From: Sphingobacteriia bacterium
Lineage (GTDB): Bacteria; Bacteroidota; Bacteroidia; Chitinophagales; Chitinophagaceae
Assembly (NCBI GenBank): GCA_015999745.1
Contig: JAECQP010000005.1
Location: forward strand, 1 to 64,000
Reading direction: 5' to 3'
Length of the DNA: 64,000 nucleotides
In this document: piece by piece, positions 1-64,000 of the stretch
Layout of the letters: each line of letters begins with the position of its first letter
How positions within the stretch are numbered: position 1 is the stretch's first letter
Translations under genes and position numbers: made by a program
The notes under the pieces: generated by a model
The model's database searches: none
Told to the model about the DNA's origin: nothing
Seen by the model: only the letters and a program-made list of their open reading frames with translations

Positions 1-605
1 GGGGAAGCATGGGTAACCAGGTTGCCAAGTACCCGAACAAAACCGTCAAACTGAAGAAAGCCGGAAAGAGTACACTGGCCGGCAGAAAGCTTTGGTTCGA
101 TGATAAATTTGGCCGGCTCAACACCGAAGAAAAAGGGGAATACCTGGGAAGTTTTGAAGACGAAAAGATCATTATTTTTTACAAAGACGGCACCTACGAG
201 TTAACCGATACGGAGATTACGCAGCGCTTTGAGCCCGATCAGGTGATGTTGATTGAACAGTTTAATCCCGGTAAGGTAATTACGGCGGTTTACCTGGATC
301 AGGATAAAAATCAGTACAATATCAAGCGGTTTAAAATAGAGACGTCCACACTGAAAACCCAATTCCTGTTCATCAAGGAAGGGGCGGGAAACAGATTGGA
401 AGCGGTTACCACCGAAGATGAGCCTATCTTAGTGGTACAAACCGGTCGCGGGCAGCAGGTGCGCAAGGCTAAATTTAAAGTGGCCAAAATGGTGGAAGTG
501 ATGGGCTGGAAAGCAGTTGGCGCAAAACTGACCGACTACAGTAAAACCATTGAAATGGAGTGGGAGCAGGCGGCGCCAAAGGATGCGGCACCTGAATTAT
601 TTTAA
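1..605 (+). CDS. parC: DNA topoisomerase IV / gyrase subunit A, C-terminal end (5' truncated by window)
   Basis: The frame is already open at the left edge, so only about the last 200 codons are present. The stretch GSMGNQVAKYP and the following STLAGRKLWFD resemble the C-terminal DNA-wrapping beta-propeller of type IIA topoisomerase A subunits, in the short form seen in Bacteroidetes ParC-like proteins. The winged helix and catalytic Tyr lie outside the window. The enzyme passes DNA duplexes through a double-strand break to relax or decatenate chromosomes. It ends 8 bases before cvfB, so the two are probably co-transcribed. GyrA is the alternative; the choice of ParC rests on resemblance of the C-terminal repeats only. 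Confidence 0.7.
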   Translation, partial: GSMGNQVAKYPNKTVKLKKAGKSTLAGRKLWFDDKFGRLNTEEKGEYLGSFEDEKIIIFYKDGTYELTDTEITQRFEPDQVMLIEQFNPGKVITAVYLDQDKNQYNIKRFKIETSTLKTQFLFIKEGAGNRLEAVTTEDEPILVVQTGRGQQVRKAKFKVAKMVEVMGWKAVGAKLTDYSKTIEMEWEQAAPKDAAPELF

Positions 606-613
606 CTGATATT

Positions 614-1456
614 ATGGACAGCATACAGGTTGGAAATTACAACACGCTTAAAGTGAGCCGCAAAGTTGAGTTTGGATTTTATCTGGACGACGGCGGTGAA
701 GGTATATTGCTGCCCAAAAGGTTCGCCCCGCGGGATTTGCGCATTGGCGATGAGATGAGGGTTTTTGTATACCATGATTCGGATAACCGTTTAATTGCCA
801 CCACACAAACGCCCAAGGCGGTTGTAGGTGAGATCGCCAAAATGAAAGTGGTATCTGTAACGAAGCAGGGCGCATTTCTGGACTGGGGATTAATGAAGGA
901 TCTCTTTGTACCGGCGTCCAAACAAATTTCCGGAATGCGCCTCGGAGGCGAATACCTGGTAATGCTCTATATAGATGAAATGACGGGCAGGGTAGCAGCT
1001 ACCGAAAAGGTAGAGAACCTGATGAGCAATGATACCCTTACGGTAAATGAAATGGAGATGGTAGACCTGCTGGTATACCGGACTTCTGAGCTGGGATATG
1101 TTATGATCATTAATAACAGGCATATCGGAATCCTGCATGGCAATGAAGTGTTTCAGCAACTGGAAATCGGTGATAAGGTAAAAGGCTTCATCAAGAAGAT
1201 CCGCCCCGACAATAAGATCGATCTGGTATTGGGAAAGCCGGGCTTTGATAAAGTAGAAGATGAGGGTGAAAAAATTCTGCGGCTCCTGCAGGAAAACAAC
1301 GGTTACCTGCCTTATCATGATAAATCCGATCCTGAAGATATATATGCATTTTTTGGTATGAGTAAGAAGACTTTTAAAATGACCACCGGTAATTTATATA
1401 AGCAACACAAGATTGCCTTTACCAAAACCGGTATACAATTGACCGCAGCCGAATGA
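614..1456 (+). CDS. cvfB: CvfB-family S1 RNA-binding protein
   Basis: 280 aa, the usual CvfB/YitL length. The N-terminal third (EFGFYLDDGGEGILLPKRF) and a second block around residues 75-100 (VVSVTKQGAFLDWGL, then KDLFVPAS) are S1-type OB folds; a third S1-like block lies near residues 140-205. The last ~65 residues (ILRLLQENNGYLPYHDKSDP, then FGMSKKTFK) match the winged-helix end of the family. Known members bind RNA and affect virulence-gene expression in staphylococci; the role here is not known. It starts 8 bases after the topoisomerase gene, suggesting one transcript. Cytoplasmic, with no signal peptide. Confidence 0.85.
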   Translation: MDSIQVGNYNTLKVSRKVEFGFYLDDGGEGILLPKRFAPRDLRIGDEMRVFVYHDSDNRLIATTQTPKAVVGEIAKMKVVSVTKQGAFLDWGLMKDLFVPASKQISGMRLGGEYLVMLYIDEMTGRVAATEKVENLMSNDTLTVNEMEMVDLLVYRTSELGYVMIINNRHIGILHGNEVFQQLEIGDKVKGFIKKIRPDNKIDLVLGKPGFDKVEDEGEKILRLLQENNGYLPYHDKSDPEDIYAFFGMSKKTFKMTTGNLYKQHKIAFTKTGIQLTAAE

Positions 1457-1537
1457 TTGGTATCTACTTCTGAATGATTTCGCTAACAAATGTTAGTATT
1501 TATGATTACCTTCGTCCCTCTAAAAAAATTGTAAGTC

Positions 1538-2722
1538 ATGTCGAAAAAAATCGTCTACATCGTATCTGCCGTTCGTACACCCATTGGTAGCTTTGGCGGC
1601 ACTTTAAAAGATTTTACTGCACCACAACTGGGTGCTGTTGCCATCAAAGGCGCAGTTGCAAAAGCGGGAATTGATCCGGCGCTGGTAGATGAGGTTTTAA
1701 TGGGTTGTGTTATACAAGCCAATACGGGACAGGCTCCTGCGCGTCAGGCAGCTAAGTTCGCAGGTCTTCCGGATCATGTGATTGCAACGACAATCAATAA
1801 AGTTTGTGCAAGCGGTATGAAGGCCATTGCACAGGGAGCGCAGTCTATCTTATTGGGAGATTCAGATATTGTAGTGGCAGGTGGAATGGAAAGCATGAGT
1901 AATGTGCCTTACTACAGCCCCAATACCAGGTGGGGAAATAAATATGGAAATGTAAGCCTGATTGATGGCCTGGCCAAGGACGGGTTAACCGATGTGTACC
2001 ATAATTATGCAATGGGTAATTCCGCTGAGCTCTGTGCAAAAGAATGCAATATCAGTCGTGCAGACCAGGACGCATTTGCAGTGGAAAGTTATAAGAGAAG
2101 CCAGGCAGCCGTAAACAACGGTTCTTTTGAAACAGAGATCGTTCCTGTTGAAATACCACAGCGCAAAGGCGATCCGATTCTTTTTGACAAAGACGAAGAA
2201 CCATTCAATGTAAAATTTGATAAAATTCCGGAATTAAAACCTTCATTCATAAAAGACGGCACTGTAACTGCGGCCAATTCAAGTACCATGAATGATGGTG
2301 CAGCAGCAGTAGTATTGATGAGTAAGGAAAAAGCAGATGAACTGGGTATTAAACCGCTTGCCATCATCCGCAGCTATGCAGATGCAGAACAGGCTCCTGA
2401 TTGGTTTACCACTACACCTTCTCTGGCCGTTCCTAAAGCCGTTGCAAAAGCAGGACTGGAAATGAACCAGGTAGACTATGTAGAACTGAACGAAGCTTTT
2501 GCCGTGGTTGGCATTGCCAATACGCAAAAAATGAAACTGGATCCGGCCAGGGTAAACGCTCATGGTGGCGCAGTATCCCTGGGGCACCCCCTGGGTTGCA
2601 GCGGTGCCAGAATTATTGTTACACTGATCAATGTATTAAAACAAAAGGGCGGTAAAATTGGAGCAGCAGGTATTTGTAATGGTGGTGGCGGTGCCAGTGC
2701 CATGGTGATAGAGTTGGCCTAA
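1538..2722 (+). CDS. Acetyl-CoA C-acetyltransferase (thiolase)
   Basis: 394 aa, the standard length of biosynthetic/degradative thiolases. The acyl-accepting Cys is at residue 90 (NKVCASGMKA), the catalytic His at 350 (SLGHPLGCSG) and the proton-shuttling Cys at 380 (GICNGGGGASA), so the full Cys-His-Cys set is intact. It interconverts two acetyl-CoA with acetoacetyl-CoA, or cleaves 3-ketoacyl-CoA. It stands alone: the upstream gap of about 80 bases holds a TACCTTCG box at 1507-1514 that is one base from the Bacteroidetes -7 consensus, and the next gene is convergent and 8 bases away. Substrate chain length cannot be read from the sequence. Confidence 0.92.
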   Translation: MSKKIVYIVSAVRTPIGSFGGTLKDFTAPQLGAVAIKGAVAKAGIDPALVDEVLMGCVIQANTGQAPARQAAKFAGLPDHVIATTINKVCASGMKAIAQGAQSILLGDSDIVVAGGMESMSNVPYYSPNTRWGNKYGNVSLIDGLAKDGLTDVYHNYAMGNSAELCAKECNISRADQDAFAVESYKRSQAAVNNGSFETEIVPVEIPQRKGDPILFDKDEEPFNVKFDKIPELKPSFIKDGTVTAANSSTMNDGAAAVVLMSKEKADELGIKPLAIIRSYADAEQAPDWFTTTPSLAVPKAVAKAGLEMNQVDYVELNEAFAVVGIANTQKMKLDPARVNAHGGAVSLGHPLGCSGARIIVTLINVLKQKGGKIGAAGICNGGGGASAMVIELA

Positions 2723-2730
2723 TACTTTAA

Positions 2731-3681
2731 TTACTTCCAGGGTCCGTATTTGTGTTGTTTTTCACTTAATGTATCCGCATAAGGGCCAAACGGATGGTCA
2801 ACGGGCTTCTTCCTGATATCAGGCCAGTCTGTTGACCATTTTTTATTGGGGCGTTCCCGGGAATTTACAAATGCTGCCACATCCCATGCCTGCTCGTTGG
2901 TGATGACCGGGTTATGATAGTTGACCGTGTTAGGCATATTGCACTTCACAAAACCGGCAAAGCGGGAAAGCCGGTAAAGACCTGCAGATACATTGTAACT
3001 ATGCTTCCCCCAGAGTGGCGGGTATTGGTAACCAATCCGGTCTTTATCCGGCGCCCCTTCACCATTTTTGCCATGGCAATTGGCGCAGAAACTGGTATAC
3101 ACCCATTCACCTTTTACCGGATCTGCCGCCCTGTTCATGTAGGGGAGTTCCTGAATGCCCGTGCCTCTTGGTGTGGTGTTCTTTGCCACGTCCTGTCCTA
3201 CCCAGCGGATATAGGCAACAATGGCTTCCATTTCATAAGAACCGGAATCGGGCGGGATGCCATTCAAACTTCGTTCAAAGCAGTCGCTGATCCTTTTGCG
3301 AATCGTTTCCATGGTTCCGGACCTTGCCCTGTATAAAGGATAGTTGGACGAAACCCTTCCAAAATTATTGCCCCAGGGTTTGGTACCTGCATCCAGGTGG
3401 CAGTTCTGGCAATTCATGCCATTGGTGGTTTGGCTAACAGTGCCTTTTGCCCCCAGGTAATATGCGGTTTGGCTGATCAATGCTCTTCCGTAGCGGATGG
3501 TATCACCGGTTTTATTTTCCGGGATCTGGTATACACCCGGGCCTACCCAGCAACTGGTATCTGTTACGATAAAACCGGGATTGTTGCCAATTGACTGATT
3601 GCTGCACTGCGTAAACAGCGCCAGCACAAAAGCAGCCATCAAAAAAAAATGCAGCAGTTTAAAAAGCCTTGAAAATTTCAT
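2731..3681 (-). CDS. tsdA: Dihaem cytochrome c, thiosulfate dehydrogenase (TsdA)-like
   Basis: Start chosen at the ATG at 3681 (MKFSRLFKLL), because the longer frame to 3714 only adds residues before the hydrophobic export signal. The precursor has an N-terminal membrane/signal segment ending near a Cys (LALFTQC); -1 Gln makes a lipobox doubtful. There are two haem sites, CQNCH (about residue 91) and CANCH (about residue 199). NGMNCQNCHLDAGTKPWGNN and DCFERSLNG are typical of TsdA proteins, where a conserved Cys serves as an unusual axial haem ligand; the Cys of DCFERS is the candidate. Known TsdA enzymes interconvert thiosulfate and tetrathionate in the periplasm. The start overlaps the preceding TauE-type permease gene by about 23 bases, so the genes are probably coupled. 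Direction of catalysis is unknown. Confidence 0.7.
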   Translation of the reverse strand: MKFSRLFKLLHFFLMAAFVLALFTQCSNQSIGNNPGFIVTDTSCWVGPGVYQIPENKTGDTIRYGRALISQTAYYLGAKGTVSQTTNGMNCQNCHLDAGTKPWGNNFGRVSSNYPLYRARSGTMETIRKRISDCFERSLNGIPPDSGSYEMEAIVAYIRWVGQDVAKNTTPRGTGIQELPYMNRAADPVKGEWVYTSFCANCHGKNGEGAPDKDRIGYQYPPLWGKHSYNVSAGLYRLSRFAGFVKCNMPNTVNYHNPVITNEQAWDVAAFVNSRERPNKKWSTDWPDIRKKPVDHPFGPYADTLSEKQHKYGPWK

Positions 3682-4456
3682 GCAGTATAATATAGCAACC
3701 CACTGAAAGTACAAAAAAACCGAATCCCTTCTTTAAACGGTTTCCCGAAATATGATTGCTGAGCCGATCTCCGATAAAAATACCTGCACAACTGATGGCG
3801 GTAATCTTTCCTAAGAGCAGCCAGTCGAAAGAATAACTGCTCAGTAAATCGCCGGCAAAGCCAAAGAGTGAATTCGCGGCAATGATCAGCAACGAAGTGC
3901 CGATGGCCGTTTTCATAGGAAGCTGAAAGGAGAAGATCAATACGGGTATAATAACAAAACCTCCTCCTGCACCAATAAACCCGGTAAGAATTCCTACTTC
4001 CACGCCTCTGATCAAAGCGCCGGAGGCACTCACCGGTTTGTTGAGGGAGGAATTGTTCTTTGGGTTTTTCCCGATCATATGTATGGAGGAAATGATCATG
4101 ATAATGGCAAAGAGGAACAGTGTAGCCAGCGATTTGGTGATGTTCAGGTTACCAATGGTTAACAGGTGATCGGGTATGGCGGGTAATATGAATTTTCTGA
4201 CCAGCAATACGGTGATAATGGATGTTAGGCCAAAGTAGCCCGCAGCCCTGGTGTCCACTTCATTTTGCCGGTATTTCATGATGGCGCCAACCAGGCTGCT
4301 GAAACCTACAATAAACAACGAGTATCCGGTAGCGCTCAGCGGATCTAAGGCAAACAGGTAAACCAATACAGGGATGGTTAATATAGATCCGCCGCCCCCG
4401 ATCAGTCCGAGAGAAATACCAATGAGCAATGCTGTAAAGTAGCCGATTATTTCCAT
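3659..4456 (-). CDS. TauE/SafE-family sulfite/sulfonate permease
   Basis: 265 aa, hydrophobic throughout with about eight predicted membrane segments. The N-terminal LIGGGGSILTIPVLVYL and the repeated ILTGFIGAGGGFVIIPVLI half are the internal duplication characteristic of TauE/SafE (DUF81) proteins. Family members export sulfite, sulfoacetate or related organosulfur anions, but many are uncharacterised. It overlaps the upstream SDR gene by one base (TAATG) and the downstream cytochrome gene by 23 bases, so it is translationally coupled on both sides. With a TsdA-like cytochrome beside it, a sulfur oxyanion is a reasonable guess for the substrate; that part is inference. Confidence 0.85.
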   Translation of the reverse strand: MEIIGYFTALLIGISLGLIGGGGSILTIPVLVYLFALDPLSATGYSLFIVGFSSLVGAIMKYRQNEVDTRAAGYFGLTSIITVLLVRKFILPAIPDHLLTIGNLNITKSLATLFLFAIIMIISSIHMIGKNPKNNSSLNKPVSASGALIRGVEVGILTGFIGAGGGFVIIPVLIFSFQLPMKTAIGTSLLIIAANSLFGFAGDLLSSYSFDWLLLGKITAISCAGIFIGDRLSNHISGNRLKKGFGFFVLSVGCYIILHEIFKAF

Positions 4457-5094
4457 TAGCTGTTGCTGATTCCTACCCGTTGATGGATGAATTCATTTTT
4501 AGCGACCGAATCCAGTATTGCGTGTGCAAGATCGCCTGCATTGATGGCGCCGATACCTGCAACAGCAGGGTAGGTTACACTGGTAAGGTACAACCCGGTT
4601 TCGTCCGCATCTATAATGTTTGGTGGACAATAAAAGGTCCAGTTCAGACCGGAGGCATTGAGCTGCTCAAAAGCCTTCAGGTGTTCTATTCCTACGGGCT
4701 TGTATTCTTCGGGGTAATCCGGATCATTGACCAGGTATTCGTTGTCGGGGGTATTCAGTACGCCCAGGCCGCCCAGGGCTACAATCCGTTCAACACCCTT
4801 CTTCTTCATTTGGGCAATGATGTTCTTCATGCCCAGGCTCCTGCTTTTGTCGGAGCCGTCAAAAGCGCCGCCCAAAACTGAGATCACTGCATCTGCATGA
4901 TCCAATGCTGCAGCCACATCTCCGGCATCAAAGATATAGCCTTTGCGGGCAATCAGGTGATCATTCCGATTGTCCTGATCTATCAGTGATTCCACATTTC
5001 TGCCAAAGGCAGTAATCAAAAAACCTCTGTTCAGCCCCTGTTGAACAATACGCCTGCCTACCTGACCGGTAGCGCCAAATACGGTAATATGCAT
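4456..5094 (-). CDS. NAD(P)-binding SDR-like oxidoreductase/epimerase
   Basis: 212 aa. The N-terminus MHITVFGATGQVGRRIVQQG has the GxTGxxG dinucleotide-binding loop of atypical/extended short-chain dehydrogenases (NAD(P)H-binding, NmrA/YwnB-like). ADAVISVLGG and ERIVALGGLGVLN fit the later Rossmann strands. No classical YxxxK pair is evident, so it may be a redox sensor or flavin-reductase-like member rather than a dehydrogenase. The stop codon shares its last base with the start of the TauE/SafE gene. It is the third gene of a five-gene minus-strand cluster. Substrate not recognisable. Confidence 0.75.
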   Translation of the reverse strand: MHITVFGATGQVGRRIVQQGLNRGFLITAFGRNVESLIDQDNRNDHLIARKGYIFDAGDVAAALDHADAVISVLGGAFDGSDKSRSLGMKNIIAQMKKKGVERIVALGGLGVLNTPDNEYLVNDPDYPEEYKPVGIEHLKAFEQLNASGLNWTFYCPPNIIDADETGLYLTSVTYPAVAGIGAINAGDLAHAILDSVAKNEFIHQRVGISNS

Positions 5095-5118
5095 AAAGAA
5101 CAGTTTATAAAGTTTATA

Positions 5119-5451
5119 TCAGCCGGCTATTTGTTCGGCCAGTTCCTGCATGCTGATGCCCTGGTGACTTTCGTCGTAAACGCATTCCGCATTTTTGATC
5201 AGCAGTATCTGGGGAGATTCGTGGTGTACCTGGAAGGTTTCCGCCACTTCGTTAGATAAGATCCTGTATTGAATCAGGTCCAGGTAATAGAAATCGGCAG
5301 TTTCGGGGGCTTCTTCGCGCTCCAGCCGGTTTAACGCCATAGAACTAATACTGCACCGGGTACTATGCTTGAATATCACCTGAGGTTTTTGAATTGATTT
5401 TACACGAATATCGTCCAGCTGGACTGCCGTGGTTAAAGGGATCCATTTCAT
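5119..5451 (-). CDS. ytxJ: Bacillithiol-system redox protein YtxJ
   Basis: Start set at the ATG at 5451 (MKWIPLTTAVQLDD); the longer frame upstream has no similarity and overlaps the small lipoprotein gene. The 110-aa product has a thioredoxin-like fold with one Cys in FKHSTRCSISSMALNRLE, the monothiol signature of YtxJ proteins. These are proposed bacilliredoxin-like partners that remove bacillithiol from S-bacillithiolated proteins. Bacillithiol is the low-molecular-weight thiol of Firmicutes and many Bacteroidetes. It is located 24 bases upstream of the SDR gene in the same orientation. Family assignment is strong; the precise target is unknown. Confidence 0.85.
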   Translation of the reverse strand: MKWIPLTTAVQLDDIRVKSIQKPQVIFKHSTRCSISSMALNRLEREEAPETADFYYLDLIQYRILSNEVAETFQVHHESPQILLIKNAECVYDESHQGISMQELAEQIAG

Positions 5452-5485
5452 GGGAGTAACTTTCTGTAAAATTACTCTATTTGGT

Positions 5486-5605
5486 TTAACCTCTGAAATA
5501 TCGGGGGTTGGTAGTGGGGCAGCCTCTGCCTTTCTCAGATGCGCAGGATGAAAGCGCAGCCGTGATGAAACCTGCAAGAACTAAGAATAAGGCAATCTTT
5601 TTCAT
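5486..5605 (-). CDS. Small lipoprotein (39 aa), function unknown
   Basis: Start placed at the ATG at 5605, giving MKKIALFLVLAGFITAALSSC followed by 18 mostly polar residues. This is a lipoprotein signal peptide with an LSSC lipobox. The C-terminal motif GCPTTNPRYFRG resembles the Gly-Cys-Pro ending of small lipoproteins found widely in Bacteroidetes, whose role is not known. It is the first gene of the minus-strand run leading to ytxJ 34 bases downstream. The longer frame extending to 5692 adds an N-terminus without a signal and is not favoured. Confidence 0.6.
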   Translation of the reverse strand: MKKIALFLVLAGFITAALSSCASEKGRGCPTTNPRYFRG

Positions 5606-5731
5606 ACGTTGTTGATTGTACATGATAAGCATGTATTTTGCACAGGAACGAAGATAAACTTTCTGTGCAAAATGCAGCCCGGCAGGAATCATTTAAAATG
5701 TTAATTTCCGCCAGGATAAAACTATAAACGT

Positions 5732-7090
5732 ATGCGTGTTCATTTTATTTCAATCGGGGGTAGTGTAATGCATCAATTGGCGATTGCATTAAGCAAAAAA
5801 GGGTACCAGGTCAGCGGTACAGATGATGAAATTTTTGAGCCGGCTGCCGGAAACCTGGCTGCAGCAGGCTTACTTCCAGCCCAAATCGGTTGGCAGCCAG
5901 AACTGATTACCACCGATCTGGATGCGGTAATTCTAGGCATGCATGCAAAAGATGACAACCCTGAATTACTGAAAGCCAGGGAGTTAGGATTGGCTATTTA
6001 TTCTTTTCCTGAATATATTTACCAGGAAAGCCGGCAAAAGAAAAGAGTGGTTGTGGGGGGAAGTCATGGTAAAACCACCACGACCAGCATGATCATGCAT
6101 GCCCTGAAAGAACTGAACCGGGATTTTGATTACCTGGTAGGGGCCAAACTGGCAGGATTTGAACAATCTGTACGGGTAACCGATGCGCCGGTCATTGTAT
6201 GTGAGGGGGATGAATATCCCGCCAGTGCCATTGAACGAAAACCCAAATTCCATTTTTTGTATCCGCATGTGGCCATCCTGACCGGGATCGCCTGGGATCA
6301 TATTAATGTATTTCCCACTTTTGAATTTTACCTGGAACAGTTTGTGATTTTTATAAACCGGATAGAGAAAGGCGGGATACTCATTTACAACACATCCGAT
6401 GAGGTACTGAATAAACTGGTGCAGGACCACCAGCGAACAGATATCCGTTACCAACCCTATGCGGTGCCGGACCATACCATACAGGATGGAATAACCACCG
6501 TTACAATTGCCGGTGTTTCCGGAAAACTGCGTGTATTTGGCAATCACAACCTGATGAACCTGCAGGCTGCTTATTATGCCTGCGCCGAACTGGGGGTAAC
6601 TGCCGGTGATTTCATCCGGGTGATGCAGGATTTTTCCGGAGCCTCCAAGCGACTGGAATTACTGGCTTCCAATGAACAGGTGAATGTGTACAGAGATTTT
6701 GCGCACGCACCCAGCAAGGTGAAAGCAACAGTCGAAGCTGTTAAACAACAGTATCCCGACAGAAAGCTCTTTGGTATCCTGGAGCTGCATACTTACAGCA
6801 GCCTGAATGAAGCATTTATGCAAGAATATAAAGGCGCATTTGATCAGGTAGACGTAGGTGTTGTATTTTATTCGAAGCATGCACTGGAACTGAAGCGAAT
6901 GCCGGATTTACCTGCAAAAAAAGTGAAGGAAGGTTTTGCCAAAGAAGGACTCCTGGTAATCAATGATAAAGCAATTCTGGAAACCTGGTTGAAATCGCAG
7001 GATTTTTCCCATTCAAATATTCTGTTGATGAGCAGCGGTAATTATGATGGAATAGACATATTTTCGTTCGCGAAAGAAATCACTCAATAA
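5732..7090 (+). CDS. mpl: UDP-N-acetylmuramate:murein tripeptide ligase (Mpl-like)
   Basis: 452 aa Mur-ligase protein. An N-terminal Rossmann-like domain (MRVHFISIGGSVMHQLAIAL) is followed by the ATP-binding loop VVVGGSHGKTTTT at residues 107-118, a central domain with NHNLMNLQAAYYA, and the C-terminal ligase domain (RDFAHAPSKVKATVEAVKQ). SIGGSVMHQLA in place of GIGGxGMSALA, and the AHAPSK rather than DYGHHP sequence, separate Mpl from MurC. Mpl joins recycled L-Ala-D-Glu-meso-Dap tripeptide to UDP-MurNAc in the cytoplasm. The 3' end is 17 bases from the exonuclease gene, so both may share a transcript. Confidence 0.88.
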   Translation: MRVHFISIGGSVMHQLAIALSKKGYQVSGTDDEIFEPAAGNLAAAGLLPAQIGWQPELITTDLDAVILGMHAKDDNPELLKARELGLAIYSFPEYIYQESRQKKRVVVGGSHGKTTTTSMIMHALKELNRDFDYLVGAKLAGFEQSVRVTDAPVIVCEGDEYPASAIERKPKFHFLYPHVAILTGIAWDHINVFPTFEFYLEQFVIFINRIEKGGILIYNTSDEVLNKLVQDHQRTDIRYQPYAVPDHTIQDGITTVTIAGVSGKLRVFGNHNLMNLQAAYYACAELGVTAGDFIRVMQDFSGASKRLELLASNEQVNVYRDFAHAPSKVKATVEAVKQQYPDRKLFGILELHTYSSLNEAFMQEYKGAFDQVDVGVVFYSKHALELKRMPDLPAKKVKEGFAKEGLLVINDKAILETWLKSQDFSHSNILLMSSGNYDGIDIFSFAKEITQ

Positions 7091-7107
7091 TTAAGCACCA
7101 AAGGCAA

Positions 7108-7878
7108 ATGAAACTTCAACTAAACCGCCCACTTGCATTTATAGATCTGGAAACCACCGGCGTAAACATCAGCAACGATCGTATTGTGGAAATAGGGATC
7201 GTCAAGATCTTACCCGATGGAGCCAAACAGGTGAAGCGTAAGCTGATTAATCCGTTAATGCCGATTCCTGCCGGAGCCAGTGATGTGCATGGAATTACCG
7301 ACGAAATGGTGAAGGATGCACCCGGTTTTAAGCAGGTAGCCAACGAAATAAAACAGTTCATCGAAAATTGTGATATGGGTGGTTACAACAGCAATCGTTT
7401 TGATGTACCTATGCTGATAGAGGAATTCCTGCGTGCAGGAATTGAGTTTTCGGTAGAAGGCAGAAAGCTGGTGGATGTGCAGAAAGTGTTTCATATGATG
7501 GAACAGCGTACCCTGAGCGCCGCGTATAAATTTTATTGCAATAAAACGCTGGAAGGCGCGCACAGTGCAGAAGTGGATGCCACGGCAACCTGGGAAGTAC
7601 TGGAAGCGCAGGTAGAACGATACCCCCAGATTGGCGCAACCGTTGATAGCATTGTGAAATTTACGGGAGAAGATGAGATTGTAGATTTTGCCCGCAGATT
7701 TGTGAAAGAGAAGGGTGTGGAGGTTTTCAACTTTGGAAAACACAAGGGGAAACCCGTAGTGCAGGTATTGAAAGAAGAGCCACAGTACTACGACTGGATG
7801 ATGAAAGGGGATTTTGCAATGGATACCAAACAGAAGCTCACTGAAATCCTTAACAGAACATTGGTCAGAAAACCCTGA
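7108..7878 (+). CDS. DnaQ-like 3'-5' exonuclease (DEDDh)
   Basis: 256 aa. The exonuclease core has the five DEDDh residues: D13 and E15 in AFIDLETTG, D99 in RFDVPML, and H152 and D157 in AHSAEVDATA. The tail (FNFGKHKGKPVVQVLKEEP and YYDWMM) is the short DUF3820-like segment that often follows epsilon-type exonucleases in Bacteroidetes. It probably serves DNA proofreading or repair, or RNA trimming; it is not embedded in a polymerase. Cytoplasmic. It lies between mpl and a glycosyltransferase with short gaps. Confidence 0.88.
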   Translation: MKLQLNRPLAFIDLETTGVNISNDRIVEIGIVKILPDGAKQVKRKLINPLMPIPAGASDVHGITDEMVKDAPGFKQVANEIKQFIENCDMGGYNSNRFDVPMLIEEFLRAGIEFSVEGRKLVDVQKVFHMMEQRTLSAAYKFYCNKTLEGAHSAEVDATATWEVLEAQVERYPQIGATVDSIVKFTGEDEIVDFARRFVKEKGVEVFNFGKHKGKPVVQVLKEEPQYYDWMMKGDFAMDTKQKLTEILNRTLVRKP

Positions 7879-7916
7879 TCAAAATCGTATATTCATCCCG
7901 AGAATTCCCCCTTTTT

Positions 7917-8663
7917 TTGGAAAAGATAGTCATCATACCAACCTATAATGAGCGAGAGAATATCGTAGCCATTGTTCATGCCGTGTTCAACCTGAACAAG
8001 GAATACCATGTGCTGGTGATCGATGACGGATCTCCCGATGGAACTGCCGATGTGGTAAGATCAATGATGGCTGAGTTCCCGGATCAGCTTTTTCTGGAAG
8101 AGCGCAAAGGAAAACTTGGTTTGGGCACAGCCTATATTCACGGATTTAAATGGTGCCTGGAAAGAGGCTATCAATTCATCTTTGAGATGGATGCAGATTT
8201 TTCGCATGATCCGAATGACCTGGAAAGATTATATCATGCCTGCAAAAACGAAGGCGCGGATCTTGCTGTGGGAAGTCGGTATATAAAAGGCGGTAAAACA
8301 GAAAACTGGCCGCTCGACAGGCAACTGTACTCAAGAGGGGGAGCATTGTACACCAAATTACTTACCTGGATGCCGGTGCAGGATCCAACTGCGGGTTTTG
8401 TTTGTTATAAAAAGGAAGTGCTGGAAGCCATCAATTTTGATATGATCTCTTTTGTGGGATACGCTTTCCAGATAGAGATGAAATTCGCCGCCTGGAAACT
8501 AGGCTTCAGGATTAAGGAAGTGCCCATTATTTTCCGCGACAGAAAGGTAGGTGTTAGTAAAATGAACAAAGGAATTATCAAAGAAGGCGTACTGGGCGTA
8601 ATCAGTATCCAGTGGCAAAGCCTGTTTAAAGACTATCATAGAAGATTAAAGAGTAGTAATTAA
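7917..8663 (+). CDS. Polyprenol monophosphomannose synthase (GT2)
   Basis: 248 aa, starting at a TTG (7917) because the glycosyltransferase fold begins immediately (MEKIVIIPTYNERENI) and no ATG lies near. The GT-A elements are DDGSPDGT at residues 36-43 and DADFSHDP at 92-99, matching dolichol/polyprenol-phosphate mannosyltransferases of the single-domain DPM1 type. The enzyme would transfer mannose from GDP-mannose to a lipid phosphate at the inner face of the membrane. There is no C-terminal membrane domain. The stop shares one base with the downstream EamA start (TAATG), so translation is coupled. The sugar could differ from mannose. Confidence 0.85.
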   Translation: MEKIVIIPTYNERENIVAIVHAVFNLNKEYHVLVIDDGSPDGTADVVRSMMAEFPDQLFLEERKGKLGLGTAYIHGFKWCLERGYQFIFEMDADFSHDPNDLERLYHACKNEGADLAVGSRYIKGGKTENWPLDRQLYSRGGALYTKLLTWMPVQDPTAGFVCYKKEVLEAINFDMISFVGYAFQIEMKFAAWKLGFRIKEVPIIFRDRKVGVSKMNKGIIKEGVLGVISIQWQSLFKDYHRRLKSSN

Positions 8664-9535
8664 TGAAGTCTGCCCTGATTAAATTACACACAGCTATTTT
8701 CTTCGTAGGGTTTACCGGAATACTGGGCGTTCTGATCCGGTTAAATGAAATGCCCCTGGTATGGTACAGGATCATGCTTACGGTGGTGAGTTTGTTTGTG
8801 CTGCTGAAGTTTAGCGGAAAGCTAACGCGGTTGCCTCTTGCCGCTGTTAAAAAATTAGCACTGATCGGATCTGTCATTGCCCTGCATTGGGTTTGCTTTT
8901 ACGGAAGTATCAAATTATCCAATGTATCTATCGGGCTGGTTTGCTTTTCGGCTACCGGATTATTTACTGCATTGCTCGAACCACTGCTGATTACCCGGAA
9001 AGTGCGTTGGGTAGAGGTATTGCTGGGACTGTTCAGCCTGGCTGGTATTTACCTGATCTTTCATTTCGACGATCGTTATCAGACAGGCATTATTGTAGGT
9101 ATTATTTCGGCCATACTTGCGGCCTTGTTTTCAGTACTCAATAAAAAGCACCTGGCGATAGCTGATGCACAGGTAATTATGCTGTACGAATTATTGGGAG
9201 GCCTGTTGGTGCTTACGCTGCTGATGCCATTGTATATTTATTTCTTTCCGGAGGCATCTTTGTTCCCTTCGCTTTCCGATTGGGGATGGCTACTGATCCT
9301 AAGCTGGGTTTGCACCATTATTGCGATGAAGCTAATGCTGGAATCTTTGCAGAAAGTATCTGCTTTTACGCAGAACCTCAGCCTGAATCTTGAACCTGTG
9401 TATGCCATCATTATGGCATTTATTTTATTTGATGAGAACAAAGACCTGCAGCCCAGTTTTTATTACGGAGTTGGCCTGATCCTGATTTCTGTAGTATTGC
9501 AGATGATGCGGGTAGTGATCGGTAAGCGGCACTGA
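8663..9535 (+). CDS. EamA/DMT-superfamily permease
   Basis: 290 aa with about ten hydrophobic segments arranged as two EamA repeats: the first contains LHWVCFYGSIKLSNVSIGLV, the second LSWVCTIIAMKLMLESLQKV and NLEPVYAIIMAFILFDE. Members of this family export or import metabolites; the substrate cannot be deduced. It overlaps the glycosyltransferase stop by one base. The product is an inner-membrane protein. The 3' end lies four bases from the convergent PAS-protein gene, with no room for a separate terminator. Confidence 0.85.
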   Translation: MKSALIKLHTAIFFVGFTGILGVLIRLNEMPLVWYRIMLTVVSLFVLLKFSGKLTRLPLAAVKKLALIGSVIALHWVCFYGSIKLSNVSIGLVCFSATGLFTALLEPLLITRKVRWVEVLLGLFSLAGIYLIFHFDDRYQTGIIVGIISAILAALFSVLNKKHLAIADAQVIMLYELLGGLLVLTLLMPLYIYFFPEASLFPSLSDWGWLLILSWVCTIIAMKLMLESLQKVSAFTQNLSLNLEPVYAIIMAFILFDENKDLQPSFYYGVGLILISVVLQMMRVVIGKRH

Positions 9536-9539
9536 ATGA

Positions 9540-10877
9540 TTATTCTCTGGTGGCTTCCACAATTTGCTTGATGATACTGTCCATTTTTGAAGTACTCTGG
9601 GCGAGGGTATTCAGCAGCTCAATAATTTCCGGATCATTTACTTTTTGCTTGAGCATGTTGAGTACATTCACTACGCCCATAATATTGGTGAGCGGGGCTC
9701 TTAATTCGTGAGACTGCATATGGGCGATTTTTTTCAGCTGTTCATATTGTGTCTTTACTTTTAGTTCGGCTCTTTTGCGTTTGTCTATAATGGTGCTGTT
9801 AATGACCACGCCCAGCAGGTTTTTTTCGTCGTCCAATACCGGATAGTACAGAAATTCTACCCAGACCGAATCACCATTATATACCTTTATCAGTTCCTCG
9901 CTTTTTACAGTTCCTCCTTTCAGGGCCGTGCTGAAATTGGTTTTAAACTTTTCCAGCAGGTGCGGAGGAACAAAATGCAGAAAGTCTTCGCCCGCAACCA
10001 ACTCCCGGTTATAATATAAACGGGATTGCTCTTCGGCAGCGCGGTTAAAGTTGATCACTTTCAGGTCAGCGCTGATCAGTGTATTAGAATCTACCGTGCT
10101 GTTGAGAATTGCCCTGAGTTTAATCTGACTGTCTCTCAGTTCAAATTCCTGTTTCTTCTTGTTGGTGATATCCCTGATGTAACAGATTAACCCTTCACTG
10201 GAAGGGAAGATTGCAGCCGAATAATAGCGGTCCGGAGGCCAGAATTGCTCAAACCGAACGGTATCATTATTCTCCATGGCAAATTTGATGGCCTGTGCAT
10301 AGGGCTCTTTTGTGTTTTCATCAAAACTGTCCCAGAAACTGCTGCCAACCAGTTCCGCTTTGGATTTACCGGCAATTTGTTCAAATACATCATTGACCCG
10401 CACAAATTCCCAGTTTTTGTTTAGGGTGAAAAAGCCATCCGTGATGCTGTTCAGGTATTCATTGATCTGGTGCAGGTAATACTCCGTCCGGATCTGTTGT
10501 TTTTCAGACTCAGTAATATTATGCCCTATACAGATAATGGAATCAGGCTGGCCGGCCTGGTCTGTTGCACAGGTGAATTCCCAGAAAGTCAGGAAATAGT
10601 GCCCTTGGGCGAATTTTCTTAAGATGATGGGTTTGCTTTTTCCGGGATCGTTGATGCAATCGGTAACCACTTTGCCCACTGCAGGGAAATCCTCTTCCAG
10701 CAAACCAAAAGTATAAGGTTTGCCAACGGCGCTGTCTCCTTCTTCAACAAAAACCGATTCGAAGTATGGATTGGCGTACAAATATTGCCCATTCAATGAG
10801 ATCTGAATGACAAAGTAGCTACCGGTGCCGGCAATTGCGGTAGCCAGTTTATCACCTGTTGATTGGGAGTCGGACAT
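9540..10877 (-). CDS. PAS-domain sensor with HisKA dimerisation helix but no ATPase domain
   Basis: 445 aa. Three PAS-like domains lie at roughly residues 15-130, 140-255 and 260-375 (NGQYLYANPYFESVF, NKNWEFVRVNDVFEQI, DLKVINFNRAAEEQSR). They are followed by a HisKA helix pair with the phospho-acceptor motif SHELRAPLTN, His at about residue 390. The protein stops at ...QIVEATRE, exactly where a HATPase_c domain should begin, so there is no N, G1 or G2 box. No signal peptide or membrane segment is seen. It may act as a partner or phosphotransfer dimerisation module for another kinase; that is inference. No response regulator is adjacent. Confidence 0.8.
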   Translation of the reverse strand: MSDSQSTGDKLATAIAGTGSYFVIQISLNGQYLYANPYFESVFVEEGDSAVGKPYTFGLLEEDFPAVGKVVTDCINDPGKSKPIILRKFAQGHYFLTFWEFTCATDQAGQPDSIICIGHNITESEKQQIRTEYYLHQINEYLNSITDGFFTLNKNWEFVRVNDVFEQIAGKSKAELVGSSFWDSFDENTKEPYAQAIKFAMENNDTVRFEQFWPPDRYYSAAIFPSSEGLICYIRDITNKKKQEFELRDSQIKLRAILNSTVDSNTLISADLKVINFNRAAEEQSRLYYNRELVAGEDFLHFVPPHLLEKFKTNFSTALKGGTVKSEELIKVYNGDSVWVEFLYYPVLDDEKNLLGVVINSTIIDKRKRAELKVKTQYEQLKKIAHMQSHELRAPLTNIMGVVNVLNMLKQKVNDPEIIELLNTLAQSTSKMDSIIKQIVEATRE

Positions 10878-11112
10878 TTGTCAAATTATCGGTTCAAGCT
10901 ACGAAAAAATAATATGCTTCGGTGGTTGCCTGCGGATTTTATGATAAAGGGTTGCCCCGGATTTAGGGAGGCGTCTTTGATCGGTGAGGAGTGGTTGCGC
11001 TCATCTTACCCGATCCTGCTTTAAGTTGAACCATTTATAAAATACAAACTGGCATTACGCCAATATGGCTATTGTTTAATTATCTTCGGATATAATAAAA
11101 ATTAAACTGAAT

Positions 11113-14061
11113 ATGAGAATAACCCCGGTTTTAGGGCTGCTGTTCCTGGTGAATGCAGCCGTTGCCCAAAAGAAACCATTGGACCATTCCGTATACGACG
11201 GATGGCAGAGTATATCAGAAAGAATGTTGAGTGATAATGGTAAATATGTGGCTTTTACTGTTACCCCACAGGAAGGGGATGGAATGCTGATTGTAAAAAC
11301 AGCAACAGGCACCCCGCTTGCAGCAATTGCCAGGGGATATGGGGCTTCCATTACTGACGATAGTAAATTCCTGATCTGTAAAATCAAGCCCTATTTCAGC
11401 GAAACGAGGGAGGCTCGTATTAAGAAAAAGCGGCCCGATGAAATGCCCAAAGATTCACTGGCCATTGTGGAGCTGAGCAGCGGAAAAATAACGAAGGTTG
11501 CCAGGGTAAAAAGTTTTAAGGTAGCAGATGAAAATGCAACTGTACTGGCATATCTGCTGGAAAAGGCATTGCCTGAAGCAAAGCCCAGGGCCAAACAGGA
11601 TTCCCTCAGCAGGATCAATGCCATGGTAAACATGGCCGATAGCCTTGTACGCGTGGCAGACAGTATCCGCAATAAAGCCAATGATGCCCGGTTAAAAGGG
11701 CTCACTGTTTTAAATACCGTACAAAACCTGCGCGGTACTTTGCCTAAAGCGCCGGAAGAACCATTTGAGGAAGGAACGATGCTGATGGTCAGGAACCTGC
11801 TTACCGGAGAAGAGGAGGGGTATGCGCTGGTGAGTGAGTACCTGTTCAATAAAAAAGGAACGGTGCTGGTGATGGAAACCACTAAGAAGACCGGAAATCC
11901 TAAGGCAAAGCCTGCAGTGGTGAAACTGGAGCTTGCAACACGCAAGATGGCTGTAGTGCTGGAGGGGTTCAATGATGCCAAAGGCTTCAAAACAGATGAA
12001 GAAGGAAAGCAGCTGGCCTTTGTGGCAGAACGTGACAGCAGTGTAAAATCATTGCAGAAGTTTTATAAACTCTATTATCATGTAAACGGTGCAGACAGCG
12101 CTGTGTTGCTTGCCGATAAAAATACGAAAGGGATACCGGCCAACTGGATGGTAAGCGACAATGCACAATCCGTCAGTTTCAGCAAAAGCGGAAAGCGGTT
12201 GTTCTTTGGAACTGCGCCGATACTGCCGGTACGGGATACCGTTACGCCGGATTTTGAAAGAGTAAGCGTGGATATCTGGCACCACAAAGATGATTACCTG
12301 CAACCCATGCAGCTGAAAAATCTTCAGCAGGAACTGAACAGGTACCACCTGGCCCGCTATGATTTCAATAATAAGGCCGTGGTGCAACTGGGTAGCCCTG
12401 CATACAGAAATGTGATACAGAGTAACGAAGGAGATGGCGACTATTTCTACGCAGCATCCGATGAGGGTAAAAGAATTGCCGCTCAGTGGAAGGGAAGGGC
12501 AGAAGCAGATGTATATGCCATTAACCCCGAAACAGGTGAGCGTAGCCTGATCATCAAAGACCTGAATGGCAATTTCAATGTAGCTCCAACAGGAAAAATG
12601 ATCCTGGCGTACGATGATGCCAAAAGAAAATACTTCACGTACGAAACCGCGGCAAAGAAATTGACTGAGTTGGCGAAAGATGTGAAGTTCCCCCTGTATG
12701 ATGTGGAGAACGATGTGCCGGATGATCCGAATCCTTACGGAGTAGCCGGATTTACCGAAAATGACGAAGAGGTACTGGTGTACGATCAATATGATATCTG
12801 GAAGCTGGATCCCAAAGGAGTGAAACCCTCTGTAAGCCTTACCAATGGCTTAGGTCGCAAGTATAAGCTTACATTCCGGAATATTGTATTGGACCGGGAA
12901 CAGCGCTTTATTGGCAAGGGACAGAAAATGTTGTTCTCCGTATTCAATAATACCGATAAGGGAAGTGGATTGAAATATTATACATATGGCGCCGCTTTTG
13001 AACTGGCCGCAGAGGCTAAAATCACCAGCCCAATGCGCATTGCCAATGCAATAAAGGCAAAAGATGCGGACCTCATCAGTTACAGCACTGAAACCTTTGT
13101 GCAAACACCGGATATCAGGGTGATTGATATCAATACGCTGAATGGTGTTGCAACTACAGCATCATTGTACCAGCTCAATTCGCAGCAGTCCGGTTACAAC
13201 TGGGGAACTGCGGAGCTGTTTAGCTGGAAAGCCTATACCGGAAAAATTACAGAAGGCATCGTATACAAGCCCGAAGATTTTGATCCGAAGAAAAAATATC
13301 CGATGATCGCTTATTTCTACGAGCGCAACAGCGATGGTTTATATACATACAGTGCACCTGCACCTACACCGTCCCGTTTAAATATTCCTTTCTTTGTTAG
13401 CAGAGGCTATATTGTATTTGTACCGGATATCTGGTATACGACCGGATACCCGGGTAAAAGCGCCTATGATTATATCGTAAGCGGAACAAGAGCGCTGGTG
13501 GCGAAAGGATATATAGACAGTACCAAAATGGGCCTCCAGGGGCAAAGCTGGGGTGGTTACCAGATTGCCCACCTGATTACCAGAACCGGCCTGTATGCCG
13601 CAGCCTGGGCTGGGGCGCCGGTAGCTAATATGACCAGCGCTTATGGCGGAATCCGCTGGGGAACCGGATTGAACAGACAATTTCAATATGAAAAAACACA
13701 GAGCCGTATTGGCGGCACATTATGGGAAAAGCAGAACCTGTATCTGGAAAACTCGCCACTGTTCCATTTTCCTAAAGTGAAAACACCGGTAGCCATCATG
13801 CACAACGATGCCGACGGGGCCGTACCCTGGTACCAGGGTATTGAAATGTTTACCGGATTGCGCAGGTTGGGAAAACCGGTATGGCTGCTGAATTACAATA
13901 ACGAAGACCATAACCTGGTTGAGCGCAGAAACAGGAAAGATATCCAGATCCGCGAACAGCAGTTTTTTGATTACTTCCTGAAAGGGGCAAAGCCTGCCAA
14001 ATGGATTGCCGAAGGTGTTCCGGCAGTACTGAAAGGCCGCGACCGGGGACTGGGATATTAA
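11113..14061 (+). CDS. Secreted S9 family prolyl-oligopeptidase-type peptidase
   Basis: 982 aa. Signal peptide MRITPVLGLLFLVNAAVAQ, then a long beta-propeller-like region and a C-terminal alpha/beta hydrolase domain. The catalytic triad is visible: S812 in QGQSWGGYQ, D901 in HNDADGAVPW and H933 in NNEDHNLVE. The aromatic-rich PMIAYFYERNSDGLYTY and the long insert place it among Bacteroidetes S9 peptidases of DPP/acylaminoacyl-peptidase type. It would cut oligopeptides in the periplasm or outside the cell. A monocistronic unit: a TATCTTCG box (11081-11088) lies upstream and an intrinsic terminator downstream. Confidence 0.9.
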   Translation: MRITPVLGLLFLVNAAVAQKKPLDHSVYDGWQSISERMLSDNGKYVAFTVTPQEGDGMLIVKTATGTPLAAIARGYGASITDDSKFLICKIKPYFSETREARIKKKRPDEMPKDSLAIVELSSGKITKVARVKSFKVADENATVLAYLLEKALPEAKPRAKQDSLSRINAMVNMADSLVRVADSIRNKANDARLKGLTVLNTVQNLRGTLPKAPEEPFEEGTMLMVRNLLTGEEEGYALVSEYLFNKKGTVLVMETTKKTGNPKAKPAVVKLELATRKMAVVLEGFNDAKGFKTDEEGKQLAFVAERDSSVKSLQKFYKLYYHVNGADSAVLLADKNTKGIPANWMVSDNAQSVSFSKSGKRLFFGTAPILPVRDTVTPDFERVSVDIWHHKDDYLQPMQLKNLQQELNRYHLARYDFNNKAVVQLGSPAYRNVIQSNEGDGDYFYAASDEGKRIAAQWKGRAEADVYAINPETGERSLIIKDLNGNFNVAPTGKMILAYDDAKRKYFTYETAAKKLTELAKDVKFPLYDVENDVPDDPNPYGVAGFTENDEEVLVYDQYDIWKLDPKGVKPSVSLTNGLGRKYKLTFRNIVLDREQRFIGKGQKMLFSVFNNTDKGSGLKYYTYGAAFELAAEAKITSPMRIANAIKAKDADLISYSTETFVQTPDIRVIDINTLNGVATTASLYQLNSQQSGYNWGTAELFSWKAYTGKITEGIVYKPEDFDPKKKYPMIAYFYERNSDGLYTYSAPAPTPSRLNIPFFVSRGYIVFVPDIWYTTGYPGKSAYDYIVSGTRALVAKGYIDSTKMGLQGQSWGGYQIAHLITRTGLYAAAWAGAPVANMTSAYGGIRWGTGLNRQFQYEKTQSRIGGTLWEKQNLYLENSPLFHFPKVKTPVAIMHNDADGAVPWYQGIEMFTGLRRLGKPVWLLNYNNEDHNLVERRNRKDIQIREQQFFDYFLKGAKPAKWIAEGVPAVLKGRDRGLGY

Positions 14062-14082
14062 CCACACTGAACAAATTCATAC

Positions 14083-14113
14083 AACAGCCATTCCAAAAGG
14101 GGTGGCTGTTTTG
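14083..14113 (+). terminator. Intrinsic terminator after S9 peptidase gene
   Basis: AACAGCCATTCC (14084-14095 region) pairs with GGGGTGGCTGTT around an AAAA loop, with two G.U pairs, and is followed by TTTTG. It sits 20 bases after the stop codon of the peptidase gene. Confidence 0.7.
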
Positions 14114-14237
14114 TGTGGGGTATTGGGTGAAATGTACAGGTGTTTTGGTGAAATAAAAAGCCGGTTTTGGTTCACAACAGAATAAGCCGGAATTTAAGGG
14201 TTGCTGACAGGTATATGTTGATTGAAATCAGAAATGC

Positions 14238-14245
14238 TAACTTTG
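14238..14245 (+). promoter_or_regulatory. Bacteroidetes -7 box for the thioesterase gene
   Basis: TAACTTTG matches TAnnTTTG exactly, about 45 bases before the thioesterase ATG. A TTG lies near 14218-14220 at a slightly short -33 spacing, so the upstream half is weak. Confidence 0.5.
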
Positions 14246-14290
14246 CAGCTTGTGTTCAATTATTGATATACCCAATTAAAACTGCAGATC

Positions 14291-14671
14291 ATGAACCAGG
14301 AACGAATAGAAAAATCAGTTACCAGGATTTTTAAATCAGTATTTCCCGATAGTACCAACCACTACGACACGCTGTTTGGCGGAACGGCCATGTACCTCAT
14401 GGATGAAGTGGCGTTTATGACCGCCACCCGGTTTTCCAGGAAAAGAGTGGTGACCGTATCCTCCGACAGGATCGATTTTAATATGCCTATTCCGGCCGGC
14501 ACCATCATTGAACTGGTGGGTAAAGTAGTGCATGTTGGCAACACCAGTATGAAGGTGTTGGTGGAGATCTTTATTGAAGAAATGTATTCCGACATAAGAG
14601 AAAAAGCCATTACGGGTACATTCACTTTTGTAGCCATCGATGAACATAAGAAACCAATTAAAGTAATTTAA
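14291..14671 (+). CDS. Acyl-CoA thioesterase, hotdog fold
   Basis: 126 aa single-hotdog protein. HYDTLFGGTAMYLMDEVAF is the N-terminal active-site helix region (the family has N/HxxGxxFGGxxMxxMD), and VTVSSDRIDFNMPIPAGTI is the beta-strand that carries the substrate loop. This matches the YciA/BACH-type acyl-CoA hydrolases, which release free fatty acid and CoA in the cytoplasm and act as oligomers. Chain-length preference is not predictable. A TAACTTTG promoter box and an upstream terminator suggest an independent transcript, possibly continuing into the radical SAM gene about 60 bases downstream. Confidence 0.88.
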   Translation: MNQERIEKSVTRIFKSVFPDSTNHYDTLFGGTAMYLMDEVAFMTATRFSRKRVVTVSSDRIDFNMPIPAGTIIELVGKVVHVGNTSMKVLVEIFIEEMYSDIREKAITGTFTFVAIDEHKKPIKVI

Positions 14672-14730
14672 CCGGATAGCATGAACTGGATTCTTTTAAT
14701 CGTCGCAACAATGCCCGAGTTAACCTGATT

Positions 14731-16956
14731 TTGGATAGTTTTGTTGTTCAACCAATCGATTTGAGCGCAACCGTTTTCTTATTTACGCCCCCTTTTACGC
14801 AACTGAATACACCGTACCCCGCTACGGCATATCTCAAGGGGTTTCTGAATACCAAAAATATATCCTCCTTCCAGGCTGATTTAGGCATCGAAACAACGGT
14901 TGCCATCTTTTCACAGAAAGGATTGATTCGTTTATTTGAACGGATTGAACCATTGCAGGCTTATTCGGAGAATATACAAAGAATAATAGCCCTGAAGGAG
15001 GATTATATACGAACCATTGATGATGTGATCTGTTTTTTGCAGGGCAGAAATCCAACACTGGCGCACCTGATCAGCAAAAGGAATTTCCTTCCTGAAGCAG
15101 CCAGGTTTGAACAGATGGATGATCTGGATTGGGCATTCGGGTCTATGGGGATACAGGATAAAGCCAAGCACTTTGCCACCATGTACCTCGAAGATATTTC
15201 CGACCTGATCAAGGAAACGGTAGATCCTCATTTCGGATTCAGCCGTTATGCGGAAAAACTCGGCAGATCTGCCAACAGTTTTGATGAACTCTATGAAAGC
15301 CTGCAGCAGCCTTATACCTATGTGGATGAAATTCTGATTGCCATTTTGCAACAACATATGGAAAATGTGCAACCAGAACTGGTGGGAATTTCTGTTCCTT
15401 TTCCGGGAAACCTGTATACGGCTTTGCGTTGCGGGCAATGGATCAGAGCCCATTACCCCGAAACCAGGATTGTAATGGGCGGAGGATTCCCTAATACAGA
15501 ATTACGGTCGCTCTCCGATCTACGGGTATTTGAATTTTTAGACTTCATTACCCTGGACGACGGGGAAGCGCCGATAGAGGCCCTGATTGAACATGTTGCG
15601 GGTAAAAGAGACAGGTCCGAACTGAAAAGGACCATGATGCCGGACAATGGTAAAGTGGTGTATTGCAACAACCAGTCCTGTAAGGATTATAAACAGGCAG
15701 ACGTTGGAACACCCGATTATTCCGACCTGCTGCTGGATCAGTATATTTCCGCTATAGAAGTGGTTAATCCCATGCACCGGCTATGGAGTGACGGCCGCTG
15801 GAACAAACTCACCATGGCACATGGTTGCTATTGGGGTAAGTGTACGTTTTGTGATATTTCACTGGACTATATCAGGCTGTATGAACCCATTGCGGCACAA
15901 CTGCTCTGCGACAGAATGGAAACCATTATCAGGCAAACCGGACAGAATGGGTTTCATTTTGTAGATGAAGCTGCGCCACCCGCACTGATGCGGGAGTTGG
16001 CCCTGGAAATTATACGTAGAAAGATGGTGGTGAGCTGGTGGACCAATGTGCGTTTTGAAAAAAGCTTTACCCGGGATCTTTGTTTGTTGCTGAAAGCATC
16101 CGGTTGTATTGCCGTCTCCGGCGGACTGGAAGTAGCATCGGACCGTTTGTTGCAGCTGATCCGGAAAGGGATCACCGTTGCCCAGGTAGCGCGCGTAAAC
16201 CGACACTTTACAGAAGCAGGGATCATGGTGCATGCCTACCTGATGTATGGATTTCCTACCCAAAGTGCACAGGAAACCATCGACTCCCTGGAGATGACCA
16301 GGCAAATGTTCCGCCTGGGAATTCTTCAATCTGCATTCTGGCACCTGTTCACCATGACGGCGCATAGTCCGGTGGGATTGAACCCGGAAAAATACCAGGT
16401 AAAAAAAGTAAAGGACGAAACGGGCAGTTTTGCCAACAACGATATAGCGCATATAGATCCCTTGGGGGGAGCGCATTCTGAATTTGGGTACGGGCTGGCC
16501 AAATCACTGCTGAATTATATGCATGGCACGCACCTGGACGATCCGCTTCACAAATGGTTCGATTTTAAGGTTCCAAAAACAACCATCGCACCCGATTACA
16601 TTGAGAAGATATTAAACGAACCGGATACCGGTTCCGTTAAACCAACTGCAAAACTGATCTGGCTGGGAAAACATACCAAAACCGAATACTTTACCAAATC
16701 CAAAAAGGGCAATACCTGGGAAATGGCCAGCCTCAGTTTTGAAACACTTCAAAATACCCAACAGATCAGTGTAAACAGGGAACAGGGACAATGGCTGGAG
16801 GCAATGCTCAAAAAGCTAAAGCTGGAGAATAGTAACACCTATACCTACCAGGCGGTAAAGGAAAATTATGAACTGGCCGGGCTGGAAGACTTTGAATTGT
16901 TCTGGGACAATAAGCCCGTAAGCGGCCTCAGCAAACTCGGGTTGCTGAAATTGTAG
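14731..16956 (+). CDS. B12-binding-type radical SAM protein
   Basis: 741 aa from a TTG start at 14731; a second TTG at 14761 is also possible, because the recognisable sequence begins at ATVFLFTPPFTQLNTPYPA. The N-terminal half resembles the Rossmann-like cobalamin-binding domain of class B radical SAM proteins (ISVPFPGNLYTALRCGQWI, VMGGGFPNTE) without the DxHxxG cobalamin-ligand motif. The Fe-S loop HGCYWGKCTFC has Cys at 366, 371 and 374, i.e. C-x4-C-x2-C. SGGLEVASDRLLQLIRKGI and MVHAYLMYGFPTQ are the later TIM-barrel motifs. The reaction is unknown. The reading frame remains open for 66 codons after the TAG stop (see next feature). Confidence 0.85.
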   Translation: MDSFVVQPIDLSATVFLFTPPFTQLNTPYPATAYLKGFLNTKNISSFQADLGIETTVAIFSQKGLIRLFERIEPLQAYSENIQRIIALKEDYIRTIDDVICFLQGRNPTLAHLISKRNFLPEAARFEQMDDLDWAFGSMGIQDKAKHFATMYLEDISDLIKETVDPHFGFSRYAEKLGRSANSFDELYESLQQPYTYVDEILIAILQQHMENVQPELVGISVPFPGNLYTALRCGQWIRAHYPETRIVMGGGFPNTELRSLSDLRVFEFLDFITLDDGEAPIEALIEHVAGKRDRSELKRTMMPDNGKVVYCNNQSCKDYKQADVGTPDYSDLLLDQYISAIEVVNPMHRLWSDGRWNKLTMAHGCYWGKCTFCDISLDYIRLYEPIAAQLLCDRMETIIRQTGQNGFHFVDEAAPPALMRELALEIIRRKMVVSWWTNVRFEKSFTRDLCLLLKASGCIAVSGGLEVASDRLLQLIRKGITVAQVARVNRHFTEAGIMVHAYLMYGFPTQSAQETIDSLEMTRQMFRLGILQSAFWHLFTMTAHSPVGLNPEKYQVKKVKDETGSFANNDIAHIDPLGGAHSEFGYGLAKSLLNYMHGTHLDDPLHKWFDFKVPKTTIAPDYIEKILNEPDTGSVKPTAKLIWLGKHTKTEYFTKSKKGNTWEMASLSFETLQNTQQISVNREQGQWLEAMLKKLKLENSNTYTYQAVKENYELAGLEDFELFWDNKPVSGLSKLGLLKL

Positions 16957-16983
16957 GCGCTTTCGCAAAAGGGCAGGAAACCA

Positions 16984-17157
16984 ATGCCTTCAACACCTGC
17001 ACAGGATGCTGCGGATTTTATTGCGTTCAGGGATCCATTTATACAGCATATTAACCGGAAACAGGGGTTTAATGAACCGCTTGTACCGGAAACCGAAGCC
17101 GGAGAATACTATGTTGATACCTTGAATGTTTATTTAGACATACAAAAAACAATATGA
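16984..17157 (+). CDS. Small ORF (57 aa) between radical SAM gene and nudK
   Basis: ATG at 16984, five bases after a GGGCAGGA purine run, to TGA at 17155-17157, where ATGA overlaps the nudK start. The predicted peptide starts MPSTPAQDAADFIAFRDPFI and ends DTLNVYLDIQKTI; it is acidic, without signal peptide or Cys, and I recognise no family. It lies in the same frame as the radical SAM gene and would be its C-terminal extension if the TAG at 16954 were read through or were a mutation. Three readings are possible: an independent small protein coupled to nudK, a radical-SAM substrate peptide, or a decayed C-terminus. The sequence does not decide between them. Confidence 0.45.
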   Translation: MPSTPAQDAADFIAFRDPFIQHINRKQGFNEPLVPETEAGEYYVDTLNVYLDIQKTI

Positions 17158-17732
17158 TCAGTGATGTAAAGATTCTTCATACAGAGGTACTATCGAACAA
17201 TTGGTATACACTAAGAAAGATTACCTATGAATACCGGAAGAAGGACGGAACGGTACTGACCCAGAGCCGTGAGGCTTACGACAGAGGAAACGGCGCAACC
17301 ATATTACTGTACAACCAGGAGCAGCGTACTGTAATTCTAACCCGTCAATTCCGCTTGCCCACCTATGTAAATGGCAACCCGGATGGAATGTTGATAGAAG
17401 CCTGCGCGGGATTACTGGATAAGGATAATGCAGAGGATTGTATCCGGAGAGAAACGGAAGAAGAAACCGGATATAAGATCAGGGATATTCGAAAGATATT
17501 TGAAGCCTATATGTCTCCCGGTTCGGTAACGGAGATCCTTTATTTCTTTATTGCAGCCTATTCAAAACAAATGAAAGTGCATGCCGGAGGCGGGGTGGAA
17601 GGGGAGGAAGAAAATATTGAAGTGCTGGAGCTTCCTATTGATCAGGCAAAAGAAATGATGGAAGCCGGCACCATCAAAGACGCCAAAACCATCCTGTTGC
17701 TTCAATACGTCCTGTTGCATCAGGTTCTCTGA
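17154..17732 (+). CDS. nudK: GDP-mannose pyrophosphatase NudK
   Basis: 192 aa Nudix hydrolase. The Nudix box runs from AGLLDKDNAEDCIRRETEEE to ETGY, with the REtEEEtGY core at residues 102-110. SREAYDRGNGATILLYN and MSPGSVTEILYFFIA match NudK rather than ADP-ribose pyrophosphatases. NudK cleaves GDP-mannose to GMP and mannose-1-phosphate in the cytoplasm. Start at the ATG at 17154, which overlaps the TGA of the small ORF (ATGA). A GDP-mannose-linked glycosyltransferase lies 9 kb upstream, though not in the same operon. Confidence 0.9.
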   Translation: MISDVKILHTEVLSNNWYTLRKITYEYRKKDGTVLTQSREAYDRGNGATILLYNQEQRTVILTRQFRLPTYVNGNPDGMLIEACAGLLDKDNAEDCIRRETEEETGYKIRDIRKIFEAYMSPGSVTEILYFFIAAYSKQMKVHAGGGVEGEEENIEVLELPIDQAKEMMEAGTIKDAKTILLLQYVLLHQVL

Positions 17733-17863
17733 TAACTGCGGTAAATACCCCAAGAATGAATTTCTCTTTTCGAAACCCGCTCATCGTAATTAATTTTTTT
17801 TTAAGCAAATAGTGTTTAATATTAAAGTAGGATCTGATTATTGAAACCATTAAACACGCTACA

Positions 17864-18241
17864 ATGAAAAAAGACAAAATCATTTATTGGATCAGTACGA
17901 TCCTGATCTTTTTGTTTGAAGGCGTAATGCCTGCGCTTACATCGCAAACCGAAATGGCCAAAGAGGGTATCCGGCATTTAGGATATCCCGGTTATTTTGG
18001 AATAGCATTAACGATGTTTAAAGTAGCCGGTTCCATTATACTGGTTGTACCTAAACTCCCATCCTGGCTGAAGAAATTTGCTTATGCAGGATTTGTATAT
18101 GATTTTGTGTTTGCCAGTATCAGTCATACGGTGATTGATGGTGTTGGGGTTGGTACAGTTTTCCCATTTGTTGTGCTGGCAGTTCTGGGTGTTTCTTATT
18201 TCTATTACCAGAAACTCCAGGCCGTAGTTTCAGCAAAATAA
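17864..18241 (+). CDS. DoxX-like membrane protein
   Basis: 125 aa with four hydrophobic segments, matching the DoxX-like family layout: IIYWISTILIFLFEGVMPAL, the loop GIRHLGYPGYFGIALTMFKV typical of the family, then two more helices and a short Lys-containing tail. The inner-membrane protein's biochemical role is unsettled; some relatives are linked to quinone or redox stress. Twenty-five bases separate it from the VOC-family gene, so the two are probably co-expressed. Confidence 0.8.
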   Translation: MKKDKIIYWISTILIFLFEGVMPALTSQTEMAKEGIRHLGYPGYFGIALTMFKVAGSIILVVPKLPSWLKKFAYAGFVYDFVFASISHTVIDGVGVGTVFPFVVLAVLGVSYFYYQKLQAVVSAK

Positions 18242-18265
18242 TCAACAACCTTTAAAATAATTTAT

Positions 18266-19102
18266 ATGGTGAAGCCCATCTATCCTTGTTTGTGGTTTGA
18301 TGGAACTGCAAAAGCGGCAGCTGAATTCTACTGTTCAATATTTGAACAGTCATCCATCCGGTCAGATACTCCCATGGTAGTTGATTTTCAATTAAACGGA
18401 TTCAGGCTGATGGGATTGAACGGTGGGCCAATGTTTACAATTAACCCCTCCATTTCTTTGTTTGTCAACTGTGAAACGATCGAAGAAACCAATGCGATAT
18501 ACAATAAGCTGATTGAAGGGGGCTCGGCCATGATGCCGATTGATGAGTACCCCTGGAGCCCCCGTTATGGCTGGCTCAAAGATAAATTCGGGCTTACCTG
18601 GCAGGTGTCGCTGGTAAACAACCCCGGCGACCCGCGAAAAATCCGGCCAAGTTTCCTGTTTACAGGAGTCCGGTTTGGAAGGGCGGAAGAATCCATTGAT
18701 TTCTACAGAACTATATTCAATAATTCTACCAAGGATTTTGTGGTGAATTTTCCGGAAGGAGACGATTTTGAAGGGAAGCTGATGTACGGCGAATTTTCAT
18801 TGAACGGTTATGAGATGATTGCCATGGACGGACCGGGCGAGCATAAATTCGATTTTAATGAAGCCGTTTCCTTTGTGATAGAATGCGATACACAGGACGA
18901 AATTGATTATTACTGGAACAGGCTGACCCAGGAAGGCGAAGAGAGTATGTGCGGCTGGTTAAAAGACCGCTTTGGGGTAAGCTGGCAGGTTATTCCTTCT
19001 GCATTAAATGAACTGATGCAGGATCCTGAAAAGGCCCAACGGATTTTTACAGCCTTTCAGTCCATGAAAAAACTGGATCTGGCTAAGCTGATAGCTGCCT
19101 AA
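18266..19102 (+). CDS. Two-domain VOC/PhnB-like protein
   Basis: 278 aa, two copies of a vicinal-oxygen-chelate (glyoxalase-fold) unit. Domain 1 (IYPCLWFDGTAKAAAEFYCSI, then GWLKDKFGLTWQVS) and domain 2 (PSFLFTGVRFGRAEESIDFY, then GWLKDRFGVSWQVIP) share the same opening and closing motifs. This matches the PhnB/3-demethylubiquinone methyltransferase-like group, usually labelled that way although methyltransferase activity is unsupported. Metal ligands are uncertain. Cytoplasmic. The 3' end overlaps the convergent trehalase gene by four bases. Confidence 0.85.
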   Translation: MVKPIYPCLWFDGTAKAAAEFYCSIFEQSSIRSDTPMVVDFQLNGFRLMGLNGGPMFTINPSISLFVNCETIEETNAIYNKLIEGGSAMMPIDEYPWSPRYGWLKDKFGLTWQVSLVNNPGDPRKIRPSFLFTGVRFGRAEESIDFYRTIFNNSTKDFVVNFPEGDDFEGKLMYGEFSLNGYEMIAMDGPGEHKFDFNEAVSFVIECDTQDEIDYYWNRLTQEGEESMCGWLKDRFGVSWQVIPSALNELMQDPEKAQRIFTAFQSMKKLDLAKLIAA

Positions 19103-20589
19103 GCCTGTACTTCCCGTTGCATAGCCAGGTATACGCCGTTGGTCCAGCCAAAGCCATCCTGGTTCGGGTATTCACCGCCGCCGGCTGCCGCTTCGGGGTT
19201 GGTCACATCGTATTTTTCCATCATTTTACCTGTGTGTAAATAAGTGCGTTCATTAAGCGCCATCCAGTTGCTCCGGATCGTATTTGCGGTTGCCGAAGGA
19301 CCGTTGTTGTTCAGCCCCTTATAGGTAATCCATTGCAATGGCGCCCATCCGTTGGGTGCATCCCATTGCTGGCCGGTGTGATTTAATGTGGTCACTACTC
19401 CGCCGGGTTGCAGGAATTTTTTCGCAATCTGCTCCTCTGTAGCCGTCGCCTGCTCCAGGCTGGCGATGTGAAAGAAGAGCGGATACGCGGCAGCCAACGT
19501 ATAATGAGGTGTGTGTTGCCTGTTCACGAAATGGTAATCGAAGAAAAACCGGTGATCTTCGCTCCAGCAAAAATGACGGATGGCCAGCTTTCGCTGTTCT
19601 GCTTTCTGTAAATATTTCTTTCCGTTGTTGTTGTCCTGTTGTTCAAAATAGGCCATGGAGATCATGGTTTCGAGGAACTGTAATAAACAGTTCAGGTCTA
19701 CCGGAATAATGGAAGTGGTTTCGATGGTATGCATGTTTTCCCCATCTGCAAACCACCTGCTGCTGAAATCCCAGCCTGATTCTGCCGCTGCACGGATGTT
19801 TCTGTATACCTCCGCTTCAGGCTGCTGCGATACTGCTGCAATATGACGGTCTTCTGCAAAGGCTTCTGGTCTTGGCCCTTCCCTGTCGTCCCAGTATCTG
19901 TTCAATACTGCACCGTTATGGAGCCTTACCACTCTTCTGTGTGTGGTCTTTTCTGCGTGGAGGGTGCCGGCCCCATCCATCCAGAACGCGTATTCTTTTT
20001 CCAGTTGCGGCAGGTATTGCTGTAGTACCGAAATGCTTTTGGATTCCATTAATACAGAAACCATCATGGCAAAGAAAGGGGGCTGGGAACGCCCCAGGTA
20101 ATAGGTTCTGTTGCCATTGGGTATAAAGCCGAACTGATCAATCAGGTGGGCAAAATTGCCGACCATCTGCTCAATCAGATCGGTTCTGCCGCTTACCTGC
20201 AACCCAAGCATGGTAAAGTAGCTGTCCCAGTAATAAATTTCCCTGAATCTGCCACCGGGAACAAGATACAGGTGCGGCAGGGGGATCAACGTGCCGGATT
20301 GCTGATCGGGTTCCCTGGTTAGTTCATTCCACAAATCATTCAGGTGCGTTTGAATGGGTTTTTGGTTGGAATGATAGGTACTGTTCTGCTCTTCGGGAAA
20401 GATAAAATGTTCCGTTACAAATTTTTTCAGTGAAAAACCTTCCAGGTCTTTCTGTGCATGGTATTGTTGCAGTATGTTTCCGGCAGTATCACGGGGTGTA
20501 CAATCAACAAAGAACTTCGAGTCGGGAAAAATGCCACTCAACTGAACATCTTCATAAAGCGGGGACAGGGATTCAATATAAAAAAGCAT
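19099..20589 (-). CDS. treF: Alpha,alpha-trehalase (GH37), cytoplasmic type
   Basis: 496 aa. Both GH37 signatures are present: PGGRFREIYYWDSYFTMLGL at about residues 110-130 and QWDAPNGWAPLQW near residue 420. FADSKFF-like IFPDSKFFVDCTP at the N-terminus matches TreF-type enzymes, and there is no signal peptide. The enzyme splits trehalose into two glucose by inversion. The gene follows an MFS permease gene on the same strand by about 36 bases, consistent with uptake followed by hydrolysis. It may equally turn over endogenous trehalose. Confidence 0.92.
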   Translation of the reverse strand: MLFYIESLSPLYEDVQLSGIFPDSKFFVDCTPRDTAGNILQQYHAQKDLEGFSLKKFVTEHFIFPEEQNSTYHSNQKPIQTHLNDLWNELTREPDQQSGTLIPLPHLYLVPGGRFREIYYWDSYFTMLGLQVSGRTDLIEQMVGNFAHLIDQFGFIPNGNRTYYLGRSQPPFFAMMVSVLMESKSISVLQQYLPQLEKEYAFWMDGAGTLHAEKTTHRRVVRLHNGAVLNRYWDDREGPRPEAFAEDRHIAAVSQQPEAEVYRNIRAAAESGWDFSSRWFADGENMHTIETTSIIPVDLNCLLQFLETMISMAYFEQQDNNNGKKYLQKAEQRKLAIRHFCWSEDHRFFFDYHFVNRQHTPHYTLAAAYPLFFHIASLEQATATEEQIAKKFLQPGGVVTTLNHTGQQWDAPNGWAPLQWITYKGLNNNGPSATANTIRSNWMALNERTYLHTGKMMEKYDVTNPEAAAGGGEYPNQDGFGWTNGVYLAMQREVQA

Positions 20590-20625
20590 GGTATTGGATT
20601 AAGGGTAACACAGAAATTGAGCCGG

Positions 20626-21867
20626 TCAGGAAAGTAGCCGGGCGGTTTTAAGTTGCATACGGTTGAACAGTATCAGGCAGGCCAGCAGTATTCCCATCGG
20701 GATCAGGGAAAAATAAAAAGCGTTTTGTCCGCCGTATTGTTCAAAAATATGGCCGGTGATGATGGATCCGGTTGTTCCGCCCAATGCCGAAAAAATGATG
20801 ATCAGGCCCGACATTAATCCATGTTTCTTTTTGGGAAGCGTACTTAATATAATCGAGTTCACCGCAGGGTATATCGGCGCCAGCAATAAACCGATCAGTG
20901 GAAAAATGAATGCGGCCACCGGGGCATCAGTCCAGCCTGTAACAGCCTTGCCGCCGGCGCTGCCAGCCAGCGGAATAGCCAGCAATACCAATGAACCCGC
21001 AGTAAGTAAGCAAATACTCAGTACATACAGCCAGTTGAATTTTTTCATCAGGATGCCGGCCAGAAAACGGCCCAGTGCCGTTGATCCCGCCAGGATACCG
21101 GCCATCTGAATGCTCAGTGCAACCGGCAATAGCAGCACTTTGTTGTTATAAGTGGGTAGCCAGCTCATGATACTTTGCTCAATCAATACATAAAAGAATG
21201 CGCAAACAATGAAAATCAATACCAGCGGGCTGGCCAGTAGCTTAAACATCTGAGCGAACTCACTGGCAAGCGATTCATTTTTTTCGGCTTTAATGGAGGA
21301 CTCGTCCAGCGGGGTACTCAGCAACAACAGGAAGGCAACAACCGATAATGCGCCGAGTACATAATATACATCCAGCCAAGCGGTGGAAGCAGGGTCACTA
21401 CTGTCTGCAAAATAGCTGAAAATGAAATAGCCTGTGAGAATCCCCACCATAAAAAAAGACTCAATAAAACTCATGAGGCTGATATGTTCTTTCTCTGAAC
21501 TGGTTACCAAACCAATGGTGCTGTATACCGACATTTTAATGAGGGCGAAACTGCTGCCCACAGCAGCAAACAATAATTTGGTAGCGCCAAAGCTATGGGT
21601 GGAGGGCATGATCAGGCAGATGGATGCAATAAATCCCAATGCAATCAGCATGGCGTTTTTGTAGCCAATACGAACAATATAGGAGGAGAGCAGAAAAGAT
21701 ACTATGGCTATGCTGAGGTCTTTGAATGCTTCCAGTATGGAGGCATCGCCCTGGCTGATGCCGTAATTATTCTGCACCTGCAGAATGACGGTTCCCACAC
21801 TGTTCAGCAGAATGGCGAACACAAAATAGTTCAGAAAAAGTGCAGTCTTGATTTTCCAGAATTTCAT
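20626..21867 (-). CDS. MFS transporter, possibly sugar/trehalose uptake
   Basis: 413 aa from the ATG at 21867 (MKFWKIKTALFLNYFVFAI); the frame to 21924 adds a non-hydrophobic leader and is rejected. About twelve membrane segments. The substrate class cannot be read from motifs; position immediately upstream of trehalase on the same strand suggests a disaccharide. LPKKKHGLMSGLIIIFSALGG resembles the loop 10-11 region of Bacteroidetes FucP/NagP-like permeases. Likely one operon with trehalase. Confidence 0.8.
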   Translation of the reverse strand: MKFWKIKTALFLNYFVFAILLNSVGTVILQVQNNYGISQGDASILEAFKDLSIAIVSFLLSSYIVRIGYKNAMLIALGFIASICLIMPSTHSFGATKLLFAAVGSSFALIKMSVYSTIGLVTSSEKEHISLMSFIESFFMVGILTGYFIFSYFADSSDPASTAWLDVYYVLGALSVVAFLLLLSTPLDESSIKAEKNESLASEFAQMFKLLASPLVLIFIVCAFFYVLIEQSIMSWLPTYNNKVLLLPVALSIQMAGILAGSTALGRFLAGILMKKFNWLYVLSICLLTAGSLVLLAIPLAGSAGGKAVTGWTDAPVAAFIFPLIGLLLAPIYPAVNSIILSTLPKKKHGLMSGLIIIFSALGGTTGSIITGHIFEQYGGQNAFYFSLIPMGILLACLILFNRMQLKTARLLS

Positions 21868-21953
21868 TGGCAAGGTGTTAGAAATACAATTTAAGACATC
21901 CTGCCCAATGTTTTGCCACAACATCTTTCAGGGAACCTTTCTATCTTTATCCC

Positions 21954-22418
21954 ATGAGATGGATTGTAGCTGCTGTTTTGCTGTTTAGCCTGGGTGCCTG
22001 TACCTCATCCACTGTAACACAGTACCACGCATTTCGTTTAAAACCCGGTCAGGATTTGTATGGATCCATTGATTCTGTGGTAAAGGCCCAAAAAATCAAA
22101 GCCGGCTGGGTGGTAACCTGCGCGGGAAGCCTTACTGCATACAATATCCGTTTCGCCAATATGCCCGAAGGTGCAAAGGGTACCGGTCATTTTGAGATCG
22201 TGAGTTTGGCAGGAACCCTATCCACCGAAGGCGCTCATCTTCATCTCTCGGTTTCCGACAGCACCGGAAAAACCATTGGCGGCCATTTGCTGGACGGGTG
22301 TAAAATTTATACAACAGCCGAAGTGGTAATTGCTGCTTCCGATGCATTCATATTCAGCAGGGAAGAAGATGGAACTACTCCCTGGAAAGAACTGCAAATA
22401 AAAAAGGGCAAGCGGTAA
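21954..22418 (+). CDS. PPC/DUF296-domain lipoprotein
   Basis: 154 aa. The N-terminus MRWIVAAVLLFSLGACTSS is a lipoprotein signal with an LGAC lipobox. The rest is a PPC (DUF296) domain: YHAFRLKPGQDLYGSIDSVV, GWVVTCAGSLTAYNIRFAN, then GAHLHLSVSDSTGKTIGGHL with the conserved His pair of the metal-binding site. PPC domains are best known from plant AT-hook proteins and cytoplasmic bacterial homologues; export as a lipoprotein argues against DNA binding here. Its stop codon lies inside the loop of a bidirectional terminator. Confidence 0.8.
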   Translation: MRWIVAAVLLFSLGACTSSTVTQYHAFRLKPGQDLYGSIDSVVKAQKIKAGWVVTCAGSLTAYNIRFANMPEGAKGTGHFEIVSLAGTLSTEGAHLHLSVSDSTGKTIGGHLLDGCKIYTTAEVVIAASDAFIFSREEDGTTPWKELQIKKGKR

Positions 22419-22432
22419 GCTTGCCCTTTTTT
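22401..22432. terminator. Bidirectional intrinsic terminator
   Basis: A5, then GGGCAAGC (22406-22413), loop GGTAA, GCTTGCCC (22419-22426), then T6. The perfect 8-bp stem flanked by A and T tracts works in both directions and serves the convergent PPC-lipoprotein and S9 peptidase genes. The TAA stop of the former is the last three bases of the loop. Confidence 0.9.
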
Positions 22433-22445
22433 AACAAAGATTACG

Positions 22446-24863
22446 CTATTTAGCATTCTTCACATATTTCTCCAGCCACTGGAATTGTTCCCAGAGGGCA
22501 TGCAAAATATTCTCCTTTCCTCTGTAACCATGGGCCTCATAAGGCAGGTAAACAAATCTTACCGTGCCGCCATTTCCTTTGATAGCTGCGAATAAGCGCT
22601 CACTGTTAATAGGGAAAGTGCCCGTGTTATCGTCCGCTTCACCATGAATTAAAAGGATCGGGGTTTTGATTTTATCGGCATAACTGAACGGACTCATTTC
22701 ATAATACAACTGCGGCGCCTGCCAGTAAGTGCGGTCTTCGTTCTGGAATCCGAAAGGAGTGAGCGTTCTGTTGTAGGCGCCACTACGTGCCAGTCCTGCC
22801 TTGAACAGGTTGGTATGCGCCAGCAGGTTCGCTGTCATGAAGGCGCCGTAACTATGTCCGCCAACTGCCACCCTGTTTTTATCGGCCACGCCCATACCAG
22901 ACAACTGGTCGATTGCAGCTTCCGCATTTAATTTCAGCTGCGCTATAAAATTGTCGTTCGGCTTTTTGTCTGTGCCGGGAGCTACTATGGGCATTTCGGC
23001 ATTATCCAATACCGCATATCCCTGTGTTACATAATAAATCGGGGAGCCCCAGCTCAACGCAGTGAAACGATCCTTGCTGCCACGCACCTGTGCCGCATCT
23101 GCAGCAGAGTTGAACTCGCGGGGGTAAGCCCAGATCAGCAGGGGCAGCGGGCCATCCTTGTCTTTATCGTATCCTCTTGGTAAATACAGATCGCCGGTTA
23201 AATCAACCCCGTCTGCTCTCTTGTATTTGATTTTTTCTTTGCTTACGCCCACCAATGCCGGGTAAGGGTTGGTGAAACTGGTAATGCTTTTGTCTGCAAT
23301 ACGCAGCACCAGGTTCCGGATGTAATAGTTGGGAACTTCTGTTTGAGATTCTTTCCTGGTAACCAGGGTAAGCTTATCTGCATCCAGCACTTCTGCAACA
23401 GATTCAAAGCTGCCTTCGCTGCAACGCCAGATGATTTCATTTTGTTTGGTAACCAGGTCGAACCTGGCTAAGAAAGGAAGGTCTCCTTTGGGAGAAGAAC
23501 CCGTTGTATTGTTCATCAGCAGTTTAGTGCCGTTGTCTACTGTAATGACCACTTCTCTGCCGTATTTATTTTTTCCGGTAACAGGGCTGCCCGGATTGTT
23601 ATAGGCATCGGTCATATTGCGCTCATACAGCAATTCAATGCTTTCGGTAGCAGGGTTGTAGCGGCTCACACGAGTGCTTTGTTTACTTCTGGAAATTTCG
23701 TTTACCAGGGCCAGGGTTTCATTGCCCCAACTGGTACCGGCATAACGTAGTTTGGTTTTGAACAGTTCTTTGGCAGGACCATTAAACGGCGCAGCCAGCG
23801 CAAATACTGCATCGTGGAATGCTACATTTTTTTTGATCAGGCCACTGTCGAGCGGCATTGCCCAGGTAATGACAGCCGCTTCATCATCTTTCCAGTCGAA
23901 GGCTCTCGGTACATTCTGTGTATTATCATAGCCGGAAGGTGTTCCTTCGGTAGAAGGCAATTCCGCCAGCAGTTTGATGGTTTTGCCGCTTAAATCTGTA
24001 ATAACATAATGAGCGGGGAACCCGTTGGCCGTTACGAGGTAGGAGAAAGGTTTCTGGATCTGGCGCTGCAATAAATATTTTTTATCGGGAGACAGGCTGA
24101 AATTGCCGAGAATGCAGGGTTTGCCAATATTGGTTTCCACACCGTTCCTGTGCAGTACCAGTTGAGCGGTAGCATAAAATTCAAAAATCTGCTCATCATA
24201 GGGGCTCTTGATCAAATCCTGGAAAGTAGGACTGGGAGCTGTTTTCCCGAGATTCTGCTGAATGGTTGGGCCCTTTGGTGTGATGGGGCGCTTAGGTGCA
24301 TTGGCAGCAGGCTGTGTGGCGGCCTTGTACAGCAGGGTGTTGTCGTCTACCCAGGTGAAGGCGGCGCCTAATACCGTATTTACAGGTTTCTTATTGATTT
24401 TAACTGCCTTTTGAGTGGCTACGTCAATCATATAAAGGTCTACCTGTGTGCCGGTTGTATTGGTGAATGCAATCTTTGTTTGGGATGGGCTCCATACTGC
24501 ATTGCCGGCAAGCAGGTTGGTCGGAAGACCGGTTATTTTATATTCCTTGTTGGCCGGAATATTTTTCAGGATGAAATTGTTGATGAAGCTCTGCCTGCTG
24601 GGGGAGAAGTTGTTTGGGTTTAAACGCATCCCGGCAACACGCAGTTCGGGTTGCCCCAACTCTTCCACCGTTGGATAAGAATTTCTTTCGCTGAGCAACA
24701 TCCAGTTGGCTTTGCCATCCAGGCTTACGGCAGGCGTTGGTTTTGCCAGCAACAGATCGGCTATATCTTTTGGCGGCGTCTGGTAAGAGGTTGCGTCCTG
24801 TGCCTGTGCTGTTGCAAAGCCCAACAACAGCCAAAAGCAAATAAGTGATTTGAGTTTAAACAT
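22446..24863 (-). CDS. Secreted S9 peptidase, glutamyl endopeptidase-like
   Basis: 805 aa from the ATG at 24863 (MFKLKSLICFWLLLGFATAQA, a signal peptide). The catalytic domain has S671 in VGGHSYGAFMTANLLAH, an Asp at about 744 in HGEADDNTGTFP and H778 in YEAHGYRGKEN. GAYNRTLTPFGFQNEDRT just after the Ser is the hallmark of the S9D group that includes chloroplast glutamyl endopeptidase, distinct from the other S9 enzyme at 11.1-14.1 kb. The N-terminal two thirds form the beta-propeller gate. Periplasmic or surface peptide degradation is likely. Monocistronic. Confidence 0.9.
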   Translation of the reverse strand: MFKLKSLICFWLLLGFATAQAQDATSYQTPPKDIADLLLAKPTPAVSLDGKANWMLLSERNSYPTVEELGQPELRVAGMRLNPNNFSPSRQSFINNFILKNIPANKEYKITGLPTNLLAGNAVWSPSQTKIAFTNTTGTQVDLYMIDVATQKAVKINKKPVNTVLGAAFTWVDDNTLLYKAATQPAANAPKRPITPKGPTIQQNLGKTAPSPTFQDLIKSPYDEQIFEFYATAQLVLHRNGVETNIGKPCILGNFSLSPDKKYLLQRQIQKPFSYLVTANGFPAHYVITDLSGKTIKLLAELPSTEGTPSGYDNTQNVPRAFDWKDDEAAVITWAMPLDSGLIKKNVAFHDAVFALAAPFNGPAKELFKTKLRYAGTSWGNETLALVNEISRSKQSTRVSRYNPATESIELLYERNMTDAYNNPGSPVTGKNKYGREVVITVDNGTKLLMNNTTGSSPKGDLPFLARFDLVTKQNEIIWRCSEGSFESVAEVLDADKLTLVTRKESQTEVPNYYIRNLVLRIADKSITSFTNPYPALVGVSKEKIKYKRADGVDLTGDLYLPRGYDKDKDGPLPLLIWAYPREFNSAADAAQVRGSKDRFTALSWGSPIYYVTQGYAVLDNAEMPIVAPGTDKKPNDNFIAQLKLNAEAAIDQLSGMGVADKNRVAVGGHSYGAFMTANLLAHTNLFKAGLARSGAYNRTLTPFGFQNEDRTYWQAPQLYYEMSPFSYADKIKTPILLIHGEADDNTGTFPINSERLFAAIKGNGGTVRFVYLPYEAHGYRGKENILHALWEQFQWLEKYVKNAK

Positions 24864-24973
24864 AATGATTGGTTTAGAAGAAATAATTGATGCACCCCGC
24901 ACTAGCAGGGGGAGCCTAAATTAATGATAAAATGGGGCCATCCGGCTCCGAATCGGTGGATGACCAAAAATAA

Positions 24974-25005
24974 TTTGCGGGTATAAGCCGGCTGCTGTAC
25001 TTTTG
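24974..25005 (+). promoter_or_regulatory. his operon promoter (TTTG-N20-TAnnTTTG)
   Basis: TTTG at 24974-24977 and TACTTTTG at 24998-25005, 20 bases apart, match the Bacteroidetes sigma-A consensus exactly. The expected start of transcription is around 25009-25012, two to five bases before the leader-peptide ATG at 25014. Confidence 0.75.
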
Positions 25006-25013
25006 CTGTCTAA

Positions 25014-25064
25014 ATGAAACAAAAACTGCATATCCACCATCATCATTTCTTACCCAGGGGGTAG
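25014..25064 (+). CDS. hisL: his operon leader peptide (16 aa, five His codons)
   Basis: Reads MKQKLHIHHHHFLPRG then TAG. Codons 6 and 8-11 are His (CAT, CAC, CAT, CAT, CAT), interrupted only by one Ile. This is the hallmark of a histidine attenuation leader: ribosomes pause on the His run when charged tRNA-His is scarce. It starts eight bases after the -7 box, so its message is close to leaderless. The stop codon overlaps the candidate antiterminator arm (25060-25066) and a terminator follows 38 bases later, directly before hisG. It is too short for standard gene callers. Confidence 0.85.
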   Translation: MKQKLHIHHHHFLPRG

Positions 25065-25110
25065 GCAATTGGCGTGTATGTAAACCAAATACAAATCAGT
25101 GAAGCTTACC
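25051..25110 (+). promoter_or_regulatory. his attenuator: protector and antiterminator pairings
   Basis: Segment 25051-25055 (TACCC) can pair with 25059-25063 (GGGTA) as a small protector hairpin. Segment 25060-25066 (GGTAGGC) can instead pair with 25104-25110 (GCTTACC), seven base pairs with one G.U. That uses the left arm of the terminator. A ribosome stalled on the last His codon (25044-25046) should leave 25060-25066 exposed; one at the stop codon (25062-25064) covers it. Pairings were worked out by hand; no folding energies were computed. Confidence 0.65.
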
Positions 25111-25134
25111 AGTTTGGTAAGCTTTTTTATTTTT
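25102..25134 (+). terminator. his operon attenuator terminator
   Basis: AAGCTTACC (25102-25110), loop AGTTT, GGTAAGCTT (25116-25124): a perfect 9-bp stem, then TTTT and a further T-rich stretch. It lies between the leader peptide and hisG, where a terminator makes sense only as an attenuator. Confidence 0.85.
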
Positions 25135-25140
25135 AAGACT

Positions 25141-26019
25141 ATGAGCAATCCAATGAACACCAACAGTAAACTGAAATTAGCGATTCAAAAAAGTGGCAGG
25201 CTGCACGATGATTCTGTACGCCTTTTAAAAGAATGCGGTATTGATATCAGTAATGGCATCAATAAGCTGAAGGCCGATGCAACCAATTTCCCCATAGAAG
25301 TGTTTTTTCTGAGAGACGATGATATTCCGCAATATGTGGAAGACGGCGTGGCGGATATTGGATTTGTGGGAGAGAACGTGGTTTTTGAGAAAAAGAAAAA
25401 AGTAGTTGTTACGGAAAAACTGGGTTTCGGTAAATGCCGCCTGAGTATGGCCATTCAACGCAATGAACAGTACACGGGTATAGGTTTTTTACAGGGGAAG
25501 AAAATCGCCACCAGTTACCCGGTGATTGTATCGGACTACCTGAAGTCGAATGGTGTTGATGCCGAAATTCATGAAATCAGCGGAAGCGTGGAAATAGCGC
25601 CGGGTATAGGGCTGGCCGATGCCATCTGCGACCTGGTGAGCAGCGGATCAACCCTGTTCATGAACGGATTGAAAGAGGCAGAAATTATTCTGCAATCTCA
25701 GGCGGTGCTGATTAAGAATGATGGACTGGGTGCCGGTAAGCAGCAATTGCTGGATCGTTTACTGTTCCGCATACAGGCGGTGAAAAAAGCCAGGAACAAT
25801 AAATACATTCTGCTGAATGCCCCCAATCATAAGCTGAAAGAAATCATTGGTCTGCTGCCGGGTATGAAAAGCCCTACGGTATTGCCATTGGCCGAGGAAG
25901 GCTGGAGCAGTGTACACAGTGTGTTGAATGAAAATGAATTCTGGGAGATCATTGAGCAACTGAAAGCAGCTGGCGCTCAGGGTATTTTGGTCGTACCGAT
26001 CGAAAAAATGATTATTTAA
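25141..26019 (+). CDS. hisG: ATP phosphoribosyltransferase, long form
   Basis: 292 aa from the ATG at 25141 (MSNPMNTNSKLKLAIQKSGR); ATG 25153 is also possible. A GTG at 25099 keeps the frame open but would translate the attenuator stem and is rejected. The catalytic domains contain ESL-like VRLLKECGI, DIPQYVEDGVADIGFVGENV and the PRPP loop ISGSVEIAPGIGLADAICDLVSSGSTL. The C-terminal ~80 residues (SPTVLPLAEEGWSSVHSVL) are the ACT-like histidine-binding domain of the long form, so no HisZ is needed. It catalyses the first step of histidine synthesis and is feedback-inhibited by His. First gene after the leader. Confidence 0.95.
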   Translation: MSNPMNTNSKLKLAIQKSGRLHDDSVRLLKECGIDISNGINKLKADATNFPIEVFFLRDDDIPQYVEDGVADIGFVGENVVFEKKKKVVVTEKLGFGKCRLSMAIQRNEQYTGIGFLQGKKIATSYPVIVSDYLKSNGVDAEIHEISGSVEIAPGIGLADAICDLVSSGSTLFMNGLKEAEIILQSQAVLIKNDGLGAGKQQLLDRLLFRIQAVKKARNNKYILLNAPNHKLKEIIGLLPGMKSPTVLPLAEEGWSSVHSVLNENEFWEIIEQLKAAGAQGILVVPIEKMII

Positions 26020-26040
26020 CCTTTTAAACTGGTGATCATG

Positions 26041-27318
26041 ATGAAGATATTTGTAAGTCCGGATCGCAAGGACTGGCCCGTATTGCTGAAAAGACCCGTA
26101 TTTGATCATACCGATCTGATCGGCAAAGTCGGCAATGTGTTACAACAGGTAAAACAGAAGGGAGATGCTGCCGTTCAGCAGTTTACCGCCGAATTTGACG
26201 GGGCCCGGCTGAAAAACAGCAAAGTAACTCCGGAAGAAATTGCTACCGCTGTCTTGCCCAGGGAACTGAAAGATGCCATTCGTCTGGCGGCTGCCAATAT
26301 CCGCCGTTTTCACGAAAAACAGGTGCCTAAAGTGGAGAAGGCAGAAACCATCCCCGGGGTAAAATGCTGGAGAAAAGCAGTGCCCATTCAAAAAGTAGGG
26401 CTCTATATTCCCGGAGGCACAGCCCCCTTGTTCTCTACGATATTAATGCTGGGTATTCCTGCAGCTATTGCAGGTTGTGAGGAAGTGGTTCTTTGCTCTC
26501 CCCCGGATAAAACCGGGAAGCTGCACCCTGCCATACTCTTTGCTGCCGATCTGGTGGGAATCCATAGTATGTATAAAATTGGCGGTGCGCAGGCTATCGG
26601 CGCCATGGCGTATGGTACGGAAACCGTTCCTGCAGTGTATAAAATCTTTGGCCCCGGTAACCAGTATGTTACCTGCGCCAAACAAATGGTGCAACAGGAT
26701 GGTATTGCCATCGATATGCCCGCTGGGCCCAGTGAAGTATGTGTACTGGCAGATGATACAGCCCGTCCGGAATTTGTTGCGGCTGATTTACTGAGCCAGG
26801 CAGAACATGGTGTGGACAGCCAGGTATTACTGGTTAGTACCAGTAAGGAACTGATCAATGCAGTCAACGAAGCGCTGCGGGTGCAGTTGCCCCGGTTACC
26901 AAGAAAAGAGATTGCGGCAAAAGCATTGGAAAACAGCAAGGCCATCTATGTAAAAACAAAGAAGGAAGCCATTGAACTGGTGAATGAATATGCCGCCGAA
27001 CATCTCATCATTGCCTGTGCCAATGATGAACTGGTGGCCGGATCCATTGTAAATGCAGGCTCGGTATTCCTGGGCAATTTCTCCCCGGAAAGTGTGGGAG
27101 ATTATGCAAGCGGAACCAACCATACCCTGCCAACCAATGGCTATGCAAGGGCCTACAGCGGCGTGAGTCTCGATAGTTTCCTGAAGAAGATTACTTACCA
27201 GCGGCTTACCAAAATCGGATTACAGCATATCGGCAGGTCTGTGGAGATTATGGCGGAAGCGGAAGGGCTGCATGCACATAAAGAGGCGGTATCGATCCGC
27301 CTGAAAAATGAATTTTAA
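26041..27318 (+). CDS. hisD: Histidinol dehydrogenase
   Basis: About 426 aa from the ATG at 26041 (MKIFVSPDRKDW); in-frame ATG 26038 and GTG 26032 are alternatives. VGLYIPGGTAPLFSTILMLG, GGAQAIGAMAYGT, DMPAGPSEVCVLAD and LLSQAEHGVDSQ are canonical HisD motifs, including Zn and catalytic residues; AAEHLIIAC contains the catalytic Glu-His pair. The enzyme oxidises histidinol to histidine in two NAD-dependent steps, the last reaction of the pathway. It starts 21 bases after hisG. Confidence 0.95.
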   Translation: MKIFVSPDRKDWPVLLKRPVFDHTDLIGKVGNVLQQVKQKGDAAVQQFTAEFDGARLKNSKVTPEEIATAVLPRELKDAIRLAAANIRRFHEKQVPKVEKAETIPGVKCWRKAVPIQKVGLYIPGGTAPLFSTILMLGIPAAIAGCEEVVLCSPPDKTGKLHPAILFAADLVGIHSMYKIGGAQAIGAMAYGTETVPAVYKIFGPGNQYVTCAKQMVQQDGIAIDMPAGPSEVCVLADDTARPEFVAADLLSQAEHGVDSQVLLVSTSKELINAVNEALRVQLPRLPRKEIAAKALENSKAIYVKTKKEAIELVNEYAAEHLIIACANDELVAGSIVNAGSVFLGNFSPESVGDYASGTNHTLPTNGYARAYSGVSLDSFLKKITYQRLTKIGLQHIGRSVEIMAEAEGLHAHKEAVSIRLKNEF

Positions 27319-27375
27319 AAATCAGGTTCCCTGTAACGGGTTTGTACATCAATACTCAATTTATAATTACTAATA

Positions 27376-28437
27376 ATGTTATTCGATCTTAATCAACTCA
27401 TTCGCCCTAATATCGCCAAATTGACGGCCTATTCTTCCGCGAGAGACGAATTCAGCGGTGAAGCAAAAGTGTTTCTGGATGCCAATGAAAACAGCCTGGG
27501 TTCTCCCTTGTCCAAATGGTACAACCGTTATCCGGATCCGCACCAGCAGGCAGTGAAAGAAAAAATTGCTTTTGTGAAGCAACTTCCTGCAGAACATATT
27601 TTTCTGGGAAACGGAAGCGATGAGTGCATTGATTTATTGTACCGTTGTTTTTGTGAACCGGGGAAGGATAATGCAATCATTTGCCCGCCTACCTACGGCA
27701 TGTACGAAGTGAGCGCCAATATCAATGATGTTGCTGTAAAAAAAGTGCCACTGTTGAACAACTTTCAGCTGGACCTGGTTCACCTGGAAAATGCAGTGGA
27801 TGCCCATACCAAACTGATCTGGATCTGCTCTCCCAATAACCCGACCGGTAATTCACTGGACCGGATGGATATTGAAACGGTGCTGAATAATTTCAATGGT
27901 ATTGTGGTAATAGATGAGGCCTACATCAATTTTGCACAGCAGAAATCTTTTGTGCAGGAACTGGCCGATTACCCCAACCTGGTGATTCTGCAAACCTTCA
28001 GCAAGGCCTGGGGGCTGGCAGGACTGCGCCTGGGGATGGCATTTGCGTCTACGGCGATTATTGATGTAATGAATAAAGTGAAACCACCTTATAATATCAA
28101 CCAGGCCACGCAGGAACTGGCATTAAAGGCGCTGGACGAAATAGGGCAGGTAAATGATATGATCAAATTGCTGGTGGATATGCGTGAAGCGCTGGCGGAA
28201 GTATTCCGCTCAATGCCTACTGTAGAACAAGTGTATCCTTCCGATGCCAATTTTATACTGGTTAAAATCAGGGACGCCCGTAAGGTTTACGCGTTCCTGC
28301 TTACCAGGGGCATTGTATTGCGGGACAGGAGTAATGTAAAACTTTGTGAAGATTGTTTGAGGATCACCGTAGGAACTGAGCAGGATAACACATTACTGGT
28401 AGATGCCATGCATGAATGGTATCAGTTGAATCCCTAA
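27376..28437 (+). CDS. hisC: Histidinol-phosphate aminotransferase
   Basis: 353 aa fold-type I PLP enzyme. FLDANENSLGSP near the N-terminus, SPNNPTGNSL, and the PLP lysine in QTFSKAWGLAGLRLGMA match HisC. It transaminates imidazole-acetol phosphate with glutamate. It follows hisD by 57 bases, a gap without recognisable terminator, and is followed 24 bases later by a periplasmic dehydrogenase gene unrelated to histidine. Confidence 0.95.
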   Translation: MLFDLNQLIRPNIAKLTAYSSARDEFSGEAKVFLDANENSLGSPLSKWYNRYPDPHQQAVKEKIAFVKQLPAEHIFLGNGSDECIDLLYRCFCEPGKDNAIICPPTYGMYEVSANINDVAVKKVPLLNNFQLDLVHLENAVDAHTKLIWICSPNNPTGNSLDRMDIETVLNNFNGIVVIDEAYINFAQQKSFVQELADYPNLVILQTFSKAWGLAGLRLGMAFASTAIIDVMNKVKPPYNINQATQELALKALDEIGQVNDMIKLLVDMREALAEVFRSMPTVEQVYPSDANFILVKIRDARKVYAFLLTRGIVLRDRSNVKLCEDCLRITVGTEQDNTLLVDAMHEWYQLNP

Positions 28438-28461
28438 TTTTACGACACCTAAAACTGAAAT

Positions 28462-29703
28462 ATGCGATTTAAGCTGTTCCTCCTTTCAACCATTGTATTT
28501 GCAGGCAGTGCTGCTGCGCAACTACCGGGTGTATCCATCCGGGTTCCGTCTGGGTTTACTGTTGCCAATGTGGCAAAAGATTTTGGCCGTGTTCGTCATA
28601 TTGCCATAAACACCAATGGTGATGTGTATATGAAGCTGGAAAAGCTGAACCAGGGAAAAGGAATTTATCGGTTAAGAGACACCAACAAAGACGGGGTAAT
28701 GGACGATACCCTGGCTTTTGGTAATTATATCGGCACGGGTATAGCGCTTAAGCATGGCTATCTCTATGCCTCCTCCAACTCAGAAGTGTTCCGGTACAAG
28801 CTGGATGCACAGCAGGATATCCTGCACCCCGATCAGCCCGAAACCATCGTTACAGGGCTGGTAGATAAAAGACAACATGCTTCTAAATCCATTGCACTGG
28901 ATAATGCAGGAAATATTTATGTGAATATTGGCGCTCCCAGCAATGCCTGTCAGGAACAGGATCGCAAACAGGGCTCCATGGGCATGAATCCCTGCCCGAT
29001 CCTGGAAACTGCCGGTGGAATCTGGCAGTTCAGGGCTGATCGGCTAAACCAAACCTATAAAGAGGGGGTTCGTTATGCAACAGGCCTCCGGAATTGCGTG
29101 GGACTGGATTGGAACAACGAAGTAAATGAACTCTTTATTACCGTTCACGGAAGGGATATGCTGCACCAGTTTTACCCGGAAATATATAATCAGAAAAGAG
29201 GCGCGGAGCTTCCTTCAGAAACCATGTATATGGTGAAAAAAGGTGATGATTGCGGCTGGCCCTATGTGCATTGGGATCATTTTCAAAATAAGAAAATCCT
29301 GAACCCTGAATATGGGGGCGATGGAAAAAAGACCGGTGCAGAAAAAGCCCTGAGCCCGCTGGTGGGATTCCCCGGGCATATGGCGCCGAATGCTTTACTG
29401 TTTTATACAGGCAACCAATTTCCGGAAAAATACAGAAATGGTGCATTCATCGCTTTTCATGGCAGCTGGAACAGGGCTCCTGAAAACCAGGAAGGGTTTT
29501 ATGTGGTATTCATTCCTATGAAAGATGGTAAGCCAACCGGTAAATGGGAAGTATTTGCAGACGGGTTCTCCGGCGTGGAAAAAGTAACCAACCTGAGCGC
29601 TGTAAAACACCGTCCATGCGGATTGGCGCAGGGGCCGGACGGATCCATTTATGTGTCCGACGATAACAAAGGATATGTCTGGAAAATCAATTACAATCAA
29701 TAA
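28462..29703 (+). CDS. Periplasmic PQQ-type sugar dehydrogenase-like beta-propeller protein
   Basis: 413 aa with signal peptide MRFKLFLLSTIVFAGSAAAQ. The beta-propeller pattern (GRVRHIAINTNGDVYMKL, SKSIALDNAGNIYVNIG, GLAQGPDGSIYVSDDNKG) and YATGLRNCVGLDWN resemble soluble glucose/sorbosone dehydrogenases of the GDH-B class. These oxidise sugars with PQQ or serve as sugar-binding propellers. It sits inside the his operon between hisC and hisB with 24- and 9-base gaps. It is paired with a cytochrome c that could accept its electrons. No PQQ synthesis genes are in the window, so cofactor use is unproven. Confidence 0.8.
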   Translation: MRFKLFLLSTIVFAGSAAAQLPGVSIRVPSGFTVANVAKDFGRVRHIAINTNGDVYMKLEKLNQGKGIYRLRDTNKDGVMDDTLAFGNYIGTGIALKHGYLYASSNSEVFRYKLDAQQDILHPDQPETIVTGLVDKRQHASKSIALDNAGNIYVNIGAPSNACQEQDRKQGSMGMNPCPILETAGGIWQFRADRLNQTYKEGVRYATGLRNCVGLDWNNEVNELFITVHGRDMLHQFYPEIYNQKRGAELPSETMYMVKKGDDCGWPYVHWDHFQNKKILNPEYGGDGKKTGAEKALSPLVGFPGHMAPNALLFYTGNQFPEKYRNGAFIAFHGSWNRAPENQEGFYVVFIPMKDGKPTGKWEVFADGFSGVEKVTNLSAVKHRPCGLAQGPDGSIYVSDDNKGYVWKINYNQ

Positions 29704-29712
29704 ACGGCAGGG

Positions 29713-30132
29713 ATGAAAAAATGGATGGTGTTGTGCCTGATACTGGTATCGGCCATGGGTATGATGGTTTCATCTCAGGCAGGTAATACGCAGATGAAAA
29801 CTACGATGGCAAGGGGTAAACTGGTGTACGACCGTTATTGCCTTACCTGCCATCAGGCAGATGGGGGAGGCGTTCCCAGGATGAATCCGCCAATTACCAA
29901 TACAGAATATGTGCTGGGTAATAAACAGCGATTGATTGGTATTGTGTTAAACGGGTTGAATATTCCGCTCGAAATCAACGGAGAGGAATATGAAAATCCA
30001 ATGGCGTCACATGCTTTTCTCAAAGACGGGCAAATAGCAGATGTGTTAACTTATATTCGTAATTCCTTTGGAAACAAAGCGTCTGCAGTAACGGTTGCAG
30101 AAGTAAAATCCGCGAGGGCAAAAAATAAATGA
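29713..30132 (+). CDS. Periplasmic c-type cytochrome
   Basis: 139 aa. An N-terminal signal (MKKWMVLCLILVSAMGMMVSS) precedes one haem site CLTCHQADGGGVPRMNPP near residue 45, and ENPMASHAFLKDGQIADVLTY supplies the distal Met. This is a class I mono-haem cytochrome. Ten bases separate it from the dehydrogenase gene and its TGA overlaps the hisB start as ATGA, so it is translationally coupled to hisB. The natural partner is the upstream dehydrogenase; a link to histidine synthesis is not apparent. Confidence 0.88.
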   Translation: MKKWMVLCLILVSAMGMMVSSQAGNTQMKTTMARGKLVYDRYCLTCHQADGGGVPRMNPPITNTEYVLGNKQRLIGIVLNGLNIPLEINGEEYENPMASHAFLKDGQIADVLTYIRNSFGNKASAVTVAEVKSARAKNK

Positions 30133-31262
30133 TGAGAAGCGTTTTATTCATCGATAGAGACGGAGTGGTACTACAGGAACCGCCCACCGATTTTCAGGTA
30201 GACAGTATCGAAAAAACCAGTTTTGTACCGGGTGCTATTACCCAGTTGTCGCGGATTGCTGCAGATTTTGATTATTATAAAGTGATGGTGACCAACCAGG
30301 ATGGCCTGGGCACAGAAAGCTATCCGGAACACCAGTTTCATCCGTTTCAAAATTTAATGCTGCGAACCCTGGAAGGGGAGGGCTTTCTGTTTGATGAAAT
30401 GATTATCGACAGAACCTTCGCTGCCGACAACCGGCCTACCCGTAAACCGGGCACGGCACTGCTTGGTCATTTTATCAACGACCCGCAATTTGATCTTGCC
30501 CATTCCTATGTAATCGGCGACCGGTGGAGTGATATTCAGCTGGCAAAAAACCTGGGGTGCAAAGCCATTTATCTGAAATCGGGGCTGCACGAACTGAGCG
30601 ATGAACAGGTGTTTGAATATGCTGATACCATTGCGCTCGAAACCTCCGACTGGGCAGAAATCTATGCGTTCCTGAAACTGGGATTGCGTAAAGTGACGCA
30701 CGAAAGAAATACCAACGAAACAAAAATCCATATAGAACTGAATATAGAGGGTACCGGTAAATCCAATATCAATACAGGATTGGGTTTCTTTGATCATATG
30801 CTCGACCAGATCGCCCGTCATGGTAAAATGGATCTGACCGTGCATACAAAGGGGGATCTTCATGTAGACGAACACCATACCATTGAAGATACCGGTATTG
30901 CATTGGGCGAAGCATTTGCCATGGCTCTGACCGATAAACGGGGGATGGAGCGTTATGGATTTGCTTTACCCATGGACGAGGCCGAAGCTAAAGTGCTGAT
31001 TGATTTTGGCGGAAGAAACTGGATAGTATGGAATGCGGAATTTAAAAGAGAGCGGGTAGGAGAAATGCCAACAGAAATGTTTTTCCACTTCTTCAAATCG
31101 TTCAGCGATGGTGCAAAATGCAATCTCAATATTGAATGCAAGGGAGAAAATGAGCATCATAAAATTGAAGCCATCTTTAAAGCATTCGCCAAAGCCATTC
31201 GCATGGCGGTAAAAAGAGATCCCTTGTCGAATCAGTTGCCTTCCACCAAAGGAGTGCTTTAA
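30129..31262 (+). CDS. hisB: Bifunctional histidinol-phosphatase / imidazoleglycerol-phosphate dehydratase
   Basis: 377 aa fusion. N-terminal HAD phosphatase: FIDRDGVVLQEP holds the nucleophile Asp, MVTNQDGLG and YVIGDRWSDIQLAKNLG the other HAD motifs. C-terminal IGPD domain from about residue 185: GLGFFDHMLDQIARHG, DEHHTIEDTGIALGEA, EMFFHFFKSF and NEHHKIEAIFKAFAKA carry the metal-binding His and Glu. Start at 30129 or the adjacent ATG at 30132. It catalyses steps 6 and 8 of the pathway. The following 240-base gap holds the trp attenuator. Confidence 0.95.
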   Translation: MMRSVLFIDRDGVVLQEPPTDFQVDSIEKTSFVPGAITQLSRIAADFDYYKVMVTNQDGLGTESYPEHQFHPFQNLMLRTLEGEGFLFDEMIIDRTFAADNRPTRKPGTALLGHFINDPQFDLAHSYVIGDRWSDIQLAKNLGCKAIYLKSGLHELSDEQVFEYADTIALETSDWAEIYAFLKLGLRKVTHERNTNETKIHIELNIEGTGKSNINTGLGFFDHMLDQIARHGKMDLTVHTKGDLHVDEHHTIEDTGIALGEAFAMALTDKRGMERYGFALPMDEAEAKVLIDFGGRNWIVWNAEFKRERVGEMPTEMFFHFFKSFSDGAKCNLNIECKGENEHHKIEAIFKAFAKAIRMAVKRDPLSNQLPSTKGVL

Positions 31263-31323
31263 CCTGTGAACAGGATTAAAATAGCCATGTATCGGGGAAA
31301 ATAATTTTTTCCAAAGATTATTT

Positions 31324-31354
31324 TTTGCAATTTCCATCAAAATGGTCATCTTTG
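31324..31354 (+). promoter_or_regulatory. trp promoter (TTTG-N19-CATCTTTG)
   Basis: TTTG at 31324-31327 and CATCTTTG at 31347-31354, 19 bases apart. The -7 element differs from TAnnTTTG only in its first base. As in the his promoter, the box ends exactly eight bases before the leader ATG. Confidence 0.6.
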
Positions 31355-31362
31355 TACCACTT

Positions 31363-31419
31363 ATGGCAATAATAAACAAACATTGGTGGTGGCATACAAA
31401 CTCTGAACGGGGATTGTAG
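31363..31419 (+). CDS. trpL: trp leader peptide (18 aa) with His-Trp-Trp-Trp-His
   Basis: Reads MAIINKHWWWHTNSERGL then TAG. Three consecutive TGG codons (31384-31392) are bracketed by CAT His codons (31381-31383 and 31393-31395). The Trp run is the classical sensor of a trp attenuator. The His codons are unusual and may let the leader also sense histidine, because hisHAF-IE lie downstream in the same gene series. It begins eight bases after the -7 box, so it is nearly leaderless. A GC-rich terminator follows 32 bases after the stop and trpE 83 bases after it. Confidence 0.85.
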   Translation: MAIINKHWWWHTNSERGL

Positions 31420-31458
31420 TGGCATTGCCAATACTGATTGAATATATTCAAGGCCCCG
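31408..31458 (+). promoter_or_regulatory. trp attenuator: antiterminator pairing
   Basis: CGGGG at 31408-31412 can pair with CCCCG at 31454-31458, and TTG at 31414-31416 with CAA at 31449-31451 across a small internal loop. This takes up the left arm of the terminator. A ribosome stalled on codons 7-11 should leave 31408-31416 free; one that reaches the stop (31417-31419) masks it. ATTGG/CCAAT (31382-31386 with 31428-31432) is a further alternative helix. Hand-derived, without energies. Confidence 0.6.
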
Positions 31459-31478
31459 GATAAAACCGGGGTTTTTTT
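31450..31478 (+). terminator. trp operon attenuator terminator
   Basis: CCCCGG (31454-31459), loop ATAAAA, CCGGGG (31466-31471), then T7. The stem extends by G.U and A-U pairs into the U tract. It lies between the trp leader peptide and trpE. Confidence 0.88.
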
Positions 31479-31502
31479 ATTGATTTAATTGAAGCAGAAA
31501 GC

Positions 31503-32918
31503 ATGAAAAAAATTAAGATTGAAACAGGCGGTAAAAAGATGCTGGCGGATATCCATACGCCGGTCGGCATCTACCTGCGTTTGAGAGACCGTTTCAGGGA
31601 TACCATCCTGTTGGAGAGTACAGATCACCATGTTTCGGAAAACAGCTATTCATTCATTTGTATCAATGCCATTGGCGGTATTGAAATTACATCAGCCGAC
31701 AGGGTGGAATTTAAACTTCCCGGACAGGATCCGGAGAGAATTAATATCAGTAAAGGCAGTAAAGTGCCCGACCTTGTATGGGAGTATATGCAGCGTTTTG
31801 AAGCAGCGGCGGTAGAAAACAGGGAGTTGAAATTTGCACAGGGCCTTTATGGATATACCAGCTTTGATGCAGTACAGTTTTTTGATAAAGTGCCGTTGAA
31901 AGATAAGGGCGCGCCGGTGATTCCGTTGATGCGTTACCGGCTTTACCAATATGTGATTGCCATCAATCATTATAAAGACGTACTCTATCTCTGTGAAAAC
32001 AAAATCGCCGGAATAGAATCTGACCTGGATGCAGTGGAATCGCTGATCAGAAGCAAAGATGTGCCGGTGTTCCCGTTCAGGTTAAAAGGAACCGAACGTT
32101 CCAATATGAGCAATGAGGATTATGTGAACATGGTGAAGCAGGGAATTAAAAGTTGTATGCGGGGCGATGTGTTCCAGATTGTGCTGAGCCGTCGTTTTGA
32201 ACACAGTTTCACAGGCGACGAATTCAACGTATACCGTGCATTGCGCAGCATCAATCCTTCTCCTTATTTATTTTTCTTCGATTACGGCGATTATAAATTA
32301 TTCGGCTCGTCTCCCGAAGCGCAGATCATTCTGCAGCATGGAAAAGCCGTGGTGCATCCGATTGCAGGAACCTTTAAAAGAACCGGGGACGAAAAAACGG
32401 ACGAAGCGGCGGCGGCACGGTTACTGGAAGATGCCAAGGAAAATGCAGAGCATGTAATGCTGGTGGATCTTGCCAGGAACGACCTGAGCCGTGTTTGTTC
32501 CGATGTGGAAGTGAGCCAGTACCGCCAGGTACAGTACTACAGTCATGTGATTCACCTGGTAAGCGAAGTAACCGGCAAAGTAAAAGAAGGGCAGAATCCT
32601 TTTGAACTGCTGGCCAAAACCTTCCCTGCCGGTACCCTCAGCGGCGCTCCAAAGATCAGGGCCATTGACCTGATTGACGCACTGGAGCCAACCAGCAGAG
32701 GATACTATGGCGGCGCCATCGGATTTGTTGATTTCGAAGGCAACTGTAATCATGCCATCATGATCCGCACGTTCCTGTCCCGTCAGAATACCCTGATCTG
32801 CCAGGCGGGTGCAGGTATAGTTGCCGCCAGCGTTCCGGAAAATGAATTACAGGAAGTAAATAATAAATTGAACGCATTAAAGACCGCAGCAAAAATGGCG
32901 GAAACCATCAACTCATAA
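31503..32918 (+). CDS. trpE: Anthranilate synthase component I
   Basis: 471 aa. ILLESTDH near residue 40 contains the LLES motif used for tryptophan feedback binding. The chorismate-binding core has HPIAGTFKRTGDEKTDE, VDLARNDLSRVC, FPAGTLSGAPKIRAIDLI and YGGAIGFVDFEGNCNHAIMI. It uses chorismate and ammonia from TrpG to make anthranilate. First gene after the trp attenuator; trpG follows by 12 bases. The motifs favour TrpE over PabB. Confidence 0.95.
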   Translation: MKKIKIETGGKKMLADIHTPVGIYLRLRDRFRDTILLESTDHHVSENSYSFICINAIGGIEITSADRVEFKLPGQDPERINISKGSKVPDLVWEYMQRFEAAAVENRELKFAQGLYGYTSFDAVQFFDKVPLKDKGAPVIPLMRYRLYQYVIAINHYKDVLYLCENKIAGIESDLDAVESLIRSKDVPVFPFRLKGTERSNMSNEDYVNMVKQGIKSCMRGDVFQIVLSRRFEHSFTGDEFNVYRALRSINPSPYLFFFDYGDYKLFGSSPEAQIILQHGKAVVHPIAGTFKRTGDEKTDEAAAARLLEDAKENAEHVMLVDLARNDLSRVCSDVEVSQYRQVQYYSHVIHLVSEVTGKVKEGQNPFELLAKTFPAGTLSGAPKIRAIDLIDALEPTSRGYYGGAIGFVDFEGNCNHAIMIRTFLSRQNTLICQAGAGIVAASVPENELQEVNNKLNALKTAAKMAETINS

Positions 32919-32930
32919 GCGCAGCAACCA

Positions 32931-33503
32931 ATGAAAATACTTGTATTTGATAACTACGATTCTTTCACATATAACCTGGTACACCTGGTGACCAAAATCA
33001 CCAATGATAAAGTGGATGTTTACCGCAATGATGAACTGCCATTGGAACAAGTTGCGGGATACGATAAAATCCTTTTGTCTCCCGGCCCGGGGATTCCTTC
33101 GGAAGCGGGCCTTTTGCCGGACCTGATTAAAGCCTACGCACCCCTTAAAAGCATATTAGGCGTTTGCCTCGGCCATCAGGCCATCGGAGAATCCTTTGGC
33201 GCAAAACTGGTCAACCTGTCTACTGTATATCATGGAGTAGCAACGCCGGTCTTTACAAACGAATCTGCTAAAAGTCCTTTGTTCAAAGGATTGCCCGAAG
33301 AATTTGTGGCGGGCAGATACCATAGCTGGGTAGTTAGCGATGAAGATTTTCCGGCAGAATTGGAGGTTACCGCCCGTGATGCCAATGGGTATATTATGGG
33401 ACTGCAGCATAAAAAATACGATGTGCAGGGTGTACAGTTTCATCCGGAAAGTGTGCTGACACCGGATGGCGAAACCATTCTCCGGAACTGGCTGGGTCGC
33501 TGA
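32931..33503 (+). CDS. trpG: Anthranilate synthase component II (glutamine amidotransferase)
   Basis: 190 aa class I amidotransferase. FDNYDSFTYNLVHL opens the protein, the nucleophile Cys is in GVCLGHQAIGE near residue 79, and the His-Glu pair is in VQFHPESVLT near the C-terminus. It supplies ammonia to TrpE. It could also serve PabB, as TrpG does in some bacteria. It lies 12 bases after trpE and 67 bases before trpD. Confidence 0.95.
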   Translation: MKILVFDNYDSFTYNLVHLVTKITNDKVDVYRNDELPLEQVAGYDKILLSPGPGIPSEAGLLPDLIKAYAPLKSILGVCLGHQAIGESFGAKLVNLSTVYHGVATPVFTNESAKSPLFKGLPEEFVAGRYHSWVVSDEDFPAELEVTARDANGYIMGLQHKKYDVQGVQFHPESVLTPDGETILRNWLGR

Positions 33504-33570
33504 TCAAAACAGCTGTCCGTTCTGCAGAGTTCCTGCGGGGAGCAATTTAAAACGCATTAATACCGATACA

Positions 33571-34563
33571 ATGAAAAAAATACTACAATACTTATTCAGT
33601 CATAAAACGCTTTCCAGGGAAAAAGCCAGGGAGGTCATGCTCAATATATCAGCAGGCCAGTATAATGATGCGGAGATTGCCGCATTCATTACCGTATACC
33701 TGATGCGAAGTATCACCATAGAGGAACTGCAGGGGTTCTGCGACGGACTGCTGGAGCTCTCCGTTAAAGTGAAACTGGAAGGCGGTAAACTAATGGATAT
33801 CGTAGGAACGGGTGGAGATGGCAAGAATTCCTTCAATATATCTACCCTGGCCTGCTTTATTGTGGCAGGTGCCGGACAAAAAGTAGCCAAACATGGTAAC
33901 TACGGCGCTTCTACCATCAGCGGCGCATCCAATGTGATGGAGCAATTAGGCTACAGGTTCAAGAACAACAATACAGCATTGCAACAGGAATTGGATGCTG
34001 CCAATATCTGTTTTCTTCATGCGCCATTGTTTCACCCTGCATTAAAAACGGCAGGCCCGGTACGGAAAAGCCTGGGGATCAGAACCTTCTTCAATATGAT
34101 GGGGCCAATGATCAATCCATCCAACCCCGATTTTCAACTGGTAGGAGTGTATAACCTGGAAATGGCAAGGATCTATAACTACCTGCTGCAGCCAACCGGC
34201 AGGGAATTTACCATCATCCACAGCCTCGACGGATACGACGAAATATCCCTCACCAGCGATACCAAGGTCATCACCAATGACGGAGAAAAAGTGATGACGC
34301 CCGAACAACTGGGCAAACGCCCGGTACGCCCGGAAGATATTCACGGAGGCAATACAGTAGAAGAAGCTGCAAAGATTTTCCAGAAGATCATTAAAGGAGA
34401 GGGTACCTGGTCTCAGAATGCGGTAGTACTGGCCAACGCGGCGATGGCGCTGCATTGCACCGGAGCTTATTCCAGTTACGACGATGCCTATAAGGCCGCT
34501 GTGGAAAGCCTGGAAAGCGGGAAAGCGTATGAGGGGCTTAAAAAACTGATTGCCTTGCAATAA
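33571..34563 (+). CDS. trpD: Anthranilate phosphoribosyltransferase
   Basis: 330 aa from the ATG at 33571 (MKKILQYLFSHKTLS); the frame is open back to 33466 but that part overlaps trpG and has no similarity. DIVGTGGDGKNSFNISTLAC is the PRPP-binding loop, KHGNYGASTISGASNVMEQL the anthranilate-binding part, and RTFFNMMGPMINPSNP a further family motif. It joins anthranilate to PRPP. Confidence 0.95.
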   Translation: MKKILQYLFSHKTLSREKAREVMLNISAGQYNDAEIAAFITVYLMRSITIEELQGFCDGLLELSVKVKLEGGKLMDIVGTGGDGKNSFNISTLACFIVAGAGQKVAKHGNYGASTISGASNVMEQLGYRFKNNNTALQQELDAANICFLHAPLFHPALKTAGPVRKSLGIRTFFNMMGPMINPSNPDFQLVGVYNLEMARIYNYLLQPTGREFTIIHSLDGYDEISLTSDTKVITNDGEKVMTPEQLGKRPVRPEDIHGGNTVEEAAKIFQKIIKGEGTWSQNAVVLANAAMALHCTGAYSSYDDAYKAAVESLESGKAYEGLKKLIALQ

Positions 34564-34574
34564 CTGAACCAACC

Positions 34575-35372
34575 ATGAACATTTTAGATACCATCATTAC
34601 CCAAAAAAGAATTGAAGTGAAGGAACGCAAGGCGATCCGATCTGTAGAAGATTTGCAGAAGGAACCGCTGTTTACCAAAGTAACCTGTTCGCTGAAGCAG
34701 TCGTTGCTGGATCCTTCCAAAACAGGCATCATTGCAGAGTATAAACGTAAATCTCCCAGCAAGGGGTTGATCAACGGAACCGCAACGGTGGAAGAAGTTA
34801 CTGCGGCGTATACATCTAACGGAGCTTCCGGCATATCAGTGTTAACAGATGAACAATTTTTTGGGGGTTCCATCAATGATCTGGTTGCAGCCAATATCAA
34901 TGCTATACCGATTCTCAGAAAGGATTTTATGATAGACGAATACCAATTGGTGGAAGCCAGGGCCTTTGGTGCAGACGTCATCCTGCTGATTGCGGCCTGC
35001 CTGAACCCTGAAGAAGTTCAACGGCTGGCTGTTAAGGCCAAATTGCTGGGGCTGGAAGTGTTGCTGGAGATACACAAGGAGGAGGAACTGGGTCATATCT
35101 GTGAGGAAGTAGACCTGGTTGGGATCAATAACCGGAACCTGAAGGATTTTGAAGTGGATATCAATAAGTCTATGCAGTTACTGAATATGCTCCCGGCCAA
35201 TAAGCCGGCAGTAGCAGAAAGTGGCATTAATAATGTGGATACCATTGTAACTTTACAACAGGCCGGATTTAAAGGATTCCTGATTGGGGAACATTTTATG
35301 AAAGCTTCAAACCCTTCGATTGCTTTTGCTGATTTTGTAACGCAATTAAAAGCAAAACAACATGCGGGCTAA
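34575..35372 (+). CDS. trpC: Indole-3-glycerol-phosphate synthase
   Basis: 265 aa (beta-alpha)8 barrel. IIAEYKRKSPSKGLI carries the catalytic Lys, ISVLTDEQFFGGSINDL and PILRKDFMIDEYQLVEA the next barrel motifs, and DLVGINNRNLKDFEVD and AVAESGINNV the phosphate side. It closes the indole ring from CdRP. It overlaps trpF by 11 bases, so the two enzymes that are fused in enterobacteria are separate but coupled here. Confidence 0.95.
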   Translation: MNILDTIITQKRIEVKERKAIRSVEDLQKEPLFTKVTCSLKQSLLDPSKTGIIAEYKRKSPSKGLINGTATVEEVTAAYTSNGASGISVLTDEQFFGGSINDLVAANINAIPILRKDFMIDEYQLVEARAFGADVILLIAACLNPEEVQRLAVKAKLLGLEVLLEIHKEEELGHICEEVDLVGINNRNLKDFEVDINKSMQLLNMLPANKPAVAESGINNVDTIVTLQQAGFKGFLIGEHFMKASNPSIAFADFVTQLKAKQHAG

Positions 35373-36003
35373 AGTATGTGGCTTAAACAGTGTAGATCAA
35401 TTCATGCAGCTGGATGAATTGGGTGTAGAATTCGGTGGATTTATTTTCTATCCCCAGAGTCCCCGTTATGCATTGAAACATATGCAGGCAGCCGAGCTGA
35501 AGAAGGCGAAGGGGCAGCATATAAACAAAGTGGGGGTATTTGTAAATGAACCGGCAGAAAATGTGCTGCGGATGGTAGACGATTTTGGCCTTTACCTGGT
35601 TCAGTTACACGGAGATGAAACACCCCGTTATTGTGAAAAGATAGCCGACTATGTTACCGTGATCAAAGCCTTCCGCTTAAGGAACGATGATAATGTGTTG
35701 TGGAAGGTTAAAGATTATTACGATGTGGCAGACATGTTTTTATTTGATACGGAGGGGGCTGCTTTTGGCGGAACAGGGAAGCAGTTCAACTGGAGCATAT
35801 TAAAAGAACTGACCATCAATAAGCCGTTTTACCTGAGCGGGGGCATTGGCCCGGACGATTTGGGTATGCTGGAAGCATTTGCCAAAGATCCGGTAGCAAA
35901 AGACCTTTTTGCCATAGACGTGAACAGTAAATTTGAAACGGCGCCCGGTATCAAAAATATGGCGTTACTGAAAAAATTTATACAGGAGGTTAAAAGAATC
36001 TGA
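35362..36003 (+). CDS. trpF: Phosphoribosylanthranilate isomerase
   Basis: 213 aa barrel. KVCGLNSVDQ holds the catalytic Cys, GFIFYPQSPRY, VQLHGDETP and FDTEGAAFGGTGKQFNW follow, with LSGGIGPDDL and AIDVNSKFETAPGIKN for the phosphate site. It performs the Amadori isomerisation parallel to HisA, which is encoded 3.1 kb downstream in the same gene series. The stop TGA shares its A with the start of the next ORF (TGATG). Confidence 0.93.
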   Translation: MRAKVCGLNSVDQFMQLDELGVEFGGFIFYPQSPRYALKHMQAAELKKAKGQHINKVGVFVNEPAENVLRMVDDFGLYLVQLHGDETPRYCEKIADYVTVIKAFRLRNDDNVLWKVKDYYDVADMFLFDTEGAAFGGTGKQFNWSILKELTINKPFYLSGGIGPDDLGMLEAFAKDPVAKDLFAIDVNSKFETAPGIKNMALLKKFIQEVKRI

Positions 36004-36524
36004 TGAAACAACTAAAGAAATGGATGGCGTTGGCAGGATGGATGCTTCTGATGAGTTCTCACTCCCATGCGCAACAGCTCTCGAATATATACCTGACCGA
36101 AAAAGGGAAAGCCAGCTACCTGATTTCCGTGAACACGCTGGCGGTGGTAATCAGCGATTCCGGTAAACTATCCGAAATCAGAACCGCTGCATCCGGAACC
36201 ATTATCTACAATACTACCCTGCAGGTAGAGCAGATCGGAGATGTGAAAATCGGGTTTAATTACCAGGGCCAAATCAACAGGATAGGCAATACTCCCATTC
36301 TATATGATTTTGGCGGAAGGGTAGACCGCATCGGCAACCTGGGCTTTCGGTACAATTATAACAATCTGCTGGTGTCTGTGGGGGACCAGGGTATCCGGTA
36401 CAATCCGGATCATACCATTGACCAGTTCGACCAGTACAGGATCGTGTATAATTATAACAAACAGGTGCAGAAGATCGATGACAGCAAGGGGCTGATCATA
36501 TTGCAACTAAATTTTCATAAGTAG
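36003..36524 (+). CDS. Unknown secreted protein inside the trp operon
   Basis: 173 aa. An N-terminal stretch (KKWMALAGWMLLMSSHSHAQQ) is a good signal peptide. The mature part is rich in Gly, Asn, Tyr and Ile with a loosely repeated unit of about 18-20 residues (INRIGNTPILYDFGG, VDRIGNLGFRYNYN, then VGDQGIRYNPD, YRIVYNYNK), suggesting a beta-repeat fold. I recognise no named family. It is translationally coupled to trpF by TGATG and lies 12 bases before trpB, so it is expressed with tryptophan enzymes although it is predicted to leave the cytoplasm. Confidence 0.75.
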   Translation: MKQLKKWMALAGWMLLMSSHSHAQQLSNIYLTEKGKASYLISVNTLAVVISDSGKLSEIRTAASGTIIYNTTLQVEQIGDVKIGFNYQGQINRIGNTPILYDFGGRVDRIGNLGFRYNYNNLLVSVGDQGIRYNPDHTIDQFDQYRIVYNYNKQVQKIDDSKGLIILQLNFHK

Positions 36525-36536
36525 AAAAAGAATACG

Positions 36537-37721
36537 ATGAATTATCAACAACCCACCGAGCAAGGTTATTACGGAAAATTTGGCGGTGCTTATATCCCCG
36601 AAATGTTGCATGCCAATGTAGAAGAACTGAAGGCGCAGTATTTGCAGATCATGAACGAGCCTTCTTTTGTAGAAGCATTCAGGTTGCTGCTGAAGGATTA
36701 TGTGGGCCGCCCTACGCCATTGTTTTATGCAGAGCGTTTGAGCCGGGAGTTCAATACCCATATTTACCTGAAGCGCGAAGACCTCTGTCATACAGGTGCA
36801 CACAAGATCAATAATACGATCGGGCAGATCCTGCTGGCCCGTAAACTGGGCAAGACCCGTATCATTGCAGAAACGGGGGCAGGGCAACACGGCGTCGCTA
36901 CCGCTACCGTTTGTGCGCTGAAGGGCATGGAATGCATTGTTTATATGGGGGAGAAAGACATTGAACGCCAGGCGCCCAATGTGGCCAGGATGAAAATGCT
37001 GGGAGCCACCGTAGTGCCTGCAACCAGCGGAAGTAAAACGCTGAAGGATGCTACCAACGAAGCCATCCGCGACTGGATCAATCATCCGCACAATACCCAT
37101 TACATCATCGGCAGCGTGGTAGGCCCGCATCCTTATCCGGATATGGTAGCCCGTTTTCAGAGCGTGATCAGCGAGGAAGTAAAGCTTCAGTTGAAAGAAA
37201 AAACCGGTAATGAACTGCCCACACATGTAGTAGCCTGTGTGGGTGGAGGAAGCAATGCAGCAGGGGCATTCTACCATTACCTGAACGAAGCTTCTGTTAA
37301 ACTGGTGGCAGTGGAAGCAGCGGGCCACGGCGTAAACAGCGGTATGAGCGCAGCCACAACACAACTGGGTAAGCCGGGCATTCTTCACGGAAGTAAAAGC
37401 CTGGTGATGCAGACTGCCGACGGCCAGGTGGTGGAACCACACAGTATTTCAGCAGGATTGGATTATCCGGGTGTAGGGCCATTGCACGCTAATTTATTTG
37501 ATACCGGAAGGGGAACCTTCTTAAGTGCTACAGATGAAGAAGCGCTGGAAGCAGCTTTCCACCTCAGCAGAACGGAGGGTATTATTCCCGCCCTGGAATC
37601 GGCTCATGCATTGTCTGTTTTAGGCAGGCTGAATCTTACCCCTTCCGATCGGGTGGTGGTATGTTTAAGCGGAAGGGGAGACAAGGATCTTGATACCTAT
37701 ATGAAAGCGATGAATAAATAA
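36537..37721 (+). CDS. trpB: Tryptophan synthase beta chain
   Basis: 394 aa PLP enzyme. [17 protein letters not shown] at the N-terminus, the PLP Lys in [35 protein letters not shown], the phosphate loop [15 protein letters not shown] and [12 protein letters not shown] at the end are all canonical TrpB1. It condenses indole with serine. The last base directly precedes the trpA start. Confidence 0.97.
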
Positions 37722-38513
37722 ATGACTATGAGTAGAATCACCAACCTATTTGAACAAAAAAAACAGCGTGTGCTGAATGTATATTTTACTGCGGGATACC
37801 CTGCATTGAATGATACATTAACAGTGATGCGTTCACTGGCTTCTGCGGGTGCTGATCTGATTGAAATCGGAATGCCCTACAGTGATCCGCTGGCAGACGG
37901 TCCCGTGATACAGGATAGCAGCAGCAAGGCATTGGCCAATGGAATGACCATTCAAACCCTTTTTGAACAGTTAAAAGGGTTTCGCAAGGATCCTTTACTC
38001 GCCAAAACCGGTGTGGTATTAATGGGTTATATGAATCCGGTGCTGCAGTATGGTTTTGAAAAATTTTGTGCAGCTGCCGCCGAAGCAGGTGTGGATGGAT
38101 TAATTCTCCCGGATTTGCCGGAATATGAATTTGAAAACGAATTCGGCGTCATTATTAAAAAGTACGGGCTCGATTTTGTGTTCCTGGTAACCCCGGAAAC
38201 CACCAATGCCCGTATACATCAGCTGGACAGGCTCAGTTCAGGATTCCTCTATGCGGTCAGCTCTTCTGCAACCACAGGTGGAAATACGAATTTTGCTGCA
38301 GTGGAGGTTTATTTGCAAAAGCTGCAGCAGATGAAGCTGAATAACCCGGTACTGGTCGGTTTTGGTATCAGGGACCGCGCCAGTTTTGACTCGGCCTGTA
38401 CATATGCCAATGGCGCTATTATCGGCAGCGCCTACATTAAAGCGCTTGCCAATGTAACGGATATTGATGCCGCTACAAAAGCATTTGTGAAACCGATTAT
38501 ACAAGCTAAATAA
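37722..38513 (+). CDS. trpA: Tryptophan synthase alpha chain
   Basis: 263 aa barrel. FTAGYPALNDTL, LIEIGMPYSDPLADGPVIQ (containing the catalytic Glu and Asp), VLMGYMNPVLQYG and GFGIRDRASF match TrpA. Start at 37722; the ATG at 37728 also possible. It abuts trpB with no gap. It releases indole from indole-3-glycerol phosphate. Only 7 bases separate its stop from the GTG of hisH, so the trp block runs directly into the second his block. Confidence 0.96.
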   Translation: MTMSRITNLFEQKKQRVLNVYFTAGYPALNDTLTVMRSLASAGADLIEIGMPYSDPLADGPVIQDSSSKALANGMTIQTLFEQLKGFRKDPLLAKTGVVLMGYMNPVLQYGFEKFCAAAAEAGVDGLILPDLPEYEFENEFGVIIKKYGLDFVFLVTPETTNARIHQLDRLSSGFLYAVSSSATTGGNTNFAAVEVYLQKLQQMKLNNPVLVGFGIRDRASFDSACTYANGAIIGSAYIKALANVTDIDAATKAFVKPIIQAK

Positions 38514-38520
38514 CGTAAAC

Positions 38521-39114
38521 GTGAAACTGGTCATTATAAAATACAATGCGGGCAATATTCAATCGGTATTGTATGCGCTGGAGCGGATTGGTGCTACTGC
38601 CATTGTTACAGACGATATCGCCGAAATAAAGGTTGCAGACAAAGTGATATTTCCGGGTGTGGGAGAAGCCAGCACGGCCATGCGCTATTTAAAAGAACGA
38701 AAACTGGATCAGGTAATCGCGGGGCTGCAGCAACCGGTGCTGGGAATCTGCCTGGGTATGCAGCTCATGTGCAGGTATAGCGAAGAGAACAACACCGATT
38801 GCCTGGGAATCTTCAACGAAGATGTGAAAGCCTTTACTGCATCTGCAACGGCAGCTATTAAAATTCCGCAGATAGGCTGGAACAATATCTATCATCTTAA
38901 AACGCCCTTGTTCAACGGAGTAAAGGAAAACAGTTATTGCTATTTTGTACATGGTTTTTATGCGGCATTGGGCGAACATACTATTGCTGCCACGGAGTAT
39001 GGAATTGAATACAGCTCGGCCCTGCACAGGGATAATTTTTACGGAACACAGTTCCATCCTGAAAAAAGCGCCGGTGTTGGAGAACAGATATTGAAAAACT
39101 TTATTGAACTGTAA
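38521..39114 (+). CDS. hisH: Imidazole glycerol phosphate synthase, glutaminase subunit
   Basis: 197 aa from a GTG start at 38521. The Cys nucleophile is in LGICLGMQLMCRYSEE near residue 80, and FYGTQFHPEKSAGVGE supplies His and Glu. MKLVIIKYNAGNIQSVLYAL is the HisH N-terminus. It delivers ammonia to HisF. Placed immediately after trpA and before hisA. Confidence 0.95.
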   Translation: MKLVIIKYNAGNIQSVLYALERIGATAIVTDDIAEIKVADKVIFPGVGEASTAMRYLKERKLDQVIAGLQQPVLGICLGMQLMCRYSEENNTDCLGIFNEDVKAFTASATAAIKIPQIGWNNIYHLKTPLFNGVKENSYCYFVHGFYAALGEHTIAATEYGIEYSSALHRDNFYGTQFHPEKSAGVGEQILKNFIEL

Positions 39115-39124
39115 ATACAAGTGC

Positions 39125-39850
39125 ATGGAGATTATACCCGCAATAGATATCATTGATGGTAAATGTGTAAGACTTACCCAGGGCGATTACAACCAAAAGA
39201 AAATATACAATGAAAATCCGCTGGAAGTAGCCAGGGAATTTGAAGATGCAGGCATCAAAAGGCTGCACCTGGTAGACCTGGATGGAGCCAAAGCAGGCGC
39301 AGTGCAAAACTGGAAAGTATTGGAATCCATTGCAGGGTTCACCAAACTGACCATCGATTTTGGCGGGGGCATTAAAAAAGAGTCCGATCTTAAGATTGTA
39401 TTCAATTCGGGTGCTGCACTGGCTACTATTGGCAGCCTGGCCGTAAAGGACCCGGCAACATTTGGCGACTGGATCCTGGACTATGGCGGAGACAAATTTT
39501 TTTTAGGGGCGGATGTAAAGGAAGAAAAAATTGCGGTAGGCGGCTGGCTGGAAACTACTGAGCTTTCCGTATTTGATTTTATCCAGGATTACATTGTCCG
39601 GGGAATCAGCCAGGTTTTTTGCACCGATATCAGCAAAGACGGAAAACTGGAAGGCCCCTCGCTGGATTTGTACAGGGCGCTGATTGATCGTTTCCCCGAC
39701 CTTCATTTTGTGGCCAGTGGCGGGGTGAGTAATATGGATGATGTACTTTCTTTAAAAGCCATTGGTTGTAAGGGCGTGATTATCGGGAAAGCCCTCTACG
39801 AGGGAAGGATCACCATCGATGAATTAAGTAAACTGAATCAAGCACTTTAA
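39125..39850 (+). CDS. hisA: ProFAR isomerase
   Basis: 241 aa from the ATG at 39125 ([20 protein letters not shown]); the earlier in-frame start at 39104 overlaps hisH and is not needed. Catalytic Asp residues are in PAIDIIDGK and [23 protein letters not shown] and [11 protein letters not shown] bind the phosphates. It is the histidine-pathway counterpart of TrpF. It is 10 bases after hisH and 11 before hisF. Confidence 0.95.
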
Positions 39851-39861
39851 AACAGATAATT

Positions 39862-40620
39862 TTGCTGACGAAAAGAATTATACCCTGTCTTGACATTAAA
39901 GACGGGCGTACGGTAAAGGGGGTGAATTTCGAAAACATCCGCGATGCGGGAGACCCGGTGGAACTGGGGGCGCTTTATGCAGCCCAGGGTGCGGATGAGT
40001 TGGTATTCCTCGACATTACTGCCACCAATGAACGAAGGAAAACCCTGAGTGCGCTGGTCAATAAGATTGCACACCATATCAATATTCCCTTCACGGTAGG
40101 CGGGGGCATTGTTTCGGTAGATGATGTAAGTGTGCTGCTGCAAAACGGCGCGGACAAGATTTCGGTGAATACCTCGGCCTTTAAAAACCCAGGGCTGGTA
40201 AAAGAGCTGGCGAAGGAGTTTGGCAGCCAGTGCGTGGTGCTGGCCATTGATACCAAAAAGGAATCCGATGGCAACTGGTATGTGTACCTGAATGGCGGGC
40301 GGGTAAAAACCGATAAGCTTTGTTTCGACTGGGCCAGGGAAGCCGTGGAGCTGGGTGCCGGAGAAATCCTGCTTACTTCCATGAACAACGATGGCACCAA
40401 GCAGGGCTTTGCACTCGATATTACCCGGCAGTTATCCATGAACCTGCCCGTACCGGTGATTGCTTCCGGCGGCGCCGGAACAATGGAACACTTTGCAGAT
40501 GTGTTTGAACAATCCGGCGCCGATGCCGCCCTGGCTGCCAGTATCTTCCATTTTAAGGAGATCGGTATTCCTGCATTGAAAGAATATCTGGCCGAAAAAG
40601 GCATCGCTATGCGATTATAA
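39862..40620 (+). CDS. hisF: Imidazole glycerol phosphate synthase, cyclase subunit
   Basis: 252 aa from a TTG start at 39862. The catalytic Asp residues are in [15 protein letters not shown] and [26 protein letters not shown] and [15 protein letters not shown] bind phosphate. It forms IGP and AICAR with HisH. The family starts directly at [11 protein letters not shown], which supports the TTG start. Confidence 0.95.
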
Positions 40621-40649
40621 CCCAAATTTGTACTACGAATACAGCGACT

Positions 40650-41246
40650 ATGAAAGTTGATTTTAAAAAATACAGTGATGGCCTGGTTCCGGCAGTGATT
40701 CAGGATTATCAAACCCACAAAGTGCTGATGCTCGGATTCATGAACGAAGCGGCGTTGGCCAAAACCACCGAAACAGGAAAAGTTACTTTTTACAGCAGAA
40801 CCAAACAAAGGCTCTGGACCAAGGGAGAGGAAAGCGGAAATTTTCTGGAGCTGAAATCCATTGCATCCGACTGTGATGATGACACCCTGCTGATTAAAGT
40901 GCATCCACTGGGGCCAACCTGTCATACAGGGGCGGATACCTGCTGGAGTGAGCCCAACCACAGCGGGGATTTCTTATTGTATCTCCAGGATATCATCAAT
41001 CTGCGTAAGAAGGCGCCTGTGGAAGAATCCTATGTGGCCCGCATGTTTTCAAAAGGGTTGAATAAAATTGCCCAAAAAGTGGGGGAGGAAGCGGTGGAAA
41101 TGGTGATAGAAGCCAAGGACAATAATACCGATCTGTTCCTGAACGAATCGGCCGATCTGCTTTTTCATTATTTGCTTTTACTTAACGCTAAAGGGCATAC
41201 TTTAGCAGATGTATTGGCGATTCTTCAAAAACGTCATTCCAAATAA
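40650..41246 (+). CDS. hisIE: Bifunctional phosphoribosyl-AMP cyclohydrolase / phosphoribosyl-ATP pyrophosphatase
   Basis: 198 aa. The HisI half holds the metal site: DCDDDTLLIKVHP, then PTCHTGADTCW with its Cys residues. The HisE half from about residue 110 has the four-helix pattern SYVARMFSKGLNKIAQKVGEE, AVEMVIEAKDN and ESADLLFHYLLLL. It performs steps 2 and 3 of the pathway. It is the last recognised his gene; the TlpA-like gene starts two bases after its stop. Confidence 0.95.
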   Translation: MKVDFKKYSDGLVPAVIQDYQTHKVLMLGFMNEAALAKTTETGKVTFYSRTKQRLWTKGEESGNFLELKSIASDCDDDTLLIKVHPLGPTCHTGADTCWSEPNHSGDFLLYLQDIINLRKKAPVEESYVARMFSKGLNKIAQKVGEEAVEMVIEAKDNNTDLFLNESADLLFHYLLLLNAKGHTLADVLAILQKRHSK

Positions 41247-41248
41247 TT

Positions 41249-42328
41249 ATGAATAAATTATTTATAGCTGTTTTTTTGTTCATCGGTTTTACTGCAACTG
41301 CACAGGATGGTTTCGAAATCAAAGCTGAGCTGAAAAATACCAAACCCAATACACTGGTTTTTCTCATGAACGGAAGCGATGGCAAAACCATTGCCACCGA
41401 TACAATCCGTAATGGCGTTTTTACTTTCAAAGGAAAGCTTGCAGAACCCGATATATTCCAGATTGGTTTTATTGGCTACAAGGAAGGGATTGACCTGTTT
41501 CTCGATAACAATACCGTTACCATTAACGGAGACTTTAATGAACTCAGTAAGGCCGAGATCAAAGGCTGCCCTGTTGAAGACGATTACCAGTTGTTCAAAT
41601 CGAGGTTCAATCCCATCCGGGAATCATTGAATAGCCTGGCCGCCCGGATCAGCCCGGAAAAGAATCCGCAAACAAGAGATTCCCTGATCCGTTTGTTTGA
41701 AACCTCCAAAGGGAAAGTGCTGGAAGAGGCCAATGCTTTTACCGCCGAAAAGAAAGCCTCTCCGGTAAGCCCGTTTGTGCTGTTTGTGATTAATCCCCTG
41801 TTAAGCGGCATCCCCGAACTGGAACAACGCTACAATGCCCTGGAGCCGGCGGCTAAAAAAGGAACCTTCTCTAAAATGCTGGAGAAGACCATCAGTGATG
41901 CCAAAGTGAACGGCATCGGAACAGCCGCGCTGGAATTCAGTCAAAAAGATACCTCCGGTAAAATGGTCTCCCTTTCTTCCTTCAGGGGAAAATATGTGCT
42001 GATCGATTTCTGGGCCAGCTGGTGCGGACCCTGCAGGGCCGAAAACCCGAATGTGGTAGCGGCTTACAATCTCTATAAGCACAAGAACTTTACCGTATTG
42101 GGTGTTTCACTGGACGAGAGCAAATCCAGCTGGATGAATGCAATCCGCAAAGACAAGCTCGCCTGGAACCATGTCAGTGATCTTAAATACTGGAATAACG
42201 CTGTAGCCCGTCTTTACAGGGTGGAAAGCGTTCCGGCTAATTTTCTGATCGATCCCAATGGGATTATCATTGCAAAAGACCTGCGGGGTGAGGCCTTGCA
42301 CCAGACACTGAAAATGTTGTTGAAATAG
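41249..42328 (+). CDS. TlpA-like thiol:disulfide oxidoreductase with DUF4369-type N-terminus
   Basis: 359 aa. Signal peptide (MNKLFIAVFLFIGFTATAQ), then a beta-rich DUF4369-like domain (FEIKAELKNTKPNTLVFLMN), a helical middle, and a C-terminal thioredoxin domain with the active site FWASWCGPCRAENPNV. It acts outside the cytoplasm, possibly in cytochrome c maturation or in reducing other envelope proteins, as is common in Bacteroidetes. The start is only two bases after the hisIE stop, so it may be co-transcribed with his genes without a metabolic link. Confidence 0.88.
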   Translation: MNKLFIAVFLFIGFTATAQDGFEIKAELKNTKPNTLVFLMNGSDGKTIATDTIRNGVFTFKGKLAEPDIFQIGFIGYKEGIDLFLDNNTVTINGDFNELSKAEIKGCPVEDDYQLFKSRFNPIRESLNSLAARISPEKNPQTRDSLIRLFETSKGKVLEEANAFTAEKKASPVSPFVLFVINPLLSGIPELEQRYNALEPAAKKGTFSKMLEKTISDAKVNGIGTAALEFSQKDTSGKMVSLSSFRGKYVLIDFWASWCGPCRAENPNVVAAYNLYKHKNFTVLGVSLDESKSSWMNAIRKDKLAWNHVSDLKYWNNAVARLYRVESVPANFLIDPNGIIIAKDLRGEALHQTLKMLLK

Positions 42329-42396
42329 CTGTTAAACCGGCCATCCATTTTTGTGTCTGATTACAGTGGATTTTCTATTTTGCCTCTTCATACAGC

Positions 42397-44859
42397 ATGA
42401 AGCAACTATTTATTTTCGTTTTTATACTGATTACCGGAACTGCACAGGCCCAGCAAACTGCTTTGCGTGAAAAAACAAGGTTTGGTATCATCATGGGGAA
42501 CCTGGTAGAATATACCTCCGGGAAAGCCGTTCCCTATGCAAGGGTAGACCTGTATCATCATACGTCAGATACGGTGCTGGTGTCTACCATTTCGGATAAG
42601 AACGGCGCTTTTGAGTTTAACCAGCTTGGCTTTGGGTATTATTCGCTGGTGGCAAGATCAATGGGGCTGGCAGATACCAGGATCGACAGTATTTACCTGC
42701 GTGCAGACCGCTACGATTTTAATATCGGGGATGTAAAAATGAAGGAAGCCGGTAATACACTGAATGAGGTCATTGTGTATTCGGAAAAACCCTTAATCGA
42801 AAATAAAGACGATAAACTCACCTATAATGTAGGTGAGAGCGCATTGAGCAGCGGTTCCAGCACTGCAGAGATCCTGAAGAATATCCCCCTCATCAACAAC
42901 GATCCAAATGGGAAAATTCTTCTGAAGGGAAAGGAGCCCAAGATCCTGATCGATGATAAGCCCACAGAGCTGAACGCGCAGCAGTTGCAGGATTTGCTGG
43001 AAAGTTTGCCCGGAAGCAGTATCGACAAAGTGGAGATCATGAGCAACCCGCCTCCGCAATATGCTACCGAAACAGGAGGTGTTATCAATATTATTACCAG
43101 GAAAGGAAAGATCGGCTGGGTGGGAAGAATCAACCTGAGCGCCGGTACAAGGGGAGAAGGTAATTTCTCCACCAACCTCAGCTACCGGAATAAAAAACTG
43201 TCGCTGAATCAATCGATCGGAACCGGCGTCAGCCAGATCGGCGGGCATAGCTACAGCAACCGGCAGAATTTTTATACGGACTCCACCAATTATTTCAATA
43301 CCACCGGAGCATTCTTTAACAAGAATATTCGTCCGAATCTGCGTACGCAACTGGATTATGAAATGAACAAGAACAACCAGGCAGGTTTGGTGTACCAGAG
43401 TAACCTGAACTTTTTCGATAATACCAGCAGGAACAGTTATACCAATCTCAACCGGTTCGGGGAAGTTTATAAGATCAGCACCAGGGAAAACCAGAGCAAG
43501 GGTGACGGCTATACCCATGCCCTCACACTTTCTTATACCCGCAAGGGAAAAAAGAACCTGGCAGAAGTGTTGCGGATGATCCTTTCCGGGAATATCAGCA
43601 AGAACGATAACGACCGCGACTTCTTTCAGCAATTTCTAGACCCCGGTTATATACCAACCGGTATTGATTCGGTGCAAACACAGTATTTTAATTCCAAAAA
43701 CCGTTCTGCTTCCGCGAGACTGGAATATACCAAACCCCTGCAACTGAAAGGAAGTAATTTCTCCGGTGGCATCACTTACCTGTTGTCTGATTACCACAAT
43801 TACCTGAATACCTCCTTCCTGAGAAAAGCAGACGGGGTATTGGTGCCCAATGATCTGCTCAGCAATGATTTTTTGTTTAAGCAGAACATCCTTACGGCAA
43901 GAGCGGGATTCAGTTTCCTCTTTCCGGGAAATGTTCGCCTCACTGCCGGAGCACAGGCAGAGCATACGCGGATGTCGTTTGATTTCATCAAAGGCAATGT
44001 GAGCAATGTAGACAACGATTACTGGAACATCCTTCCGAATGCCACCCTGCGGAAGGAATTTGATAAAACCCTGAATACCTCACTGGTGTACAGGGCCACC
44101 ATTCGCAGGCCCGGTATCAGCGAACTGAATCCCAATGTGGATTACGGAGATCCGTATAATCTTCGCTTTGGTAATCCGTTCCTGCTGCCTTCGCTGTCGC
44201 ATAATTTCGACTGGAACTTCAGCTGGATGAAAGGGAAATATTATATCAATACTTCCCTGGGCCTGAACAAGGTAAAGCATGTATTCAATAGCATCCGTAC
44301 ATTAACAGAAGGCGGTAAAACACAGATTACCTGGCTGAACATTGCCGACCGGAACGAATATGAGGCCAGCGCATTCGGAGGATATACTTTCACCAAGGAG
44401 TTCAGAATGAATGCCAGTGCAGGATACACTTTCAATGAATACAGTGAAAGGGAAAAGCAATTGTACAATTACAGGAACGGCGGTACTTTTTATACCAGTG
44501 TAAATTATACCTTCACACCAACCAATGTCTGGAACTTTGAAGGATCCGCCAGGTACAACAGTTTTGCCAATCCACAAGGCAGAAGCAGGAGTAATATCAG
44601 TTTAAATCTTGGCGTACAAAGAAAATTCTTCGACCGCAGGCTGATTGTAGCGTTCAATATGGTGGATCCCTTTACACCGCAGCAATACGTAACGGTTACC
44701 AATGGTCAGCGCTTTACCGTAGAGAGTTTTAACGCCACCAGTACGCGCAATTACAGGCTGTCTGTCAGTTACCAGCTCAACAGGCTTGTACAGAAAAGTA
44801 ACCTCAAAGAAAAGGAGAAACAGCAGTTACTGAATAAACTGAAGCAGCCAAAAGTTTAA
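42397..44859 (+). CDS. Outer-membrane beta-barrel (TonB-receptor-like) protein
   Basis: 820 aa with signal peptide MKQLFIFVFILITGTAQAQ. A carboxypeptidase-regulatory-like domain (GNLVEYTSGKAVPYARVDLY, GAFEFNQLGFGYYSLVA) is followed by a plug (LTYNVGESALSSGSSTAEIL, ILIDDKPTEL) and a large barrel (OMP_b-brl_3 type) rich in alternating aromatic strands. It is not preceded by a SusD homologue and has no visible TonB box. The ligand is unknown. The stop overlaps the convergent neighbour by three bases. Confidence 0.85.
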   Translation: MKQLFIFVFILITGTAQAQQTALREKTRFGIIMGNLVEYTSGKAVPYARVDLYHHTSDTVLVSTISDKNGAFEFNQLGFGYYSLVARSMGLADTRIDSIYLRADRYDFNIGDVKMKEAGNTLNEVIVYSEKPLIENKDDKLTYNVGESALSSGSSTAEILKNIPLINNDPNGKILLKGKEPKILIDDKPTELNAQQLQDLLESLPGSSIDKVEIMSNPPPQYATETGGVINIITRKGKIGWVGRINLSAGTRGEGNFSTNLSYRNKKLSLNQSIGTGVSQIGGHSYSNRQNFYTDSTNYFNTTGAFFNKNIRPNLRTQLDYEMNKNNQAGLVYQSNLNFFDNTSRNSYTNLNRFGEVYKISTRENQSKGDGYTHALTLSYTRKGKKNLAEVLRMILSGNISKNDNDRDFFQQFLDPGYIPTGIDSVQTQYFNSKNRSASARLEYTKPLQLKGSNFSGGITYLLSDYHNYLNTSFLRKADGVLVPNDLLSNDFLFKQNILTARAGFSFLFPGNVRLTAGAQAEHTRMSFDFIKGNVSNVDNDYWNILPNATLRKEFDKTLNTSLVYRATIRRPGISELNPNVDYGDPYNLRFGNPFLLPSLSHNFDWNFSWMKGKYYINTSLGLNKVKHVFNSIRTLTEGGKTQITWLNIADRNEYEASAFGGYTFTKEFRMNASAGYTFNEYSEREKQLYNYRNGGTFYTSVNYTFTPTNVWNFEGSARYNSFANPQGRSRSNISLNLGVQRKFFDRRLIVAFNMVDPFTPQQYVTVTNGQRFTVESFNATSTRNYRLSVSYQLNRLVQKSNLKEKEKQQLLNKLKQPKV

Positions 44860-45368
44860 TGTGCAGTGTTGGGTAGCTTTGTTTTCAACCAGCTGTTCTT
44901 TAACGGAACCAGCCAATCGTTCAGCAGCATGTTCTTATTCGTAACCAGGTTGTTGAAATACAGCGTGTCTGCATCGATGAATCCATTCTCCAGTGCATAA
45001 TTCAACTGATTCAGCGGCAGGATTTCCACTTTGTCTTTTACAATGAATCCAAGGCTTTGCCTGTTGAGCAGATCTACATTGAATTTTTGTTCAATTTCCT
45101 TGATCAGCCGAATGGATTTGTCGGCGCTGGAGCCGCAAAGACGGGCGGAAGAATCATCTGCCATCAGTACGATGAACTGCCCAAAGAACAGACTGGCATA
45201 GCCTTTAATCAGCGAGCCGTGGCTTTCCCAGTTACTGATGAAGTCGTTGAGAATTTTTTCCAGCTCCAAAGCTTCGCTAATGCTGAACAGGCGGCTGCTT
45301 TGGTAAATCCAGACTTTGGAGTTGTCGTGGAAACCGGCCGGAATATGTTGTTGGTATTGTAAGTCCAT
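44856..45368 (-). CDS. Conserved Bacteroidetes protein (often mislabelled ABC transporter ATPase)
   Basis: 170 aa. KVWIYQSSRLFSISEALELE and LMADDSSARLCGSSADKSIR are typical of a conserved Bacteroidetes protein sometimes named an ABC transporter ATPase in databases; no Walker A or ABC signature is present, so that name should not be used. No signal peptide. It is immediately downstream of the two Fe-S protein genes on the same strand (12 bases), which may point to a shared role. Function unknown. Confidence 0.7.
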   Translation of the reverse strand: MDLQYQQHIPAGFHDNSKVWIYQSSRLFSISEALELEKILNDFISNWESHGSLIKGYASLFFGQFIVLMADDSSARLCGSSADKSIRLIKEIEQKFNVDLLNRQSLGFIVKDKVEILPLNQLNYALENGFIDADTLYFNNLVTNKNMLLNDWLVPLKNSWLKTKLPNTAH

Positions 45369-45380
45369 ATTGTTTATTTT

Positions 45381-46160
45381 TTATTGCATACTTGCGGCAA
45401 TCATCTCGGCTATGTCTAATACAGCTACTTCGTTTTCCTTCTCCCGGTTTTTAACCCCATCGGTAATCATGGTGTTGCAGAAAGGACAGGCAGCGGCAAT
45501 AAAGCCTGCACCGGTTTCAAGGGCTTCGTCGGCTCTTTCGATATTGATGCGTTTGTTTCCCGGCTCATCTTCCTTGAACATCTGGGCGCCGCCTGCACCG
45601 CAGCATAATCCATTGCTTTTGCAACGTTTCATTTCCACCAGCTCTGCATCCAGCGCTTCCAGTATTTTGCGGGGCGCCTCATAAATATCATTGGCACGGC
45701 CCAGGTAACAGCTATCGTGATAAGAGATTTTCTTCCCTTTAAATGCACCGCCTTCCTTCAGCTTAATTTTCCCTTCGTCAATCAGTTGCTGCAGCAAGGT
45801 GGTATGGTGCAGTACTTCATAAGCGCCCCCCAGTTCGGGGTATTCATTCTTAAGTGTGTTGAAGCAGTGCGGGCAGGTAGTTACGATCTTTTTAATGCCG
45901 TACCCATTTAATACCTGGATATTCTGGTAGGCCATCATCTGAAACAGGAACTCATTGCCGGCCCTTCGTGCAGGATCGCCTGTGCAGGCTTCCTCTTTAC
46001 CAAGAATCGCGAATTTCATACCTACTTTATCAAGAATGGCGGCAAATGCTTTGGTGATCTTCTGTGCACGCTGATCAAAACTACCTGCACACCCTACCCA
46101 GAACAGCACTTCCGGTGTTTCACCGGCTGCCATCATTTCCGCCATTGTATTAATCTTCAT
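45381..46160 (-). CDS. Fe-S oxidoreductase with CCG domains (HdrB/LldE-like)
   Basis: 259 aa with two cysteine-rich CCG regions: an N-terminal one (VTTCPHCFNTLKNEYPELG) and a C-terminal one (SCYLGRANDIYEAP, then SNGLCCGAGGAQMF). This pattern coordinates a non-cubane Fe-S cluster in heterodisulfide reductase subunit B/D and appears in LldE and GlpC. It follows the ferredoxin/membrane subunit gene by 27 bases, and together they resemble HdrD/E-type electron-transfer pairs. The donor and acceptor are not known. Confidence 0.85.
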   Translation of the reverse strand: MKINTMAEMMAAGETPEVLFWVGCAGSFDQRAQKITKAFAAILDKVGMKFAILGKEEACTGDPARRAGNEFLFQMMAYQNIQVLNGYGIKKIVTTCPHCFNTLKNEYPELGGAYEVLHHTTLLQQLIDEGKIKLKEGGAFKGKKISYHDSCYLGRANDIYEAPRKILEALDAELVEMKRCKSNGLCCGAGGAQMFKEDEPGNKRINIERADEALETGAGFIAAACPFCNTMITDGVKNREKENEVAVLDIAEMIAASMQ

Positions 46161-46187
46161 AACAATCGTTTAAATTAGTTCAGATAA

Positions 46188-47504
46188 TTAAGAGGCCATT
46201 TCCTCCGCCCATTTGTCGCGCTCATCCGGGGCAAATTTCCAGGGGGCAAAATTGTTTTCAATATTGCTGAATGTGCCGTTCCATTCCTGTGGCGCATTGC
46301 TTTCTTCCATAATCAGCGATCTGCGCAATTCCATAATGATATCCAGCGGCGCAATGCTTACCGGGCAGGCTTCCACACAGGCATTGCAGGTAGTACAGGC
46401 ACGGAGTTCTTCCACACTGATATAGTTGTGCAGCAACGATTTTCCGTCGTCTTTGAATGTTTTATGGAGGTTTATATTTCTGCCCACATCTTCCAGCCTG
46501 TCGCGGGTAGCCATCATGATTTTGCGCGGGCTCAGCAGTTTGCCGGTGAGATTGGCCGGGCAGGAAGCGGTACATCTTCCGCACTCGGTACAACTGTACG
46601 CATCCAGCAGGTTTTTCCAGCTCAGATCAAAGATATCTTTTGCGCCAAAACGGGCAGGGGGTGGGGCATCGGCAGGTGCAAGTTCGGGCTGCATGGCATA
46701 GCGCACTTCGTTCTGCACGGCAGGCATATTTTTGATTTTACCCTGCGGCTCCAGCCTGGCATAATAGGCATTCGGGAACGCCAGCATAATATGCAGGTGC
46801 TTGGAATAGGGCAGGTAGTTTAAAAAAGCAAAAATGCCGATGATGTGTAACCACCAGGCAGTACGTTCAATACCAACCAGTGCTCCGTCGGAGAAGCCGT
46901 TGAAGAGCGGGGCAAGCAGATCTGAGAAAAAGAAAGCTCCGGTTGTATGGTAGTGCTCAGCACCGCGGCCCTGCAAAACCTGATCAGCGGCATTCATGCA
47001 GAGAAACAGGCTCATCAGTACAATTTCGGTCAGCAGGATGTAGTTGGCATCGCTGCGGGGCCAGCCGTTCAGGTCTTTGCTGATGAATCTTTTGAGTTGA
47101 ATGATGTTTCTGCGGATCAGGAAGATGATACATACCAATATCACCGTAGCTGCGAGGAATTCAAAAAAGTTGATCAGCCAGGTATAAACGCCGCCTAAAA
47201 CAGGGAGAAAGAGGCGGTGGGTGCCTGAAATACCATCCAGTACAATCTCCAGCACTTCCACATTGATGATGATAAATCCTGCATATACCACCAGGTGCAG
47301 GATGGCCACCAGTGGATTTTTGAACATTTTTTTCTGTCCCAGCGCCAGCAAAATCAGGTTGTTCCACCGTTTACCGGGATCGTTGGACAGGTCTTCATCC
47401 TTTCCCAGTAAAATATTCCGTCTGATTTCTCCGGTTTTTTTGGCAAACAGAAAACTACCGGTTGCAGCCAGGATCAGGAACCCGATTTGTGGTATATAAT
47501 GCAT
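46188..47504 (-). CDS. Membrane-bound 4Fe-4S ferredoxin protein (HdrE/NarI-like plus Fe-S domain)
   Basis: 438 aa. The first ~230 residues contain about five hydrophobic segments of a cytochrome-b-like anchor (LVAILHLVVYAGFIIINVEV; FFEFLAATVILVCIIFLI). The C-terminal part has two cluster motifs, CTECGRCTASCP and CTTCNACVEACP, near residues 310 and 365. With the CCG protein encoded next, it forms a probable quinone-linked Fe-S reductase. Both subunits face the cytoplasm by analogy. The substrate is unknown; the pair is common in Bacteroidetes. Confidence 0.85.
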   Translation of the reverse strand: MHYIPQIGFLILAATGSFLFAKKTGEIRRNILLGKDEDLSNDPGKRWNNLILLALGQKKMFKNPLVAILHLVVYAGFIIINVEVLEIVLDGISGTHRLFLPVLGGVYTWLINFFEFLAATVILVCIIFLIRRNIIQLKRFISKDLNGWPRSDANYILLTEIVLMSLFLCMNAADQVLQGRGAEHYHTTGAFFFSDLLAPLFNGFSDGALVGIERTAWWLHIIGIFAFLNYLPYSKHLHIMLAFPNAYYARLEPQGKIKNMPAVQNEVRYAMQPELAPADAPPPARFGAKDIFDLSWKNLLDAYSCTECGRCTASCPANLTGKLLSPRKIMMATRDRLEDVGRNINLHKTFKDDGKSLLHNYISVEELRACTTCNACVEACPVSIAPLDIIMELRRSLIMEESNAPQEWNGTFSNIENNFAPWKFAPDERDKWAEEMAS

Positions 47505-47601
47505 ACAAAACAGTTATGCCGCTAAGATAGTAATTTAAGGGGTGCAGGAACCAATTGTTGATTGCATTTATTGTTGTTATTTTGAGGGATAAACCATCAA
47601 G

Positions 47602-48102
47602 ATGTCCGAAAAAAGATATATCCTCTCTGCCGCAGAGGCAGCGCAGAAATTGCATCGCATGAGCCTTCAGCTTGCAGAAAACCTGAGCGGCAATACAGCG
47701 CCTGTTATACTGATCGGAATCCGTAACAACGGGGTGGTGCTGGCAGCGAAGATCGAAGCCCTTCTAAAGCAGTATATCCCCAATCCCCTTAAGACCATTT
47801 TTCTGCAAATGGACAAGCAGCACCCCACTACGGTTAACCTGAGTGAGGAAGTGGCGCTCAATAATGCCAATGTGATCCTGGTAGACGATGTGGCCAATAG
47901 CGGGCGGACCATGCTTTACGCCCTGAAACCTTTGCTGGAAGCACATCCCCGTTCCATTCAAACGATGGTGCTGGTAGAAAGAATGCACAAGCTCTTTCCG
48001 GTTAATCCCAATTATGTGGGGCTGTCTCTGGCAACTACACAGGAAAGCCATATCCAGGTAGAAACGAAAGACGGCGAAGTGACCGGCGCTTTTGTGGTTT
48101 GA
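47602..48102 (+). CDS. Phosphoribosyltransferase (PyrR/Hpt-like)
   Basis: 166 aa type I PRTase. The PRPP loop is VILVDDVANSGRTML near residues 91-105, and VILIGIRNNGVVLAAKIE holds the pyrophosphate loop. Length and sequence resemble PyrR, the bifunctional uracil PRTase/pyr regulator, but no pyr gene is nearby. The base specificity remains open. Its promoter region is divergent from the Fe-S gene pair, with a gap of about 97 bases. Confidence 0.75.
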   Translation: MSEKRYILSAAEAAQKLHRMSLQLAENLSGNTAPVILIGIRNNGVVLAAKIEALLKQYIPNPLKTIFLQMDKQHPTTVNLSEEVALNNANVILVDDVANSGRTMLYALKPLLEAHPRSIQTMVLVERMHKLFPVNPNYVGLSLATTQESHIQVETKDGEVTGAFVV

Positions 48103-48138
48103 TTGTTTTAACTTTAAGATTCATCAATACTTTATACG

Positions 48139-48360
48139 ATGGAAAAGTTGGTACATGCATTAAACGACAGGATTCTGTCACTGACCATGCGTATCCGGGA
48201 AACCTATCCCGAGCTCTCCAAATACATCGAAGAAATGCCGGTAAGCATACCCAATGAGCCTGATCCGCATGTCCAGGCAAAACAATTGCAGGTCTATTAC
48301 GATTCGCTGAAAAACATACTCAACAAATATGCGGAAGGACATGGCTGGGATTTGGAGTAA
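48139..48360 (+). CDS. Small conserved helical protein (73 aa), unknown
   Basis: A compact, mostly helical and acidic protein (LVHALNDRILSLTMRIRETY, DSLKNILNKYAEGHG) without signal peptide, membrane segment or Cys. I recognise no domain. It is 36 bases after the PRTase gene and 54 bases before the phosphohexomutase, in the same orientation, so probably a real gene co-expressed with them. Confidence 0.65.
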   Translation: MEKLVHALNDRILSLTMRIRETYPELSKYIEEMPVSIPNEPDPHVQAKQLQVYYDSLKNILNKYAEGHGWDLE

Positions 48361-48414
48361 AGCCTATTGTTTTCTGAACTTTTATTACTAAAATTGCCTA
48401 CTAAAAAATATAAT

Positions 48415-50142
48415 ATGGACGCTTCCATACAGGAAAGGATTAATGTTTGGGTGAACGGAAATTACGACGCAGACGCCAAAAATACGATTGCAGATTTGCA
48501 GAAGAACCATCCGGATGAGCTGGCAGATGCTTTTTACCGGAACCTCGAATTTGGTACGGGAGGATTACGCGGATTGATGGGAGTGGGTACCAACAGGGTC
48601 AATAAATATACCATTGGTATGGCTACACAGGGTTTTGCCAATTACCTGAAGAAAATATACGCCAACGAAGAAATAAAACTGGCCATTGCACATGACAGCC
48701 GCAACAACAGCCGATTCTTTGCAGAAACGACTGCCAATGTGTTTGCAGCCAATGGTATTAAAGTGTTCCTTTTTGAATCACTGCGTCCCACACCGGAGTT
48801 GAGCTTTGCCATCCGTCACCTGGGATGTAAGGCCGGGGTGGTTTGTACCGCATCCCATAATCCGAAGGAATACAATGGCTATAAAGCATACTGGAACGAC
48901 GGCGGTCAATTGGTTCCACCGCACGATAAAAATGTGATTAAAGAGGTAGAGGCCATCAACAGCGTGGATGAGGTAAAATGGACAGGTGGCGAAGCCAATA
49001 TCACCCTGCTTGGAAAAGACATGGACAATGCATATCTGGATATGGTAAATAACCTGAGTGTTTATCCCGACGTGATTGCCCAACAGCATGACCTTAAAAT
49101 TGTTTACACGCCCATCCATGGAACCGGTATTACCCTTGTTCCGGATGTATTGAAGCGTTTTGGGTTTACCAATGTTACGGTTGTGGAAGAGCAGGCAACA
49201 CCTGATGGTAATTTCCCTACCGTGGCATACCCCAATCCGGAGGAAAGCGAAACCATGAGTATTGGTTTGCAAAAAGCCAGGGCACTGGATGCAGATATTT
49301 TACTGGGAACAGACCCGGATGCCGACCGTGTTGGTATTGGTGTAAAAAATCACAAGGGCGAGTGGGTGCTGATGAATGGTAACCAAACAGCCGTACTGGC
49401 ATTTGCTTACATGATCGAGGCCCGCAAGGCCAAAGGCATCGCACAGCCCAATGATATGGTGATTACGACCATTGTGACCACTGAAATGATCAATGAAGTG
49501 GCGCGGCAAAACAAGGTAGGTTGCTACAATGTACTGACCGGGTTTAAATGGATCGCCGAAAAAATCAAGGAACTGGAAGGTCACGAAAACTATGTAATAG
49601 GCGGGGAGGAAAGTTTTGGTTTAATGATCGGCGACCAGATCCGCGATAAGGATGCCATCAGCGCCGTTGCCCTGATGTGCGAAATGGCCGCTTATGAAAA
49701 GGCAAAAGGAAAGAGTCTCTTCGACAAAATGATTGAGCTCTATATTCAATATGGTTTCTACTACGAGAACCTGATCAGCATAACCAAAAAAGGCATGAAC
49801 GGCCAGAAGGAAATTGCTGCTATGATGGAAGGCTATCGCAGCAATCCTCCGGCAGTGATCAATGGTTCTGCGGTGGTAACCCTGCTCGACTATGAATTGC
49901 AGACCGGTAAGGACCTGCAAACAGGAGAAACCTGGGCAATAAATCTGCCAAAGAGCAATGTGCTGCAATTTATTACGGCAGACGGCAGCAAGATTTCTGC
50001 CCGTCCTTCCGGAACCGAGCCTAAGATCAAGTTCTATTTCAGCGTCAATACGCAACTGGCTTCCAAAACGGAGTTTGATGCCAAACAGCTGGAACTGGAA
50101 AACCGGATCAAAGGGATCATCCGTGATATGCAGCTTGGATAA
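48415..50142 (+). CDS. Phospho-sugar mutase (alpha-D-phosphohexomutase family)
   Basis: 575 aa from the ATG at 48415 (MDASIQERINVWV); the TTG at 48367 is rejected because the added residues have no similarity. FGTGGLRGLMGVGTNRVN is the substrate entry motif, the phosphoserine is in TASHNPKEYNGYKAYW, the Mg site is DPDADRVGI, GGEESFG is the sugar-binding loop and RPSGTEPKIKFYF the phosphate loop. This is the long PGM type, which interconverts glucose-1- and -6-phosphate or mannose phosphates in the cytoplasm. Confidence 0.93.
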   Translation: MDASIQERINVWVNGNYDADAKNTIADLQKNHPDELADAFYRNLEFGTGGLRGLMGVGTNRVNKYTIGMATQGFANYLKKIYANEEIKLAIAHDSRNNSRFFAETTANVFAANGIKVFLFESLRPTPELSFAIRHLGCKAGVVCTASHNPKEYNGYKAYWNDGGQLVPPHDKNVIKEVEAINSVDEVKWTGGEANITLLGKDMDNAYLDMVNNLSVYPDVIAQQHDLKIVYTPIHGTGITLVPDVLKRFGFTNVTVVEEQATPDGNFPTVAYPNPEESETMSIGLQKARALDADILLGTDPDADRVGIGVKNHKGEWVLMNGNQTAVLAFAYMIEARKAKGIAQPNDMVITTIVTTEMINEVARQNKVGCYNVLTGFKWIAEKIKELEGHENYVIGGEESFGLMIGDQIRDKDAISAVALMCEMAAYEKAKGKSLFDKMIELYIQYGFYYENLISITKKGMNGQKEIAAMMEGYRSNPPAVINGSAVVTLLDYELQTGKDLQTGETWAINLPKSNVLQFITADGSKISARPSGTEPKIKFYFSVNTQLASKTEFDAKQLELENRIKGIIRDMQLG

Positions 50143-50170
50143 ATAAGTTCTTCTTCTGTATATTCGCGGC

Positions 50171-50842
50171 ATGCAACCAGACAGAGATTACAAGGATAGT
50201 TTTCAGCACAAAGGGATGAGGAAAAAGCTGATAGAAGTGCTGCGTGAGAAAGGGATTACGGATGAGGCGGTACTGGAAGCCATGAACAATATCCCCCGTC
50301 ATTATTTCCTGGATTCTGCATTTGATAAGATTGCTTATGAAGACAGGGCGTTTCCGATCGCTGCCGATCAGACAATTTCGCAACCGTATACCGTAGCATA
50401 TCAAACACAGTTGTTGCAGGTGAAAAAGGGCGACAGGATTCTTGAAATCGGTACGGGAAGCATTTATCAGACTACGGTACTGGCAGAGATGGGTGCACAG
50501 GCCGTATTTACGATTGAACGGCAGAAAAAACTGTTCGACGAGCAGAAACGCTACTATCATTTCCGCAGCAAATATCCCAATATCAAATTCTTTTATGGAG
50601 ATGGATTTGCCGGGCTGCCCACTTACGCTCCCTTCGATAAGATCCTGATCACCGCCGCTGCCCCCTTTATTCCACCTAAACTGGTGGAACAACTGAAACC
50701 GGGCGGTTGTATGGTGTTGCCGGTGGATGAGGGCGAAGCGCAGCGTATGTTGCGTATCACGAAACGGGAGGATGGCAGTATTCAGGAAGAAGCTTTTGAG
50801 CGCTTCTCTTTTGTGCCGATGCTGACCGGGAAGAATGAATAA
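50171..50842 (+). CDS. pcm: Protein-L-isoaspartate O-methyltransferase
   Basis: 223 aa class I SAM methyltransferase. ISQPYTVAYQTQLLQVKKGD and ILEIGTGSIYQTTVLAEMG are the Pcm post-I and motif I regions; the usual GSGY is GSIYQ here. YGDGFAGLPTYAPFDKILIT is motif II. It repairs isoaspartyl residues in aged proteins. A TATATTCG box at 50159-50166 sits just before the ATG, so the message may be nearly leaderless. Confidence 0.9.
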   Translation: MQPDRDYKDSFQHKGMRKKLIEVLREKGITDEAVLEAMNNIPRHYFLDSAFDKIAYEDRAFPIAADQTISQPYTVAYQTQLLQVKKGDRILEIGTGSIYQTTVLAEMGAQAVFTIERQKKLFDEQKRYYHFRSKYPNIKFFYGDGFAGLPTYAPFDKILITAAAPFIPPKLVEQLKPGGCMVLPVDEGEAQRMLRITKREDGSIQEEAFERFSFVPMLTGKNE

Positions 50843-50887
50843 TACAGGTTTTCAGGAAAATTTAATGCTGCAAAAACAACATGGGTT

Positions 50888-50895
50888 TATTTTTG
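50888..50895 (+). promoter_or_regulatory. -7 box for the Xre-RES toxin-antitoxin operon
   Basis: TATTTTTG matches TAnnTTTG and lies 26 bases before the antitoxin ATG. A good -33 TTTG at the right distance was not found. Confidence 0.45.
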
Positions 50896-50921
50896 TACTA
50901 ATTTTAGTGTAAAATAATACT

Positions 50922-51452
50922 ATGTCAAAAGTTGTCAAAGGAAAGGCGCTGGCACCCGGGGAGAACAAACCCCTGAAAATCAGGCATGGTGTATACCAGC
51001 GGCAGGGCAGTGTATTATCGATTGTCAGGGAGCCTGTTACCGAAGCGTCCATCAAAACAACTGCAAAGATTCCGGGCGAAATGACCGGTTTTGAAAAAAT
51101 GGTTGTGTTGGAAGGTGGCCTGTCCAAGAATGACCTGGTTCAACTGAAAGATAAATCCGGCCTGGGGTACGATCAGCTGGCCAATGTGCTGTCCGCGGCA
51201 AGGACTACGTTAATCAATAAAAAAGGGAAAGAGCGTTTCAGCAGAGACCTGAGCGAGCGGATACTGAGCCTGGCGGATATTTATTCGTACGGGTATAAAG
51301 TGTTTGAAGAAGTGGACGCTTTCAATGAATGGGTGGATACGCCCAATGCTGCGCTGGGCGGTAAAAAGCCTTTTGCCTTGCTCGATAACCAGTTTGGAAG
51401 AGAAGAGGTTAAAAACCTGATTGGCCGTATTGAATATGGCGTTTATTCCTGA
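50922..51452 (+). CDS. Xre/MbcA/ParS-type antitoxin (DUF2384)
   Basis: 176 aa. An N-terminal basic part is followed by a helix-turn-helix-like region (DLVQLKDKSGLGYDQLANVL) and the C-terminal toxin-binding DUF2384 domain (FSRDLSERILSLADIYSYGYKVFEEVDAFNEW, GKKPFALLDNQFGREEV, NLIGRIEYGVYS). This is the antitoxin of RES-Xre modules; it neutralises the toxin and usually represses the operon. The stop lies nine bases before the RES gene, in toxin-last order. Confidence 0.9.
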   Translation: MSKVVKGKALAPGENKPLKIRHGVYQRQGSVLSIVREPVTEASIKTTAKIPGEMTGFEKMVVLEGGLSKNDLVQLKDKSGLGYDQLANVLSAARTTLINKKGKERFSRDLSERILSLADIYSYGYKVFEEVDAFNEWVDTPNAALGGKKPFALLDNQFGREEVKNLIGRIEYGVYS

Positions 51453-51461
51453 TTCCCTTTT

Positions 51462-51935
51462 ATGACCGTATATCGCTTATCCAAAAAGCAATTTGCATCA
51501 GATCTTACAGGGGAAGGGGCCCGGTTGTTTGGCGGACGCTGGAACCACATACACACAGGCTGTTTGTATACATCTGCGTCCCGGGCGCTTGCCTTACTGG
51601 AGTTTTCTGTAAATGTAAACAGGATACTGGCGCCTAAAAGCCTCTGTATCGTAACGCTGGAAATTTCTGAAAAAAACATGTTGAAGCTGGATATCCGGGA
51701 TTTGCCAGGAAACTGGCAGGAGGTTCCTGCACCCGGATCGACCCGGGATTTTGGAACAGGCTTATTGCAGGAAGCCCGTTACAGTGTCATTGCCATACCT
51801 TCGGTGATTGTTCCGGATGAATACAATTATCTGCTGAATCCCCTGCATAAAGACCATGCAAAACTACGTATTACTGCAGTCCGGGAACTGGACTACGATG
51901 GCCGGATCAAAGCGGGACCAACAGGGCAAAAATAA
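51462..51935 (+). CDS. RES-domain toxin (NAD+-degrading)
   Basis: 157 aa. YRLSKKQFASDLTGEGARLF and GGRWNHIHTGCLYTSASRALALLEFSVN hold the conserved Arg, Glu and Ser that name the family, and VIPDEYNYLLNPLHKDHAKL-like VIVPDEYNYLLNPLHKDH is the C-terminal motif. Characterised RES toxins phosphorolyse or hydrolyse NAD+. No inactivating change is seen. Co-operonic with the antitoxin; chromosomal, without nearby mobile element. Confidence 0.9.
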   Translation: MTVYRLSKKQFASDLTGEGARLFGGRWNHIHTGCLYTSASRALALLEFSVNVNRILAPKSLCIVTLEISEKNMLKLDIRDLPGNWQEVPAPGSTRDFGTGLLQEARYSVIAIPSVIVPDEYNYLLNPLHKDHAKLRITAVRELDYDGRIKAGPTGQK

Positions 51936-51998
51936 AGAGTGGCCGCTTTCGCGAACCACTCTTCTCTTGAACTTACTCTAAAACTCAACACAAAATTT

Positions 51999-54653
51999 TT
52001 ATTGCTGAATCATATCCATACCGCCATTCTGGTCGGCCTTGGTGTTCTTACGTTTGAACAGTGTGGCATCAAACTTACCAAAGCGATAGCTGAAGTTCAG
52101 TCGCAGAATCTGCGGGTCTCTTCTACGCTGGCTGGTCTGATTAAAGAAAGTACTCTCTGAATAGGATTCAAATAACTGTGTTCTGAAAATATCGTTCATG
52201 CTTAAGGTAAGCACACCTGTTTTCCCGTTTTTCCAGGTAAAGTCTTTGCGGATCGCCAGATCCACGCCATAACGTGGCAGGTTGTAACCTTGTGCGCCGG
52301 ATTGAGGGCCGCCGCCAAACATCATACCGCCGCCGCGACCGCCGCCACCGCCAGAGCTTGGCGGCAATACGGTTTTAGCCATATAATCTCCGCTTAGCTG
52401 AATGGAAACACCTTTAGCAACTTTAAATGTATTGTTCAGTTTGGCAAACCAGCTCAACTGTTCCTGGCTCAGGTTGTCCTGGCCGGGTACATTGGCATTG
52501 ATTTTTGAATTGAAAATGTTCAAACTGGCTGTCATTTCCCACCATTTGGTGATGGGGGTTTTATTGGTCAGTTCCAACCCGTAGGTAAAGGCTTCGTTGG
52601 CGTTGATGTAAGTACTGAAATAAGCGCTGTCGCCTGGAATCAGGGCATTGGCATCCCGATATACGTAGCGGGTAATCAGGTTGGTGGAATATTTGAAGAA
52701 GGCGGTAGCCAGGAAATTAGATCCCTTCTTGTAAGCATTGTTCCAGGACATTTCGAATGAGTTAGTGAACTCCGGCTTCAGCCCGGCATTACCAATATTG
52801 ATGTTCTGCGGATCGGAATAATCTGGGAACGGCATCAACTGAAAGAAGTTCGGCCTGTTAACCCTGCGGGAATAGTTGATCTGGTAATCCTGCTTATCGT
52901 TGATCTTATAGGTAATGAAAGCACTTGGGAACAGGCTCAACGGATAGTTTACTTTAAAGCTGGCAGAGTCCTGACCCTTCGCATTCAGTAAGGTGCCGTT
53001 GTAGTTGGAACTTTCGGCACGTAACCCCAGCTGGTAGCTCCATTTCTTCACTTTAAAACTGTACGTGGAATAGGCCGCATACACCTGGTCGTTGTATTTG
53101 TAGCGATTGCTGATCAACGGAACCAGCTCGTACACATTGGTTGAAGCATTCATCCGGTACTGATCCAGGATATTGCTGAAATCACGGATTGCGCCTCTGC
53201 CACCGGCTTCAAATTTGGAGTCTTCGGTCAGCGGATTTTCATAATCTACCTGAAAAGTGTGGTTGATGGTATTACCATTTCCCAATCCTTTCTGCAGCAA
53301 CGGCGTTCCTTTGGCAGTACCATCCAGGTTGTAAGTGCGGTTGGCAATATTGGACTCGTTATTGTTTTTGCTGTTGTTGTAGTTGTAGTCTGCAGAAATA
53401 TTATGCCCGTTTTTCTCAAAATTGTGTTTGTAACTCAGCTGCGTACCAATGTTTTCGAAGTTGGATGTTGATTGTGTGTTAATATTATTATAAGAAGTTA
53501 AAATACCCTTAATGGTTGAGTCTACTTTCTGGGTCTGATCATTGTTGAACTGGCCTTTGTTGTAGTTGGCCGTAATGGAAATGGTATTTCTGTTGTCCAC
53601 AAAATAATCAATACCACCTCTGAAGAAGGCAAAATAACCTTTGTTGGTGGAGTTCTGCACATTGTAGATGCTGCTTGGTGTTGTCAGCAGGTTGTTTCTG
53701 TTGGTAATACCGTCAGACAAAGATTTACGCTGGTTGTAGCTGCCGCTACCGGTGAAGTTGATCTTGTTCTGGCGGAGGTTGATATCTCCACCCAGGTTTA
53801 CTCTTCCGCGTGTATCAATGCCGGTTCTCAAACCGCCATTATACCCTGTTTTTTTGTTCTTCTTTAAAACGATGTTTAAGATTCCCGCGTTACCGCCGGA
53901 AGCATCAAATTTTGCAGAAGGGTTGGTGATCAGTTCTACTCTGTCAATGATATCTGAAGGAATCTGATCTAATGTAATAGTAGTAGGTCTTCCGTCGATG
54001 AATAAAGTAGGGGCCGCATTTCTGAGGGTTACGTTGCCATCAATATCCACGTTCAACGCGGGGATATTTCTCATTAACTCGGTAGCGGATTGGCCGGATC
54101 CCATCAGGTTCTTGTCTACGTTGAAAATTTTACGGTCGATGCCCATTTCAAACTGAGGCTTGCTGGAAGCAGTAACGGTTACATTACCCAGGTTGGTGGC
54201 GTCTTCCTCCAGCTTAATATTACCCAGGTCTTTGTCGGCCATACCCAGTAATTGCTGCATATTGGCGCCGGAGCGATCCGTAGGCATTTTAATACCAAAG
54301 CTGATGGTTTTTTCGAGGTTTTTATAACCCAGGGAGCTCATGATCAGTTTAAAGTTTCCGAATACGGGAAGATTATCAAAACTAAAATCTCCGTTGGCCG
54401 GGGTAATGGTCGTACCCAGAATGGCTTCTTTCATTTTCTTTGCAACCGAATCAAACTTATTTCCTTTCAATTGAACGGTAACGCCTTCAATGCCTTTGCC
54501 TGTTTTGGGATCCACGGCCTTCCCATAGAAATGGCCGATATTCATGTTTTGTCCGCCGCCGTTTCGGGCGCCCATCATTCCCGGCATCTGGGCCGAGACA
54601 AATGAACTGCTGGAAAATACGAAGGTGAGTATAACTAAAAAATTGCGCATCAT
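51999..54653 (-). CDS. Outer-membrane beta-barrel (TonB-receptor-like) protein
   Basis: 884 aa with signal peptide MMRNFLVILTFVFSSSSFVSA. A carboxypeptidase-regulatory-like domain (GHFYGKAVDPKTGKGIEGVT), a plug (SGQSATELMRNIPALNVDID, LFIDGRPTTITLDQIPSDII) and a barrel follow. Near the C-terminus a Gly-rich low-complexity run (about residues 775-800, GGGGGRGGGMMFGGGP) interrupts the barrel and also echoes the Gly/Met-rich start of the mature protein (MPGMMGARNGGG). No SusD-like partner. Ligand unknown. Confidence 0.85.
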   Translation of the reverse strand: MMRNFLVILTFVFSSSSFVSAQMPGMMGARNGGGQNMNIGHFYGKAVDPKTGKGIEGVTVQLKGNKFDSVAKKMKEAILGTTITPANGDFSFDNLPVFGNFKLIMSSLGYKNLEKTISFGIKMPTDRSGANMQQLLGMADKDLGNIKLEEDATNLGNVTVTASSKPQFEMGIDRKIFNVDKNLMGSGQSATELMRNIPALNVDIDGNVTLRNAAPTLFIDGRPTTITLDQIPSDIIDRVELITNPSAKFDASGGNAGILNIVLKKNKKTGYNGGLRTGIDTRGRVNLGGDINLRQNKINFTGSGSYNQRKSLSDGITNRNNLLTTPSSIYNVQNSTNKGYFAFFRGGIDYFVDNRNTISITANYNKGQFNNDQTQKVDSTIKGILTSYNNINTQSTSNFENIGTQLSYKHNFEKNGHNISADYNYNNSKNNNESNIANRTYNLDGTAKGTPLLQKGLGNGNTINHTFQVDYENPLTEDSKFEAGGRGAIRDFSNILDQYRMNASTNVYELVPLISNRYKYNDQVYAAYSTYSFKVKKWSYQLGLRAESSNYNGTLLNAKGQDSASFKVNYPLSLFPSAFITYKINDKQDYQINYSRRVNRPNFFQLMPFPDYSDPQNINIGNAGLKPEFTNSFEMSWNNAYKKGSNFLATAFFKYSTNLITRYVYRDANALIPGDSAYFSTYINANEAFTYGLELTNKTPITKWWEMTASLNIFNSKINANVPGQDNLSQEQLSWFAKLNNTFKVAKGVSIQLSGDYMAKTVLPPSSGGGGGRGGGMMFGGGPQSGAQGYNLPRYGVDLAIRKDFTWKNGKTGVLTLSMNDIFRTQLFESYSESTFFNQTSQRRRDPQILRLNFSYRFGKFDATLFKRKNTKADQNGGMDMIQQ

Positions 54654-54808
54654 GATCTTGAATTAATTAAATGCAAAGTTGCATCAGGTTTATGTGGTTA
54701 AGATTCGCTTTATACAAGCGGTAATAAGACAAATTTGAATGGGTAAAGTTTAGTCAAATAGGGTGCCACCCGGTCGTACAATCGGTGATCGGCTTGTCTG
54801 ATCGGTGA

Positions 54809-55408
54809 TCAGGCGATCAATGTCAATAATACCTGAATCAATCCAATCACAAAACCAAGAACTCCGCCAATAATTTCCACAAAACGGAACTCTTTAGACA
54901 TAATGTCATTGAGCAGTTGTTCAAGTTTATCGGAGGAAAATCCCCTTACTTTTTCAGCAACAATTTTTTCGAGGTCCAGCTCTTCCTGCAGGTTATTCAT
55001 GTAATTCTTCATGATCTCCGGAAAGAGTTCGGTTAATTCAGCAATAAAGACTGCTTTCAACTGGGTAATGGTCTTATCGCCGATAAACATACTGATTACC
55101 GGCATTTGATCGGCCAGTTTAACCCGTAAGAAATGATCGATATGCTGTTCCACAAAGGGCATCAGCTTCTGTACATTGGCCGGATTGCTGATTTTAGCCT
55201 CAATATCCTGAAAGGAGAGTAATTCGTTGCTGACCATTTTTCCCAGTTTTTCAGCAAATTGTTGCTGCCTTTTCGGGAAAATACCATGAAACGGGATGCC
55301 GAGGATGTATTTAGGCTCCTTCGGGTGAAACAGCATCTTGATAGCTATCCAGTTGGTAAACCAGCCTATAAAGGCTGAAATCAGCGGGATCAGGTAAATC
55401 AGCTTCAT
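54809..55408 (-). CDS. DUF445-family membrane protein
   Basis: 199 aa. Starts with a membrane segment (MKLIYLIPLISAFIGWFTNW) and has the family motif WIAIKMLFHPKEPKYILGIPFHGIFPKRQQQFAEKLG. A soluble helical middle and a C-terminal hydrophobic helix (GGVLGFVIGLIQVLLTLIA) follow. This matches the short DUF445 type, a YheB-like envelope protein of unknown function. Located downstream of the tRNA-His terminator on the same strand. Confidence 0.85.
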   Translation of the reverse strand: MKLIYLIPLISAFIGWFTNWIAIKMLFHPKEPKYILGIPFHGIFPKRQQQFAEKLGKMVSNELLSFQDIEAKISNPANVQKLMPFVEQHIDHFLRVKLADQMPVISMFIGDKTITQLKAVFIAELTELFPEIMKNYMNNLQEELDLEKIVAEKVRGFSSDKLEQLLNDIMSKEFRFVEIIGGVLGFVIGLIQVLLTLIA

Positions 55409-55424
55409 ATTGGGTTTAAATTTA

Positions 55425-55456
55425 AAAACCTATAAAACAGAAGTCTTATAGGTTTT
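55425..55456 (-). terminator. Terminator after tRNA-His
   Basis: On the minus strand an 11-bp perfect stem (55446-55456 with 55425-55435) with a 10-base loop ends in a T run. It lies six bases downstream of the mature tRNA end. Confidence 0.7.
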
Positions 55457-55462
55457 ATAAGG

Positions 55463-55537
55463 GGAGAACGATGGGTCTCGAACCCACGGCCTTCAGTGCC
55501 ACAAACTGACGCTCTAACCTACTGAGCTACGCTCTCC
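55463..55537 (-). tRNA. tRNA-His (anticodon GUG)
   Basis: A complete cloverleaf on the minus strand: acceptor GAGAGCG/CGTTCTC, D arm from GCTC to GAGC, anticodon stem TCAGT/ACTGA with loop TTGTGGC (anticodon at 55500-55502), and T arm GTGGG-TTCGAGA-CCCAT. The extra G at position -1 faces C73, the identity feature of tRNA-His. CCA is not encoded. This tRNA would be the species whose charging is read by the His codons of the two leader peptides in this window. Confidence 0.95.
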
Positions 55538-55640
55538 GTTTAATTAATGGGCTGCGAAAATAGTATATTTTTTGAAAAAACAATCAATCCAAAGCTTTGT
55601 TAATTGGATATATTCATGTTTTAATAAAATCATTTTAGGC

Positions 55641-55648
55641 TATTTTTG
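55641..55648 (+). promoter_or_regulatory. -7 box of the Prc protease gene
   Basis: TATTTTTG matches TAnnTTTG and ends eight bases before the ATG at 55657, implying a very short 5' untranslated region. Confidence 0.55.
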
Positions 55649-55656
55649 GGCAGATC

Positions 55657-57828
55657 ATGCAAAAACTCAAGCAATTTATGAAGAGTAGAAAAGGTTTGGT
55701 GCTCACAGCCATCGTATTATTCGGTGCGCTTTTTTTTGCGTTTCGGAACATTGGAGGCAGTAATGCCAATGAAATGGTTACGCTTCAACAACGTTTACTG
55801 AATGCAGTGGGAGCGCTTCTTGAGCAGGAACATTTTAGTCCCCAAGCCATTAACGACGATTTCTCTAAAAAAATTTTCCACAAATACCTGGATCAGCTGG
55901 ATGGAGATAAAACCCTGTTTTTACAGAGCGATATAGAATCTCTGAAAAAATACGAGACTACCATCGACGACGAAATTCACGGAGCGGTGCTGACGTTTCA
56001 GCCGGCGGTAAGCGCCATCTACGCTAAGCGGGTAGCGGAAGCCAGCCAGCTGTATAAGGACATCCTGTCTAAACCATTCAATTTCTCAGTGGATGAGTCC
56101 GTTCAACTGGATGGGGAAAAACTGCCTTTTGCAACCAGTGAAGCTGATCGGATGGATCGTTGGAGAAAGAAACTGAAATACTATACCCTGGAACGCTATG
56201 TGGATCTGCTGGATCAGCGAGAAAAAAACAAGGATCAGAAAGGATTCATCAGCAAGCCTGATGATAGCCTGGAACTGGAGGCAAGGACCAAAGTGATGAA
56301 ATTCATGGATCGTACCTTCAACCGGATCAAAACCACTTTTAATGAAGAACAACGGTTTAACTCATTTGTAAATGTGGTGACCAACCTGATGGACCCTCAC
56401 ACCGATTATTACCCGCCGCTGGAGAAAAGGGGATTTGATGAGCGCATGAGTAACCAGTTTTATGGAATTGGCGCACAGCTGCAGCAGAACGATAATGGAA
56501 TCAAAATTGCCAGCCTGGTAACAGGCGGGCCGGCCTGGAAATCCGGCCAGATCGCCACCGGAGATATGATAGTAAAAGTAGGACAGGGTAAGGATGAACC
56601 GGTGGATGTAAGCGGATATGAAACAGAAGATGCAGTGAAACTGATCCGTGGAAATAAAGGCACAGAAGTAAGCCTGACCATTAAGAAACAGGACGGTACC
56701 AGTAAAGTGGTTGCCCTGATTCGTGAAAAGATAGAGCAGGATGAAGGGCTGGCCAGAAGCGCAGTTATTAAGAGTGGCAATGATAAAATCGGCTATATCT
56801 CCCTGCCGGATTTTTATGCCAATTTTGAGGACCAAAACGGATTCCGCTGTGCAGATGATGTGGCGAAAGAAGTAACCAAGCTCAAGGCCGAGAATGTAAA
56901 AGGCATCATCATCGATCTTCGTTTTAACGGAGGCGGATCGCTGGTGGAAGCTGTAAAAATGGTAGGCTTGTTTATTAAGAGCGGAACCGTAGTGCAGGTG
57001 AAAGAGCGCGGAGGCAAGGTAGACAGCAGAACCTGGAGAGACAATGATGAATCTGTGTTATACGATGGCCCGTTAACCGTACTGGTGAATGAATTAAGCG
57101 CCTCTGCCAGCGAAATCTTTGCTGCTGCCATACAGGATTATAAGAGAGGAATCGTAATAGGCAGTACCTCCACCTATGGTAAAGGAACAGTACAGCGCCC
57201 GATCCCATTCGGTAAGCCCATCGACTTTTACAGTGGCAGAACAGAATATGGTGCAGTAACGCTTACTTTCCAGAAATTCTACAGAGTAAACGGCGGTTCT
57301 ACCCAGTTGAACGGGGTGGTACCCGATGTGGTGATGCCGGATTCTTATGAATATTTAAAGATCAGGGAAAAAGATAATCCCAACTCATTGCCATGGGATG
57401 CCATTGCTAAGACAGATATTCAACCATGGCAGTTTACCGGTTCAACCGATCTGGCTACCATCAGTAAGCAGGAGCAGGCTAAAATTGCTGCCGATGCCAA
57501 TCTGAACCTGCTGCAGGAAAACCTGCGCTGGTTATCGAAGAACAGCGAGAACCCGGTAGATCTGAAGCTGGAGAAATATAGAACACAGCAAAAACAGGTT
57601 GTCAATACCGTGAACCAGAACAATAATCTTCTGAAACTGAAGCAGGAGATGGAGGTTGTTGCCATGGATGCAGATAAGGACAAGTTTTACAACAACCCGG
57701 ATAAGAACAAGGGAATCCGCTACCAGGAATGGTTGAAGTTCCTGAAAACGGATTTGCATATTGAAGCGGGTGTAAAAGTGGTAAATGAAATTGCCATGTC
57801 TCAAATGGCGGCTACTGCACGTAAATAA
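55657..57828 (+). CDS. prc: Carboxy-terminal processing protease Prc/CtpA (S41)
   Basis: 723 aa with an N-terminal signal anchor (KGLVLTAIVLFGALFFAF). Domain order: helical N-terminal domain, a PDZ domain near residues 265-355 (IASLVTGGPAWKSGQIATGD), then the S41 protease. The nucleophile Ser is in VLVNELSASASEIFA and the general-base Lys in GSTSTYGKGTVQ, forming the Ser-Lys dyad. A C-terminal DUF3340-like tail follows, as in E. coli Prc. It cleaves periplasmic proteins from their C-termini. Confidence 0.93.
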   Translation: MQKLKQFMKSRKGLVLTAIVLFGALFFAFRNIGGSNANEMVTLQQRLLNAVGALLEQEHFSPQAINDDFSKKIFHKYLDQLDGDKTLFLQSDIESLKKYETTIDDEIHGAVLTFQPAVSAIYAKRVAEASQLYKDILSKPFNFSVDESVQLDGEKLPFATSEADRMDRWRKKLKYYTLERYVDLLDQREKNKDQKGFISKPDDSLELEARTKVMKFMDRTFNRIKTTFNEEQRFNSFVNVVTNLMDPHTDYYPPLEKRGFDERMSNQFYGIGAQLQQNDNGIKIASLVTGGPAWKSGQIATGDMIVKVGQGKDEPVDVSGYETEDAVKLIRGNKGTEVSLTIKKQDGTSKVVALIREKIEQDEGLARSAVIKSGNDKIGYISLPDFYANFEDQNGFRCADDVAKEVTKLKAENVKGIIIDLRFNGGGSLVEAVKMVGLFIKSGTVVQVKERGGKVDSRTWRDNDESVLYDGPLTVLVNELSASASEIFAAAIQDYKRGIVIGSTSTYGKGTVQRPIPFGKPIDFYSGRTEYGAVTLTFQKFYRVNGGSTQLNGVVPDVVMPDSYEYLKIREKDNPNSLPWDAIAKTDIQPWQFTGSTDLATISKQEQAKIAADANLNLLQENLRWLSKNSENPVDLKLEKYRTQQKQVVNTVNQNNNLLKLKQEMEVVAMDADKDKFYNNPDKNKGIRYQEWLKFLKTDLHIEAGVKVVNEIAMSQMAATARK

Positions 57829-57872
57829 GCCCTTTTACAACTGGTTGTCGCTGATCGAACTAATGCTGTTAC

Positions 57873-58382
57873 ATGGAAAAGAAACTGGAAAAGAAGTGGT
57901 TTGCGCTGTATACAAAACCGCGATGGGAAAAAAAGATTGATGCCTCATTACTCAGGAAGGGCATTGAAAGCTGGTGTCCTTTGCAAAAAGTGGAAAAACA
58001 GTGGTCCGATCGTAAAAAAGTAGTTGAAGATCCTCTGTTCAAGTCCTATGTATTTGTTAGGATAGCCGAAACAGAAAAAACCAATGTACTCCTGACCGAC
58101 GGGGTGCTGAATTTTGTATACTATCTGGGAAAACCCGCAGTGATCAAGGAAGAGGAAGTGAACAATATCAAAATGTACCTCGCCGAAAAAGACGCCCGTA
58201 TTACCATTATTTCAGAAGAAGGATTCCGGGAGGGCGAAAAGATTCGCGTCAACTTCGGAGTGTTCATGGATAAGGAAGGAACCGTATTGCGCGGAAGCAG
58301 GAAAAAAGTATACGTACAGTTGCAGAGCCTTGGACAGGTAATGGTTGTTGAGTTCCCCGCAGAATATTTATCTCCGCTTTAA
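57873..58382 (+). CDS. UpxY-type specialised NusG antiterminator
   Basis: 169 aa. An NGN domain (KKWFALYTKPRWEKKIDASLL, GIESWCPLQK, PLFKSYVFVRI) and a C-terminal KOW-like part (FGVFMDKEGTVLRGSRKKVYVQL). The sequence matches UpxY proteins, which in Bacteroidetes let RNA polymerase through long polysaccharide operons. Here it is followed after eight bases by a broken CpsB-type phosphatase and then by a convergent gene, so no polysaccharide operon remains for it to act on in cis. It might act elsewhere or be a relic. Confidence 0.85.
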   Translation: MEKKLEKKWFALYTKPRWEKKIDASLLRKGIESWCPLQKVEKQWSDRKKVVEDPLFKSYVFVRIAETEKTNVLLTDGVLNFVYYLGKPAVIKEEEVNNIKMYLAEKDARITIISEEGFREGEKIRVNFGVFMDKEGTVLRGSRKKVYVQLQSLGQVMVVEFPAEYLSPL

Positions 58383-58390
58383 TTCAATCC

Positions 58391-58614
58391 ATGTTTAAAT
58401 CATTATTCCGGCCGGCACGTATGGAAAGAGACCTCTCTTTTATTGGCGTGGATATGCATTCGCATATGTTGCCCGGTTTGGATGATGGGGCTGTAACAAT
58501 CGAAGCGTCGCTGGGCTATTTCCGGTTAATGCAGGAGTGGGTTAACGGAATGCATTGTAAAGTCCCATATATTCAAAGGGGGGCACAATAATTCCGGAGA
58601 AACCATCCTGCCCT
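58391..58614 (+). pseudogene. Frameshifted, truncated CpsB-like PHP tyrosine phosphatase
   Basis: The frame from ATG 58391 gives MFKSLFRPARMERD, then the metal-binding VDMHSHMLPGLDDGA of CpsB/CapC/YwqE phosphatases, up to RLMQE. At about 58538 the frame changes: the shifted frame reads SGLTECIVKSHIFKGGHNNSGETILP, where the family has an equivalent segment containing a TPHI motif (here KSHI). So a small indel lies at the GAG-T-GGG junction. The gene then ends against the mtaB 3' end after roughly 75 codons, of about 240 expected. The zero-frame ORF stops at 58591. No functional phosphatase is possible. Confidence 0.75.
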
Positions 58615-58615
58615 G

Positions 58616-59893
58616 TTATAATTTCCAGTCTACCATCTGATTGGCCCATTCGGGGCGGAAAGGCGTGCTCACACGGATATAGTTATCGGTGTATCCCTCC
58701 ATCATTCCATCCTTGTTGAATGCTTCGAACAAAACCTTGCGTGTTTGGCCGGCATGCTGGGTGGAGAAGTATTGCAGCTTCATGTAGGAAAGGTTCCGCA
58801 ATGCTTTGTTGCGCTCGTTTCTTACATGAACCGGTACAACAGGTTTGAATTCCAGCGCCTTGGTATGGTCTCTTTCAGAATAGGTAAATACGTGCAGGTA
58901 AGAAACATCCAGTGAATGCAGAAAATCAAATGTTTCCCTGAAATGCCCGTCTGTTTCTCCGGGGAATCCAACAATCACATCTACGCCAATAGCCGCATGC
59001 GGCATCAGTTGCTTAATCAGCTGCACTCTTTCTGTATATAGTTCGCGCTTGTAACGCCTGCGCATCATGCCCAGTATTTCATTGGAACCGCTTTGCAGGG
59101 GGATATGAAAATGCGGCATGAACTGATCGCTGTTGGCTACCCATTCAATGAGTTCGTTGGTTAAGAGATTGGGCTCTATCGAAGAAATCCTGTAACGGGC
59201 AATACCGGTAACCGCATCGAGGGCTTTCACCAGGCCGGTAAAATTTTCATCGTACTTCCTGTCTCCATTCGGACCTTTCCCGAAATCGCCCAGGTTTACG
59301 CCTGTAAGTACAATCTCTTTTACTCCATCAGCAGCCAGGCCCTGCGCATGCTTCACCACATTGGCTACCACATCGCTCCGGCTCTTACCCCTTGCCATGG
59401 GAATGGTACAGAAAGAACAGTTGTAATCGCAGCCGTCCTGTACTTTCAGGAAACTGCGGGTACGGTCATTTTGGGAGAAAGAAGCATTGAAGCCGCTGAC
59501 CTCCCCGATATCGCAACTGCAGATTCTGGCTGCATCGTTGGTTTTGGTGAGCGTGCCGATGTGGCGAACGATATTAAATTTTTCCGCAGCCCCCAAAACC
59601 AGGTCAACTCCCGGAATATTGGCAATTTCCGCAGGTTTGAGCTGGGCATAACAGCCGGTGATGACTACAAAGCTGTCGGGCGCTTTTCGCTGGATCCTTC
59701 TGACCAGTTGCCGGCACTCTTTATCGGCATTATCGGTAACAGAGCAGGTGTTGATTACATACACGTCGGCCAGATCGGTGAAATCCCGCTTTTCAAAACC
59801 CTCCTGTTCCAGCAGTCTGGAAAGGCTGGAGGTTTCGGAAAAGTTGAGTTTGCAACCCAGCGTATGAAAGGCAACGGTCTGTTTTTTGTTCAT
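58616..59893 (-). CDS. mtaB: tRNA t6A37 methylthiotransferase MtaB
   Basis: 425 aa. Three parts: UPF0004 N-terminal domain (AFHTLGCKLNFSETSSLSR, VYVINTCSVTDNADKECRQ, ITGCYAQLKP with the three Cys for the auxiliary cluster), the radical SAM site CDYNCSFCTIPMARG, and a TRAM-like C-terminal domain. The pattern matches MtaB rather than MiaB or RimO. It converts t6A37 to ms2t6A37 in ANN-decoding tRNAs. A TAACTTTG box (59901-59908) ends seven bases before the ATG. Confidence 0.93.
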   Translation of the reverse strand: MNKKQTVAFHTLGCKLNFSETSSLSRLLEQEGFEKRDFTDLADVYVINTCSVTDNADKECRQLVRRIQRKAPDSFVVITGCYAQLKPAEIANIPGVDLVLGAAEKFNIVRHIGTLTKTNDAARICSCDIGEVSGFNASFSQNDRTRSFLKVQDGCDYNCSFCTIPMARGKSRSDVVANVVKHAQGLAADGVKEIVLTGVNLGDFGKGPNGDRKYDENFTGLVKALDAVTGIARYRISSIEPNLLTNELIEWVANSDQFMPHFHIPLQSGSNEILGMMRRRYKRELYTERVQLIKQLMPHAAIGVDVIVGFPGETDGHFRETFDFLHSLDVSYLHVFTYSERDHTKALEFKPVVPVHVRNERNKALRNLSYMKLQYFSTQHAGQTRKVLFEAFNKDGMMEGYTDNYIRVSTPFRPEWANQMVDWKL

Positions 59894-59900
59894 TGGGCGG

Positions 59901-59908
59901 CAAAGTTA
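59901..59908 (-). promoter_or_regulatory. -7 box of mtaB
   Basis: On the minus strand TAACTTTG matches TAnnTTTG and ends seven bases before the start codon at 59893, so mtaB mRNA is probably near-leaderless. No clear -33 TTTG. Confidence 0.5.
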
Positions 59909-60028
59909 AGGAAATACGGGAAAGACTATGCAGGATAGGGTATTCGGGCGGGGAAAGGCTCATTTTCTAAGATTTTCTTAATTCTTCCCAAACAAGCCCT
60001 TCTATTTCAAATTTTAGCTATAATAAAC

Positions 60029-60036
60029 TATGTTTG
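60029..60036 (+). promoter_or_regulatory. -7 box of the DUF2723 gene
   Basis: TATGTTTG matches TAnnTTTG; TTTC at 60005-60008 lies 20 bases upstream as a one-mismatch -33. The gene's ATG follows about 24 bases downstream. Confidence 0.6.
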
Positions 60037-60060
60037 CCCGTCTTAAAAATCAAAACCAGT

Positions 60061-63000
60061 ATGAAGTTTAGCAAGATCAATAACATCACAGGTTGGGCCG
60101 TGTTTTTAATCGCAAGCCTTGTGTACATCATGACTGCCGAAGCAAGGGGTAGTTTCTGGGATTGCGGTGAATTTGTGAGCAGTTGTTTCAAGTTGCAGAT
60201 TCCCCATCCGCCCGGAGCGCCATTGTTTGTTATACTGGGCAGGTTGTTTGTTGTAGTATTCGGCGATAATCCGATGAATGCTGCAAAGGCGGTGAACATC
60301 ATGAGCGCGCTGGCCAGTTCTTTTACCATCCTGTTCCTGTTCTGGACCATTACGCATTTCGCCCGCAGGATTGTGAACCTCAAAATAACAGAACCCCCAA
60401 GCGCTTACCAGATATGGTCCGTTATGGGTGCGGGTGTTGTAGGCGCCCTGGCATATACCTTCAGTGATTCATTCTGGTATAGCGCCGTGGAAGGAGAAGT
60501 GTATGCTTTGTCCAGTTTCTTTACCGCCATTGTATTCTGGGCTATCCTGAAATGGGAGCACCAGGCCGATGAGCCGGGCGCAGACCGCTGGATTGTGTTT
60601 ATTTTCTTTATAATGGGTCTGTCTATCGGTGTTCACTTGTTGAACCTTCTGACGATTCCAGCTATTGTAATGGTGTACTATTTCCGTAGGCGTGAAAGCT
60701 TCCATGTGTCTTATTCAGCTATCCGCGGATGGTTTATCAGGATTGTATTGGTGGGCGGTGTGCTGGCATTTATCGGTGCATTGATCAGCGCAGCAGGCGA
60801 AGCAACAGACAATGTGCCGATGGATGGAACTGTCGCCGGCTTAATGATCCTGGCTACCGTAATAGGAGTTGGCGTTTTGTTCCTGATCGAACGCTGGAAG
60901 CCTAACGAAAAAGCTTACTACGGCGGAATCTATATTTTCTTTGTTATCGGTTGTGTTATTACCGGTGTGGTGCAGGTAGGGGTAATACAATATTCCGTTA
61001 AACTGGCGGGTACATTCGACAGATGGTTTGTAAACGGAGCAGGCTTGCCGTTTTTCTCCGGATTCTCTTTTTTCTTCCTGCTGGTAGCAGCATTGATCTG
61101 GTACGGGCTGAAACTGGCCGCTAAAAAATCATGGCAGTATTTAACCCTGGCTCTCTGGTGCATCACTTTTATGTTCATCGGTTACAGTACCTATCTCACC
61201 ACCATGATCCGCAGTAGCGCCAATCCATCGGTGGATATGTATAATGTAGATAATCCAATGAGCTTGGTCGGTTACCTGGGGCGTGAACAGTACGGCGATT
61301 TTCCCCTGCTGTACGGGCAGAAATTTACAGCACAGCCGGTAGATATGAAGAGTACCGGTATGCGCTACCAAAAGTCTCATAATAAATACATTGAGCTGGG
61401 TGAGGATAAGAAATATTTGTATACAGCAGATGATAAAATGGTGTTCCCGAGGGTTTGGGATGCCAGCGATGACCAGTACCATGCCTATTACTATTCTTCG
61501 TACCTGAATATCCCTAAATTAAAAGATGGCACATACGACCGTTCACCTAACCAGGCAGACAATGTGAAGTTTTTTGTGGGTTACCAGGTGTACTGGATGT
61601 ACTTCCGCTATTTCATGTGGAATTTCTCCGGTAAGCAAAATGACCTGCAGGGTGTTTACACCGGTAATGTAAGAGACGGAAACTGGATCACCGGTATTCC
61701 TTTTGTAGATAACCTGATGTACGGCGATCAGCATGCAATGCCCGATACACTGAAAAATAATAAAGCCAACAATAAATTATTTGCACTTCCATTCATTCTC
61801 GGATTACTCGGTATGTTCTACCAGTTCAAACGGAAGGGGGACGACGGATTTGTGAACTTCCTGATGTTCTTCTTTACCGGCCTGGCCATTGTGCTGTACC
61901 TGAACCAGGCGGGTAACCAGCCCCGTGAGCGGGATTACGCTTATGTGGGAAGTTTCTACGCATTTGCTGTATGGATAGGCCTGGGTGTATTGAGTGTGCG
62001 CGATTGGTTTAGCCGTAAGCTGAGCCAGCCCATAGCCGCATCACTGGCTACCATTATCTGTTTACTGGCAGTTCCGGTATTGATGGCACAGCAGGAGTGG
62101 AACGACCACGACAGGAGCAAGAAATTACTGTCTGTTGATCTTGCAAGGGATTACCTGGAGAGCTGTGCACCCAATGCAATTCTTTTCACCTTTGGAGACA
62201 ATGATACCTATCCGCTCTGGTATGCACAGGAAGTGGAAGGCGTGCGCCCGGATATACGTGTGATCAATTACAGCTTGTTGGGTATCGACTGGTACATCAA
62301 CGTGTTGCGTTATAAAGTGAACCAAAGTGCACCGATTGATGTTATATGGTCAGCGGAACAAATTGAAGGCGGTAAGCGAGACTATGCATTGTATCGTCCA
62401 AAACCAGGTATTCCTGAAGATCGTTATTACGACCTCTATGACCTGATGAAGAACTATGTAGGCAGCGATGATCCGACTAAAATGGAAGACCGTGGTAACG
62501 GAGATGCGTTGAGCACATTCCCTGTACGGAGATTCTCTGTGCCGGTAGATAAAGCCCAGGTATTGCAAAACAAAACGGTAAACCCTGCCGACAGTGTTGT
62601 GAGTGAACTGCGTTTTGAACTGCCTAAGCAATCGATGATGAAGAATGATATGGCTGTGCTGAATATCATTGCAGCAGCTAAATGGAGCCGTCCGATTTAT
62701 TTTACCAGCCCAAGTGTGGATCTTGGGTTTGACCAGTTCCTGCGCAGAGATGGACTGAGCTACCGACTGGTTCCTGTTCAGGACTCAAGGGTGAATACAG
62801 ACTGGATGAAAGAAAGAGCCATGAATGTGTTCAAAGCAGGCAATGCAGATCTGAAAGGAGTGTACTTTGATGAAGAGAATCGCAGACACCTGAACACCAT
62901 TCGTTCCGCTTATGCAGAACTGGCGATTGATCTGGCCGGTAAGGGAAGAAAAGCCGAAGCTGTACAGGTATTGGAAAAAGTAGACAAGATGATGGATGAG

Positions 63001-63309
63001 GAGAATTTCCCTTATGGAATGACCAGCAGGGGCAATATGCATAACCGCAACTCACTGATGTTCCTGGAGGCCTGCTACCTGGCAGATGCGAAGGAACTGA
63101 TTAAAAAAGTTACCGCATCGGTGAAAAAGGATCTGCAGCAACAGGTGAAATATTATAATACCCTTACCGGTAGGAAGGCGGAGATGATGGACGATGAGAA
63201 GAGAATGACAGAGAGCTATATCGAAGGTATGGAGCGGATGCGTACAATCTATAATCCTGCCATTACGATCCCCGGAAAGCTGATGGCGCCGAAGGATAGC
63301 GGAAAGTAG
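60061..63309 (+). CDS. DUF2723 / GT117-type membrane glycosyltransferase
   Basis: 1082 aa from the ATG at 60061 (MKFSKINNITGWAVF); the TTG at 60034 is not needed and overlaps the -7 region. The N-terminal half has about a dozen membrane segments, with EARGSFWDCGEFVSSCFKLQ and HPPGAPLFVILGRL in the first loop, the signature of DUF2723. After the membrane domain come NQPRERDYAYVGSFYAF and NAILFTFGDNDTYPLWYAQE, then a soluble C-terminal region. The family resembles PMT-type transferases that use lipid-linked sugars; the acceptor is not established. Common in Bacteroidetes. Confidence 0.85.
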   Translation: MKFSKINNITGWAVFLIASLVYIMTAEARGSFWDCGEFVSSCFKLQIPHPPGAPLFVILGRLFVVVFGDNPMNAAKAVNIMSALASSFTILFLFWTITHFARRIVNLKITEPPSAYQIWSVMGAGVVGALAYTFSDSFWYSAVEGEVYALSSFFTAIVFWAILKWEHQADEPGADRWIVFIFFIMGLSIGVHLLNLLTIPAIVMVYYFRRRESFHVSYSAIRGWFIRIVLVGGVLAFIGALISAAGEATDNVPMDGTVAGLMILATVIGVGVLFLIERWKPNEKAYYGGIYIFFVIGCVITGVVQVGVIQYSVKLAGTFDRWFVNGAGLPFFSGFSFFFLLVAALIWYGLKLAAKKSWQYLTLALWCITFMFIGYSTYLTTMIRSSANPSVDMYNVDNPMSLVGYLGREQYGDFPLLYGQKFTAQPVDMKSTGMRYQKSHNKYIELGEDKKYLYTADDKMVFPRVWDASDDQYHAYYYSSYLNIPKLKDGTYDRSPNQADNVKFFVGYQVYWMYFRYFMWNFSGKQNDLQGVYTGNVRDGNWITGIPFVDNLMYGDQHAMPDTLKNNKANNKLFALPFILGLLGMFYQFKRKGDDGFVNFLMFFFTGLAIVLYLNQAGNQPRERDYAYVGSFYAFAVWIGLGVLSVRDWFSRKLSQPIAASLATIICLLAVPVLMAQQEWNDHDRSKKLLSVDLARDYLESCAPNAILFTFGDNDTYPLWYAQEVEGVRPDIRVINYSLLGIDWYINVLRYKVNQSAPIDVIWSAEQIEGGKRDYALYRPKPGIPEDRYYDLYDLMKNYVGSDDPTKMEDRGNGDALSTFPVRRFSVPVDKAQVLQNKTVNPADSVVSELRFELPKQSMMKNDMAVLNIIAAAKWSRPIYFTSPSVDLGFDQFLRRDGLSYRLVPVQDSRVNTDWMKERAMNVFKAGNADLKGVYFDEENRRHLNTIRSAYAELAIDLAGKGRKAEAVQVLEKVDKMMDEENFPYGMTSRGNMHNRNSLMFLEACYLADAKELIKKVTASVKKDLQQQVKYYNTLTGRKAEMMDDEKRMTESYIEGMERMRTIYNPAITIPGKLMAPKDSGK

Positions 63310-63328
63310 TGGCAATAACAGTTGAACT

Positions 63329-64000
63329 ATGAAAGGACATCGCTTTGAACAATTCAAAGCCAAAGATGCAGCGGGCACGGTTTATGAAAACCTGTTACAG
63401 GCGTTCATAGAATTACTCACGAGGATGAATGGAAATGCAGCAAGGGCATTGGAATGGATGACCGAGTTTGACCGGAAATATCATATACTGGGAGAAGACT
63501 ATGGTATGGCGGATTTCATCGGGGACCTCAAAAAAAATGGGTACCTCGATGAAAGTCCGTTGACCGGAAAATATAAAATTACCCGCAAAACTGAACAGAC
63601 CGTAAGAAGATCCAGCCTCGAAGAGATCTTCGGCAACCTCAAAAGAGGGGAGCGGGGCAATCACCAAACATTTAAGCCGGGCACAGGCGGGGACGAAGTA
63701 AATCCGGATACCCGGCCGTTTCAGTTTGGGGATATGCTGGAACAGATCGATTTTACCGAGAGTATCCGTAATGCACAGGTAGCAAGGGGTGTGGAGCAGT
63801 TCTCCATGCACGAAGATGATTTGCAGATCCGGGAGACCGATTTCAAAACGCAGACCTCTACGGTATTGCTGATTGATATTTCGCATTCCATGATTCTTTA
63901 CGGCGAAGACCGGATTACGCCTGCCAAAAAAGTGGCAATGGCATTGTGCGAGCTGATCACTACCCGTTATCCCAAAGACACCATTGATATTGTGGTATTT
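63329..64000 (+). CDS. VWA-domain protein (3' truncated by window)
   Basis: ATG at 63329; 224 codons are open to the window edge. The first ~100 residues are helical (RALEWMTEFDRKYHILGEDY), then comes a linker with PGTGGDEVNPDTRP, and a von Willebrand A domain beginning STVLLIDISHSMILYGEDRI. Its MIDAS motif DxSxS is DISHS at residues 183-187. Such proteins often work with a MoxR- or magnesium-chelatase-like ATPase, which would lie to the right of the window. It starts 19 bases after the DUF2723 gene. Function undetermined. Confidence 0.75.
   Translation, partial: MKGHRFEQFKAKDAAGTVYENLLQAFIELLTRMNGNAARALEWMTEFDRKYHILGEDYGMADFIGDLKKNGYLDESPLTGKYKITRKTEQTVRRSSLEEIFGNLKRGERGNHQTFKPGTGGDEVNPDTRPFQFGDMLEQIDFTESIRNAQVARGVEQFSMHEDDLQIRETDFKTQTSTVLLIDISHSMILYGEDRITPAKKVAMALCELITTRYPKDTIDIVVF

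What the first reader, a model, noticed from the sequence alone, without database searches (positions are those of the whole stretch)
31324..31502. trp leader peptide HWWWH: a possible dual tryptophan/histidine attenuator
The region between hisB and trpE holds a promoter, an 18-codon ORF (31363-31419), a GC-rich terminator (31450-31478) and a compatible antiterminator helix (31408-31416 with 31449-31458). The three TGG codons are bracketed on both sides by CAT (His). Genes downstream include trpEGDCFBA and also hisHAF-IE. Stalling on either His codon should leave the antiterminator arm exposed just as stalling on Trp does, so one leader could sense both amino acids. Seen: codons and hairpins. 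Known: trp attenuation by leader-peptide stalling. Inferred: dual sensing.
Basis: partly seen in the sequence, partly recalled or inferred. Interest (0 to 1): 0.9.

Follow-up and report, generated by a model that had tools for sequence, protein, structure and literature searches.

The report
Tryptophan attenuator that likely senses histidine
A short control peptide in front of the tryptophan genes of a Bacteroidota bacterium has a histidine codon right after its three tryptophan codons, and in related bacteria that histidine is nearly always there when histidine genes follow in the same operon, so one RNA switch probably responds to shortage of either amino acid.

Summary
Window 31363-31419 encodes MAIINKHWWWHTNSERGL, followed by a terminator (31450-31475) and an alternative 5-bp antiterminator (31408-31412 with 31454-31458). 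Twelve tightly packed genes follow: trpEGDCF, one unknown ORF, trpBA, hisHAF-IE. It is a ribosome-mediated trp attenuator, present in all 74 loci of the genus with readable upstream DNA.

Dual sensing is supported by comparison, only for the His codon AFTER the Trp run. Of 227 distinct trpE loci with a leader, His follows the run in 99 of 100 with his genes downstream and 19 of 74 without (48/49 vs 19/74 without the window's genus; 6/7 vs 13/59 outside its family). A tree-based likelihood test favours dependence (p 2e-6); strictly independent pairs are weaker (on average 5.3 for, 0.3 against, 4.5 undecided of 10; median p 0.06). The His BEFORE the run varies (14 of 74).

Invariance of CAT in the genus is not evidence by itself: the codon lies in the 1:2 hairpin, its third base facing the stop codon. 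A His-rich leader precedes hisG, so two attenuators lie in series. In E. coli trpL, stalling just after the Trp codons also antiterminates. No expression was measured.

The parts
31324..31354 (+). promoter-like elements: TTTG 31324-31327, 19 nt, CATCTTTG 31347-31354
   Evidence: sequence; TTTG within 40 nt before the leader ATG in 137 of 138 related leaders, 4-8 nt before it in 117 (no shuffled control); consensus name recalled
31363..31419 (+). leader peptide ORF, MAIINKHWWWHTNSERGL*
31381..31383 (+). His codon before the Trp run; not conserved (14 of 74 loci of the genus)
31384..31392 (+). three Trp control codons
   Evidence: WWW in 73 of 74 loci of the genus, WWG in L076
31393..31395 (+). 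His codon after the Trp run, proposed second control codon; CAT in 74 of 74 loci of the genus
31384..31430 (+). predicted 1:2 hairpin (Trp/His codons with the segment round the stop codon)
   Evidence: -19.3 kcal/mol, z -3.3; inner stem canonical in 1146 of 1248 cells of 114 leaders (0.918; row-shuffled maximum 0.907); outer stem at the Trp codons 803 of 908, no better than row-shuffled
31408..31412 (+). antiterminator arm (segment 2), pairs with 31454-31458
31450..31482 (+). intrinsic terminator (stem 31450-31475, then T run)
   Evidence: six inner pairs canonical in 684 of 684 cells of 114 leaders, with changes on both sides
31503..41246 (+). trpE-G-D-C-F, unknown ORF, trpB-A, hisH-A-F-IE: genes downstream of the attenuator, gaps of at most 29 nt
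25014..25064 (+). second leader peptide in front of hisG, MKQKLHIHHHHFLPRG*
   Evidence: His-run leader found before hisG in 51 of 56 other loci where hisG is visible
25101..25125 (+). terminator stem of the hisG leader
25141..31262 (+). hisG (ATG 25141 likely; the listed ORF starts at GTG 25099, at the terminator), hisD, hisC, two cytochrome-type ORFs, hisB
   Evidence: the start codon of hisG is inference

Best explanation
31324-31502 is a ribosome-mediated transcription attenuator. A ribosome that translates the leader quickly reaches the stop codon, covers segment 2 (CGGGG), and the 3:4 hairpin terminates transcription before trpE. A ribosome held at any of the three Trp codons, or at the His codon just after them, leaves segment 2 free to pair with segment 3 and RNA polymerase reads on. 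Because hisHAF-IE lie in the same transcript behind trp, the His codon lets histidine shortage open the same gate, including for transcripts already released by the His leader in front of hisG. Shown: ORF, predicted and partly covarying hairpins, gene order, association of the downstream His codon with downstream his genes. Inferred: co-transcription, stalling, antitermination and the response to either amino acid.
For: Leader and hairpins conserved. +1 His: 99 of 100 linked vs 19 of 74 unlinked distinct loci; 48/49 vs 19/74 without the genus clade (Fisher 2e-17, not corrected for descent). Outside the window's family, class-survey loci: 6/7 vs 13/59 (p 0.0017). Given a CAN codon, His:Gln is 48:0 linked and 19:17 unlinked outside the genus clade. 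Likelihood test of dependence on the TrpE tree, 174 tips: LRT 26.0, p 2.3e-6. Linked leaders with different downstream sequence (L101, L104, L108, L115, L122, L124, L153) keep His, 4 with CAT and 3 with CAC. Ferruginibacter-type loci and L205 have tlpA next behind trpA, no his block there, and Gln. Position: with usual footprints (recalled) a ribosome whose A site holds 31393 ends near 31405, short of the arm at 31408. E. coli precedent: stalling on the Arg codon after the Trp codons prevents the I:II hairpin and leads to antitermination (PMC1183508, figure-legend passages). An illustrative race model with assumed control codons gives read-through at a His codon rate of 1 per s of 0.87 for HWWWH (the window), 0.59 for WWWH and 0.02 for WWWQ.
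Against: No expression data. 19 of 74 unlinked leaders also have His, among them five Chitinophagaceae loci without the his block (L221, L224, L226, L234, L240). Strict independent pairs: 10, on average 5.3 the same way, 0.3 opposite, 4.5 undecided; median p 0.0625, range 0.03-0.38. The likelihood fit rests on loss of His in unlinked lineages; gain of His in linked lineages is estimated near zero. One linked locus lacks His (L088, WRWWSA; only hisH seen behind trpA, hisF 41 kb away). CAT is constrained as RNA: its third base pairs with the stop codon's third base in 113 of 114 leaders. When the whole predicted antiterminator duplex must be free, a stall at the His codon leaves it free in only 54 of 99 linked His leaders (window: free); in the rest its 5' edge would be covered. 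One His codon against three Trp codons predicts a weaker His response.
Confidence: 0.68

Rival explanations
1. A trp attenuator that senses Trp only; His after WWW is kept because the nucleotides TGGCAT belong to the 1:2 hairpin, and the operon correlation reflects shared descent.
For: CAT, never CAC, in 74 loci of the genus, while each of 61 conserved two-fold codon columns of trpE has at least 3 C-ending codons among 71 genomes. Third base of CAT pairs with the stop codon in 113 of 114 leaders. CAN codons are also common in unlinked leaders, 36 of 74. Independent pairs are not significant on their own.
Against: Other linked lineages keep His with different surrounding sequence and with CAC. 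Gln (also CAN) is 0 of 49 in linked and 17 of 74 in unlinked loci outside the genus clade. L205 lacks the his block and has CAA opposite an A of its stop codon, which breaks the pair. Likelihood test p 2e-6.
Confidence: 0.25
2. Chance short ORF between hisB and trpE; the terminator belongs to hisB.
For: The 57-nt antiterminator stretch alone folds no better than shuffles.
Against: Leader in 74 of 74 readable loci of the genus and in 232 of 250 trpE loci examined; it stays upstream of trpE where hisB is not seen next to it (L073-L077, L079, L097, L099).
Confidence: 0.02
3. The His codon mainly tunes Trp control (slow decoding next to the Trp run) rather than reporting histidine.
For: His is also the commonest residue in unlinked leaders, 19 of 74.
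Against: Does not predict the dependence on downstream his genes.
Confidence: 0.08

Closest known systems
Escherichia coli trp attenuator (trpL; Rfam RF00513 Trp_leader)
   Same: Short leader ORF with a Trp run, 1:2, 2:3 and 3:4 hairpins, U-rich terminator before trpE; in E. coli the codon after the Trp run is inside the control region (PMC1183508, passages)
   Different: Sequence match far below Rfam's cut-off (18.8 bits, cut-off 41); three Trp codons; leader ATG a few bases from the promoter-like element; the codon after the run is His and the operon continues into hisHAF-IE
E. coli thr attenuator (threonine and isoleucine codons in one leader)
   Same: One leader whose codons for two amino acids set the specificity of attenuation (title of Lynn et al. 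1987, seen only in the reference list of PMC7041290)
   Different: Amino acids of two different pathways, Trp and His, joined because the genes are interleaved in one gene array
his attenuator (hisL; Rfam RF00514 His_leader)
   Same: A His-run leader with terminator precedes hisG in this window, and a His-run leader does so in 51 of 56 other loci
   Different: The element studied here is internal, Trp-based, and lies before only the distal half of his; RF00514 score 18.2 bits against 49

Membership tests
Ribosome-mediated (leader-peptide) transcription attenuators | short ORF with a run of control codons for the operon's product | tested here: met
Ribosome-mediated (leader-peptide) transcription attenuators | intrinsic terminator between leader and first gene | tested here: met
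   684 of 684 cells canonical, row-shuffled maximum 0.968
[quoted passage not shown]
   5-bp arm in the last codons of the window; pairs kept in 391 of 486 cells (81 rows, row-shuffled maximum 0.786 against 0.805) and 164 of 165 (33 rows, no better than row-shuffled); folding energy of that stretch alone not better than shuffles
Ribosome-mediated (leader-peptide) transcription attenuators | read-through rises when the cognate tRNA is uncharged | not testable with these tools
   needs expression measurements
Rfam RF00513 Trp_leader | score at or above the gathering cut-off | tested here: not met
   18.8 bits against 41; no hit at gathering level
Two-amino-acid (multivalent) attenuators | codons for two amino acids in the control region, with genes of both pathways downstream | tested here: met
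   WWWH and trpE-A plus hisHAF-IE; +1 His in 99 of 100 linked loci; that the His codon is inside the control region rests on recalled footprints and the E. coli precedent
Two-amino-acid (multivalent) attenuators | derepression by starvation for either amino acid | not testable with these tools
   needs a reporter

The most novel reading that the evidence does not exclude
The hisGDC..B-trp-hisHAF-IE gene array of Chitinophagaceae carries two attenuators in series: a His-only gate in front, and an internal gate that answers to Trp OR His, so that a His-starvation signal admitted at the front is not blocked in the middle when Trp is plentiful. The second input is a single His codon at the edge of the control region; it is held wherever his genes follow trp and tends to be lost in lineages (Ferruginibacter type, L205) whose distal his genes are no longer in the operon.
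Probability: 0.58. Interest if true: 0.72.

Novelty: new variant of a known kind. Interest (0 to 1): 0.62.

Why it matters
It would be a case where the codon content of a leader peptide follows operon architecture: where two pathways share one transcript, the sensor holds a codon for the second amino acid. It offers natural variants for testing how regulation evolves after operons join or split, and shows Trp-leader attenuators widely in Bacteroidia. My ten library searches (open-licence PMC papers; I saw listings, and passages of three papers) listed no paper on a Trp/His leader in these bacteria; that is not proof that none exists.

Tried and rejected
Rfam: no hit in the leader at gathering level. 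At loose E-values 19 weak, overlapping hits, best GcvB (25.6 bits, cut-off 42, E 0.0005), then Trp_leader (18.8 bits, cut-off 41, E 0.13); none reaches its cut-off, and I did not pursue GcvB. The sigma-70 promoter scan gave chance-level hits (2 found, 2.3 expected). Counting CAT invariance as evidence for His sensing was dropped after the hairpin analysis. A first, rough search for arm-2/arm-3 complements gave spurious matches to the T run and is not used. His before the run as a second control codon: Fisher p 0.007 outside the genus clade and LRT p 0.017, but independent pairs do not support it, so not claimed. Among the 29 of 139 leaders listed as lacking TG after the stop, several have it one codon later or are of another type, so that count is not used; one search is.

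Rows dropped or set by hand: 250 trpE loci were examined (L006-L255); 18 had no recognised leader (6 with 26-148 nt upstream of trpE: L008, L019, L021, L051, L106, L201; 12 others), 5 were duplicates, 227 remain. Linkage was unknown for 53 of the 227 (38 with His, 15 without) and these are left out of the tests. L187 and L076 were corrected by eye (wrong ORF picked; WWG). L086, L087 and L089 were set to unlinked, and L229 to unknown. The window's own locus L006 (from its gene order) and 15 of the genus with short flanks (from hisF coordinates) were set to linked. L117 (Ser) was counted unlinked although hisF lies about 17 kb downstream on the same strand; L098 (His) was counted unlinked with hisF about 49 kb away. 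Five further loci of the genus (L096, L194, L195, L222, L244) sat in the first 'outside the genus' counts (52/53); one search takes them out (48/49). For the alignment I gave 114 of the 121 leaders listed, leaving out seven of the shorter HTT type (L199, L200, L210, L221, L224, L234, L248).

Full report
What is there. The window belongs to a Bacteroidota genome. Its genus in the held genomes (g1) contains G088, whose contig C13 has the same length (1,755,992) and the same trpE as a contig titled Sediminibacterium soli (L238), so the genus is most likely Sediminibacterium, family Chitinophagaceae. Genes on the + strand: hisG, hisD, hisC, two cytochrome-type ORFs, hisB, then trpE, trpG, trpD, trpC, trpF, an ORF without an NCBIfam hit, trpB, trpA, hisH, hisA, hisF, hisIE. 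From trpE to hisIE no gap exceeds 29 nt; trpA and hisH are 7 nt apart. Between hisB and trpE lies the leader of the finding: 31363-31419, MAIINKHWWWHTNSERGL*.

RNA. The leader 31358-31482 folds better than 199 of 200 dinucleotide shuffles (z -3.8). The stretch 31384-31448 forms a 1:2 hairpin (-19.3 kcal/mol, z -3.3). 31450-31475 is a terminator followed by T. If the ribosome hides everything up to about 31405, CGGGG 31408-31412 pairs with CCCCG 31454-31458; that stretch alone is not more stable than shuffles (z -1.1), and once segment 4 is present the terminator wins. In an alignment of 114 relatives six terminator pairs are canonical in 684 of 684 cells with changes on both sides (row-shuffled maximum 0.968). 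The inner 1:2 stem is canonical in 1146 of 1248 cells (0.918; row-shuffled maximum 0.907), its outer part at the Trp codons in 803 of 908 (no better than row-shuffled). The antiterminator is canonical in 391 of 486 cells in one register (81 rows; 0.805 against a row-shuffled maximum of 0.786) and in 164 of 165 in the other (33 rows; no better than row-shuffled). So covariation supports the terminator clearly, the inner 1:2 stem and one antiterminator register modestly.

Conservation in the genus. trpE was found in 98 of 150 relatives searched. Of 78 loci of the genus read, 74 (window included) have the leader; the other 4 have 26-117 nt upstream of trpE. WWW in 73, WWG in one (L076). The codon after the run is CAT in 74 of 74. 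The codon before it is His in 14, Ile in 22, Tyr in 10, Phe in 9, others in 19. So 'HWWWH' is a local form and 'WWWH' is the constant.

Why the constancy of CAT is not enough. Among 61 conserved two-fold codon columns of trpE in 71 of these genomes, each has at least 3 C-ending codons, and the six His columns have 6-17 CAC. A CAT with no CAC is therefore unusual and points to a constraint on the nucleotides. The fold offers one: CAT sits in the 1:2 hairpin; its third base is paired in 135 of 139 predicted structures, and in the alignment it faces the third base of the leader's stop codon, pairing in 113 of 114 rows. Its first base has a partner in 112 of 114 rows and its second in 95 of 108.

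Survey across Bacteroidia. I then took trpE loci from the class (123 of 395 genomes match; 80 regions read) and 80 named contigs, largely Chitinophagaceae by title or similarity (505 relatives found, best 80 kept). Of 250 loci in all, 232 have a recognisable Trp leader; after removing 5 duplicates 227 remain: 100 with his genes behind trp, 74 without, 53 undecidable. His follows the Trp run in 99 of 100 linked and 19 of 74 unlinked loci. Leaving out the genus clade: 48 of 49 against 19 of 74. Among class-survey loci outside the window's family: 6 of 7 against 13 of 59. Among CAN codons outside the genus clade, His:Gln is 48:0 in linked and 19:17 in unlinked loci, so the contrast is not just a preference for TGGCA.

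Shared descent. On a TrpE tree (FastTree) linkage changes at least 11 times and +1 His 14 times. Ten strictly independent pairs give on average 5.3 in the expected direction, 0.3 against and 4.5 undecided, median p 0.0625, range 0.03-0.38; with WWW-type leaders only, 9 pairs give 5.2, 0 and 3.8. A likelihood model in which gain and loss of His depend on linkage beats independence by LRT 26.0 (p 2.3e-6). In that fit loss of His is near zero in linked and high in unlinked lineages, while gain in linked lineages is also near zero, so the signal is retention where linked and loss where not, rather than repeated gain. Such tests can be inflated when one large clade dominates; I therefore rate the association strong but not conclusive. 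For the upstream His the same test gives p 0.017 and the pairs give nothing.

Informative cases. Ferruginibacter-type loci have trpA followed next by tlpA, the gene that in the window follows hisIE, and carry WWWQ; L186 and L217, of undecided linkage, have S and N. L205 keeps the window-type leader but reads WWWQTNAERGL with trpA-tlpA; its CAA mismatches the stop codon. L104, in another family, has HWWWHTEANQLAG with hisGDCB-trp-hisHAF-IE, while three relatives in its family (L116, L121, L136) have WWL, two of them unlinked and one undecided. L087 has hisGDCB before trp, hisF on another contig, and reads WWWN. Against: L221, L224, L226, L234 and L240 lack the his block and keep His, as do 14 other unlinked loci; L088 has hisH behind trpA and reads WRWWSA.

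Mechanism. With usual footprints (recalled) a ribosome with 31393 in its A site reaches about 31405, just short of the antiterminator arm, so His is about the last codon at which a stall leaves the arm free. Applied to the whole predicted duplex in all leaders, this strict criterion is met by 54 of 99 linked His leaders, the window among them, and not by 45, where the duplex edge lies closer; in most window-type leaders the G run itself starts 12-13 nt after the His codon. In E. coli the corresponding codon, Arg after the two Trp codons, acts as a control codon (PMC1183508, figure-legend passages). A simple race model with rates quoted in that paper, geometry from this leader, and the codons from -1 to +1 assumed to be control codons predicts read-through of about 0.03 when replete, 0.96 at a Trp codon rate of 1 per s, and at a His codon rate of 1 per s 0.87 for HWWWH, 0.59 for one His on either side and 0.02 for none. 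This is an illustration, not a fit.

Two gates in series. In front of hisG lies a second leader, MKQKLHIHHHHFLPRG* (25014-25064), with its own terminator 25101-25125. A His-run leader is found there in 51 of 56 other loci where hisG is visible; 2 of the 5 misses had only 31 bases upstream. Transcripts admitted by that gate must pass the trp gate to reach hisHAF-IE. A His codon in the trp leader would solve this, which is why his genes downstream, not upstream, should matter. This logic is inference.

Known or new. Ribosome-mediated attenuation and leaders that read two amino acids are known (thr operon: title of Lynn et al. 1987 seen in a reference list). A Trp/His leader tied to a his-trp gene array was not listed in ten searches of open-licence papers. 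I class it as a new variant of a known kind.

Noticed in passing
window 25014-25125: A His-run leader peptide with terminator precedes hisG, making two attenuators in one gene array.
   Followed up: partly
window 31347-31365 and relatives: The leader ATG lies only 4-8 nt after the TTTG promoter-like element in 117 of 138 related leaders, so the leader mRNA is probably nearly leaderless, with little room for a Shine-Dalgarno site.
   Followed up: partly
window 28462-30132: Two cytochrome-type ORFs sit between hisC and hisB and recur there in many loci of the genus; no obvious link to His synthesis.
   Followed up: no
window 36003-36524: A 173-aa ORF between trpF and trpB without an NCBIfam match, recognised by sequence in only some loci of the genus (L043, L046, L054, L062).
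   Followed up: no
L146, L150, L157, L160, L166, L169, L171, L174: Leaders with interrupted Trp runs: WLW, WCW, WQW and WRW.
   Followed up: no
L076:5302-5396: End of the Trp run changed: TGG TGG GGG CAT, one control codon lost.
   Followed up: no
L245:971-1071: Window-type leader with Tyr (TAC) after the Trp run; the changed third base C faces G of the stop TAG, so the hairpin pair is kept; operon context unknown.
   Followed up: partly
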